36,454 nucleotides of DNA, from the IMG/VR virus record IMGVR_UViG_3300025151_000124, positions 1 to 36,454 of that record, one strand, 5' to 3'. Numbering within the stretch: position 1 is the first letter of the stretch; each line of letters opens with the position of its first letter. Under the pieces are notes generated by a model. It saw only the letters and a program-made list of their open reading frames with translations, was not told the origin of the DNA and ran no database searches. The translations under genes and the position numbers were made by a program. Source of the stretch: a virus. Positions 1 through 36,454 of this stretch are shown here, one piece after another.

Positions 1-94
1 GCAAGTTTACATCTTACGAAGGCAATGCTTCTACAGACGGTCCATTTATTTTTTGTGGCTTCCGCCCGTCTTTTGTGATGATTAAGAACGTAGA
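1..94. repeat. Terminal direct repeat, copy 1 (circular overlap)
   Basis: These 94 bases are identical to 36361-36454. The repeat lies inside a tail-fibre reading frame that continues in phase across the junction. It is therefore best read as the overlap of a circular assembly, giving a 36,360-bp unit. Physical phage termini usually lie near the terminase genes, not in the middle of a fibre gene. Confidence 0.95.
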
Positions 95-326
95 TGCAGT
101 CGAAGACTGGTGGATTCAAGACGCCGTAAGAGAACCATTTAACGGCGGTAATATGGCTAGAATTTCGCCAAGCAGCGGCGGCGCTGAATCTGACAATGTT
201 GCTTGGTTTGATTTCGTCAGCAACGGGCTAAAGGTCAGATACAACGCTGGCGGCATCAACAATTCTGGCACACATATCGTAATGGCATTTGCCGAATCAC
301 CTTTTAAAACTTCAACTGCCCGATAG
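1..326 (+). CDS. Tail fibre protein with LamG-like and DUF7483-like domains, C-terminal part (continues from 34320)
   Basis: This is the last ~108 codons of the gene that starts at 34320 and runs through the circular junction. Joined, the gene is 2,367 nt (788 residues), ending with TAG at 324-326. The frame is the same on both sides (34320 and 75+36360 are both multiples of three). The visible part reads as a beta-rich globular repeat (pattern FIFCGFRPSFVMIKN ... WWIQD ... WFDF ... GLKVR ... HIVMAFAESPF). I recognise this as the C-terminal half of a DUF7483-like domain found in marine phage fibres. The expected role is host receptor contact. The ATG at position 75 is internal and not a start. 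A tail assembly chaperone-like gene follows 9 bases downstream with a strong RBS. Confidence 0.85.
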   Translation, partial: KFTSYEGNASTDGPFIFCGFRPSFVMIKNVDAVEDWWIQDAVREPFNGGNMARISPSSGGAESDNVAWFDFVSNGLKVRYNAGGINNSGTHIVMAFAESPFKTSTAR

Positions 327-335
327 GAGGCACAC

Positions 336-917
336 ATGACATCAATTTTTAAATGCTGCCACGGGCAGACCATTCGACCGGGCAAGGCGTGGACTGACGG
401 AGACGGGGTTACACATCCCGCAAGCTGGCACACCTACAGCGCAGAGCGTAAGGCGGAGCTAGGTATTACCGAGATCGTGCAACAGCCTGCACCGGACAGC
501 CGTCTATATCACTGGGGATATAACGATGACGGCACAGTCAACAGCACGGCCAAGTCGCTAGACGACGTAAACGAAGTCGATGAGGACGGCGATCCGCTGA
601 TGGAAGACGGCGAACAGGTCGTTACCAAGGGCGTCAAGTCGAACCTGATTGCCGAAGTCAAGGCGCAACAAGGTTCATTGTTGTCCCAAACTGACTGGGC
701 TGTGATCCGCAAGGCAGACGCTGGTACGGATATACCGGAGAACATCGCAACCTATCGTGCAGCGATCCGGTCCAAGGCCACAGAGATGGAGACCGCTATT
801 GCTAACGCTGCCGACACTGACGCCGTTGCTGCGCTGTTCCTGACGTACACGCTGGAAGACGACGGCACGACGACCAAGTCGGGCATCTTGTACGATTGGC
901 CTGAGCTTTCAGAATGA
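336..917 (+). CDS. Tail fibre assembly chaperone-like protein (Phage_tail_APC type C-terminus)
   Basis: 193 residues. The C-terminal half (about residues 110-170) has the pattern LLSQTDW-VIRKADAG--IPENI--YR-AIR, which I recognise as the phage tail assembly chaperone family (Phage_tail_APC). Such proteins usually sit next to the fibre they help fold or attach, and here the fibre ends 9 bases upstream. The N-terminal ~80 residues are acidic and Asp/Gly-rich, with no recognised domain. The start has a good Shine-Dalgarno (GGAGG, 6 bases before ATG). Base composition looks GC-rich like the fibre and unlike the AT-rich lysis genes that begin at 914, which suggests the fibre and this gene move as one module. 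The stop overlaps the next start as ATGA. The family call is moderate; the role is inferred. Confidence 0.65.
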   Translation: MTSIFKCCHGQTIRPGKAWTDGDGVTHPASWHTYSAERKAELGITEIVQQPAPDSRLYHWGYNDDGTVNSTAKSLDDVNEVDEDGDPLMEDGEQVVTKGVKSNLIAEVKAQQGSLLSQTDWAVIRKADAGTDIPENIATYRAAIRSKATEMETAIANAADTDAVAALFLTYTLEDDGTTTKSGILYDWPELSE

Positions 918-1234
918 TAAGAAGGTTTTTCTTTCTCTGGGTTTTTACTTTAGTAACCTTAGCAGTCTATGCTACTACAGTTAAAGCAGATGAAATACCT
1001 TGTGTAGGAAAAGAAGAAAGTAAAATATTTGAACCTTCTGAGTTTGTTCGTGGTTATGGAATTAGAGAAGGAGCTTTAGTTAAACTGTCTGTTAGCACTG
1101 AAGGATACTGGCTTCTTACCCTATCTCCTCCTGAAATGGAAGGTGCAGTTTGTATAGTTTTTATGGGAACGGATTGGAAGTTTGTAACTTCTAAAGATAC
1201 TAAAGAAGAGGTTAAGTATGGAAGGAGCAATTGA
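914..1234 (+). CDS. Small exported protein, first gene of the lysis cluster
   Basis: 106 residues. The N-terminus is a signal peptide: Arg-rich start (MIRR), hydrophobic core FFFLWVFTLVTLAVYA, then TTVKADE with a likely signal peptidase I site after VKA near residue 25. The mature part is about 80 residues with two cysteines (PCVG and AVCIVF) that could form a disulphide in the periplasm. No lipobox is seen, so it is not an obvious outer-membrane lipoprotein spanin. It overlaps the upstream gene (ATGA) and the downstream gene by 17 bases, and lies directly before a membrane coiled-coil protein, a holin and an endolysin. A lysis-related or envelope role is inferred from position only; the family is not recognised. 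Confidence 0.6.
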   Translation: MIRRFFFLWVFTLVTLAVYATTVKADEIPCVGKEESKIFEPSEFVRGYGIREGALVKLSVSTEGYWLLTLSPPEMEGAVCIVFMGTDWKFVTSKDTKEEVKYGRSN

Positions 1235-1580
1235 TTTAAGAACCGTATTAACCTTAGGAGGTGTTTTGTTTAGTGTAGCTGGAGCCAGTGCTGTAGCTAA
1301 AATGCAAATAAAACAACTATCAGAAGCTTTAGAAGACGTAGAGCAACGTCTAAGAAAAATGGATAGCAGGTGTGACAAGCTTAATACCTCTACAGAAACT
1401 CAGGAGCAACGTATAGACGTTCTTTCTAAGATGGCTTCTCCAGAAAACCTTAGACGAGATCACATGCAACTAGCAGAAATGCTAACTACTGTTAAACAGC
1501 TTGAAAAAAATTACGACCGGATATATGCCATGCACAATGGAAAACATCCGCCGGTAGCCAACGAAAGGAAAGCAGAATAA
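1218..1580 (+). CDS. N-terminally anchored coiled-coil membrane protein (possible lysis accessory / inner spanin-like)
   Basis: 120 residues. One hydrophobic segment (about residues 8-28, VLTLGGVLFSVAGASAVA) is followed by a long charged helix with heptad-like spacing (KQLSEALEDVEQRLRKM ... QEQRIDVLSKM ... MLTTVKQLEKNYDRI). Topology is therefore a short N-terminus, one membrane span and a coiled-coil domain. That architecture matches inner-membrane spanin subunits and DUF2730-type phage proteins, but I see no sequence signature that decides. RBS GAGG lies 6 bases before the start. The stop overlaps the holin start as TAATG, so translation is probably coupled. It sits inside a compact lysis cluster. 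Confidence 0.6.
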   Translation: MEGAIDLRTVLTLGGVLFSVAGASAVAKMQIKQLSEALEDVEQRLRKMDSRCDKLNTSTETQEQRIDVLSKMASPENLRRDHMQLAEMLTTVKQLEKNYDRIYAMHNGKHPPVANERKAE

Positions 1581-2014
1581 TGTTAAGCTTAGTGGGATCA
1601 CTCCTTGGATTTGCTACTTCAACTGGCCCCGGCCTTTTCAAGATGTACATGGAAGGCAAGCAGGATGTCAGGGACAAAGAGCATGAACTTAAAATTATGG
1701 CTCAACAGTCTCAGGATCGTAGAGATGAGGCTGTAATTACCAGTGTAGGTGAAACTAACATAGCGGTACATAAGAATGCCGATGAACACACCAAACGTGC
1801 TAGTCAGTGGGTAGTCAACCTGTCTGCTACGGTACGTCCTCTGATTACCTACTTTTTCTTTCTTGAGTTTGTCCTTTTAACTTTTCTGTCAGCCTTCGGT
1901 CTTATTAGCGTAGAGTTGTTTGACAAGCTGTGGTCAGATGAAATCGTAGGTATCTTTAGTGTCATCATCAGCTTTTGGTTTGGTCAACGTCTGGTTAGCA
2001 AGTGGTCTAAATGA
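1580..2014 (+). CDS. Holin, GTA-type three-transmembrane family
   Basis: 144 residues. A weak N-terminal hydrophobic stretch (LVGSLLGFATSTGPGLF) is followed by a charged linker. Two strong membrane segments then follow, at about residues 93-115 (RPLITYFFFLEFVLLTFLSAFGLI) and 122-137 (IVGIFSVIISFWFG). The pattern VNLSATVRPLITY ... FWFGQR near the C-terminus matches the holin family first described for gene-transfer-agent release in Rhodobacterales (GTA_holin_3TM). The product would form inner-membrane holes that let the endolysin reach the cell wall. The endolysin start overlaps its stop (ATGATAA at 2011). The family is shared with alphaproteobacterial phages and agrees with the suggested host group. 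Confidence 0.75.
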   Translation: MLSLVGSLLGFATSTGPGLFKMYMEGKQDVRDKEHELKIMAQQSQDRRDEAVITSVGETNIAVHKNADEHTKRASQWVVNLSATVRPLITYFFFLEFVLLTFLSAFGLISVELFDKLWSDEIVGIFSVIISFWFGQRLVSKWSK

Positions 2015-2472
2015 TAAACAAGAAAGGTCTGGAGTTAATCGAAAGCTTCGAGGGTTTTCGTTCTGAACCTTACAAAGACGTAGCTGGTATCTGGACAATA
2101 GGTGTAGGATCAATATACGGACTAGACGGAAGCAGAGTTACCAGAGATCACAGGCCGGTTACAAAAGAAGAAGCGTTTGGTCTGATGGAACGAGACTTGA
2201 AGACAACGGTAAACAGGCTGGGAAATCTAATTAAAGTACCAGTAAATGAAAACCAGTTAGCTGCTTTAGCTAGTTTTGTCTACAACATAGGATCAGGAGC
2301 GTTTCAACGAAGCACAGCAAGAATGAAGCTAAACAGAGAAGATTACTTTGGTTGTGCTAATGAGTTTCTTAAGTGGAAGTATGCAAACAAAAGAGTTATT
2401 CCCGGTTTGCTGAGAAGAAGAGAAGCAGAGCGGCAGCTATTTTTAGATGAGGAATTAACTGATGAGCTATAG
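2011..2472 (+). CDS. Endolysin, T4-type lysozyme (glycoside hydrolase 24)
   Basis: 153 residues, a usual length for a single-domain phage muramidase. The catalytic E-8aa-D-5aa-T triad of GH24 enzymes is present as E14, D23 and T29 within IESFEGFRSEPYKDVAG-WTIGVG. Other family motifs are NQLAALASFVYNIGSGAF (about residues 87-104) and GLLRRREAERQLF near the C-terminus. It hydrolyses the beta-1,4 bond between N-acetylmuramic acid and N-acetylglucosamine. There is no N-terminal signal or anchor segment, so it should be cytoplasmic and need the holin encoded immediately upstream (start overlaps holin stop by 4 bases). The downstream tail gene begins inside its last codons, with GAGGA as RBS. Confidence 0.93.
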   Translation: MINKKGLELIESFEGFRSEPYKDVAGIWTIGVGSIYGLDGSRVTRDHRPVTKEEAFGLMERDLKTTVNRLGNLIKVPVNENQLAALASFVYNIGSGAFQRSTARMKLNREDYFGCANEFLKWKYANKRVIPGLLRRREAERQLFLDEELTDEL

Positions 2473-3118
2473 GACTGTCATAGACAAGGTTTTAACGAGG
2501 CTTAGAGAGGACACCATTGGTGCTGATTGGGTTGGGGCTATCTCCTCTGCATCTGAAGTAGATGCCTATCAGAAGCTCATTGGAGAGCTTGTAAACGAGG
2601 CTAAGGATATTGCCGAGGATTCTTGGAACTGGACTTCACTACGTTCTGTTGAAACAGTGACCACGGCAGCTTCTACAGCTACCTACGATATGTCTAACGT
2701 AACCGACAGGACACGTATCTTGCAGGTTATAGACAACACCAACGATAACAAACTGAAGCAGATCAGTGACTCACACTTCTACAACCTGACTTACATCGGT
2801 GACACTCAGACTGCTAACCCCAGCTACTATCGCTTGAACGATAATGACATCTCCTTCTGGCCTACTCCAGACGCGGTGTATGACATCAAGGTACACGCAG
2901 TTATTCCTCAGGCTGATCTCACGTCAGCTACAGATACCTTTACTCTTCCTGAAAATATCATCGTTCTTGGAGCTTACTCACTAGCTCTGGCAGAACGTGG
3001 AGAAGATGGTGGTACAACCTCTGACCTTGCTCTACGACGCTTTCAGCAAGCATTGGGAGATGCCATTGTACAAGACGAGAACCGAACTGTAAACGAGACG
3101 ACGTGGTATGCCAGTTAA
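2462..3118 (+). CDS. Head-tail adaptor / tail tubular protein A-like (T7 gp11-type)
   Basis: 218 residues. The N-terminal helical part (TVIDKVLTRLREDTI ... YQKLIGELVNEAKDIAEDSWNWTSLR) followed by a beta region ending in LPENIIVLGAYSLALAERGEDGG resembles the T7 gp11 / P22 gp4-like adaptor family of short-tailed phages. The characteristic W-N-W-T after the helices and the late LPE-I...Y-LALAERG helix are visible. Its product should form a ring between portal and tail nozzle. It overlaps the endolysin by 11 bases and the next gene (nozzle) by 11 bases, and gp11-like and gp12-like genes are normally adjacent. Placement after the lysis genes follows the marine T7-like order. Family assignment is from pattern recognition, not a search. 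Confidence 0.75.
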   Translation: MSYRTVIDKVLTRLREDTIGADWVGAISSASEVDAYQKLIGELVNEAKDIAEDSWNWTSLRSVETVTTAASTATYDMSNVTDRTRILQVIDNTNDNKLKQISDSHFYNLTYIGDTQTANPSYYRLNDNDISFWPTPDAVYDIKVHAVIPQADLTSATDTFTLPENIIVLGAYSLALAERGEDGGTTSDLALRRFQQALGDAIVQDENRTVNETTWYAS

Positions 3119-4682
3119 ACCAGTTACCCCGGTAATCCTGAAGGGTATAGGTTCCAGAGGACTTAATACCCAAACTCAGAGTTCTACGATTGGTCCAGAG
3201 TTTCTGACTGAGGCTGAGAACGTAGTCTACGATCTAGAAGGTCGTATGGGTCCAAGGAAGGGCATCAAACAAATTACAAGTGCGGTAGCATCTCCTGTGA
3301 AATCCGTAGGAGAGTTTGTTAAATCTGACCGTACCAGAGAATACTATGGTGGTTCTGGAGCAACCATTGTAAAGTTGAACTTTGCTACTACTCCAGATAC
3401 TCTGGTTACTCAAACTTTCTCAGGAACTCCTCAAACCATTACCGATAGTAATTGGCAGTGGATAAACTTTAATGATGAGTTCTGGGGTGTACAGGCAGGT
3501 CATAAGGTTATCAACTATGATGGTACAAACTGGTACGATATTGATGATCTAACTGGTTACCACGCTCCTTCTGGTGTTACTACCTTTGATCCTAACTGCG
3601 CTCTTGGTGAGTTTGGTCGTATTTTTTACGGCGGTGTTACTGAAGCAAAAGGAACTTTGTTTTACTCAGACAACCTCATTGGTCAGGACTTAAACACAGG
3701 AGCTTCTGGTCAGCTTGATCTAAAAACTGTCTGGGGTAATGATGAGATAGTTGGTTTAGGTTCTATTGAAAACAAAATAGTAATCTTTGGTAAACAGAAC
3801 ATTGCTATTTATTCTGGTGCCACCAACCCAGCTACTATGGTTCTTGACGAACTGATTCGAGATGTAGGGTTAGCAGGTAGAGATAACATTGTATACGTAG
3901 ACTCTGATGTAGTCTTTCTAAGCTACGAAGGTCTTCAGTCGCTCTCTCGTATACAACAGAGTGACGGTAAGTCTCCTTTGGAAGGTTTATCTCTTACAGT
4001 GCGTAACGACCTTACAAGGCTGTTATCTTCGTCAGATGTGGGTAATATTAAAAGCGTTTACTACCAGAAAGAAGGTATTGTAATTACCTTCATGCCTGAC
4101 GATAACAAAGCATACGTGTTTGATTTTACTGTAGGCAAAAGGGCGCTTCCCCGGATAACCACTTGGACATTTAAAGACAACCCCCTGTGTGCCGTCAGCA
4201 CTTTAAGTGGTGAGCTTTACATGGGTTTATCGGACTCTGTTGCAAAATACGACGAATACTATGATGTAGCCTTGGATGGCGGTGGTAATGATGTTACTAG
4301 CGATTACAACTGGCTTTTTCAAACTCCTTGGTTGGACTTTGGTGACCCTGTGTTTACCAAGATACTCAAGCAAGGCTTGTTTACCATTACAGGTGGTGAG
4401 GGAGCAGCGGCTACTGTAGAGATTTCTAAGGATTACGAAGAGGACTCTAAGTTTTCCAAGACATTTAACCTAACCAGCGATGCAGTTAAGTTTTTATATG
4501 GCGCTGCAAACTCACTATACGGAGCAGCTAAGTATGCTCCCGCTGCTAGTCCCAAAGAATACAGGGTATCTCTTGCCAGAGCAGGTAAAACAATTAGACT
4601 TAAGATGACGTTTGACGTAACTGGTCATTACTCAAGCTTGATTAACACAACACTTCTTACCAAACAAGGTAAAGTTAGATAA
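3108..4682 (+). CDS. Tail nozzle / tail tubular protein B-like (T7 gp12-type)
   Basis: 524 residues. The N-terminus (RGLNTQTQS--IGPEFLTEAENVVYDLEGRMGPRKGIKQI) is the opening typical of podovirus nozzle or stabilisation proteins, followed by blade-like repeats rich in G, Y and D (YYGGSGATIVKLNF, INYDGTNWYDID, YSGATNPATMV, VVFLSYEGLQSLSR). A C-terminal beta region follows. The length is shorter than T7 gp12 (about 794) but suits the marine group. It should form the distal tail tube together with the adaptor encoded just upstream (11-base overlap). The RBS ahead of the start is weak, so translational coupling to the adaptor is likely. Family call from pattern and gene order. Confidence 0.72.
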   Translation: MPVKPVTPVILKGIGSRGLNTQTQSSTIGPEFLTEAENVVYDLEGRMGPRKGIKQITSAVASPVKSVGEFVKSDRTREYYGGSGATIVKLNFATTPDTLVTQTFSGTPQTITDSNWQWINFNDEFWGVQAGHKVINYDGTNWYDIDDLTGYHAPSGVTTFDPNCALGEFGRIFYGGVTEAKGTLFYSDNLIGQDLNTGASGQLDLKTVWGNDEIVGLGSIENKIVIFGKQNIAIYSGATNPATMVLDELIRDVGLAGRDNIVYVDSDVVFLSYEGLQSLSRIQQSDGKSPLEGLSLTVRNDLTRLLSSSDVGNIKSVYYQKEGIVITFMPDDNKAYVFDFTVGKRALPRITTWTFKDNPLCAVSTLSGELYMGLSDSVAKYDEYYDVALDGGGNDVTSDYNWLFQTPWLDFGDPVFTKILKQGLFTITGGEGAAATVEISKDYEEDSKFSKTFNLTSDAVKFLYGAANSLYGAAKYAPAASPKEYRVSLARAGKTIRLKMTFDVTGHYSSLINTTLLTKQGKVR

Positions 4683-4700
4683 CTTTAAGAGGAAAAAGAT

Positions 4701-5483
4701 ATGTCGTCACTTTTTGGAGATATAGTAGGTGCAGGACTAAGCTTCTTCGGTCAACGAGAGCAAGCTTCAGCCGCACGAAAAGCCGCTGAAACTCAAGCAC
4801 AGGCAGCTAGAGACGCGGCAGCGGCTGCAACAGATGCTGCTACGCCCTACACTGTAGCATCCCTCGGTGGTATAGCAGAGTTTGATCCAGATAAACAAGC
4901 TGCATTACTTACGCTCTCTCCAGAGCTTACGGATATTTACCAAGGTGGTCTTGGCCGTAGTGGTCTGTTTGGTACTCAAGCCGCTGATTATGCCTTTATG
5001 GACCCCTTTGCAGCAGGAGAACAGTTCTACCAGCAGATGCAACCTTTCTTTCAGGAGGAAGAGGACAAAGCTAGAACTGACTTAGAGACACGTCTGCTTG
5101 CACAGGGACGCCTTGGTAGCACCGGTGGTGCTGAAGAGCAGAGGGCGCTTGAGGAAGCTATTCAAAAATCCAGAGCGCAGCGCAGGACCGCTGGGTTTAC
5201 TCAGGCTCAGTCTCTGATCGACACTCTTCTCGGTAGAGAACGTGGTGATATTGCACAGTCTGTTGGTCTTTTGGAAATTCCCATTGCACAGGCTAATGTT
5301 GGCCGTGGTATTGGAGGTAGTATTGGTTCGGTCGCAGCTTCTGGTCTTCAGTCTCAGGCAGCATCTCAGCGCCTTCTTGCTCAGACTGCGGCACAAGACC
5401 CCGGCTTGTTTGGTACACTAGCGTCTGGTATCGGTGGGATGATTAGACAGAATTCTTTGATTAACCAGTTAAAATCAAGATAG
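4701..5483 (+). CDS. Alanine-rich internal virion / ejection protein candidate
   Basis: 260 residues. A glycine-rich hydrophobic N-terminus (LFGDIVGAGLSFFG) precedes an Ala/Gln-rich helix (REQASAARKAAETQAQAAR). A helical core follows with GRLGSTGGAEEQRALEEAIQKSRAQRR near residues 135-162, and a Gly/Ser/Ala-rich tail. The small Ala-rich protein directly after the nozzle gene corresponds in position to T7 gp14, the small inner-core protein ejected into the host envelope. The GRLGSTGG-AE motif recurs in unnamed podovirus structural proteins that I remember, but I cannot name a family. RBS GAGG is 9 bases before the start. Role inferred from position and composition. Confidence 0.55.
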   Translation: MSSLFGDIVGAGLSFFGQREQASAARKAAETQAQAARDAAAAATDAATPYTVASLGGIAEFDPDKQAALLTLSPELTDIYQGGLGRSGLFGTQAADYAFMDPFAAGEQFYQQMQPFFQEEEDKARTDLETRLLAQGRLGSTGGAEEQRALEEAIQKSRAQRRTAGFTQAQSLIDTLLGRERGDIAQSVGLLEIPIAQANVGRGIGGSIGSVAASGLQSQAASQRLLAQTAAQDPGLFGTLASGIGGMIRQNSLINQLKSR

Positions 5484-5491
5484 GAAACGTA

Positions 5492-6688
5492 ATGGCTACT
5501 AATCTTCCTCCCTTTCTGATTAATTATCTTTTAAATCGAGGTCTATTTTCCGATAGATTTTCTGCACAAGAGGATACTCAAGAAACTTCTAAAGAAGAAA
5601 AAGAAGAACAAGAACTTACTTTTGAAAAAGTTCTTCGAGAGATTTTAGACGGTGGTCCTGACCCAGTAGATACTACTTCAGCTACTTCAGCTACTTCAGC
5701 TACTTCAGTTTCTTCAGCACCTTCTTCAGCATCTTCTTCAGCGACACCCTCAACTGGTGGTCTATTCAGTGGCGTACAGCAAGCTATAGATGATATTTTT
5801 TCTTTTGATCTGGATAAAGCTGCGGTAGATGCAGTTGAAAAAGCAACTGGACTTGATTTAAGTTTTAAAGGATTGTTTGGTATAGAAACCCCTTCGTTTA
5901 TTGATGCCTATAATAGAGCGCGGCCAAGTAACGTAACTGATGCTATCATGAAAAGCCCTAATCAACCTGTAGGAACAAAGATCGCCGCTGGGCTGCACCG
6001 AGGTTTAATGGCCCTTGCTCCGATGAGTGTTACGGCTGCTGGAACAGCACTGAACGCCTTCACGGGAGCTAGTGATCCTTTTGATCCTGAGAAAGATATT
6101 GCAATAAACTATGATCCCCATGCTAATGTAACTACAATTTCATCCAAAGAACCTGTTAATTATGATCTTGAGTTAGACCCTGAACCTAATGTAGATAGAC
6201 ATCAATTTGGTATGGCTTTTGACCTTGCAGACCTAATGGCTGCGGAACAAGCGGGAAAAATTTCAGGCATGTCTACGAACTATACTAAAGCTTACTCTGC
6301 GTGGGATTGGGGAGACCGCGGATTTAATATGGCGGGGGTAGTTGGTTCTTTAGACCCCGTGTCACAATTAACAAATGCTGCTGGTAAGACTTTAGGTTTT
6401 GATTTCAGTGGTTTTGCCACTCCCGGTGCATTTTCAACACAGCCTGACTTTACAAGTCCCTATGGATTTACTCAGGGTTACCACAGTCCTGAGTTTGATC
6501 CCGGAGCTAGAGGGCCTAGCTTAGACGCCCCATCTTATGATCCCGATACAGGTAAGCTTGATTTTGGATTTGAAGAGGGAACTCCCGGTCGTAGCACAAC
6601 AAAAGGCGGTCCTGACTTAGACTTTAGCGATGTAAGTGCTGATGTTGATAGTATTTCTTACGATGATTCCGATTTTGACGATTTCTAA
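5492..6688 (+). CDS. Unknown virion-associated protein with Ser/Thr/Ala repeat linker
   Basis: 398 residues, no recognised family. The order is: an N-terminal ~45 residues rich in E and K, a low-complexity linker (about residues 60-90) of Ala-Thr-Ser and Ser-Ser-Ala units encoded by 9-base repeats, a helical middle (FSGVQQAIDDIFSF ... VEKATGLDLSF), a central part with DRHQFGMAFDLADLMAAEQAGKI, and an Asp-rich acidic tail ending DDSDFDDF. It lies between two internal-virion candidates and shares their operon, with an RBS (GGAAA) 8 bases upstream. A structural or ejected protein is most likely. The flexible linker suggests two separate domains. Confidence 0.5.
   Translation: MATNLPPFLINYLLNRGLFSDRFSAQEDTQETSKEEKEEQELTFEKVLREILDGGPDPVDTTSATSATSATSVSSAPSSASSSATPSTGGLFSGVQQAIDDIFSFDLDKAAVDAVEKATGLDLSFKGLFGIETPSFIDAYNRARPSNVTDAIMKSPNQPVGTKIAAGLHRGLMALAPMSVTAAGTALNAFTGASDPFDPEKDIAINYDPHANVTTISSKEPVNYDLELDPEPNVDRHQFGMAFDLADLMAAEQAGKISGMSTNYTKAYSAWDWGDRGFNMAGVVGSLDPVSQLTNAAGKTLGFDFSGFATPGAFSTQPDFTSPYGFTQGYHSPEFDPGARGPSLDAPSYDPDTGKLDFGFEEGTPGRSTTKGGPDLDFSDVSADVDSISYDDSDFDDF
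5672..5743 (+). repeat. Tandem 9-base repeats encoding Ala/Thr-Ser linker
   Basis: About eight degenerate units built on GCTACTTCA. Units 2-4 (5681-5707) are identical, and later units vary to GTTTCTTCA and GCATCTTCT. The unit is a multiple of three, so copy-number change by slippage would alter linker length without breaking the frame. Confidence 0.85.
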
Positions 6689-6712
6689 TTAAAATTTAAC
6701 GAGGAAAAAGAA

Positions 6713-7555
6713 ATGGCAAATGGTTTTGGTTTGTTTAATACGCAGAACAATGCTGCACGAGTAATGCTACAGATGGAAGCTGAAAGGGCCAAGCGTATCA
6801 GAGATGCTGGTGCTGGCATGGACCCGATTGTTGCTTCTATGGCACGAGCGCAAGCAGGTATGCGTGAGAGTGTGGGTGACCTAACGAGAACTGGCATGGG
6901 ACTCTTTGGTAAGCCAGCCGCTGAAGACCCTCGTCTAACTATGGCTAAAGAACGTGACAGAGATCGTAACATGTTTATGGCGGAACTACAAAAGTTTCGC
7001 TCTAAGGACAGCGCCGGTGGAGAAGAAATTACTGAAGAAGAAATGAGGGCTGGTTTTTCCATGCTTCTTCCTAAGTATCCAAACGAAGCTAGACAGTTCC
7101 TTGCTATGGCTCAGTCCATGAGAAAAGAAAAACTAGATGAGATAAAGGCACTATCTGATAGATACGCTTCTCAAGCAAAGCTTCTTAAGGCACAAGGATT
7201 AAACGTAAGCTCTGGAGACATAAAAAGAATAGAAGAGCAGGTAGAAAAAGCAATGGGTTTCCAAGGCATGTTTACCTACAATGCTGATGGAAAAGTCATA
7301 TCGTTAAAAACTGGAAGCTCAAGACTAGCTAGCCCGGAACTTTTTAATACAGCTAATAAGTATTTAACTGAAGCTACAAAAGTTTTCGTAGAGGGTAGCA
7401 AAAAAGGAGGTACTGGTCCCGGCTACGTAGCTATGAGAGAATGGATTACAAAGAATGTTAAATCTTTCGGTAAAGAAGGAAGCGGCACAGGCTCTGGCCC
7501 CGGCTCTGATAATGACCCGTTAAATCTTCGGGGTAATAAGAAGGGTAAAACTTAA
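6713..7555 (+). CDS. Internal virion protein candidate, helical
   Basis: 280 residues, no recognised family. The N-terminus is Met/Ala-rich helical (NNAARVMLQMEAERAKRIRDAG, then IVASMARAQAGMRESVGDLTR). A charged middle with E/K runs follows, then a C-terminal Gly/Ser tail (about residues 255-280) ending in basic GNKKGKT. It stands between a repeat-containing structural candidate and the 1,384-residue ejection protein, where T7-like phages encode their mid-size inner-core protein (gp15 position). The RBS GAGG lies 9 bases before ATG. The equivalence to gp15 rests on position and helical content only. Confidence 0.5.
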   Translation: MANGFGLFNTQNNAARVMLQMEAERAKRIRDAGAGMDPIVASMARAQAGMRESVGDLTRTGMGLFGKPAAEDPRLTMAKERDRDRNMFMAELQKFRSKDSAGGEEITEEEMRAGFSMLLPKYPNEARQFLAMAQSMRKEKLDEIKALSDRYASQAKLLKAQGLNVSSGDIKRIEEQVEKAMGFQGMFTYNADGKVISLKTGSSRLASPELFNTANKYLTEATKVFVEGSKKGGTGPGYVAMREWITKNVKSFGKEGSGTGSGPGSDNDPLNLRGNKKGKT

Positions 7556-7558
7556 AAT

Positions 7559-10500
7559 ATGAATATCCAAGACATTAGAAAACAATATCCTCAATATGAT
7601 GATATTTCTGATGAACAACTTCTAGAAGGAATTAGAAAAAAACATTATAGTGACTTAGATAAGGATGTTTTTTATTCTAAGATAAATAGAGTTACTCCAG
7701 AAACACCTGTTTCTGAAGACACTCCAGCTACGCCTGAAACTTCAGAAGATCAGGAACTTAGAACACAAGACCCCTTTAAGAAAGAAATGGAGGCTCTTTC
7801 AAGCATAGTTGACAAGGCTAAAACTTCTGATCCAATGTCAATGATTGGAAATGCTCAGGTTGAAATTGGAAAAGCGCAGCAAGTGTCTGGCAAAATTTGG
7901 GCAAAGGTTTTTGAAAACATAGGAACTTTTGTTCCAGAAACTTTTCTTAACATTACAAAAATTTTAGCCCCAGAAACTGCGGAAAGGATAGAACAGTCTG
8001 AAACTGGACAGGCTGTCTCTACCTTTATAAACAATCTTAATCCTCTTACTGAAAATGAGAAATTAGCTGCTACCCTTGTAAGTTATTTGGGTCTTGTTAC
8101 TGCTGGAAGAAAGATAAGTAAAGACACTTTAGAACTTCTTGTGAACAGGTTTGGCGCTCCTAAGGCAAAGAAAATTGCCATTGAAATGAACAAGCAAATG
8201 GGAGGTAAAGCCAAAGATTTACAGTCAAGAGGGCAACGTGTTGCCATAGGAACAGGAATTGCTACGGGAACTGCTGCTACCTCTATTGCCGCAGATGTTG
8301 CTCTTCGCCCTGAAGACTTGATTCTATCCGCTGAACTGGTTGATAACTTTCCAGAAACTTTTGATTACATTGCCAGAGAAATTCCTTTTGGTGATAGCTT
8401 TGTAAAGCTTGCCAATGACCTTCGCATTGCAGATACTGACAGTGAAAGAACTAAAGTTCTGAAACAGTACGGAGACGCGGCTCTTCTTGAGCTTCCTTTG
8501 AATGCTGTAGCACAGTCAATTTTTATGGTTGCTAAGTATGGTCCTAAGGCAACTATGGAGGCTGCTAAGGCAGGGGCCAAAACTAAACTAGGAAAGCGTA
8601 TAGCCTCTGGTCTACGCCCTGTGACGGAGACAGTTGCAAACATCAATACGAGAACTGGTAGAATTCTTACTTCAAGGGCAGCATTGCCGAAAATCGGTGA
8701 CGATGATGAGATGATGCAAGCTGCTATAACTCTTCAGAACAGCCGTAAGTATTTTGAAACTCAGGTAACCTTCCGTCTTAAAGAACTTCAGAGAGCGCAG
8801 AAGAGATACGGAGTTTCTGATGATGCTTTTAAATCCTACTTTAATACAGGAAAGGGTGACATAAACCCTAACGTAAAAGAACTGGTGGATGATTTTAAGG
8901 TATTAATAAACCAGAATGAGGCTGAGATTGCAAAGATTCTTGGGTACAAGGATGGAAACTTTGGAGTTCGTTCTGATGGTCAGGACTTCTATGTAACACG
9001 TCAGTATTCTTCTGCTCTTAGTCCTAAAGACAACAAGAGAATGAAAGAGGCGATCCTTGCCTATGAAAATAAAAAGACTATTTCAGACGCCTCTCTTGAA
9101 AACAGGATCAATGGTGTTATAAAACTAATAGACCCAGAGGATGAGCTTTCAAGAAGCCAGAGAGCCAACGTCATGTACAACATCATTGAAAACATGAGGG
9201 GTACTGAGGGTAGTTGGCATCGTAGCTTGTTTGATGGTGTAAGCGATAGACATGCTAGGTCCGTTGCGGAGGCAAACGCCAAGAGCTTGTTGGCAAGAAA
9301 GGACTTACCTGAAGAATTCAGAGCTTTTCTGGGTGAGGTTAAAGACCCCTACAAAGGTATTCAATCGACCGTATTGGCTCAAGGTCAGGTGCTTTCGCAG
9401 CTTAGGTACTACAAGGATATCCAGAGGATAGCCTCTCAGACAAAAGGGAAAGAGTTTGAACTTCCCGGTCTTGTTCCCTTCCTTCCGTCTCGTAAGGAAA
9501 CTTTTAAAGAAGGTGCCGGTGCTGGAGATAAATACCTAAGTGAACTCATGCGAGATGCTATGGGTAAGTTTGGAGGTGTTAATAACAAAAGAATTCTTGA
9601 AGACCCCGCAGTTAGTGAGTACTTTGCACGTATGATTTCAAGGGGTCTTGATGTATACGACGTTAATAACTCAAGTAGTCTAATGAGGGGTCTGTCTAAG
9701 ATAGCCTCCTTTGGTCAGGCTCTCCAGACTACTCTAGATGCTCCTGCTTACCTGTTGAATACCTCAGGTATGCTTCAGATGATGGTAGCTAATGGTCATG
9801 GGTTTAATCCTAAAAACTATGTAAGGGCTATATCAGAGATAAATACCCTAGCTCAACAGGTTATCAAGAAAGACGCTAGAGCTATTGAAACACTAGCTAC
9901 GCTTAAACGTCTTGGAGTTATTGACCAAGATGTAACCGGCGAAATGATTGCTCAAAATGCACGTATCTTTGGAGACAAGCAGGGAAACATAGCAAGCAGG
10001 GCTTTTTCTAAAACAATGGAAAAGGCTGGTAGGCTTTATGGACAACCAGACTTGTATGGAAAGCTTGTTGCTTTTCAATCTGAAGTAGCCGCACAGAGAG
10101 CGATGTTCCCCAACCTATCTGCAAAACAGATAAACGAGAGAGCGGCAACCATTGTCAGGGACACCATGCCAACTTACGGTTCTGCTCCTGCTTTCTTCAG
10201 GCAGTTTTCTAGAATTCCTGTGGTAGGTAACTACACCCTGTTTCCTGTAGAACTGGTGAGAACTACAAAGAACGTAGCCAAGTATGGCGTTCGTGACCTT
10301 CAAGAAGGATTGAGAACAGGTAACATGCGTCAGGCAGCTACAGGACTACGAAGGCTTGCTGGTCTGTCCGCTGTTGCTGTTGGCATGGATCAACTGTTTA
10401 CTCAATCTAGAAATGTGTACGGCATAACAGATGAACATCGTAAGGTTATGGCTATTCTAAGACCTGAGTGGTCTGCTGGATCAGAAGATGTTTATATGGA

Positions 10501-11713
10501 ACCTATTCATATAGATGAATTAGGTGCTGAAGCTATTACTCCTGAAACTGTTAAATCACAGTTTCCTGAAGATGATTGGCCTGATATAAAAGAGAGGCTT
10601 GGGTATAAAGGAAACTACAAACAGTTTATAGCCCAGCGTGTTGAAGAACAGAAAGAAAATTACAAACCTTTCATCAGGACAAGGACCCTTAACTCTGCTG
10701 CTTTTAACACCTTTGACCAGATAGTTCGTCCCATAAAGCTTCTCACTGGGCGTATCTTTGGAGGTGAAACGCTGTCAGAAGAAGAACTAGAAGACCCTCT
10801 AGGAAAAGCTTTAAATGTAGCGTTAGGACAGTTCGTATCTCCTAAGATTGCTGTACAGGCAGGAATGAATGTTCTTACCGGGGTAGACAACAGAACTGGT
10901 AAGCCTGTATATGAAAACTATGCAGGTATAACTACCGAAGAAAAAATTTCAAACGGTTTAGAAACTCTTCTTAAACCTATAACCGCTGGCGGAAGTTATA
11001 AAATTATAGATGAGTTTGCGAAAACTCAAACAGCGGAGGAACTACTGGGCTTAGGAAGGGCTGAAAGAGCCAACGGAAGACCTTTGAATGAAAACGATTT
11101 AATTTTCTGGGGAGCTACTGGGGGTCGTCCTCGAACAAGAAACCTTACTATGGAAATGGGATACAGCCTGTACAAAGATATGCTTCCTTTGACTGCTTCT
11201 AAACAGCGTCTTCAAAATGAGATAAGACAACTGGAGCCTCAGTTGTTGACTGAAGAAAAGATGAATGAGTTTTCAGAGCTATACAGAGATAGTCAGGAAC
11301 GCAGTAGACAGGCAATGAGAAAACTGAGTAGAAAAGTAGAGAACTTTGCCAGCGCGCCTGTTCAAGTTATAAGAAGGCGTAATGGCAAGAAGGTAGTGGA
11401 TCAGGAAAGGGTAGGTATCCCTCGTGTTCTTGAGGCTGCTACCAGATCATTTACAGCCAACGCTAACCCTAGGCTGATAGAAAGTCTCCAAGCTTCTCTT
11501 AATGAACTAAATAAAACAGTAAACAATCAGAAAGACAGGTTTGATATTGCTTACGTTCCTGATGATATTTTTACGGATTCATTTATAGACGAACTTTTGA
11601 GAAAAAGATTTACTATGGATCAGATAGCTGATTTAAGTGAGAGAATAGGAGCTATAAGAATTGAACAGGCGGAAAGACCTTTGTATCAAGACCCACCTGA
11701 GGAGGCTAAGTGA
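7559..11713 (+). CDS. Very large internal virion protein (DNA ejection, T7 gp16-position)
   Basis: 1,384 residues, the largest gene. It opens with a short motif seen at the N-terminus of many big phage virion proteins: IRKQYPQYDDISDEQLLEGIRKKHYSD (residues 5-31), followed by a Pro/Thr/Glu linker. The rest is mostly helical. Hydrophobic glycine/alanine stretches such as GTGIATGTAATSIAADVAL (near residues 231-249) and LRRLAGLSAVAVGMDQLF could contact membrane. No lysozyme or transglycosylase catalytic signature was found by eye, unlike T7 gp16. The likely role is to be ejected before the DNA and form part of a channel across the cell envelope. It starts 3 bases after the previous stop and ends in a TGATG overlap with the next gene. 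Confidence 0.65.
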   Translation: MNIQDIRKQYPQYDDISDEQLLEGIRKKHYSDLDKDVFYSKINRVTPETPVSEDTPATPETSEDQELRTQDPFKKEMEALSSIVDKAKTSDPMSMIGNAQVEIGKAQQVSGKIWAKVFENIGTFVPETFLNITKILAPETAERIEQSETGQAVSTFINNLNPLTENEKLAATLVSYLGLVTAGRKISKDTLELLVNRFGAPKAKKIAIEMNKQMGGKAKDLQSRGQRVAIGTGIATGTAATSIAADVALRPEDLILSAELVDNFPETFDYIAREIPFGDSFVKLANDLRIADTDSERTKVLKQYGDAALLELPLNAVAQSIFMVAKYGPKATMEAAKAGAKTKLGKRIASGLRPVTETVANINTRTGRILTSRAALPKIGDDDEMMQAAITLQNSRKYFETQVTFRLKELQRAQKRYGVSDDAFKSYFNTGKGDINPNVKELVDDFKVLINQNEAEIAKILGYKDGNFGVRSDGQDFYVTRQYSSALSPKDNKRMKEAILAYENKKTISDASLENRINGVIKLIDPEDELSRSQRANVMYNIIENMRGTEGSWHRSLFDGVSDRHARSVAEANAKSLLARKDLPEEFRAFLGEVKDPYKGIQSTVLAQGQVLSQLRYYKDIQRIASQTKGKEFELPGLVPFLPSRKETFKEGAGAGDKYLSELMRDAMGKFGGVNNKRILEDPAVSEYFARMISRGLDVYDVNNSSSLMRGLSKIASFGQALQTTLDAPAYLLNTSGMLQMMVANGHGFNPKNYVRAISEINTLAQQVIKKDARAIETLATLKRLGVIDQDVTGEMIAQNARIFGDKQGNIASRAFSKTMEKAGRLYGQPDLYGKLVAFQSEVAAQRAMFPNLSAKQINERAATIVRDTMPTYGSAPAFFRQFSRIPVVGNYTLFPVELVRTTKNVAKYGVRDLQEGLRTGNMRQAATGLRRLAGLSAVAVGMDQLFTQSRNVYGITDEHRKVMAILRPEWSAGSEDVYMEPIHIDELGAEAITPETVKSQFPEDDWPDIKERLGYKGNYKQFIAQRVEEQKENYKPFIRTRTLNSAAFNTFDQIVRPIKLLTGRIFGGETLSEEELEDPLGKALNVALGQFVSPKIAVQAGMNVLTGVDNRTGKPVYENYAGITTEEKISNGLETLLKPITAGGSYKIIDEFAKTQTAEELLGLGRAERANGRPLNENDLIFWGATGGRPRTRNLTMEMGYSLYKDMLPLTASKQRLQNEIRQLEPQLLTEEKMNEFSELYRDSQERSRQAMRKLSRKVENFASAPVQVIRRRNGKKVVDQERVGIPRVLEAATRSFTANANPRLIESLQASLNELNKTVNNQKDRFDIAYVPDDIFTDSFIDELLRKRFTMDQIADLSERIGAIRIEQAERPLYQDPPEEAK

Positions 11714-13347
11714 TGGCTACGTTTAGAGAAGAACTTGGTCAGGCGTTTATGCAAACTCCTTTTGTTAAGGCAGGTTTGCTGGGACTAACGGGTTCACAAG
11801 TTGCTAATAAAATTCTTTCTGAAATGTCTACAGGAGAAAAAGCTCAACTAGTTACGTCTATGGTTCCATATCTAGGAACGACTACTAGCGTTGGTCTGGA
11901 TAGTTATAACTTCTATAAAGACCCCGGCTTAGGAACTGGAACAACACTAGGGCTTAATGCTTTCCCTTTCAATAAAATTGTTAGATACTTGAGAAGCGTT
12001 GGTGTTGAAACGGCAAGTCAGTTTTCAAACATACTTTCTGAGATGGCAAAACAAACCGCAGAGTCGGGCTTAGGAAATACCCCTAACTTTATAAGAGCTT
12101 TCTACGGAAAAGGGCCGGGTGGGATGGTTGGTCTAGGCGAAGCTGCTGTAAAAGGTTTGACTAATGAAGCTGTAACTAGGGTAAGTCCCCAAGCTATTGC
12201 CGCACGGAGGCAGGGCGTAACAAAGGCAATACAGAACAGGGCTAAGTTAAGTTTGAAAGAGTTTGATACAGCAACAAAAGAACTTCCTATCATTGATGAG
12301 AAAATTAAAGCTGCTAATGATTTGGGAAACTATGGTCAGGTAAGAGCCTTGGAAAAAAGAAAAGAAAAACTTACTGAAAATAAGCAATCAGCCCTCAAGA
12401 AAGTTATGGGAGCAGTCAACGCACAACAACTTTATAATGAGCAGTACGGAAGAGGTCTTTCAAAACTAGGAGAAAAAGTAGAGGGTCTGGCTATCAGAAA
12501 GTTTACAGACTTTAAACCTCAAGACTACTTCGATTCTGTAAGAGAAGCGGGTGGAAACATGGTGCCAGCTATATCTCGTTCAGATACAGACGTAGCCTTT
12601 AGAGAAATTTCAAGTGCTTGGAATGTAAACCCCGATAAGAAATACAGACTTGCTTTGAGAAACCCTTCCGCAGGTGCATCTGGTAAACTCATTGATCCTA
12701 TCAGGAAGAACAGGAAAATTTTAGGAGGGGTAAATAGGAGACAACTTGCTGAAGTATTTTCTGAAGGTGGTTTCAATAGTAACAAAGAACTTCTAGAGGC
12801 TTTGCAAAAAGTACCTAACATTAAAATAAGAAATGTAGAAGGTGTTCTTAAGAACAACGAATCTCCCGTGTTGATGGGTAGTTTTAAAAGTGACGCTGTT
12901 GACTTGGGCGGCGTTAATGTTGTAACTACGGTTAAACCTGATGGAAAGATGTTTGCTATAATCAGCGATGAAAACGATCTTCTTAACATTCCAAAGGTAA
13001 ACAAAAGTCTTAAAGCTCCTTTAGCAGACAGTAGAATGATTAGTGTTACCACTCCTGTAGAATTTGATCTGTTAAAGATAGCTAAAAAAGAAAAGGGAGA
13101 GAATGTTGAAGTCAGCATTCCTTCCGATGCTAAAACTAGAGAAGCTGTTGCTGAGGCTATCGGAACAGATTCAGGGAGGAAACTAGGCCGTGGCGCTGGT
13201 TCAGCTACTAAGGCTGATCTCGCTGTTACAGAATACATAGCCGACTTGAAACCTGAGGAAAGTGCGGGTGACTTGATAGAAGCTGGTGCTGGAGTAGCAG
13301 ATATTTTTAAAAAACCATTGACGTTTTCAGGAGATGATGATGAGTAA
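11713..13347 (+). CDS. Large virion-associated protein of unknown family, last gene of plus arm
   Basis: 544 residues. I place the start at the ATG at 11713 rather than a GTG one codon earlier. It forms a TGATG overlap with the previous stop and has GAGGAGG at the right distance. The N-terminal third has Gly/Leu-rich hydrophobic segments (FVKAGLLGLTGSQVANKIL, VPYLGTTTSVGLDSYNF) and the middle is a long charged helical region (residues ~165-250, many K, E, A). The C-terminal part is alpha/beta with repeated VPNIKIRNVEGVL- and TPVEFDLLKIAKKE-type strands. No enzyme motif was recognised. It is the distal member of the ejection-protein operon and stops 21 bases before the convergent hairpin. A protein injected with the DNA is plausible but unproven. 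Confidence 0.5.
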   Translation: MATFREELGQAFMQTPFVKAGLLGLTGSQVANKILSEMSTGEKAQLVTSMVPYLGTTTSVGLDSYNFYKDPGLGTGTTLGLNAFPFNKIVRYLRSVGVETASQFSNILSEMAKQTAESGLGNTPNFIRAFYGKGPGGMVGLGEAAVKGLTNEAVTRVSPQAIAARRQGVTKAIQNRAKLSLKEFDTATKELPIIDEKIKAANDLGNYGQVRALEKRKEKLTENKQSALKKVMGAVNAQQLYNEQYGRGLSKLGEKVEGLAIRKFTDFKPQDYFDSVREAGGNMVPAISRSDTDVAFREISSAWNVNPDKKYRLALRNPSAGASGKLIDPIRKNRKILGGVNRRQLAEVFSEGGFNSNKELLEALQKVPNIKIRNVEGVLKNNESPVLMGSFKSDAVDLGGVNVVTTVKPDGKMFAIISDENDLLNIPKVNKSLKAPLADSRMISVTTPVEFDLLKIAKKEKGENVEVSIPSDAKTREAVAEAIGTDSGRKLGRGAGSATKADLAVTEYIADLKPEESAGDLIEAGAGVADIFKKPLTFSGDDDE

Positions 13348-13367
13348 AAGTAAAACGACAAACGAGC

Positions 13368-13411
13368 TTACCCTACCGTAGACCTCAGTAAGATTGGCCT
13401 CGGTAGGGTAA
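13368..13411. terminator. Hairpin between convergent arms, likely bidirectional terminator
   Basis: TTACCCTACCG (13368-13378) and CGGTAGGGTAA (13401-13411) form a perfect 11-bp stem with a 22-base loop. It sits exactly in the 75-base gap where the plus arm (stop 13347) meets the minus arm (stop 13423). There is no strong T-run on either side, so it is not a textbook intrinsic terminator. Position makes a two-way terminator the best reading. Confidence 0.65.
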
Positions 13412-13422
13412 ACTAGACTGTC

Positions 13423-15123
13423 CTAGCCGCACTCCTTCTGACCTGTCTCCGGATCAATGAAGCAAGCTGCACCCTCATCAGTATCCTTCTCCTCACTGAC
13501 GTTCAGGATACCATAGCGTTTACCGGCTAGTCGGAAGGTGGTAACACCCTTTAGTTTACCCTTCCATCCCTTCAGGTATACATCCTTAAACTCATCAAAC
13601 GTAACAGCATCACCGACATTGATGGTCTTTGAACAAGCACTGTCAATGAACGGTTGAACTGCGATCTGAATGTTAAGGTGATCGTCAGTCGTCAGGTCAC
13701 TCGTCTGTTCTCCTTTCTTCTCAAACATATTCCACACGTAGTCCTTCATCTTCATGACAATCGGACCTTCGGGTAGCTGAACTGTGCGGTCGTACTCATA
13801 GGCAAACACAGGTTCAATACCACTGGATACGTTGTCGGCACAGAAGCTGATCGTACCTGTAGGTGCTATGGAAGTCAGGTGGCTATTGCGGATACCCTGC
13901 TTCCGTATCTTCTCCTGTAAGTCCTTAGGCAGACGGGAGATGAAACCACTAGCCATGTAACCCTCTTCCTCGTACAGAGGAAACGATCCCTTCTCTACTG
14001 CAAGATCAGAGCTTGCCTCATAAGCTGTGTAGGTCAGTGTCTTCATGATCTTCTTCGTCAACTGAATGGACTCAGGAGAGCCGTAGGACATCCCCAGAAG
14101 CGTGAAGGTGTTTGCTAGGGCAGTGATACCCAAACCCATACGACGCTTATCCTGATGGTCCTTATGCTGTTCCTCAAGGGGATATTTGGTACGGTCTATA
14201 ACATTATCCATAGCACGTACCACATGAGGAATATCAGCCTTCATTTTGTTGAAGTTAAACTTTCCATCCTCAACATATTTAACAAGGTTGAATGAACCAA
14301 GAAGACAGGCACCGTAGGGAGGCAGAGGTTGCTCACCGCAGGGGTTGGTCGCTGCGATAGTCTCACAGTAGTTCAGAGGATTGTCCTCGTTGACACGATC
14401 AATGAAGATCACACCCGGCTCTGCCCAGTCCCAATTGTTACGCATGATCTCGTCCCACAACATACGAGCATCAATGGTACGGTGCTTCTCGCCTTTGTAC
14501 TGGAGATCAAAGCTACCACCTTTCTCCACTGCCCTCATGAACTCATCGGTAACAGCCACGCTGACATTGAAGTTGGTCAGGTCTTTATCGTTCTTCTTAG
14601 CACGGATAAACTCTTCGATGTCTGGATGATCGACACGAAGCATACCCATCATGGCACCACGACGGTGACCCGCTGATACTATCGTCCTGCATACCGCATC
14701 AAAGATGTGCATAAATGATACAGGACCACTGGCAGAACTATCAAGAGATACAATGCGAGAACCGCGAGGGCGAATAAGAGAGAAATCGTAGCCAATCCCA
14801 CCTCCGCGCCGCATTGTCTCAGCCGCTTCAGAAGCTCTTTGCATGATAGAGTCCATAGAGTCTTCAATTGTACCACTGACGAAACAGTTAAGCGCCGTAA
14901 CATCCCTCGGACTTCCCATAGCAGATTGGACCCTGCCAGCAGCGAGGAACCGCATGTCCATAGTGATTTCTTTATACGCTCTACGATGTTCTTCATCATC
15001 CGACATTACTCCTGCTTGTCTGTTAATTGCTTCTTCAAAGCTTTCATTTTGAAGACGATACTTCATAGCGTGAAGATCGTCACATGGTTTGACCAGCGGT
15101 CCTACTGAGTTTCTTCCGTACAT
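13423..15123 (-). CDS. nrdJ: Adenosylcobalamin-dependent (class II) ribonucleoside reductase
   Basis: 566 residues. It reduces ribonucleotides to deoxyribonucleotides for phage DNA synthesis. The catalytic set is visible: C80 (ALNCFVSG), the radical-site N260-P-C262-G-E264, and C273 in PPYGACLLGSFNL. NFNVSVAVTDEF (residues 184-195) and SIAPTGTIS are also family motifs. A C-terminal Cys pair (ACFIDPETGQKEC) probably serves as redox shuttle. There is no N-terminal ATP-cone and no small (NrdB) subunit nearby, consistent with class II, which uses vitamin B12 instead of oxygen. It is short compared with many bacterial NrdJ (700 or more residues). AAGGAG precedes the start. It is the last gene of the minus arm, after ThyX. 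Class II RNR is a hallmark of cobavirus-like marine phages. Confidence 0.9.
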   Translation of the reverse strand: MYGRNSVGPLVKPCDDLHAMKYRLQNESFEEAINRQAGVMSDDEEHRRAYKEITMDMRFLAAGRVQSAMGSPRDVTALNCFVSGTIEDSMDSIMQRASEAAETMRRGGGIGYDFSLIRPRGSRIVSLDSSASGPVSFMHIFDAVCRTIVSAGHRRGAMMGMLRVDHPDIEEFIRAKKNDKDLTNFNVSVAVTDEFMRAVEKGGSFDLQYKGEKHRTIDARMLWDEIMRNNWDWAEPGVIFIDRVNEDNPLNYCETIAATNPCGEQPLPPYGACLLGSFNLVKYVEDGKFNFNKMKADIPHVVRAMDNVIDRTKYPLEEQHKDHQDKRRMGLGITALANTFTLLGMSYGSPESIQLTKKIMKTLTYTAYEASSDLAVEKGSFPLYEEEGYMASGFISRLPKDLQEKIRKQGIRNSHLTSIAPTGTISFCADNVSSGIEPVFAYEYDRTVQLPEGPIVMKMKDYVWNMFEKKGEQTSDLTTDDHLNIQIAVQPFIDSACSKTINVGDAVTFDEFKDVYLKGWKGKLKGVTTFRLAGKRYGILNVSEEKDTDEGAACFIDPETGQKECG

Positions 15124-15144
15124 ATCTGGCTTTCTCCTTTAGTT

Positions 15145-15348
15145 TTAGTGGTGCGAAGTAAAAGTAATTTCTGAGTATTCTTCGCCCTGATCCAAGTGTG
15201 CTTTGAAATCTTCAAGAGCTTCCATAATAAAGTAACTAACTGTTCTATGGTTTATTGCTGCCATCTCTTCTATAAAGCACAGAACATCAGGGTCTAGTCC
15301 TTCGTTTACCAAAGCCTTGAAGTAAGCTTCTTCTATATACTCTTCCAT
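15145..15348 (-). CDS. Small acidic protein of unknown function
   Basis: 67 residues. The start is placed at the ATG at 15348, which overlaps the upstream stop as TAATG and has GGAGAG ahead. A longer in-frame start (15399) would lie 50 bases inside the preceding gene. The sequence is acidic and helical (MEEYIEEAYFKALVNEGLDP ... AINHRTVSYFIMEALEDFKAHLDQG), with no recognised domain. It sits between a DUF6378 protein and ribonucleotide reductase in the nucleotide-metabolism end of the replication arm. No function is claimed. Confidence 0.65.
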   Translation of the reverse strand: MEEYIEEAYFKALVNEGLDPDVLCFIEEMAAINHRTVSYFIMEALEDFKAHLDQGEEYSEITFTSHH

Positions 15349-15623
15349 TACTTCTCTCCAATCTGGGACATCTCTCCCGCAAGTGCGCTGTATCCACATA
15401 TGTCTACAAAGCTATCGTCTGTGTAGGAATGCTGAACTCTCGCAATCTTAACCAGCATCATCATAACAGCTACGTCAGTCGGTGTAAAGTTTACCTCGTT
15501 ATCAATATAATTAGACCAGTAATCTGCAATCCTTTTGTGGTTCAACCAAGCATCACCGTAGTCCTTCTTACGATCTCCGTTTACAAGCTCCTTGGCTTTC
15601 TCCAGTATCTCGTCACGTTTCAT
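15348..15623 (-). CDS. DUF6378 family protein
   Basis: 91 residues from the ATG at 15623, which overlaps the ThyX stop as TGATG with GAGGGAG as RBS. A GTG one codon upstream is less likely. The pattern LVNGDRKKDYGDAWLNHKRIADYWS (residues ~14-38) and TPTDVAVMMMLVKIARVQHSYTDDSFVDICGYSALAGEM is the DUF6378 signature common in phages. The fold is thought to be all-helical, similar to MazG-type nucleotide pyrophosphohydrolases, but catalytic activity is not established. Position between ThyX and NrdJ would fit nucleotide-pool housekeeping. Family confident, function open. Confidence 0.8.
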   Translation of the reverse strand: MKRDEILEKAKELVNGDRKKDYGDAWLNHKRIADYWSNYIDNEVNFTPTDVAVMMMLVKIARVQHSYTDDSFVDICGYSALAGEMSQIGEK

Positions 15624-16300
15624 CACTCACTCCCTCTCAAAGCTTTCCAACTATTAGGATATAACTTTTTACAGTGTTTGTCAATACCCTTGGCTATCTC
15701 TCTCGTCTCCTCCTGACTGTCCTCGGCCATCCTCAGGTTACAGATACGAGAGAAGGCGTAGAGAGAACCTGTCCAGAACCACTGCGTATAAGCTGCCTGT
15801 GGTAGTACCATCCTAGCTTGCTCAGGACACACCCCCTTTTCGAGAAGATAGTCATAGGTCCACAAAGCTCTATCAACAGACGATTTGTAAGGGTCCGTCA
15901 TTAGATTTTTAGGGTTGATGTCTATGATCTCATTAGACGATCCCTGCTTCTTGTCCTCTGAGTATTTCCGCCACACCTCTGGAAAGAAAAACTCAGGAGT
16001 AGTATCGACATATCTACGGGATATCTCGTTCCAAGTTAGACCCACCTGATGCTTACCCAGTTGTCTGGCTACGAAGATGGGAGCCTTAATTCTAAACTGT
16101 AACTGTGGGTGGCTGAAGGGGGACCAGTGTTTGTGCTTGGCAAGGTATTCTATAAGATCAACGTCTTTGGGCTTCATGTATTTTTTTATATTACCATCGT
16201 CATTCCAAAAGTTCCACTCGGAACCTTTATCAAATGAAACTCTGGCAGCATTTACGACACTGAGATCAGAACCCATGTTGTCTATCAGTTCAACATTCAT
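15623..16300 (-). CDS. thyX: Flavin-dependent thymidylate synthase
   Basis: 225 residues. It makes dTMP from dUMP using methylene-tetrahydrofolate, FAD and NADPH. Family regions present are AKHKHWSPFSHPQLQFRIKAPIFVARQL (about residues 54-81), the signature region KHQVGLTWNEISRRYV (83-98), and QAAYTQWFWTGSLYAFSRICNLRM near the C-terminus. The canonical ThyX motif RHRxxSxNExSxR is altered: RHR is replaced by KHQ and one extra residue lies before NE-S. S94 and R96 are kept. The gene overlaps its upstream neighbour (ATGA) and its downstream neighbour (TGATG), so it is part of the nucleotide operon with dCMP deaminase further upstream and NrdJ downstream. Confidence 0.92.
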   Translation of the reverse strand: MNVELIDNMGSDLSVVNAARVSFDKGSEWNFWNDDGNIKKYMKPKDVDLIEYLAKHKHWSPFSHPQLQFRIKAPIFVARQLGKHQVGLTWNEISRRYVDTTPEFFFPEVWRKYSEDKKQGSSNEIIDINPKNLMTDPYKSSVDRALWTYDYLLEKGVCPEQARMVLPQAAYTQWFWTGSLYAFSRICNLRMAEDSQEETREIAKGIDKHCKKLYPNSWKALRGSE

Positions 16301-16500
16301 TCGTCGTACTCCCTATTATACAACATAACGTCGTCAAAGTCAAGGTCATAAATTTCCCTCAGGACTTCCATACGATCCTCAAGAACATCTGAGAACCTCT
16401 CTAGAATATCCTGACTAGACAACCCCAACAACTCGCACAACAGAGGAGGATCAGTCACCTCTGATAGTCTCTCAATGAACTCTTTAATTGGTAAAGGCAT
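16297..16500 (-). CDS. Small acidic helical protein, unknown
   Basis: 67 residues starting at the ATG at 16500 (GGAGG 7 bases upstream). A longer start at 16545 lies inside the endonuclease gene and has no better RBS. Sequence: PLPIKEFIERLSEVTDPPLLCELLGLSSQDILERFSD then VLEDRMEVLREIYDLDFDD. This is the pattern of a short acidic helical protein that I remember from many marine phages next to replication genes, without a name. Overlaps endonuclease I by 17 bases upstream and ThyX by 4 bases downstream. Function unknown. Confidence 0.7.
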   Translation of the reverse strand: MPLPIKEFIERLSEVTDPPLLCELLGLSSQDILERFSDVLEDRMEVLREIYDLDFDDVMLYNREYDE

Positions 16501-16882
16501 CTGTAATATCCTCCAAGGTATACCACTTGAACTTCTCCTTCTCACACCACTCAGCCATCGTCATCTTGCTACCCTTCCTAAGTTTCTTGTCGGGGTTATA
16601 TAGGAGGAAGACTAGCTGTTTCTTCTTGGGGAGGCTATCCCTAATGGCTTTGTATTTCTGAGTGTCCCCTACTCTAAAGAAACCTTTAGCTTCCACTAGA
16701 ATATCAATCCTGTTCTTGTCGTTACGACCTACAAAATCAGGGATGTAATTCCGATGGACGACGTAGGGGACTTTCTCAGGTTCGTACTTACAGTGATCCT
16801 TTAGAAGGAGTCCCGCTGTTTTCTCAAAGTTATTCCGATACTTCGGAGGCACTTTTCTTAGACCGAGTAGCTTTGGTTTCAC
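16484..16882 (-). CDS. T7 endonuclease I-like Holliday junction resolvase
   Basis: 132 residues with a GTG start. It resembles T7 gp3: LGLRKV at the N-terminus, E20 (NNFEKTAG), KVPYVVHRNYIPDF with D49, then ILVEAKGFF with E64 and K66, and SKMTMAEWCEKEKFKWYTLEDI at the end. E20, D49, E64 and K66 correspond to the catalytic residues E20, D55, E65 and K67 of T7 endonuclease I. It cuts branched DNA, resolving replication and recombination intermediates before packaging. The GTG start is preferred because the N-terminal LRKV segment and the position of E20 both match T7. It makes an unusual 53-base overlap with the upstream DUF1737 gene, and its RBS is poor. Confidence 0.88.
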   Translation of the reverse strand: MKPKLLGLRKVPPKYRNNFEKTAGLLLKDHCKYEPEKVPYVVHRNYIPDFVGRNDKNRIDILVEAKGFFRVGDTQKYKAIRDSLPKKKQLVFLLYNPDKKLRKGSKMTMAEWCEKEKFKWYTLEDITDAFTN

Positions 16883-17021
16883 GGGTCAGAGCCTGAGTCA
16901 TGCCGCCTGTCTGGGACACGAAGGGACTACCTTGGAGAGTCCAGCCGTCATTCAACAGTGCAGTTATCTGTTCCTCAAAGCGATCATGTCGGGGCGTGTT
17001 GACTACTTTAAATTCAATCAT
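16830..17021 (-). CDS. DUF1737-like small protein
   Basis: 63 residues. The pattern EFKVVNT ... FEEQITALLNDGWTLQGSPFVSQTGGMTQALTR matches DUF1737, a small alpha/beta domain with a conserved L-DGW--QG ... QAL core found in bacteria and phages; molecular function unknown. The C-terminus is a short basic/serine tail. Start ATG at 17021 has AGGAG 9 bases upstream and overlaps the exonuclease stop by 8 bases. Its last 53 bases are shared, in another frame, with the start of the endonuclease I gene. Confidence 0.7.
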   Translation of the reverse strand: MIEFKVVNTPRHDRFEEQITALLNDGWTLQGSPFVSQTGGMTQALTRETKATRSKKSASEVSE

Positions 17022-17925
17022 AGTTGTTCTCCTCTTGGTCTAGGTTGATCTCAGGGTAGGCATTACCCTTTCGATTTTTGGGTACGTTTACGACGGTAGT
17101 TAAGAACTTGGGACCAGAGCCAGTATGAAAGGCGCGGACTTCTGGATAACAAATTCTCTTGTATTGGCAGTAAGAGCAGGTAGTACAGAGTTTTAAGTTT
17201 CCTGATTTCCCATCCTCCTGTGGAGAGTAACATCTTGAAGGTCGGTCTTCCTGCTTTACGCACTTTTTTACGTGTTCTATCCTTTCCTCTATGCTTCCTG
17301 AAAAATGCTCGTGCATTGGATCGTCCTCATTATCAAGGTCGTACTCAAGGACAGCAAGCTTACCGCTGTCACGATCCATTGCCAGCCATGCCCACTTACG
17401 TTCTCCCTCTGCATGAGCATACGCCTTGATCTGATCGACATAACCGAAGTCGTCGTTGGCTGCTAGTGTACGGTCCTTGAACTTCATGAGTCCGTACTTG
17501 GTGGTGGACTTAACGTCAGTTACAATGCCATTGATCTTACAGTCCATATGACCCACCACACCACCGACAGATACAGCCTTTTGCTCATCGGTTACCTCAT
17601 GTCCAGCCAGACGGGTGAACAGAAGAAGCATCTCTTCGATCATGTGTCCGTACATAAACTTGATGAGGGTGTGGGGCTTGATACGCTCACCACGGTAGCC
17701 GTTGTATGCGAACCACTGAACCAAATCGTTCTTGCCTACAGATGAGAGGCGAAGCTTACGTCCGTCACGGGGACCGGAGTCAGGGAGAAACTCCTTACGC
17801 ATGATGTCCTTCATTGCCTCGCCGAACTTGTCAATCTCAGCTTCAACATCGACACCCTTGTCAGAGTTACGATCCTTCATGAGTTGATAAATGTCATCGA
17901 CTAGTGTTGATAAAGTTTTACTCAT
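17014..17925 (-). CDS. PD-(D/E)XK exonuclease with Fe-S-type cysteine cluster (RecB/Cas4-like)
   Basis: 303 residues. The nuclease core is visible: GHMIEEML (H94), GHMDCKINGIVTDVKS with D128, D137 and K139 as the metal-binding D...D-x-K, and VDQIKAYAHA (Q165) as the QxxxY-type motif. Six cysteines follow: C222, C232, C247, C250, C253 and C259 (KKC ... RCYS ... LCTTCSYCQYKRIC). A subset would bind an iron-sulphur cluster as in AddB/Cas4-like nucleases. It probably degrades host DNA or processes ends for recombination, filling the role of T7 gene 6 exonuclease. Start at 17925 overlaps the upstream 52-residue gene (ATGA). The family class is well supported; the specific role is inferred. Confidence 0.8.
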   Translation of the reverse strand: MSKTLSTLVDDIYQLMKDRNSDKGVDVEAEIDKFGEAMKDIMRKEFLPDSGPRDGRKLRLSSVGKNDLVQWFAYNGYRGERIKPHTLIKFMYGHMIEEMLLLFTRLAGHEVTDEQKAVSVGGVVGHMDCKINGIVTDVKSTTKYGLMKFKDRTLAANDDFGYVDQIKAYAHAEGERKWAWLAMDRDSGKLAVLEYDLDNEDDPMHEHFSGSIEERIEHVKKCVKQEDRPSRCYSPQEDGKSGNLKLCTTCSYCQYKRICYPEVRAFHTGSGPKFLTTVVNVPKNRKGNAYPEINLDQEENNYD

Positions 17926-18080
17926 GATAGTTCATAACCTCCCTCGTCAATATCACACGGAATGATAACTTTAAAATCATCTTCCTGTAGATGCTGCCTG
18001 ATTTCTCGAATGGCTTTCCAGATTTCTTTTAGCTCATTGAGTTCTTTTGTTTCTCCTACGAGTGTATCAACGGTATTCAT
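17922..18080 (-). CDS. 52-residue small protein, unknown
   Basis: Read directly from the minus strand: ATG at 18080, TGA at 17924-17922. GGAG lies 7 bases before the start, and the stop overlaps the exonuclease ATG as ATGA. The N-terminal two thirds is a predicted charged helix (TLVGETKELNELKEIWKAIR, EIRQHLQED), followed by a short hydrophobic strand (FKVIIPCDI) and an acidic end. The gene fills the space between its neighbours exactly, which is the main reason to call it real. Family not recognised. Confidence 0.7.
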   Translation of the reverse strand: MNTVDTLVGETKELNELKEIWKAIREIRQHLQEDDFKVIIPCDIDEGGYELS

Positions 18081-18081
18081 T

Positions 18082-18282
18082 TCAATCTCCTGTCTTTATT
18101 ACGTTTAACAAATCTCTGAGGTCGTCAAAACCAAACCACTCATGCTCTCTTTTCAGGAAACACCACCTATTTTTTACAGGAGCAATTCGAACCGTGTCTT
18201 CTACTATGAAGTTGTTTTTCTTTTCTACGTAACTCAACCCTAAGGTATCAAACTGTGATCGTCTAAACTCTCTGGTTGACAT
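18082..18282 (-). CDS. 66-residue small protein after DNA polymerase, unknown
   Basis: Begins at the ATG at 18282 with GGAG 6 bases upstream, one base gap to the next gene. Reads as a mixed alpha/beta protein (RREF/RSQFDTLGLSYVEKKNN, FIVEDTVRIAPVKNRWCFLKREHEWFGFDDLRDLLN). No family recognised. Its leader is the 31-base gap after the polymerase stop, which holds one complete copy of the TGGGAYRTCCCA palindrome 18 bases before the ATG. Expression of this gene and those after it may therefore be separately controlled. Confidence 0.65.
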   Translation of the reverse strand: MSTREFRRSQFDTLGLSYVEKKNNFIVEDTVRIAPVKNRWCFLKREHEWFGFDDLRDLLNVIKTGD

Positions 18283-18299
18283 GAGTATCTCCTATTTTA

Positions 18300-18311
18300 T
18301 GGGACGTCCCA
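18300..18311. promoter_or_regulatory. TGGGAYRTCCCA palindrome, copy 1
   Basis: TGGGACGTCCCA, a perfect 12-bp palindrome. It lies between the polymerase stop (18314) and the RBS of the 66-residue gene. On the minus strand it reads AATCT before and TAAAAT after the core, as in other copies. It is likely a protein-binding site or phage promoter element. Confidence 0.6.
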
Positions 18312-18313
18312 GA

Positions 18314-20044
18314 TTAGTGGGTAGCTGCCCAGTTGTCTCCGACTTTGTACTCACCGTCCAGTGGGCATCTCAAATCCAACCTGTCACCCGCCGCCTTGAT
18401 ACACTCTACTGCCAGCCATCCGAACTTTTCTGCCTGAGTTTCCCTGACTTCAACTTGAAACTCATCATGGATATTACCAACAAAGCTGTAGTCTATACCA
18501 TGTATGATAGCATACTCATTCAGTATTGTCAATGCTTTCTTCATAACTATTGCACCGGCTGACTGTAAAAGTGTATTCAAGGCTGCGTGTTCACTTCGGA
18601 TTATCAAACGTCTCCCGTCTAGTCCTCTGAGGTGGCCTCGCTTGGTTGCCCGTATGACTCGTTCCCGTAGAGTTCGAAGAGATGGTGTGTTAGAGAGAAA
18701 CTTTTCTTTAAGTTCTGCTCCGTCTCTGCGAGAACCGCCGACAATGCTTCCGATCTTGGCATCTCCTGCGCCGTAGAGGAAAGCATAGATAAAAGTTTTA
18801 GCGTTGTCTCTTGTTGAAAGGCCAGCAGCTTTCTGGTTTGCTGTATGTACGTCTCCGTTCGTGACTTCATGTGTGTACTCCTCATCGTTCATGTAGTGGG
18901 CTAACATTCTAAGTTCCAAGCCAGCAGCATCTACACCTACAAGCTTGAAACCTTTCGGTACTGTCCAGCATTCGCGGCACTCAGTACCATACGGAGAGTA
19001 AGAGGCAGGAACCTGTGCCATGTTAGGGTTACTGTGCGTCATCCGTCCCGTGACTGCACCAATCGTATTAACCCTGCCATGCACTCTGCCATCTTCCTCC
19101 ACCGCTTCTATCCAAGACTGAACTTGTGCTGATCTCTTCTGTAGCAGTAGATACTCAGCGATTAGTTTGGCTTCGGGTATGTCCACCTCAGATAGAATAC
19201 TCTCGTCAACAATGGCATGACCTTTCTCCGTGAAAGAAGAAGGCTCCCACCCGTAGAACTTCAGGTGCCTACCGATCTGTTGACGTGAACCTAGATTAAA
19301 CTCGGGCCAATCTATGCGTGAAAATGGACCGCCAACGGTATCGATACCATCCCCAAGAAAGCGAAGACCAACAGAACTAAGGGAACCGTCCTTCTTAGTT
19401 TTTGGATGGACTTCCTTAACAAATACCGGTAGCGGCGTGAACCTTTTATGTACTTCATCTTCAACCTCCATACTTCTCTGTTTCAAACGTGCTTGGATAT
19501 CGAAAGCTTTCTCAAGGTCAAGCACCCAACCCTTGCGTTCCTGTTGAGACACGATCTCCTGAACCTTGTGCTCCAGTTCGACGGACTCACCGGGAAACTG
19601 AGCAAGCCTTTCGCAGAGGGTAGTGTACAACTTGGCAGTTACCTCTACGTCACGCTCACAATACTTAATCATCTCATCAGATAGCTTAGTCCAATCATCG
19701 TGGTCACCCTTCTCAAAGTGAAGACGCTCACCCCATGCTCTCAGAGAATGTCCTCCGTCTAGTTGTGGGTTGAATAGACGAGAGAGAACCAGAGTGTCGA
19801 TTACCTGTACGTTATCGAACGAGATACCAAGGTGTTCCTCTAGAACTATCCTATCAAAATTAATGATATTATGACCGATAACAATATCCACTCCATCAAT
19901 CTCCTCCTGTATCTGTGAAGTTTCTGAATATGGTTTCAAAAAATTCCTCTTGATTTTCGTAGTCAGTTCCATCGTACCTACCATCCATACCTTGCTTACG
20001 GGCAAAGCGGTAGTTTCGATATCTAGTATAAGCTTCTTTGTCAT
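18314..20044 (-). CDS. Family A DNA polymerase with 3'-5' exonuclease, T7-like
   Basis: 576 residues. Exonuclease motifs: Exo I LILDIETT (D8, E10), Exo II GHNIINFD (D64), Exo III YCERDVEVT (D132). Polymerase motifs: A GVDAAGLELRMLAHY (D372), B RDNAKTFIYAFLYGAG (residues 412-427), C GNIHDEFQV (H526, D527). Residue Y420 matches T7 Y526 (E. coli F762 position). It is about 128 residues shorter than T7 gp5, so the thioredoxin-binding thumb insertion is probably absent. It copies phage DNA with the helicase and SSB encoded upstream. The start is fixed by the Exo I motif at residues 5-12, yet it lies 149 bases inside the HNH gene, in a different frame, with a weak RBS (GGTGAG). Confidence 0.93.
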   Translation of the reverse strand: MTKKLILDIETTALPVSKVWMVGTMELTTKIKRNFLKPYSETSQIQEEIDGVDIVIGHNIINFDRIVLEEHLGISFDNVQVIDTLVLSRLFNPQLDGGHSLRAWGERLHFEKGDHDDWTKLSDEMIKYCERDVEVTAKLYTTLCERLAQFPGESVELEHKVQEIVSQQERKGWVLDLEKAFDIQARLKQRSMEVEDEVHKRFTPLPVFVKEVHPKTKKDGSLSSVGLRFLGDGIDTVGGPFSRIDWPEFNLGSRQQIGRHLKFYGWEPSSFTEKGHAIVDESILSEVDIPEAKLIAEYLLLQKRSAQVQSWIEAVEEDGRVHGRVNTIGAVTGRMTHSNPNMAQVPASYSPYGTECRECWTVPKGFKLVGVDAAGLELRMLAHYMNDEEYTHEVTNGDVHTANQKAAGLSTRDNAKTFIYAFLYGAGDAKIGSIVGGSRRDGAELKEKFLSNTPSLRTLRERVIRATKRGHLRGLDGRRLIIRSEHAALNTLLQSAGAIVMKKALTILNEYAIIHGIDYSFVGNIHDEFQVEVRETQAEKFGWLAVECIKAAGDRLDLRCPLDGEYKVGDNWAATH

Positions 20045-20321
20045 GGATCAGTGTCTCACCGTTTTTCAAAGCTACGTGTTCTAACCTATGGCAGTTACTA
20101 CATAGTATAGCACACTTCGCTGCTTCTTGAAAGAGTTCTTTGTTCAACCTGTGTGACCTCCACTTGGAAGACTTCAATCCAAACTCCTTCTTCGACGGAT
20201 CACGATGGTGGAACTCAAGAACCTCCTCGGGATACTTACCTCCGCACACCTCACAGGCATAGTTGGTACGCATCTTTATGTACAAGGATCGGTTCAGTTT
20301 TCCTAGATCAGAATTCTTCAT
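19896..20321 (-). CDS. Free-standing HNH endonuclease overlapping polymerase start
   Basis: 141 residues from the ATG at 20321 (GGAG 6 bases upstream, inside the helicase end); a longer frame to 20399 lies within the helicase gene. The HNH fold is clear: CEVCGG (zinc Cys pair), LEFHHRDPSKKEF (catalytic His pair), then CAILCSNCHRLEH (second Cys pair and His). Basic residues follow (YTRYRNYRFARKQG). It probably nicks or cuts DNA as a homing endonuclease. Such genes often lie beside polymerase genes and spread into phages lacking them. It overlaps the helicase by 14 bases and the polymerase by 149 bases, so the last 49 codons share DNA with the polymerase exonuclease I region. Confidence 0.85.
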   Translation of the reverse strand: MKNSDLGKLNRSLYIKMRTNYACEVCGGKYPEEVLEFHHRDPSKKEFGLKSSKWRSHRLNKELFQEAAKCAILCSNCHRLEHVALKNGETLIHDKEAYTRYRNYRFARKQGMDGRYDGTDYENQEEFFETIFRNFTDTGGD

Positions 20322-21966
20322 CAGCAACTCCATGCACTTCAGGCGCAGCACCGGCCACCATACGTCCAGTGTCGATCTCGTAGTACAGCCAGCCAGCATG
20401 TCCTGTCCGTCCTGTGCGACGGCACTTCACAAGCTGCACCTTGGTACAGTTACGGGTGTAATCATCGTCAGACAGCTTGTCGCGGCTGAGTAGCAGCGTG
20501 TTGAATGCTATCTGGTTGATAGACCCAGACCCTTTCATGTCGTACTCGTTGACATCGTGAGGGTCTTTGACGCTGGGCTTACGCAGGTGGGACACGATGA
20601 TGATAGCCGCGTTAGTTTCCTTGGCAATCTTCAGGCACCTGTCCATGAAGTCATCGATCAATCCGTTCTCATTGGACTGCACCGCAGCCTGTAGAGGATC
20701 AAGGATAATCACTTCGCAGTCTAGTCCCTTGATGAGGTAGCGCATACGAGAGAACAGGTCGTCAATGTCAGATGATCCCATGTGGTCATCAATATGAATC
20801 CTGTCGCTCTCCTTCACCTCTTCGTAGAACTTACGGTAACCACTGTAGTCCCGTTCCTCCTCCGGTATCTGCTTGATGTTCACACCACCCACGACACTGA
20901 CCACGTTCTCCGTAGTCTCACCGATGGATGACTCAAGGAACACCGCGCCGATCCTTCGGTTCGTCTCCTTGTACATACCGTACAACAGGTTGGTAACGAA
21001 GGTGGTCTTACCTACAGATGTTAAGGCACCGATCACGGTCACCTCCCCTGCCCCCATGCCACCGTTCATCATCTTGTTGAGCGTACCAAACGAGGAAGGG
21101 AAGGGGATAATCTCCGCCTTGCCACGGTTCACGAACGCATCCCAACAACTCTCGTCAGACAGTGAGATGACACCGGCAGGTTTATATTCCTCCGCTCCCC
21201 ACCATGCCTTCACGAACTGCTGCACCTTACCACGCTGTAGCATCTCTCCTGCATCCTTGAGTGGGAGGGACACCACCTTGGCCTTGCCCGGTGAGAAGAT
21301 GGACATCACTTCCTGAGATGCTTTCTTTCCAGCCGCATCATTATCAAAGCAGATGACTACCTTCTCGAACGTCTCAAGCCACTCCAGACTTTCCTTGATG
21401 TCCTTCGATGCTGCCGCTGCACCACGCTTCAGACTGACGACGGGATACTTCCCATCGAACATCTCAGCCACAGCCATCGCATCTAACTCACCTTCGGTAA
21501 CAGTCACGAACTTACCGCCCTTGCTCCAGACATTCTGTCCGAACAGACCAGTGCCTTCCATTGTACCTGTGGTATAGAACTCCTTGCTTGGACAGCTACG
21601 TACTTTGGTTCCGACTACATCACCACCCTGTTCGTGGTAGGGGTAGTGGTGCTTGAGTGTCTGACCAGTTTCTCTGTCATGCTCCAGCGTCACGCCGTAC
21701 TTCTCAACGATCCGCTGGGATATCTTCCTGTCACTAATTGGTCCTGATACACCAACCATTTCTAGTCCTCTCGTTTTATGGGATGATCCCAGATTTTCTG
21801 TGGGCAGTGTGGAGGGATCGACTGATCCCCCCGACACTACATGACCACACTTGAAGCAGTACCCATGCCCATCATCGTAGACTGCGAGGTTATCACCTGA
21901 CTTGTCCTCGCCGTTCTCTCTGCATGATGGACACGGAGCCTTGCCAATGAAGGTGGACTCCCCCAT
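20308..21966 (-). CDS. Primase-helicase, T7 gp4-like
   Basis: 552 residues. The order is: a zinc-binding domain with C12, C15, C37 and C40; a TOPRIM primase domain with TVTEGELDAMAV (E158, E160) and VVICFDNDAAG (D208, D210); and a RecA/DnaB-type helicase with Walker A GALTSVGKTTF (313-323), Walker B CEVIILDPLQAA, and SHLRKP and SGSINQ sensor-like segments. It unwinds DNA and makes primers at the fork. The C-terminus is acidic and ends in Phe (ADEEF), as in T7 gp4, where the tail docks on the polymerase. Start ATG overlaps the SSB stop (TGATG). An internal ATG at codon 70 (21759) with AGGA 7 bases before it would give a 483-residue form without the zinc domain, matching T7 gp4B. Confidence 0.92.
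   Translation of the reverse strand: MGESTFIGKAPCPSCRENGEDKSGDNLAVYDDGHGYCFKCGHVVSGGSVDPSTLPTENLGSSHKTRGLEMVGVSGPISDRKISQRIVEKYGVTLEHDRETGQTLKHHYPYHEQGGDVVGTKVRSCPSKEFYTTGTMEGTGLFGQNVWSKGGKFVTVTEGELDAMAVAEMFDGKYPVVSLKRGAAAASKDIKESLEWLETFEKVVICFDNDAAGKKASQEVMSIFSPGKAKVVSLPLKDAGEMLQRGKVQQFVKAWWGAEEYKPAGVISLSDESCWDAFVNRGKAEIIPFPSSFGTLNKMMNGGMGAGEVTVIGALTSVGKTTFVTNLLYGMYKETNRRIGAVFLESSIGETTENVVSVVGGVNIKQIPEEERDYSGYRKFYEEVKESDRIHIDDHMGSSDIDDLFSRMRYLIKGLDCEVIILDPLQAAVQSNENGLIDDFMDRCLKIAKETNAAIIIVSHLRKPSVKDPHDVNEYDMKGSGSINQIAFNTLLLSRDKLSDDDYTRNCTKVQLVKCRRTGRTGHAGWLYYEIDTGRMVAGAAPEVHGVADEEF
21757..21776 (-). promoter_or_regulatory. Internal start and RBS for a short helicase form
   Basis: On the minus strand GAGAGGACTAGAA precedes the ATG of codon 70 (21759-21757), giving an AGGA 7 bases from the start. 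This is better than many true starts in the genome. Initiation here would omit the zinc-binding primase domain, as in the T7 4A/4B pair. A palindrome copy lies 20 bases upstream. Confidence 0.55.
21779..21791. promoter_or_regulatory. TGGGAYRTCCCA palindrome, copy 2 (13-bp variant, inside helicase gene)
   Basis: TGGGATGATCCCA has one extra central base compared with the 12-bp copies. Flanks on the minus strand (AATCT before, TAAAA after) match copies 1 and 3. It encodes the stretch around LGSSHK in the primase linker, a region with little constraint, and lies 20 bases before the internal start codon. Confidence 0.55.
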
Positions 21967-22337
21967 CAGAAGTCCTCGTCGTCCGCTCCGACTTGTTCCG
22001 CCATCTCAAGAACTTTGATCTTCTTGAAGTACGGAGCAACGCCGTGCTGCGGGTGAGGCTTGCCCGGTTCCCACATCACCCGAACCTTGGAGCCGTACGG
22101 AATGTACTTGGAGATTTGATCTCCGTCCGCATCAAGCACCGGGAACCCGGAGAACTTGGTGACGAACTTACGCTGCGGCTGGTTCTTGTACTCACGGAGT
22201 TTGACCCCCTCCTGTGCGAGCTTGGCTGCTTCGTCAGGCTCCAGCGTGAGGACGATGGAATACTTCCCAGTGTCCTGTCCGTTGTAGCGTTCCGTCTCTT
22301 CGAGGTTCGAAAAAGCAACTGTTCCTTCTGTAATCAT
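21966..22337 (-). CDS. Single-stranded DNA-binding protein with acidic Phe-ending tail
   Basis: 123 residues from the ATG at 22337; GAGGAG lies 8 bases upstream, whereas the TTG at 22346 is too close to it. The body is beta-rich (EGTVAFSNLEETERYNGQDTGKYSIVLTLEP, FVTKFSGFPVLDADG, YIPYGSKVRVMWEPGKPH), typical of phage OB-fold SSB proteins. The last residues are GADDEDF, an acidic tail ending in Phe as in T7 gp2.5, where this end contacts polymerase and helicase. It coats unwound strands at the fork. The gene is immediately upstream of primase-helicase (TGATG overlap), and a sigma70-like promoter (22388-22416) lies in the 75-base gap before it. Confidence 0.75.
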   Translation of the reverse strand: MITEGTVAFSNLEETERYNGQDTGKYSIVLTLEPDEAAKLAQEGVKLREYKNQPQRKFVTKFSGFPVLDADGDQISKYIPYGSKVRVMWEPGKPHPQHGVAPYFKKIKVLEMAEQVGADDEDF

Positions 22338-22387
22338 ATTCAACACTCCTCTATTGTGTCATACATTGCGTTCATACTACACCCACT

Positions 22388-22416
22388 ATACTACAGGAAA
22401 AAATCTCCACTGTCAA
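22388..22416 (-). promoter_or_regulatory. Sigma70-like promoter before SSB
   Basis: On the minus strand: TTGACA (22416-22411), a 17-base spacer, then TAGTAT (22393-22388). The -35 is perfect and the -10 matches 4 of 6. It stands in the longest gap between replication genes and would drive ssb, primase-helicase and polymerase using host RNA polymerase. No direct evidence beyond the match. Confidence 0.5.
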
Positions 22417-22586
22417 CTACCTTTCTCAATCGAAAACTTTTTAACGTAGACACCATTCCACCTGTCATCTCCTAGCTGGGTAACGTAGTCCCGATATTCC
22501 AACGCCATCTCCTCAGACGTAAAGATTTTCTGAACCTTGGAACTGTCGTACCCGTCATATGAAAAGACAATCCATACCTTATCCAT
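22413..22586 (-). CDS. 57-residue protein, DUF7336-like
   Basis: Start at the ATG at 22586 with GAGGGGTG 7-10 bases upstream; a GTG nine bases earlier is possible. It overlaps the preceding gene by 8 bases. The sequence opens KVWIVFSYDGYDSSKVQKIFTS-EEMALEYRDYV, a beta strand, a loop, then a helix beginning with a sorting of residues typical of small phage and bacterial proteins that report as DUF7336. I am only moderately sure of that name. The C-terminal strand GVYVKKFSIEKG would complete a small alpha/beta fold. Role unknown. It is the last gene before the ssb promoter. Confidence 0.55.
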   Translation of the reverse strand: MDKVWIVFSYDGYDSSKVQKIFTSEEMALEYRDYVTQLGDDRWNGVYVKKFSIEKGS

Positions 22587-22749
22587 CGTAGTCACCCCTC
22601 ATGTACTCCTTAAGTTCCTCATCGACAGCCTCTGCTGCCAACTTGCTCTTCTGACTACGAAAGACCTTCCGCTTGTTGAACTTGTGCATATCACGAGCGA
22701 CAGGGTTCTTCTTCTTAGGTGCCTTACGACGACCATCTTTGATAGACAT
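22579..22749 (-). CDS. 56-residue very basic protein, unknown
   Basis: ATG at 22749, TAA at 22581-22579. AAGG lies 8 bases before the start. The N-terminal half is strongly basic (KDGRRKAPKKKN, HKFNKRKVFRSQKSK) and the last 20 residues are acidic (EAVDEELKEYM). A nucleic-acid-binding or ribosome/RNA-associated peptide is possible, but no family is recognised. It is the first gene after a gap of 103 bases containing a palindrome copy (21 bases upstream of the ATG) and a long hairpin, so it probably opens a new transcript. It overlaps the next gene by 8 bases. Confidence 0.65.
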   Translation of the reverse strand: MSIKDGRRKAPKKKNPVARDMHKFNKRKVFRSQKSKLAAEAVDEELKEYMRGDYDG

Positions 22750-22769
22750 AACCAATCCTTTCTAAATTA

Positions 22770-22781
22770 TGGGACATCCCA
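22770..22781. promoter_or_regulatory. TGGGAYRTCCCA palindrome, copy 3
   Basis: TGGGACATCCCA, perfect palindrome, 21 bases before the ATG of the basic 56-residue gene. On the minus strand it is preceded by AAATC and followed by TAATTT. It lies 10 bases from a 14-bp hairpin (22792-22843). Confidence 0.6.
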
Positions 22782-22791
22782 GATTTCTTAA

Positions 22792-22843
22792 GTATCCTAA
22801 GGAGAATAACATTAATGATTAATAATCTATCTCCTTAGGATAC
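22792..22843 (-). promoter_or_regulatory. Long inverted repeat containing two TCCTWAGGA elements
   Basis: GTATCCTAAGGAGA (22792-22805) pairs perfectly with TCTCCTTAGGATAC (22830-22843): a 14-bp stem with a 24-base AT-rich loop. It follows the stop of the zinc-ribbon gene by ten bases and could end that transcript, though no T-run follows. Each arm contains a 9-base near-palindrome TCCTWAGGA, also found beside the main plus-strand promoter (26716-26734), so a protein-binding role is equally likely. Confidence 0.55.
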
Positions 22844-22852
22844 CTTAGTATC

Positions 22853-23032
22853 TTACACGTCTTCCTCCTCATTGTCAAGCACTGAGTTTACATCCAGAAT
22901 GAAATCGAACTCATCCGTGTTTTCATAGATGGCACCGATGCACTTGTTGCAGGTGTCCATGTGATTACCGTCGATATCCTTTCGAAGTAATTCTGAATTG
23001 TTTAGTTTAACATCACAGATTTTACAGCGCAT
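22853..23032 (-). CDS. 59-residue zinc-ribbon protein
   Basis: ATG at 23032, TAA at 22855-22853. The N-terminal half holds two Cys pairs, C3-x2-C6 (RCKICDVK) and C28-x2-C31 (DTCNKCIG), spaced as in a small zinc ribbon. The C-terminal half is acidic (YENTDEFDF ... LDNEEEDV). It may contact nucleic acid or a host polymerase subunit, but this is not shown. GAGG lies 9 bases upstream, and the start directly follows the previous stop (TAA-ATG), so translation is coupled. It is the last gene before the hairpin and palindrome at 22.8 kb. Confidence 0.75.
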   Translation of the reverse strand: MRCKICDVKLNNSELLRKDIDGNHMDTCNKCIGAIYENTDEFDFILDVNSVLDNEEEDV

Positions 23033-23245
23033 TTACTTATCCTCTTCTTTATTCTTTACTTGATCCTCGAAGACCCTCAGCCGTGCCGCTGCGTCACATA
23101 GCTTGGCATAATCAGACATGAACATATCTCCATCACATTCCCACATTGTCCGAACGGGACCGTTTACCAGCGGCACAAGTCGCAATAGAAACTCCTCGGC
23201 TGTAATTTTTTCGTCGTAAGTCCAGTTGTATTTCTTAGGCATCAT
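23033..23245 (-). CDS. 70-residue protein, unknown
   Basis: I start it at the ATG at 23245, overlapping the upstream stop (ATGA), with AAGGAG 5 bases before. The adjoining ATG at 23242 is equally possible (spacing 8). A frame reaching 23311 lies inside the upstream gene. Sequence is mostly helical and ends acidic/basic (MPKKYNWTYDEKITAEEFLLRLVPLVNG ... CDAAARLRVFEDQVKNKEEDK). No family recognised; position between a DNA-repair-like gene and the zinc ribbon gives no firm clue. Confidence 0.65.
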   Translation of the reverse strand: MMPKKYNWTYDEKITAEEFLLRLVPLVNGPVRTMWECDGDMFMSDYAKLCDAAARLRVFEDQVKNKEEDK

Positions 23246-23754
23246 GCAATCTCCTTCATTCGTGCGGCCATGCCGATGGTATACCAGATTGGTTCTGGTG
23301 TAAACTGCCACCGGGCCATGTAAGATTTCTCGTTGATGTAGTAGTTACGGTACGCCATGACGGTATTCTCAGGCACCTTGCAGTAGTCATCCATGCACTG
23401 AGGTGGATCAGTGAAGGGACCGTTTCGTAATTCATATGGACAGGTGCCCAAGTCCCTCACCATACCGATCCTCTCGGTCTTGTGAACCTTTCCGTATCTC
23501 TTCGTATACTCCTTACATAAACTATTAAGAAGGTTCCACAACCATATGTAATTACTACGGTTTTCCCTAGCCCACACTGCACTAGGGTGGTTCTTGTGCG
23601 TTGCCTTGTAGCACTCAATGCTAGGCTCCCCGTCGATCTCATGGTGCGCCGTGCTGAGTAACTGGGCAGTCTCCAGTATCATCTTGACCACGTGTTTGTC
23701 GCAGTGCATCTCAGCGCAGCGTTTTGGGTTCTCATGTAGGTAGAATATATTCAT
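23242..23754 (-). CDS. Pyrimidine-dimer glycosylase-like conserved phage protein
   Basis: 170 residues. The conserved start NIFYLHENPKRCAEMHCDKHVVKMILETAQLLSTAHH, then YKATHKNHPSAVWARENRSNYIWLW, CKEYTKRYGKVHK, and FTDPPQCMDDYCK form a well-known marine-phage family. Databases often annotate it as pyrimidine dimer DNA glycosylase (Pyr_excise-like), because the His/Glu-rich N-terminus recalls T4 endonuclease V. I am confident of the family pattern but not of enzymatic activity, since several members are longer than T4 DenV and untested. If active it would repair UV damage, useful in surface water. It starts in an ATGA overlap with dCMP deaminase. Confidence 0.65.
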   Translation of the reverse strand: MNIFYLHENPKRCAEMHCDKHVVKMILETAQLLSTAHHEIDGEPSIECYKATHKNHPSAVWARENRSNYIWLWNLLNSLCKEYTKRYGKVHKTERIGMVRDLGTCPYELRNGPFTDPPQCMDDYCKVPENTVMAYRNYYINEKSYMARWQFTPEPIWYTIGMAARMKEIA

Positions 23755-24206
23755 ACGTTTACAACCTCCATCTTAGCTTGGACGACATGAACGCCGCCCT
23801 CAGTTAGAAACTCCAGACCCTCCGTGCTTCTGTATTCTTCTGAATATATAACACACATGATCCCGGCTTGCAAGATTAACTTGGCACACCCCATGCAGGG
23901 CGCATGAGTACATATCAGTGTCGCACCTTCTCCGCTCTCAGTACACCTAGCAAGCTTGGCTATCGCATTGGACTCCGCATGTAGAACCTGAGGCTTCGTC
24001 ACTAGTCTTGGATGTTCATCAACGTCCGTGCTGTATAGCTCAGACTCGCAATTATTGTCCCAGCCTGAGGGTGTACCGTTGTATCCGATGGATATAATCC
24101 TCTCGTCCTTCACAATGACACACCCCACTTTCAACTTTCGTGCCGTGCTGCACTCAGCGAATGCGTAGGCAGTTTCCATATATGCAACTAAATGTTTCTG
24201 TTTCAT
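23751..24206 (-). CDS. Deoxycytidylate deaminase
   Basis: 151 residues from the ATG at 24206 (GGAG 8 bases upstream); a longer frame from 24245 lies over the small membrane gene. The zinc-dependent deaminase signature is complete: HAE (H76, E78) in VLHAESNAIAKLAR, and PCMGC (C104, C107) in CTHAPCMGCAKLILQAG. GYNGTPSGWDNNCE (residues 41-54) is typical of dCMP deaminases as opposed to cytidine deaminases. It converts dCMP to dUMP, the substrate of ThyX encoded on the same arm, and thus feeds dTTP synthesis together with NrdJ. The stop overlaps the next start (ATGA). Confidence 0.92.
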   Translation of the reverse strand: MKQKHLVAYMETAYAFAECSTARKLKVGCVIVKDERIISIGYNGTPSGWDNNCESELYSTDVDEHPRLVTKPQVLHAESNAIAKLARCTESGEGATLICTHAPCMGCAKLILQAGIMCVIYSEEYRSTEGLEFLTEGGVHVVQAKMEVVNV

Positions 24207-24310
24207 AGGAATATCTCCACATAAGCAAGTAAAACTATAATCCAACAGAAGAATATACGCTCCTCTACTTTCCAGTGCTTACATATCTTCTTCCACATTA
24301 TTCCCAACAT
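24203..24310 (-). CDS. 35-residue membrane micropeptide
   Basis: Read from the minus strand: ATG at 24310 overlaps the upstream TAA (TAATG), and TGA at 24205-24203 overlaps the deaminase start (ATGA). The 108 bases between its neighbours are therefore fully occupied. The sequence has a short basic N-terminus (MWKKICKHWKVEER) and one hydrophobic span (IFFCWIIVLLAYVEIFL), which predicts a single-pass membrane peptide with the N-terminus in the cytoplasm. Possible roles include early host takeover or superinfection exclusion, but nothing in the sequence decides. Confidence 0.65.
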   Translation of the reverse strand: MLGIMWKKICKHWKVEERIFFCWIIVLLAYVEIFL

Positions 24311-24564
24311 TATCCCCAATCCTTTCTATCGTTTTCTTCACGCCACCCCCGCAAATACTCTGCAATCTGGGCCGCAGTCATCATCTCACGCGGTACCTTG
24401 TACCCCTTGCCGGTTCCATTAGGCCACCAGTGTGGGCTGTAGTTGCGATTGTAGAACCTGTCCGCTGATCCTCTATCGTATGGGCTTCCATGTGCATGTT
24501 GCATTGCGATTTTTTCTCCTGCTTTCCGTAGTTTCGAAATGATTTCCTGAGTTTCGTAGTTCAT
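24310..24564 (-). CDS. 84-residue protein carrying duplicated EIISKLRKAGEKI segment
   Basis: Starts at the ATG at 24564 with AAGGTG 6 bases upstream, four bases after the previous stop. The N-terminus (NYETQEIISKLRKAGEKIAMQ) contains a segment also found at the C-terminus of the upstream gene, encoded by a 39-base duplication. The rest has an aromatic, Arg/Gly-rich core (GSADRFYNRNYSPHWWPNG, GYKVPREMMTAAQIAEYLRGW). The last part, MTAAQIAEYLRGWREENDRKDW, is a clear helix. No known family. Confidence 0.6.
   Translation of the reverse strand: MNYETQEIISKLRKAGEKIAMQHAHGSPYDRGSADRFYNRNYSPHWWPNGTGKGYKVPREMMTAAQIAEYLRGWREENDRKDWG
24509..24547. repeat. 39-base direct repeat, copy 1
   Basis: Matches 24579-24617 with one mismatch (position 24535 against 24605), offset 70 bases. 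In both copies the minus strand encodes EIISKLRKAGEKI, here near the N-terminus of the 84-residue gene. Confidence 0.9.
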
Positions 24565-24568
24565 GTCT

Positions 24569-24832
24569 TCACCTTTCAATTTTTTCTCCTGCTTTCCGTA
24601 GTTTTGAAATGATTTCCCATGCCTTCGTAATTTTCTGAGGTCTTGAAGAATATATGTTCCCCGCTTCATGGTCAACCCACTCATCCTCCGATAGACCGCC
24701 TGCTATCTGTTCAGCCTTGTCATGAAGGAAACACATATCTGTTTGGTCTTCCATTTCTCGTTCAGTTTCTATCGTAACTGTAACCGCCTGCTTCACAATT
24801 CTGAAGACAGTCACTTCATATTGATAAGTCAT
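24569..24832 (-). CDS. 87-residue protein ending in the duplicated segment
   Basis: Start at the ATG at 24832 with GAGGAGG 8-9 bases upstream; a longer frame to 24877 would run into the palindrome and the preceding gene. The N-terminal half is beta-rich (YQYEVTVFRIVKQAVTVTIETEREMED), then CFLHDKAEQIAGGLSEDEWVDHEAGNIYSSRP, with the ending KAWEIISKLRKAGEKIER. The last 18 residues repeat a segment of the next gene, so the end of this gene or the start of the other was probably produced by tandem duplication. Not recognised as a family. A palindrome copy lies 26 bases before the start. Confidence 0.6.
   Translation of the reverse strand: MTYQYEVTVFRIVKQAVTVTIETEREMEDQTDMCFLHDKAEQIAGGLSEDEWVDHEAGNIYSSRPQKITKAWEIISKLRKAGEKIER
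24579..24617. repeat. 39-base direct repeat, copy 2
   Basis: Second copy of the repeat at 24509-24547, one mismatch. On the minus strand it encodes the C-terminus of the 87-residue gene, in the same frame relative to the repeat as copy 1. Confidence 0.9.
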
Positions 24833-24848
24833 TCGTCGTCCTCCTCTT

Positions 24849-25115
24849 TCAATTTTCTGGGACATCCCATGTTTCACAGATACTTTCTATCATAGACTGG
24901 TCCAGTTGTCTACAGTGATTTTCACCACCATATAGCTTCAGATATTTGTTGATATGTTTCGACGTGGTGCGACTGAAGTATTCCGTTGTTCTGAATGGTC
25001 CCTTGCAATCCCAGCCAGCGACAGGGGTTTCATAACTGAATAATATCGAGACGTTTGCCTTGGTATTCTGAAGTTCAGTCATGTTCGAACCGAGTTGTTT
25101 TATAGACATATTCAT
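24849..25115 (-). CDS. 88-residue conserved phage protein (SYxTPVAG / TTSKHINKYL type)
   Basis: Start at the ATG at 25115, after GGAAA 10 bases upstream in a leader shared with the next upstream gene. The core NVSILFSYETPVAGWDCKGPFRTTEYFSRTTSKHINKYL is a pattern I remember from many phages as a small domain of unknown function (DUF8033-like; name uncertain). It may be a single alpha/beta unit. The C-terminus (TWDVPEN) is encoded by a copy of the palindrome at 24858-24869, so coding and regulatory use overlap. Function unknown. Confidence 0.6.
   Translation of the reverse strand: MNMSIKQLGSNMTELQNTKANVSILFSYETPVAGWDCKGPFRTTEYFSRTTSKHINKYLKLYGGENHCRQLDQSMIESICETWDVPEN
24858..24869. promoter_or_regulatory. 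TGGGAYRTCCCA palindrome, copy 4
   Basis: TGGGACATCCCA, perfect palindrome, in the last codons (W-D-V-P) of the 88-residue gene and 26 bases upstream of the next ATG at 24832. Minus-strand context ACATGGGATGTCCCAGAAAA. Confidence 0.55.
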
Positions 25116-25136
25116 CGTTCAGTTTCCTTTCATGTT
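25112..25136 (-). repeat. 25-base leader repeat, copy 1
   Basis: These 25 bases, spanning RBS and start codon of the 88-residue gene, are identical to 25335-25359, which spans the RBS and start codon of the 60-residue membrane gene. The duplicated leader contains GGAAA and a 4-codon mini-frame ending 3 bases before the true ATG. Confidence 0.9.
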
Positions 25137-25139
25137 TTC

Positions 25140-25151
25140 TGGGACATCCCA
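25140..25151. promoter_or_regulatory. TGGGAYRTCCCA palindrome, copy 5
   Basis: TGGGACATCCCA, perfect palindrome, in the 40-base gap between the membrane gene stop (25156) and the start of the 88-residue gene (25115), 25 bases before that ATG. Minus-strand context AAATC before and GAAAA after. Confidence 0.6.
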
Positions 25152-25155
25152 GATT

Positions 25156-25338
25156 TCACAGCATGTCTTCCAATTGCCATGCGGCGAACGCTATCATACT
25201 CAGAACGCTACCCGCCGTCAAGCCTATCAGGGGTATTAGTCCGAAATTTTCTGGACCGATCACCATCAGGGATATCAGGCCGCATGTCACGGCTACGAAT
25301 GCCGATATGATACCGGCGATTTTTACAAGCTTAGTCAT
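25156..25338 (-). CDS. Small membrane protein with two transmembrane segments
   Basis: 60 residues. Two hydrophobic spans (about residues 7-27, IAGIISAFVAVTCGLISLMVI; and 32-54, FGLIPLIGLTAGSVLSMIAFAAW) are joined by a short PEN turn, with a positive N-terminus (MTKLVK) and an acidic C-terminus (QLEDML). That predicts a hairpin membrane protein with both ends in the cytoplasm. Start ATG at 25338 uses the duplicated leader (25335-25359). Early-arm location suggests a host membrane function, but no homology is recognised. Confidence 0.65.
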   Translation of the reverse strand: MTKLVKIAGIISAFVAVTCGLISLMVIGPENFGLIPLIGLTAGSVLSMIAFAAWQLEDML

Positions 25339-25359
25339 CGTTCAGTTTCCTTTCATGTT
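25335..25359 (-). repeat. 25-base leader repeat, copy 2
   Basis: Identical to 25112-25136. Both copies cover the Shine-Dalgarno region and start codon, so the two genes should be translated with similar initiation. Confidence 0.9.
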
Positions 25360-25376
25360 GACAAGTGAACTCTATA

Positions 25377-25404
25377 GAACCCCCTGACGTGTGTCAAGGG
25401 GTTC
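25377..25404 (-). terminator. Hairpin after the first early gene block
   Basis: GAACCCC (25377-25383) pairs with GGGGTTC (25398-25404), and TGAC with GTCA inside, after one C-A mismatch; the loop is GTGT. It begins 9 bases after the stop of the 209-residue gene, so it may end or attenuate that transcript before the membrane gene. No T-run follows on the minus strand. Confidence 0.55.
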
Positions 25405-25412
25405 CGTAGAGG

Positions 25413-26042
25413 TCACTTGAAGGCATTCATTCCAAGGGACTGTAGCAATTCCTCTCCCGTAAGTTCCTTAGTCTCCCTCGGCAACGGATCAAGTTCCTCG
25501 GCTACTGCCAGCAACTGGGCATTCGTAGCGTCAGGGATGTGCTTCATGATCGCAGACATGATGTCATTGATGCTAATCGTCGGGGTTTCCTCGGTGGCTT
25601 CCTCGGTGGTTTCCTCGGTGGTTTCCTCGGTATCTTCCTCGGTATCCTCGGTAGCTTCCTGAGAAGCCTTTTCTTCAGCTTTCTGAGCTTTCTGGATAGC
25701 CTTCCGCATGGCATCAATCTTCCGCCATCCGTTCGTCTCTCCCTCGGTCACGACCGCATCGAAGTTCTCAGATACGAACTTGATGTCCCGAACGTGGTTC
25801 GAACGGTCCGCCTGAGATAGACCGACGAACATGTCCTGAAGCGTCTGACTAGCGTCTATCATCTTGACAGTCAGAGACTTCGTAGGCCATGCGCCATTCG
25901 TCTCCTTCCAGATGATGTTAGCAGCGAACGGGTGTACTTCCAGCACCAGCTTCCGTGCTACCTTCGCATCGGTCTTGACTGCCTTCACCAGTTCCTTGTT
26001 GATGGTTTCGGCGGTCACTTCCACGGTTTCGATCTTCGACAT
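25413..26042 (-). CDS. Early acidic protein with Glu-Glu-Thr-Thr repeats, unknown
   Basis: 209 residues, no recognised family. Residues 1-120 look like a compact alpha/beta domain (ETINKELVKAVKTDAKVARKLVLEVHPFAANIIW ... LTVKMIDASQTLQDMFVGLSQADRSNHVRDIKFV). Next comes a charged helix (RKIDAMRKAIQKAQKAEEKAS), then an acidic linker of EETT/EEAT units encoded by 12-base repeats (25587-25655). The final ~50 residues form a small helical domain (INDIMSAIMKHIPDATNAQLLAVAEELD) with a pattern like a helix-hairpin or SAP-type fold. The first large gene of the minus arm, it is a good candidate for an early regulator or host-takeover factor, but nothing assigns it. Confidence 0.6.
   Translation of the reverse strand: MSKIETVEVTAETINKELVKAVKTDAKVARKLVLEVHPFAANIIWKETNGAWPTKSLTVKMIDASQTLQDMFVGLSQADRSNHVRDIKFVSENFDAVVTEGETNGWRKIDAMRKAIQKAQKAEEKASQEATEDTEEDTEETTEETTEEATEETPTISINDIMSAIMKHIPDATNAQLLAVAEELDPLPRETKELTGEELLQSLGMNAFK
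25587..25655 (-). repeat. 12-base tandem repeats encoding Glu-Glu-Thr-Thr/Ala/Asp
   Basis: Five units of TTCCTCGGTNNN (plus strand) at 25587, 25599, 25611, 25623 and 25635, then a truncated 9-base unit. In frame, so length changes keep the gene intact and alter only the acidic linker. Confidence 0.9.
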
Positions 26043-26044
26043 GA

Positions 26045-26221
26045 TTATACTTCCTCTTTCAGTGTTTCGAATTGATACCCTAGTTCCTTGGCTAGATCAA
26101 CAGTGTCCTTCGTCAACGTCGTGGTTCCTGCTATTTTCGCCAGTGTTCTGGACGCTGAGCATACGGGATATATCCGACGGTTTCCGAATTCGTTTCTGAT
26201 TTCAACTATACAGTTCAACAT
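26045..26221 (-). CDS. 58-residue early protein, unknown
   Basis: I choose the ATG at 26221 (AAGGA 6 bases upstream); an ATG two codons earlier (26227) lies directly on the RBS. The sequence is alpha/beta: LNCIVEIRNEFGNRRIYPVCSASRTLAKIAGTTTLTKDTVDLAKELGYQFE. The C-terminal helix TKDTVDLAKELGYQFETL and the R-IYPVCS---LA-I pattern are seen in small phage proteins without a name. First gene of the minus arm, next to the control region, two bases before the following start. Confidence 0.6.
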   Translation of the reverse strand: MLNCIVEIRNEFGNRRIYPVCSASRTLAKIAGTTTLTKDTVDLAKELGYQFETLKEEV

Positions 26222-26293
26222 TTTCATTCCTTCGTTGCGTTGTCGATGAGCAGAACATAGGGAGAGGTTCTCAGGATGTCCATAGAAAAATTC

Positions 26294-26305
26294 TGGGATA
26301 TCCCA
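26294..26305. promoter_or_regulatory. TGGGAYRTCCCA palindrome, copy 6
   Basis: TGGGATATCCCA, perfect palindrome, 73 bases upstream of the first minus-arm gene. It is flanked on both sides by A/T runs (AAAAATTC and TTTTTTTC). Confidence 0.6.
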
Positions 26306-26360
26306 TTTTTTTCTGAATATCCCCCAAAGTGTGACAAATATGCAACAGTTTCCTGTATAT

Positions 26361-26366
26361 ATTATA
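26361..26366 (-). promoter_or_regulatory. Possible -10 element for the minus arm
   Basis: TATAAT on the minus strand. At 17 bases upstream the hexamer is AACCAC, not a -35 consensus, and overlaps iteron 1. Would need an activator if used. Weak. Confidence 0.3.
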
Positions 26367-26387
26367 AGGTGTCTGGTTCCGTTGTGG

Positions 26388-26522
26388 TTCTGAGGTGGTT
26401 CTGAGGTGGTCCTGAGGATTTCATGGGATGTCCCATATATCCATACTCAAGCACTCTTCCTTCTCTCGTTTTCTCCGGTAGTCCTGAGGCATTCCTGAGG
26501 TGATCCTGAGGTAGTCCTGAGG
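26388..26522 (+). repeat. Two clusters of TYCTGAGG iterons with exact 11-bp spacing
   Basis: Starts at 26388, 26399 and 26410 (cluster 1) and 26482, 26493, 26504 and 26515 (cluster 2). All neighbours within a cluster are exactly 11 bases apart, about one helical turn, so a bound protein would sit on one face of the DNA. The clusters flank palindrome copy 7. Units 1-2 read GGTTCTGAGG, the others TCCTGAGG. Confidence 0.85.
26423..26436. promoter_or_regulatory. TGGGAYRTCCCA palindrome, copy 7 (extended, between iteron clusters)
   Basis: ATGGGATGTCCCAT; the core is 26424-26435. It lies six bases after iteron 3 and about 45 bases before iteron 4. Confidence 0.6.
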
Positions 26523-26715
26523 TGGCGCTGTGGTTCTCAGGAAATCATGGGTGTTCTGTGGTAGACTAAGGTGGCCCGGGGGGGACCCACGACGCCACGC
26601 CATGTTATATATACCCTCATGACCACATGGGAAGCAATTTGGAGGTCCATGAATTAGATAATTAACTTAACTAAAGTACAACTTAAGGGTTGACTTTTGA
26701 GGTGAGGCGGGTTAT

Positions 26716-26734
26716 TCCTAAGAAATCCTAAGGA
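26716..26734 (+). promoter_or_regulatory. Direct repeat TCCTAAGRA, possible operator
   Basis: TCCTAAGAA (26716-26724) and TCCTAAGGA (26726-26734), 10 bases apart, ending six bases before the -35 box of the main plus promoter. The same 9-mer family occurs in the 22.8-kb inverted repeat and differs from the iterons by one base (TCCTRAGG). Confidence 0.5.
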
Positions 26735-26740
26735 ACCCTA

Positions 26741-26769
26741 TTGACAAAAGAAGCTAAATATGTTATAAT
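26741..26769 (+). promoter_or_regulatory. Perfect consensus sigma70 promoter for the plus arm
   Basis: TTGACA (26741-26746), 17-base spacer, TATAAT (26764-26769): both boxes match the bacterial housekeeping consensus completely. It points to the structural arm and would start transcripts about 110 bases before the first small gene. No phage RNA polymerase gene is present, so host polymerase must be used. Confidence 0.8.
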
Positions 26770-26790
26770 ATAGTTATATTAGGTTGTTCA

Positions 26791-26862
26791 TTAAGTATGT
26801 TATTAAAATTAATAACTAAGTTAATTCTTAAGATACTTAAGTTAGTCAAACCGATAGGTTTG
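26791..26862 (+). promoter_or_regulatory. Structured leader of the plus-arm transcript
   Basis: TTAAGTAT (26791-26798) pairs with ATACTTAA (26833-26840). Inside it, GTTATTA (26799-26805) pairs with TAATAAC (26810-26816), loop AAAT. A separate hairpin CAAACC-GATA-GGTTTG (26847-26862) is followed by GGTTTGGTCTTTT. The last could be an attenuator before the first RBS. Confidence 0.45.
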
Positions 26863-26888
26863 GGTTTGGTCTTTTAAAGGAGAGCGAT

Positions 26889-26951
26889 ATGAGCTACGGT
26901 TACAAAAAGCCCGCCAAGAAAAAGAAGAAAAAAGCTAAGAAGAAGAAATGA
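26889..26951 (+). CDS. 20-residue lysine-rich micropeptide, first gene of plus arm
   Basis: ATG at 26889 with AAGGAG 8 bases upstream, TGA at 26949-26951 overlapping the next ATG (ATGA). The peptide begins MSYGYKKPA and the remainder is lysine with one alanine: 14 of 20 residues are Lys. It is too basic for a folded domain; it may bind DNA or RNA, neutralise packaged DNA, or act only as a leader that couples ribosomes to the following gene. The strong RBS and exact overlap support translation. Confidence 0.6.
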   Translation: MSYGYKKPAKKKKKKAKKKK

Positions 26952-27196
26952 TAAACTACCGAGGCGAAAAGTTTTCTGGATATAATAAACCGAAAAGGAC
27001 TCCCGGCAAGTCAAAGAAGTTTGCAGTTCTGGCAAAGCAGGGGGATAAAGTTAGGTTAGTTAGATTCGGTGATCCTAACATGAGTATCAAAAAGGATCAA
27101 CCTAAGCGCCGCAAGAGCTTCCGTGCGAGGCACAAGTGTGATACATCTCCACCCAGTAAACTATCTGCACGTTATTGGAGTTGTAAGAAATGGTAA
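26948..27196 (+). CDS. DUF6321-like conserved phage protein
   Basis: 82 residues, basic. The pattern YRGEKFSGYNKPKRTPGKSKKFAVLAKQGDKVRLVRFGDPNMSIKKDQPKRRKSFRARHKCD ... ARYWSCKKW is one I recognise as a widespread family in marine phages (DUF6321), conserved almost end to end. The invariant RFGDPNM, RRKSFRARHKC and YWSCKKW elements suggest a small nucleic-acid-binding or capsid-associated protein; no function is established. It starts in an ATGA overlap with the lysine-rich micropeptide and stands upstream of the terminase genes, its usual neighbourhood. Confidence 0.8.
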   Translation: MINYRGEKFSGYNKPKRTPGKSKKFAVLAKQGDKVRLVRFGDPNMSIKKDQPKRRKSFRARHKCDTSPPSKLSARYWSCKKW

Positions 27197-27235
27197 CTGT
27201 CTTCCTACATAGTAGGGCAAAGTCAGGAGTGATAA

Positions 27236-27607
27236 ATGTCAGACGATACACCAGTAAAAAAGAGACGAGGTAATCCAAACTTCTACAAAGGTATGAAGGC
27301 CCTCAATCCCGAAGGAAGACCCAAAGGTTCCCTAAACAAATACACAAAGCTCTCAAGAGAACTTATGTCCACCAAAGGACCGGAGATTGTAAACAAGGTA
27401 ATTGAGATGGCATTGGAAGGCGATAGGCATTGTCTGAAGATGTGTATGGACAGAATTATCCCTACCTCAAAAGCAGTAGAGATTACACATGAACATCAGG
27501 ACTTAGGTGTTAATATTATAATTGAAGGTGTAAAGGCTGTAGAAGCAAAGGAAGCAAAAGAGCAGGAAGTATTTGAGGCAGAGTTTGAAGAACTAAAAGA
27601 TGCCTGA
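27236..27607 (+). CDS. Terminase small subunit-like (DUF5681-type N-terminus)
   Basis: 123 residues. The N-terminus KKRRGNPNFYKGMKALNPEGRPKGSLNKYTKLSRELM carries the NP-GRPKGS-NK-T signature of the DUF5681 family, commonly encoded next to large terminase. The middle (KGPEIVNKVIEMALEGDRHCLKMCMDRIIP) is helical and the C-terminal 30 residues are Glu/Lys/Ala-rich. It should recognise viral DNA and load the packaging motor. AGGAG lies 8 bases before the start. The overlap with the large subunit gene (8 bases) supports the pairing. Confidence 0.75.
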   Translation: MSDDTPVKKRRGNPNFYKGMKALNPEGRPKGSLNKYTKLSRELMSTKGPEIVNKVIEMALEGDRHCLKMCMDRIIPTSKAVEITHEHQDLGVNIIIEGVKAVEAKEAKEQEVFEAEFEELKDA

Positions 27608-28880
27608 TCTAAAGGTTACTCTTCACGATGCTCAGATGCAAATCTTCAAGTCTGACAAACGATTTAAAGTAGCAAGTTGTGGCAGGAGATTTGGTAAAAG
27701 TTATTTAGCTGCATGGGTGCTGATTATTAAAGCACTCCAAAGTGAGGATAAGGATGTCTTCTATGTAGCCCCTACATTTCAACAGGCTAAAGATATTCTC
27801 TGGTCAATCCTCAAAGACGTAGGTCAGGGTGTAATCAAAAGCACACATGAGAACACTGCTACAATTACACTGGTCAATGACCGTAAGATTTATCTAAAGG
27901 GATCAGATAGACCAGATACACTACGAGGCGTAGGTCTAGCATATGTCGTAATGGACGAATATGCCTCAATGAAACCAGAAGTGTGGGAGATGATCCTTAG
28001 GCCTACACTGGCAGACGTTAAGGGTGGTGCGTTGTTTATAGGTACACCCTCAGGTAAGAACCACTTTCACAAGCTGTGGATAGAAGCACAACTACCGGAA
28101 AACGAAAAAGATTGGGAGTCCTTTCAGTTTGTTTCAACAGATAATCCTTTTCTGGACCCCGATGAAATCGAAGCAGCAAAGAAATCAATGTCTACTCAGG
28201 CATTTCGTCAGGAATTTGAAGCTACCTTTGAAAGTTTTTCAGGTGGCGTGTTTAAAGAAGAATGGATTAAATATGAAGATGATGAAGAGTTTGATGAAGA
28301 TACGGCCTCTAAAACGGGTTCGTATGTGGTTTCGGTCGATCCGGCGGGTTTTGAAAAGAGCGATAAGTCCCGAGGACTAAAGTCTTCCAAACTAGACGAA
28401 ACAGCTATATCAGTAGTTAAAGTAGTTGGTGACGAGTGGTTAGTTAAGGATATACACCACGGTCGTTGGAACATCAAAGAGACAGCAGAAAAGATTATTA
28501 CAATAGCTGAAGATGTAAATGCAACGACAGTAGGAATTGAAGCAGGTGCGCTTAAGAATGCCATCATGCCCTACATCGAAGATGAAATGAGAACAAGAGG
28601 TTCTTGGATTAATCTTACAGATGTTACTCATGGAGGCAAAAGAAAACAAGACAGAATAGTTTGGTCTTTGCAGGGTAGGTTTGAACACGGCAAGATCAAG
28701 TTTAGAAAGGCAGAGTGGAACCACCACTTTATAAGTCAGATGCTAGACTTCCCAAGTCCACTTTCTCACGATGACTTGTTAGACTCTTTGGCATATATAG
28801 ACCAAGTTTCGGTAGCAGACTTTGCACAGCAGATAGAAGTACACGAGTGGGAACCCTTGGATACTGTATCAGGATATTAA
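27600..28880 (+). CDS. terL: Terminase large subunit
   Basis: 426 residues. The ATPase part has Walker A GRRFGKS (28-34), an adenine/Q-like LHDAQMQIF segment before it, and Walker B YVVMDEYA (D119, E120), then IGTPSGKNHF as coupling motif. The nuclease part has VSVDPAG (D247), IEAGALKNA, and SHDDLLDSLAY with further acidic metal ligands. It drives ATP-dependent DNA packaging into the procapsid through the portal encoded next. At 426 residues it is short, as in other podoviruses of this type. Its start overlaps the small subunit by 8 bases with a weak RBS. Confidence 0.95.
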   Translation: MPDLKVTLHDAQMQIFKSDKRFKVASCGRRFGKSYLAAWVLIIKALQSEDKDVFYVAPTFQQAKDILWSILKDVGQGVIKSTHENTATITLVNDRKIYLKGSDRPDTLRGVGLAYVVMDEYASMKPEVWEMILRPTLADVKGGALFIGTPSGKNHFHKLWIEAQLPENEKDWESFQFVSTDNPFLDPDEIEAAKKSMSTQAFRQEFEATFESFSGGVFKEEWIKYEDDEEFDEDTASKTGSYVVSVDPAGFEKSDKSRGLKSSKLDETAISVVKVVGDEWLVKDIHHGRWNIKETAEKIITIAEDVNATTVGIEAGALKNAIMPYIEDEMRTRGSWINLTDVTHGGKRKQDRIVWSLQGRFEHGKIKFRKAEWNHHFISQMLDFPSPLSHDDLLDSLAYIDQVSVADFAQQIEVHEWEPLDTVSGY

Positions 28881-28883
28881 TTT

Positions 28884-30827
28884 ATGGATGAACTATCATA
28901 TAAAGACCCTAAAGCATCCCTAGTTTCGTGGGTTATAAGTAAGGTGGAAGAATGGGAAAACCATCGTAACACCAACTACATGGAAAACTGGGATGAGTAC
29001 TATCGCATCTGGCGTGGTATTTGGTCTTATGAGGATAAAACCCGTGAGTCCGAAAACTCCAAGTTGATTTCTCCCGCCACACAACAGGCTATTGAATCGA
29101 CTGTGGCAGAACTAGAAGAGGCTATCTTCGGTCAGGACATGTGGTTTGATCTGCGTGATGATGTTCTTGACCAAAACTCTATCGACGCTACGGTAGTTAA
29201 GGTTCTTTTACAGGAAGACCTGAACAGGTGTAAAGTAAAAGATGCAGTAGTTGAGTGTCTTTTAAATGCTGCTATTTACGGTACAGGTATTGCCAAGATT
29301 AATGTTATAGATGAAATAGATCGTGTACCAGTAGAAACTGCTGTTCCCAACACGCTTACTACAGATGTTAGTATTCAGGAAAATGTAATTACTTCTGTAA
29401 AGGTTGACTCCCTTACACCAAAAGAATTTGTTATTGATCCCTGTGTAACTTCTATTGACGAAGCTCTTGGTGTTGCACAGGTCGTCGCTAAGCCTAAGTA
29501 TGAAATCATTGAAGGAATGAAAGAAGGGGTTTACGAAGATAAACCTCTGGGAAGTTATGACCATGTTGACTTTGGTTATGACGAAGAGTCGGACGGTGAT
29601 TACTCCGATATGGATAAGGTTAAGATCGTAGAATACTGGGGACGGGTTCCCAAGAAGTATCTTAACAACAAAACCGAAGGATTGTTGGAAGAGTTTGATT
29701 ACGAAGATGACGAGCTTGTAGAAGCCGTTGTTGTTATTGCAAATGATTCGGTAGTTCTTAAGGCGGCTGAAAATCCATATCTGATGAAAGATCGTCCGTT
29801 TGTGTCTTTTCAGCTAGATCGGGTTCCCAATAAGTTCTGGGGACGAGGCGTGGCAGAGAAAGGTTACAATCCTCAGAAGGCTCTGGATGCAGAACTGAGA
29901 GCAAGGATTGACGCTCTGGCCCTTACAACGCACCCCATGATGGGTGTGGATGCTACTCGTCTCCCAAGGGGAGTCAAGTTCGAGGTCAAAGCCGGTAAGA
30001 CAATCCTTACAAACGGTGATCCTCGGTCAGCCTTGCTCCCCTTAAACTTTGGAAATGTAGCAAACACTACATTTACTGAAAGTGCTGAACTAGAGCGTAT
30101 GGTTCAGATGGGTACTGGAGCAATGGACGGAGCTAACAGCAACTTTGCTAACCCCCGTAACTCTACTGCTTCTGGTATGTCTATGCTACAGGCAGCGTCT
30201 ATCAAACGTCAGAAGCGTACTATTATGAACTTTCAGGAAAACTTCCTGATACCTTTGATTCATAAGTCTGCCTTACGCTACATTCAGTTTGCACCGGAGC
30301 GGTATCCGGCAGGGGACTACAAATTCAAAGCATACTCAAGCATGGGTATTATGGCTAAAGAGTTGGAGATGATGCAGCTTATTCAGCTTATGTCTATGAC
30401 TCAGCCGGGAACTCCTCCCCACGCTATGCTTCTTATGTCCATTTTTGATAACAGTTCTGTACCAAACAGGGACGCAATGAAACAGGCTATTGCTCAGACA
30501 ATGCAGCCTGACCCAGCAGCCGCACAGGTACAGCAAATTGCACAGCAACTTGAGCTTATGAAGTTGCAGATGGAAATTGAAGAGATGAAAGCCAGTGCAA
30601 TGAAAGACACTGCACATGCCGTCAAGCTACAGTCCGAAGCTCAAACTAAATCGCCTGAAATTGACATGGCTAAAGTTCAGATGGAACTGGCAGAAAAGCT
30701 GGCACGTATTGAAAAACTTAAAGTAGATACTGAAAACGTAAGGTCTGAAACAATGCGTAACGGTCCTGAAGTTCAGCATCTACAGTCAGAAACTATTCTT
30801 AATCTTGCAAAAGCTCAGAACCAGTGA
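28884..30827 (+). CDS. Portal protein (head-tail connector)
   Basis: 647 residues. The N-terminus (VSKVEEWENHRNTNYMENWDEYYRIWRGIW) followed by PATQQAIESTVAELEEAIFGQDMWFDL is typical of large podovirus portal proteins of P22/marine type. The middle includes DRPFVSFQLDRVPNKFWGRGVAEKGYNPQKALDAELRARIDAL, and ASGMSMLQAASIKRQKRTIMNFQENFLIPLIHKSALRYIQF near residues 430-475. The C-terminal ~110 residues form a long Gln/Met/Lys-rich helix (IAQQLELMKLQMEIEEMKAS, AKVQMELAEKLARIEKLKVDTENVRSE), probably the barrel. Twelve copies should make the packaging vertex. It lies 3 bases after the terminase stop. Confidence 0.9.
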   Translation: MDELSYKDPKASLVSWVISKVEEWENHRNTNYMENWDEYYRIWRGIWSYEDKTRESENSKLISPATQQAIESTVAELEEAIFGQDMWFDLRDDVLDQNSIDATVVKVLLQEDLNRCKVKDAVVECLLNAAIYGTGIAKINVIDEIDRVPVETAVPNTLTTDVSIQENVITSVKVDSLTPKEFVIDPCVTSIDEALGVAQVVAKPKYEIIEGMKEGVYEDKPLGSYDHVDFGYDEESDGDYSDMDKVKIVEYWGRVPKKYLNNKTEGLLEEFDYEDDELVEAVVVIANDSVVLKAAENPYLMKDRPFVSFQLDRVPNKFWGRGVAEKGYNPQKALDAELRARIDALALTTHPMMGVDATRLPRGVKFEVKAGKTILTNGDPRSALLPLNFGNVANTTFTESAELERMVQMGTGAMDGANSNFANPRNSTASGMSMLQAASIKRQKRTIMNFQENFLIPLIHKSALRYIQFAPERYPAGDYKFKAYSSMGIMAKELEMMQLIQLMSMTQPGTPPHAMLLMSIFDNSSVPNRDAMKQAIAQTMQPDPAAAQVQQIAQQLELMKLQMEIEEMKASAMKDTAHAVKLQSEAQTKSPEIDMAKVQMELAEKLARIEKLKVDTENVRSETMRNGPEVQHLQSETILNLAKAQNQ

Positions 30828-31054
30828 CTGACAAAGAAATTCTTGAGGGACGTTTAGATTTATTTACCAACGACGCTTGGGTTTCCTTTACTAAGGAACT
30901 TGAAGAAATGGCAAAATCGTTGGAAAATATACAAAACATACCTGACGAGAAGACCCTGTTCTTACGAAGGGGTCAGGTGGATATGCTAAATATGATAATT
31001 AATTTAGAGGAAACCACCAAACTAGCGTTGGATCAATTAGAGTTAGATATCTAA
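30824..31054 (+). CDS. Small helical protein between portal and scaffold
   Basis: 76 residues with GTG start overlapping the portal stop (GTGA). Acidic helical sequence: ILEGRLDLFTNDAWVSFTKELEEMAKSLENIQNIPDEKTLFLRRGQVDMLNMIINLEETTKLALDQLE. Small proteins of this pattern (W--F-KELEE ... LF-RRGQ---L--IINLEE) are regularly found between portal and scaffold genes in podoviruses and have no assigned function. A capsid-assembly accessory is plausible from position. Confidence 0.7.
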   Translation: MTDKEILEGRLDLFTNDAWVSFTKELEEMAKSLENIQNIPDEKTLFLRRGQVDMLNMIINLEETTKLALDQLELDI

Positions 31055-31103
31055 TCCCAACATTTTTTAACTCCATAATCTTTATAGACGGAGGATTGGT
31101 AAT

Positions 31104-31892
31104 ATGGATAGCATTGTTGTAGAAGAAAAAGTCGAGACGCCTGAGGAAGCAGAACAGTATGCGAACATCGAAGAGGCTCCCGAAGTGGAACAACCTCAGG
31201 AAGAGCAAGAGGTGGAACTACCTGAAAAGTTCAAGGGTAAGTCGATGGAGGACATCGTATCTTCATATGAAAACCTTGAAAAAGAACTTGGACGGAAGGG
31301 CCAAGAACTAGGCGAACTCAGGAAACTAACAGACGGTATTCTTCAACAGCAGATTACCACACAAGAAAGCGGAACAGAAGAGCTTGAAGAGGAAGTTGAT
31401 TTCTTCGATAACCCTGAACAAGCGGTCAGTAAAGTTATTGAGAACCATCCTAAGTTCCGTGAGTTTGAACAGCAGCGTCAAACACAACAGATTGAGACGA
31501 CTACTGCCAAACTTAAAGAAGCTCATCCTGATTTCATGGATATCGTTGCTGATTCCAAGTTTCAGGAGTGGGTTCAGGATAGCCCCGTGAGGCAGCAACT
31601 GTTTGTTTCGGCACACAATTACAATTTACCAGCCGCTATGGAACTGATGAATAATTGGAAAGAGCGATCACTGATAAATAACACAAGTGAAGTCGAAGCA
31701 GAAAAAGCAGCCAACCGCGAACAAGCTATGAAGGCAGGAAAAGGTGTTTCCCGTTCTTCTTCTGAGTCTACAGCCGGTAAAAAAATCTACCGTAGAGCTG
31801 ATCTTATCAGACTTAAAACTACTGACCCTGCTCGTTATGAGTCACTACAGGATGAAATCCTAGCTGCTTATGCAGAGGGTCGCGTTAAGTAA
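31104..31892 (+). CDS. Capsid scaffolding protein
   Basis: 262 residues, Glu/Gln-rich and mostly helical, as scaffolds usually are. The N-terminus is acidic (TPEEAEQYANIEEAPEVEQ, QEEQEVELPEKFKGKSMED), containing LPEKFKGKSMEDIVSSYENLEKELGRKGQELGELR, a motif frequent in podovirus scaffolds (residues ~39-73). The C-terminal ~40 residues are basic (KKIYRRADLIRLKTTDPARYESLQDEILAAYAEGRV), probably the part that binds coat protein. It directs procapsid assembly and leaves before DNA entry. GGAGG is 9 bases before the start. The capsid gene follows after 25 bases. Confidence 0.9.
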   Translation: MDSIVVEEKVETPEEAEQYANIEEAPEVEQPQEEQEVELPEKFKGKSMEDIVSSYENLEKELGRKGQELGELRKLTDGILQQQITTQESGTEELEEEVDFFDNPEQAVSKVIENHPKFREFEQQRQTQQIETTTAKLKEAHPDFMDIVADSKFQEWVQDSPVRQQLFVSAHNYNLPAAMELMNNWKERSLINNTSEVEAEKAANREQAMKAGKGVSRSSSESTAGKKIYRRADLIRLKTTDPARYESLQDEILAAYAEGRVK

Positions 31893-31917
31893 CCCTTATA
31901 AAGAAAGGAATTAAATT

Positions 31918-32841
31918 ATGGCTTTGGGTACTGGACATCAAACTACCACGACGGGTGCAACTTTTATTCCCGAACTGTGGTCCGACGAAGTTATTGCCGG
32001 TTATAAGGCAAATCTCGTCCTCGGTAACCTCGTTACCAAAATCAACCACGCCGGTAAAAAAGGCGACACGATCCACATTCCGGCTCCGGTTCGTGGCTCT
32101 GCTAACGCTAAAGCTGCAAACACTCAGGTTACGCTTCAGGGCGACACCCATAGTGAAGTGCAGGTTAGCATCAACAAGCACTATGAATATTCCGTCCTGA
32201 TCGAAGACATCACGGAAGTTCAGGCGCTTCAGTCGCTTCGCCGGTTCTACACCGACGACGCTGGCTATGCTCTTGCTACGCAAGTTGACACGGACCTGTT
32301 TGCTCTTTCCGAAGGCTTTCAGGGCGGAACGGTAGGCGGCACGGGTGCGGCTCTTTATGAAAAGGCTGTTATCGGTGGTGACGGAACGACCCTGTACACG
32401 GGTAACTCTTCGAACGCTTCTGACCTGACGGATGCTGGTATTCGTGCCATGATCCTCAAGCTGGATAACGCTGACGTTCCTTCGGATAACCGTTGCATGG
32501 TTATTCCTCCGATTGCTGCTAACGACATGCTCGGCATCAACCGCTTCACTGAACAGCAGTTCATTGGTAACGGTGACGCCATCAAGACCGGCAAGATCGG
32601 CAGCATCTACGGCATGGACGTTTATGTTTCGTCCAACTGCCCGTCCATCAACTCCGATGCTCAGCGCGTTGGTGTCATGATGCACAAAGATGCTCTGTGC
32701 CTTGCGGAGCAGATGGGTGTTCGTTCGCAGACCCAGTACAAACAGGAATACCTCGGTGACCTGTTTACGGCTGACACGCTGTACGGTGTTGCGGAACTCC
32801 GCGACAACGCTGGTGTTGCCTTCGTTGTACCTGCTACCTAA
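31918..32841 (+). CDS. Major capsid protein
   Basis: 307 residues. Position directly after scaffold and the sequence FIPELWSDEVIAGYKANLVLGNLVTKINHAGKKGDTIHIPAPVRG (residues 16-60) identify a T7-like HK97-fold coat protein. Other family segments are KHYEYSVLIEDITEVQAL, and CMVIPPIAANDMLGINRFTEQQFIGNGDAIKTGKIGSIYGMDVYVSSNCP. AAAGGA precedes the start by 8 bases. Codon use is noticeably different from its neighbours, favouring C at third positions (GGC, ATC, AAC), as expected for the most highly expressed gene. A hairpin follows the stop. Confidence 0.92.
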   Translation: MALGTGHQTTTTGATFIPELWSDEVIAGYKANLVLGNLVTKINHAGKKGDTIHIPAPVRGSANAKAANTQVTLQGDTHSEVQVSINKHYEYSVLIEDITEVQALQSLRRFYTDDAGYALATQVDTDLFALSEGFQGGTVGGTGAALYEKAVIGGDGTTLYTGNSSNASDLTDAGIRAMILKLDNADVPSDNRCMVIPPIAANDMLGINRFTEQQFIGNGDAIKTGKIGSIYGMDVYVSSNCPSINSDAQRVGVMMHKDALCLAEQMGVRSQTQYKQEYLGDLFTADTLYGVAELRDNAGVAFVVPAT

Positions 32842-32849
32842 GTAGGTCT

Positions 32850-32883
32850 TGGGAGTCTCTAGTCTAACGGCTGGAGACTCCCA
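32850..32883 (+). terminator. Hairpin after the capsid gene
   Basis: TGGGAGTCTC (32850-32859) pairs with GAGACTCCCA (32874-32883), a 10-bp perfect stem with a 14-base loop, beginning 8 bases after the capsid stop. No T-run follows, so it may stabilise the capsid message or reduce, rather than stop, downstream transcription. Confidence 0.65.
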
Positions 32884-32905
32884 CTCTTATACAGGATAAG
32901 CTAAT

Positions 32906-33478
32906 ATGATTACTCTTGAAGCAGCCTTATCGGATACCAGTTATAATCTAGAACTGGAAAAGATTAAAAATAAAATAGCACAGCTATATAAAGAACTGCT
33001 TACCAAGACTTTTAAACAAGCTAATCCCGCCGCAAGCATGGAAGAGTTGTACAGTTTTTTAGAAGAAAACGAATTGGAATTTAAAGATACCGAAGAGTTT
33101 GAAGACGAAGCAGAAGATATTGAAAACATTTTATCATTGCTTTCAGACAAAGAAGACTTAGACCTTATTAAAGAAAAATCTTTTGAAACTCCTTCGGTAG
33201 CCTCCGGTAAAACACCGGGAAACAAATCAAATGAAAAAGGTGAAGTTCCAAACACCGTAGCATTAAAAGATTACAAAGGAGGATTGTTTACTCCTCCAGA
33301 TAAAAAAGTTAAGAAAGTTACAAAAGCACTTAAAACTCCTACTGGAAAAGTAACCAGAGTTATTGACGACAATCCTAAAGTAGACACTCAAAGGTTAAAA
33401 GAAGTGTGGGATAAGGAACGAGACAAGCTTTTGGAATTAGTTAGACAACGTAACAAGGAATATGGTGTTGTACTATGA
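32906..33478 (+). CDS. Charged helical protein after capsid, unknown
   Basis: 190 residues. The N-terminal half is a predicted helix bundle with strong acidic character (LELEKIKNKIAQLYKELLTKTFKQA, then FKDTEEFEDEAEDIENILSLLSDKED). The middle is Lys/Pro-rich (ETPSVASGKTPGNKSNEKGE, LFTPPDKKVKKVTKALKTPTGK) and the C-terminus is again helical (RLKEVWDKERDKLLELVRQRNKEYG). AGGA lies 11 bases before the start. Not recognised as a family. Position right after the coat protein suggests a virion or assembly protein. Confidence 0.6.
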   Translation: MITLEAALSDTSYNLELEKIKNKIAQLYKELLTKTFKQANPAASMEELYSFLEENELEFKDTEEFEDEAEDIENILSLLSDKEDLDLIKEKSFETPSVASGKTPGNKSNEKGEVPNTVALKDYKGGLFTPPDKKVKKVTKALKTPTGKVTRVIDDNPKVDTQRLKEVWDKERDKLLELVRQRNKEYGVVL

Positions 33479-33597
33479 AACCTGTTAAAAATCGAAAAGC
33501 CGGTAGCTTTGTCAAAAAGAAAAAGAAAAAGATGACAGAGGAAAAGAAAAAGAAAAACCTTGCTCGTTGGGCAGGAGAAAGGCTTCGAGTATCGTAA
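33475..33597 (+). CDS. 40-residue lysine-rich protein between capsid and tail genes
   Basis: ATG at 33475 overlaps the previous stop (ATGA) and its TAA at 33595-33597 overlaps the next start (TAATG). The N-terminal part is very basic (KPVKNRKAGSF then KKKKKK, later KKKK), followed by an amphipathic end LARWAGERLRVS. The exact coupling at both ends indicates a real gene. A DNA- or RNA-binding peptide, or a minor virion component that contacts packaged DNA, is possible. No family known to me. Confidence 0.65.
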   Translation: MKPVKNRKAGSFVKKKKKKMTEEKKKKNLARWAGERLRVS

Positions 33598-33794
33598 TGC
33601 CCCGTGGAAGGACAAGACCATTATTTAAACCTATGCCTAAACCACAGACTCCTAAGTGGTCAAGGCAACAGTTGTTTATAAAGCTTTCTAACCAACGACA
33701 AAACGAAAGAGCGCCTTATGACGATGGTGACCAAGCTCTTTACGGTAGTATTAAATCATTGTATGGAATAGCTAGATATTCTTCACGCAGTTAA
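33597..33794 (+). CDS. 65-residue basic protein, unknown
   Basis: I start it at the ATG at 33597 in a TAATG overlap; the reading frame extends to 33567 but that lies inside the previous gene. Sequence: PRGRTRPLFKPMPKPQTPKWSRQQLFIKLSNQRQNERAPYDDGDQALYGSIKSLYGIARYSS. The Pro/Arg-rich basic N-terminus and the repeated aromatic ending LYGSIKSLYGIARY are distinctive; the second recalls the SLYGAAKY segment near the end of the tail nozzle protein (residues ~467-482), perhaps a shared short docking motif. Probably virion-associated. Confidence 0.6.
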   Translation: MPRGRTRPLFKPMPKPQTPKWSRQQLFIKLSNQRQNERAPYDDGDQALYGSIKSLYGIARYSSRS

Positions 33795-33810
33795 ACACAA
33801 GAGGTAACAA

Positions 33811-34320
33811 ATGAGCGATTATACAATTCAAGTTAGCTGGTCTGGCAAAGATGCTCTAGCCGATTCTGACCCTAATAAAATTATTTCTGGTGCAGATTTT
33901 AATACTGAGTTTGGCGCTGTTCAAACTGCGGTAAACAGTAAGTATGACTCCGCTGATCTCGGTGTAACTCTTCAACAGTACGACGCTGACACAGCAAAGA
34001 CCGATGCGGCGCAGACGTTTACGGCCAGTCAGCGTGGAACTATCACCACAGACAACGACTTGAGTTTTGACCAGAACGCCACTAATAACTTCAAATGCAC
34101 CCCCAGCGGCACCGGCACTCTGACGTTTACCAACCACACCGCTGGGCAGTCGGGCAACATCCTATTGATTAACACAGGCGGTCATGCGATCAGTCTACAC
34201 GCAAATACCAAGGGTGATGCAAACCTAGCTAGCACAATTAGCACCGCTGGCACCTATTGGCTTAGCTACTACGACGATGGCACCAACGCATATGTGGTCA
34301 CCAGCACGGCGTTTGCATAA
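33811..34320 (+). CDS. Short tail fibre / fibre-attachment protein
   Basis: 169 residues. The N-terminus YTIQVSWSGKDALADSDPNKIISGADFNTEFGAVQTAVNSKYD is a pattern found at the start of marine phage tail-fibre proteins, where it likely attaches the fibre to the tail. The rest is beta-rich, Thr/Gly/Asn-heavy (TFTASQRGTITTDNDLSFDQNATNNFKCTP, GNILLINTGGHAISL, TYWLSYYDDGTNAYVVTST), typical of a trimeric fibre shaft or cap. GAGG is 6 bases before the start. The stop overlaps the next fibre gene as TAATG. Base composition becomes visibly richer in G and C from about codon 55 onward, as in the following fibre gene. Confidence 0.72.
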   Translation: MSDYTIQVSWSGKDALADSDPNKIISGADFNTEFGAVQTAVNSKYDSADLGVTLQQYDADTAKTDAAQTFTASQRGTITTDNDLSFDQNATNNFKCTPSGTGTLTFTNHTAGQSGNILLINTGGHAISLHANTKGDANLASTISTAGTYWLSYYDDGTNAYVVTSTAFA

Positions 34321-36454
34321 TGTCGATAATCCAAGGCACATCTAAATCGTCTGCGGCTGCGGCGTACGAAATCGAGCAGTCTATTCGTTTCAACGATGAC
34401 GATGACTCACATCTTTACGATACAAGTTTTAGTGCTAGCCCAACATCTTCAACAGTTTGCACCATTAGCGTTTGGGTTAAACGTGGTAGTAATCTTGGCT
34501 CAAACTCTACAATCATTTCCGCCGGCGACCCGGCTGGTTCGACCTACGAAGCGTTACGTTTTGGCACAGGCAACCAACTTCAGTTTAGTCAAGCATCCAG
34601 TGATTATGATCTAAAGACAACTCAAGTTTTTAGAGACCCTTCGGCGTGGTATCATATAGTTGCCGTCCTTAATACTGGTGCTGCTGAAAGCAGTAGAGCC
34701 GCATTATATGTTAATGGCTCTCAAGTCACAGATTTTGCTACAGAGAATTATCCAAGTTCTAGTTATTCAACCAACTTTACATCAGGAGCATCTGGAGTTG
34801 CTCATGTTGTTGGTGCCAATGGGTATGAAGGGTCAGGGCCAGATTCTCAACATTTTGACGGCTATCTAGCCGAAATTAACTTCGTAGACGGCCAAGCACT
34901 AGACCCAACCAGCTTTGGTGAAACCAACAGCGATACCGGCCAGTGGGTGCCGAAGAAGTACACAGGCTCTTACGGAACCAACGGCTTTCGACTACAGGGG
35001 TCTAACAGTTCTGACCTCGGAGAAGACACTAGCGGCAACGGCAACGACTTTACCAGCAGTGGCTTGGCTGCGGCGGATCAGGTGCCAGACACGCCAACTC
35101 CAAGCGCCGATTCTGCTATCGGCAATCGTGCAACGCTTATGTCGATCCAAGATGGTTCGCCGACGATGTCTGAAGGTAACACACGTTTCAGCAACTCCGG
35201 CGGCACTCGCATTCAACGGACGACCAATCAGCCGCTTGTCGGCAAAACGTATTGGGAGGTTCTGGTTAATAACGCTACGCAAAATACTGCGGGGGTTTCG
35301 AGCGACCAGATCAGCACATTTACGAACGATACTTTCTATAATCAGACGACGCTCGTCGCTGGTTTTGACAATGCTAATTTTTACTACAACGGTAGCTTCA
35401 CGACCTATTCACAACCGTCTGCAACGCAAAGGTGGATGTTCGCCTACGACGCAGATACCGGCGAATTGTGGAGCGGTGTGAACGGGACATGGCATAATTC
35501 TGGTAATCCAGCAGCGGGTACTGGTGAGGTTGCTACATTATCGACCAGCTATAAATGGTTCCCCTTTATTGGTGGAAAATCCGGTGCTGATCAGCAAATT
35601 ATCTGGGGTGCGTCGAATATGTCGCACACTGTTCCAACCGGATTTACGGCAGACCTATCAAGCTATCGACAATCCGACCCAACCATTGCCGATCCGTCGG
35701 CGTACTTCCAAACCACAACGTACACTGGAGACGGCTCAAGCAGCAACGAAGTAAACCAAGCTGGAAATTCAACTTTCGAGCCTTCGATGGTCTGGATCAA
35801 GAGCCGCAGTGCAGCAACGAACCACGTTATTCAGGATCAAGTGCGTGGCAATTTCGTTTTGTATCCAGACCTATCTAACGCACAAGGCGCAACTGGTGGA
35901 GGTTGGGTTTCTAGCTTCGATAGCGATGGTTTCACTGTCAATGTAAACGGGCCTATCAACGCAAGCGGCGAAACTTTTGTTGGCTGGCAATGGAAGGCCG
36001 CAGGAAGTGGCAGCAGTAACACCGATGGTTCAGTAACTAGCACTGTAAGCAATAACAGCACGTCTAATTTTTCTATAGTCAAGTATACAGGAACAGGCAG
36101 CGGTGATTCTACTGTTGGTCATGGTTTAGGTGTCACACCTGACATGATACTACTCAAACATTTAGATCGTGCACAAAACTGGAGAGTTTTCCATACTTCA
36201 GAAGGCGTGGGTAAAACTGGATTTTTGAACAGTACCGCAGCTTTTTCAGCAGACCCTGATCGTATTACAGCAGTTAGCTCAACGACATTCACAGCGGCTG
36301 CAAACATGAATGAATCTGCCGACTACATTGCTTATTGTTTCGCAGAGGTAGAAGACTTCAGCAAGTTTACATCTTACGAAGGCAATGCTTCTACAGACGG
36401 TCCATTTATTTTTTGTGGCTTCCGCCCGTCTTTTGTGATGATTAAGAACGTAGA
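34320..36454 (+). CDS. Tail fibre protein with LamG-like and DUF7483-like domains, N-terminal part (continues at position 1)
   Basis: Open from ATG 34320 to the end of the window and on through the circular junction to 326 (788 residues in all). I translated the whole stretch and found no stop. Domains in order: a LamG/concanavalin-like domain (about residues 22-200; SIRFNDDDDSHLYDTSF, CTISVWVKRG, WYHIVAVLNTG-----ALYVNGSQV, FDGYLAEINFVDGQALDP); a SPRY-like segment (about 280-430; TRFSNSGGTRIQRT, GKTYWEVLVNN, MFAYDADTGELWSGVNGTW); then two DUF7483-like parts (FQTTTYTGDGSSSNEVNQAG, MVWIKSRS, FVGWQWKA; FSIVKYTGTGSGDSTVGHGL). It is the likely host-recognition protein. Carbohydrate-binding folds suggest contact with surface sugars. 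Confidence 0.85.
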   Translation, partial: MSIIQGTSKSSAAAAYEIEQSIRFNDDDDSHLYDTSFSASPTSSTVCTISVWVKRGSNLGSNSTIISAGDPAGSTYEALRFGTGNQLQFSQASSDYDLKTTQVFRDPSAWYHIVAVLNTGAAESSRAALYVNGSQVTDFATENYPSSSYSTNFTSGASGVAHVVGANGYEGSGPDSQHFDGYLAEINFVDGQALDPTSFGETNSDTGQWVPKKYTGSYGTNGFRLQGSNSSDLGEDTSGNGNDFTSSGLAAADQVPDTPTPSADSAIGNRATLMSIQDGSPTMSEGNTRFSNSGGTRIQRTTNQPLVGKTYWEVLVNNATQNTAGVSSDQISTFTNDTFYNQTTLVAGFDNANFYYNGSFTTYSQPSATQRWMFAYDADTGELWSGVNGTWHNSGNPAAGTGEVATLSTSYKWFPFIGGKSGADQQIIWGASNMSHTVPTGFTADLSSYRQSDPTIADPSAYFQTTTYTGDGSSSNEVNQAGNSTFEPSMVWIKSRSAATNHVIQDQVRGNFVLYPDLSNAQGATGGGWVSSFDSDGFTVNVNGPINASGETFVGWQWKAAGSGSSNTDGSVTSTVSNNSTSNFSIVKYTGTGSGDSTVGHGLGVTPDMILLKHLDRAQNWRVFHTSEGVGKTGFLNSTAAFSADPDRITAVSSTTFTAAANMNESADYIAYCFAEVEDFSKFTSYEGNASTDGPFIFCGFRPSFVMIKNV
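36361..36454. repeat. Terminal direct repeat, copy 2 (circular overlap)
   Basis: Identical to positions 1-94. See copy 1: the tail-fibre frame continues unbroken, so this is the seam of a circular assembly. Confidence 0.95.

Follow-up and report, generated by a model that had tools for sequence, protein, structure and literature searches.

Background

Two kinds of short repeat dispersed through phage genomes bear the closest resemblance to the set analysed here. The SAS and ESAS of the cluster K mycobacteriophages are repeat sets to which the parts of the source account dealing with them attach neither a known trans-acting partner nor a published function: the SAS is asymmetric, 13 bp long, includes the Shine-Dalgarno (SD) sequence AGGAG and lies 3-7 bp from the start, and the ESAS are imperfect 17-bp inverted repeats with a spacer of 4-13 bp (PMC3203893). 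The stoperators of the cluster A phages are, according to the corresponding parts of their description, asymmetric 13-mers bound by a monomer of one phage repressor, which combines a helix-turn-helix (HTH) with a second domain and is proposed to act on both initiation and elongation and confers immunity (PMC9283540).

The repeats described here occur in an uncultured virus of bacteria, known from a record of 36,454 bases (IMG/VR IMGVR_UViG_3300025151_000124) that was analysed over its whole length and is referred to below as the window. Its minus-strand replication arm (13.4-26.6 kb) encodes a ribonucleotide reductase, a ThyX-like thymidylate synthase, a Cas4-domain exonuclease, PolA, an HNH-like ORF, a primase-helicase, a phrog_624 DNA-binding protein and a dCMP deaminase, and its plus strand the terminase, portal and capsid; no RNA polymerase gene was seen in the replication arm. 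The closest named matches of PolA are in the Pelagibacter phages HTVC103P, HTVC104P and HTVC115P (50-54%), and a megablast comparison of the replication arm with phages returned no match. At 26741-26769 on the plus strand lies a perfect TTGACA-N17-TATAAT, with TG ahead of the -10, directed toward the structural arm.

Judged against those parts of the published accounts that define the mycobacteriophage repeats, the present set is distributed like both and lacks a defining feature of each, so that it is closest to the ESAS repeats and the stoperators yet a member of neither. As with SAS and ESAS, the repeats occupy the non-structural half and precede the starts of some of the genes (63 of 102 distinct sites; all seven window copies lie in the replication arm), and as with ESAS they are inverted repeats with a consensus that varies from one sub-group to another. 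Unlike in SAS, the core has inverted-repeat symmetry and lies 17-27 nt from the start, with the SD outside it; unlike ESAS, it has exact 5-bp arms and loops of 2-3 nt that follow a Y(N)R rule in 78 of 80 sites; and unlike either, the set includes a copy at a leader promoter and has a candidate protein (PMC3203893, sections on these repeats). Cluster A stoperators, too, are numerous in promoter regions and in short gaps between genes, comparable to the leader and intergenic copies here, but the present design is symmetric, with inverted half-sites, and its candidate partner has no recognisable HTH (PMC9283540, sections on stoperators).

Seven copies in the replication arm

A first-pass annotation of the window had reported seven dispersed copies of a palindrome in the replication arm and none in the structural arm, and both statements hold. 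Exact TGGGAYRTCCCA was found at 18300, 22770, 24858, 25140, 26294 and 26424, against a mean of 0.00 in 100 dinucleotide shuffles, and the seventh copy is a 13-bp form, TGGGATGATCCCA, at 21779; all seven fall within 13400-26640, with none in the rest of the window (0.0008 by chance). The description of the exact copies as perfect 12-bp palindromes applies only to those at 18300 (centre CG) and 26294 (centre TA), the other four having 5-bp arms around a non-complementary CA or TG centre.

Read on the minus strand, site 1 (TGGGACGTCCCA; 18300..18311) ends 17 nt ahead of the ATG (18282) of a 66-aa ORF behind PolA; site 2, the 13-bp form (TGGGATCATCCCA on this strand; 21779..21791), lies within the primase-helicase, 19 nt ahead of an internal ATG; site 3 (22770..22781) is 20 nt ahead of the ATG (22749) of a small basic protein; site 4 (24858..24869) is 25 nt ahead of an ATG at 24832; and site 5 (25140..25151) is 24 nt ahead of the ATG (25115) of an 88-aa ORF (phrog_5643). 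These distances correct the 18-25 bases first reported. Two copies had been placed inside coding DNA; site 2 lies within a gene, and site 4 overlaps the end of an ORF at 24849-25115. The remaining two, site 6 (26294..26305) and, upstream of it, site 7 (26424..26435), are leader copies with no start within 60 nt of either. On the sense strand, the five sites that precede an ATG share a left flank of AAATC or AAACA type and a right flank KAAAA, followed by an SD-like stretch; the flanks of the leader copies differ from these.

Placement ahead of starts departs strongly from chance: four of the seven sites lie 14-30 nt ahead of an ORF start, against 0.265 expected under random placement (P 0.00004), a count in which site 3 was scored with a TTG start at 22755 (14 nt), though its SD-linked ATG is at 22749, and from which the internal ATG behind site 2 was excluded.

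Distribution and form of the sites in related viruses

A PolA search of IMG/VR gave 80 loci and a scan with the site pattern 57 stretches, single matches in the latter being, by estimate, about as frequent as expected by chance for a collection of that size. Loci whose PolA is 75-98% alike have as many as seven copies, and the full contigs labelled G007-G012, G017 and G018 carry 4 to 9. Relatives without the palindrome had been named in advance as evidence against a functional set, and here the outcome is divided: G013, G014 and the stretches of HTVC103P and HTVC115P lack the whole set, whereas others keep it, and G009, which is without the primase copy, still has six. Stretches (parts of records) from twelve named phages, HTVC103P, HTVC115P and ten others, contained neither TGGGA pairs nor a strong palindrome family, and in a literature search the four exact 12-mers turned up in three of the papers covered, none of which concerns phages to judge by its title.

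An unconstrained scan of the window and of 34 loci encoding relatives of the early protein discussed below showed that 78 of 80 distinct sites obey the rule TGGGA-Y(N)R-TCCCA, with 46 YR loops, 32 YNR loops and two exceptions, CC and TGAC. Arms with one mismatch occur at background frequency (18 against 15.4 expected, sd 2.3), and decayed copies are therefore not in evidence. Loop length is a genome-wide habit: it is three bases at all six sites of locus L013 and all five of L218, and two bases at six of the seven in the window. A larger set of 102 distinct sites was assembled by requiring a Y(N)R loop and orienting the sites by A-richness, and excluded the G001 loci, sites short of flank and, apart from twelve named exceptions, any locus that had fewer than two sites; key tests were repeated either without the loop rule, on 80 distinct sites, or with the start codon alone fixing the orientation, on 68.

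Placement at gene starts and at a putative leader promoter

An SD-like motif and a start codon follow 17-27 nt downstream of 63 of the 102 distinct sites, and the 68 sites oriented by start codon alone have the same range of spacing, with a mode of 20. The internal ATG behind site 2 is in-frame Met70 of the primase-helicase (21757..21759, minus strand), which together with SD-like DNA lies between the zinc and primase domains (window 21757-21966); we take it to be a possible start for a short form, as in T7 gene 4B, resembling the T7 4A/4B pair. This start region is kept in most close relatives whether the site is present or absent, and in 8 of the 20 proteins aligned the site itself forms an in-frame insertion in the linker preceding Met70. 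Because G009 retains the ATG and an AGGA-like SD where it has no site, its six sites being elsewhere, the internal start is independent of the site.

Behind site 6 is a sigma70-like promoter, TGGACA-N17-TATGTT (26254..26282, minus strand), recognised by consensus match only (9/12), whose -35-like hexamer lies 11 nt downstream of the site. Leader copies in kin are likewise followed by sigma70-like promoters at 5-22 nt: promoter scores of at least 9 were found at 15 of 19 hand-picked leader sites, compared with 7.2% of 3800 random positions. The mean promoter-like score is 9.34 for leaders, 8.03 for start-linked copies and 7.39 for random positions, the start-linked scores being only weakly promoter-like. 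The suggestion that the repeat is a promoter element could apply at most to the leader copies. The broader proposal of a dispersed regulatory set is supported by retention in relatives, confinement to the replication arm in the window, and placement before starts and beside the leader promoter.

The leader contains further conserved or repeated DNA. An element TGTTGCATATTTGTCACACT (26328..26347, minus strand) starts 42 nt before site 6, and its relative TGTTGTATAAATGTCACACT, at 4854 in L218, likewise starts 42 nt before the leader palindrome. Around site 7, at 26395-26522 on the minus strand, CCTCAG[AG]A occurs seven times, in two runs with 11-nt spacing, with an extra copy at 24640. A block ATTGCTTCCCATGTGG(T/G)CATGAGGG upstream of leader sites is kept in two clades (the window, L002, L008, L018, L026 and others), and a DnaA-box-like TTATCCACA is found close to leader sites in L026 and L120, with none in the window.

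A candidate partner protein

When the ORFs of the window were set against a panel of 20 further genomes or stretches, that at 25413-26042 (minus strand), the second early gene, stood out. Its 209-aa product has a helical N-domain, a very acidic Thr/Glu-rich linker and C-terminal helices, and has relatives in G003, G004 and G005 (33-42%) and in close kin with early arms; none was found in G013-G016, HTVC103P, HTVC115P, G001, G002, G006 or G017, among which G006, G015, G016 and G017 are fragments from which the gene may simply be missing. An IMG/VR search with an alignment of the protein gave 30 loci, and a deeper alignment 34. Exact sites are present in 33 of these 34 viral contigs (148 sites, compared with 0.119 expected), though these are not 34 independent events, because most of the contigs are close kin. 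The exception, L368/L195, has a one-mismatch form, TGAGATATCCCA, upstream of the gene, and the contig ends soon after.

The co-occurrence extends over several phage lineages. In L218, which was found by the DNA pattern, the 209-aa protein was the only one of 50 window ORFs to be matched (phmmer 8e-31), and one of its five sites lies before the relative's gene and one just behind it; the protein was likewise the only match among the 50 window ORFs in L195. The L218 gene has 55.7% G+C, compared with 40.0% in the rest, which suggests recent transfer. At profile level the terminase and portal of L218 and L195 fall in phrog_38 and phrog_1216, families that window proteins match too, so L218 and the window are distant rather than wholly unrelated.

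The view that the genome has no recognised cognate protein is correct as regards named families, but the 209-aa protein, co-occurring with the sites, is a candidate partner. AlphaFold predicts its domain to be all-helical (pLDDT 89.3), and Foldseek searches of the PDB and viral libraries gave nothing at E 0.001 or better; the best VIA-align Z was 2.9 for the domain and 2.7 for the whole model, with TetR-type rows at Z 2.9 and below, and no recognisable DNA-binding fold or HTH was found. By sequence there was no PHROG match at E 0.001, with weak member rows down to 0.0011; the best Pfam row (0.0019) was under its cut-off and the best in NCBIfam was 0.02, all of which we take to be composition matches of the acidic linker. 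The PDB gave one row (E 0.17), tblastn against 50,697 phage records no match at E 0.1, and the genome contigs collection no confirmed match. The HNH endonuclease (19896-20399) was also considered as reader of the sites, and is not favoured because its relatives occur in G013 and G016, both of which are without sites.

Some viruses have sites without the protein. The 39-kb contig G001 has ten TGGGACGTCCCA sites and no detectable relative, and G006 and G017, both of which start inside the early arm, have sites and no 209-aa protein. G002, also without a relative, has eight copies of a different pair, GCGAA-YNR-TTCGC, two of them closely followed by promoter-like DNA containing TTGAC. Comparison by hhalign of the 209-aa protein with the first early gene product of G001 and with a 148-aa product of G002, as possible distant relatives, gave probabilities of 0.3 and 0.2 percent, so kinship is not supported. 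Either other proteins read the sites of G001 and G002, or the assignment of the partner is incomplete. Besides the eight copies in L051/G002, GCGAA-YNR-TTCGC was seen in five copies in L317. Further repeats in the collection were TTAGT/ACTAA pairs in L261, L287 and L307, four per locus and separated by 3 nt that mostly read GTC, GAC or GCC, which are perhaps another dispersed operator set; and, at both contig ends of G009, 22-bp tandem repeats with inverted CCGTG/CACGG arms.

Half-sites in DNA or a hairpin in RNA

The sites might act in the transcript, and the first-pass annotation had offered an RNA-processing site among its explanations. Complementarity showed no excess at flank position 1 (41 of 102, against 45.7 expected) or in two-base loops (23 of 64, against 28.1), nor did it with start-codon-only orientation (36 of 68 against 37.8, and 9 of 34 against 11.8); three-base loops lean towards complementarity in the 102-site set (25 of 38 against 19.6, P 0.031), and give 23 of 34 against 20.1 (P 0.147) when oriented by start codon. 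As the arms never vary in the set searched, they are uninformative on co-variation. The predicted folding of the seven window sites is unexceptional (z -1.68 to +1.11), although the hairpin is formed in the minimum free energy fold at five of them. Positions -2/-1 on the left are mostly Y then C or A, and +1/+2 on the right mostly G or T then A, apparently one degenerate half-site, read twice. With neither co-variation at flanks and two-base loops nor unusual folding, an RNA-processing site is not supported, and we infer that the element consists of two DNA half-sites.

The same evidence bears on the idea of translational operators, in which an mRNA hairpin or single-strand motif 5' of the SD would be the target of an RNA-binding protein of the phage, possibly the 209-aa protein, in RegA-like control. 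The frequent location 17-27 nt ahead of SD-linked starts, the primase-helicase copy before an internal ATG, the five hairpins and the A-rich sense-strand flanks on both sides, which persist under start-codon-only orientation, would all suit such control. We nevertheless consider it rather unlikely, given the ordinary folding scores, the lack of co-variation and the copies without a link to a start: the two leader copies, an L218 copy that follows a gene and precedes a terminator-like hairpin, and several inside genes in G001. The last two also favour DNA.

Exchange of genes at the sites

The sites are joints at which early genes are swapped. When 69 start-linked distinct sites were grouped by upstream DNA and by downstream protein, with cut-offs of our own, 10 of 20 upstream groups were followed by several downstream gene families, and 9 of 25 downstream families were preceded by several upstream groups; the upstream end ATGATAGAAAGTATCTGTGAAACA and its close variants, for instance, are followed by five different genes.

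These multiple partners, together with a likeness to the mobile cassettes reported in T4-type phages, could mean that the element and its ribosome-binding site form a mobile boundary cassette with early gene swapping as its main role. The T4-type regulatory cassettes (promoter-early stem-loop) are said to lie at borders of module exchange and to carry their own promoter behind the stem-loop; the present element shares the position at gene borders with module exchange, but its start-linked copies carry a ribosome-binding site and only weak promoter-like scores. As a main role, gene swapping seems to us improbable: swaps may be a by-product of shared short sequence, and the strict arms, the Y(N)R rule, the lack of a surplus of decayed copies and the promoter-side leader copies call for a binding function. 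Such a role in exchange does not exclude regulation by a bound protein.

Proposed function

The explanation we favour, at about even odds, is that an early regulator encoded by the phage, most probably the 209-aa protein, uses the copies as dispersed operators. This protein would act as a dimer reading two inverted TGGGAY half-sites, either abutting or one extra base apart; its DNA binding, its dimerisation and its regulatory action, including the sign of that action, are all predicted. At the leader, the regulator would control the early promoter upstream of its own gene, while at start-linked copies within the operon it would be bound just ahead of the ribosome-binding site of the next gene, tuning expression either by blocking RNA polymerase, in the manner of a stoperator, or by governing how accessible the start is. 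Against this explanation count the ten G001 sites in a contig with no detectable relative of the protein, the failure to recognise a DNA-binding fold in the protein together with its very acidic linker, and the rarity of operators that lie deep within an operon and have no promoter of their own.

A phage protein might instead use the sites to organise or protect early-arm DNA, through condensation, partition or an origin, with no direct control of genes; the restriction of the sites to the replication arm in the window and the richness of the leader in CCTCAG[AG]A repeats are compatible with this, but it would not require the sites to keep exact distances from starts (17-27 nt) and from the promoter, and we regard it as very unlikely. 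Least plausible of all is recognition by the host, through one of its DNA-binding proteins or a host-wide factor, with several phages of a single host group using or avoiding the sites; although G001 and the window clade have the word in common and not the 209-aa protein, this would leave unexplained both the presence of the word in 33 of 34 contigs found through the protein and the sharing by L218 of just the protein and the word.

A more far-reaching form of the operator proposal, possible but in our view somewhat doubtful, is a portable regulon. The 209-aa protein would then represent a new all-helical family of early regulators, without a known fold, reading inverted TGGGAY half-sites at two spacings; its sites would form an operator and ribosome-binding-site module at early gene borders, and protein and sites would have moved together into distant phages. 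The GCGAA-YNR-TTCGC pairs of G002 would show the same design with a second specificity, read by another protein.

Conclusions

The sequence evidence implicates one small protein and one exact word of 12-13 bp. In other viruses the word mostly accompanies this unstudied protein, and the two are probably a small gene-control system able to move between viruses. If so, the protein would found a new family of phage DNA-binding proteins, its action would explain the timing of early genes in an arm in which no RNA polymerase gene is seen, and its operators would double as joints for the exchange of genes.
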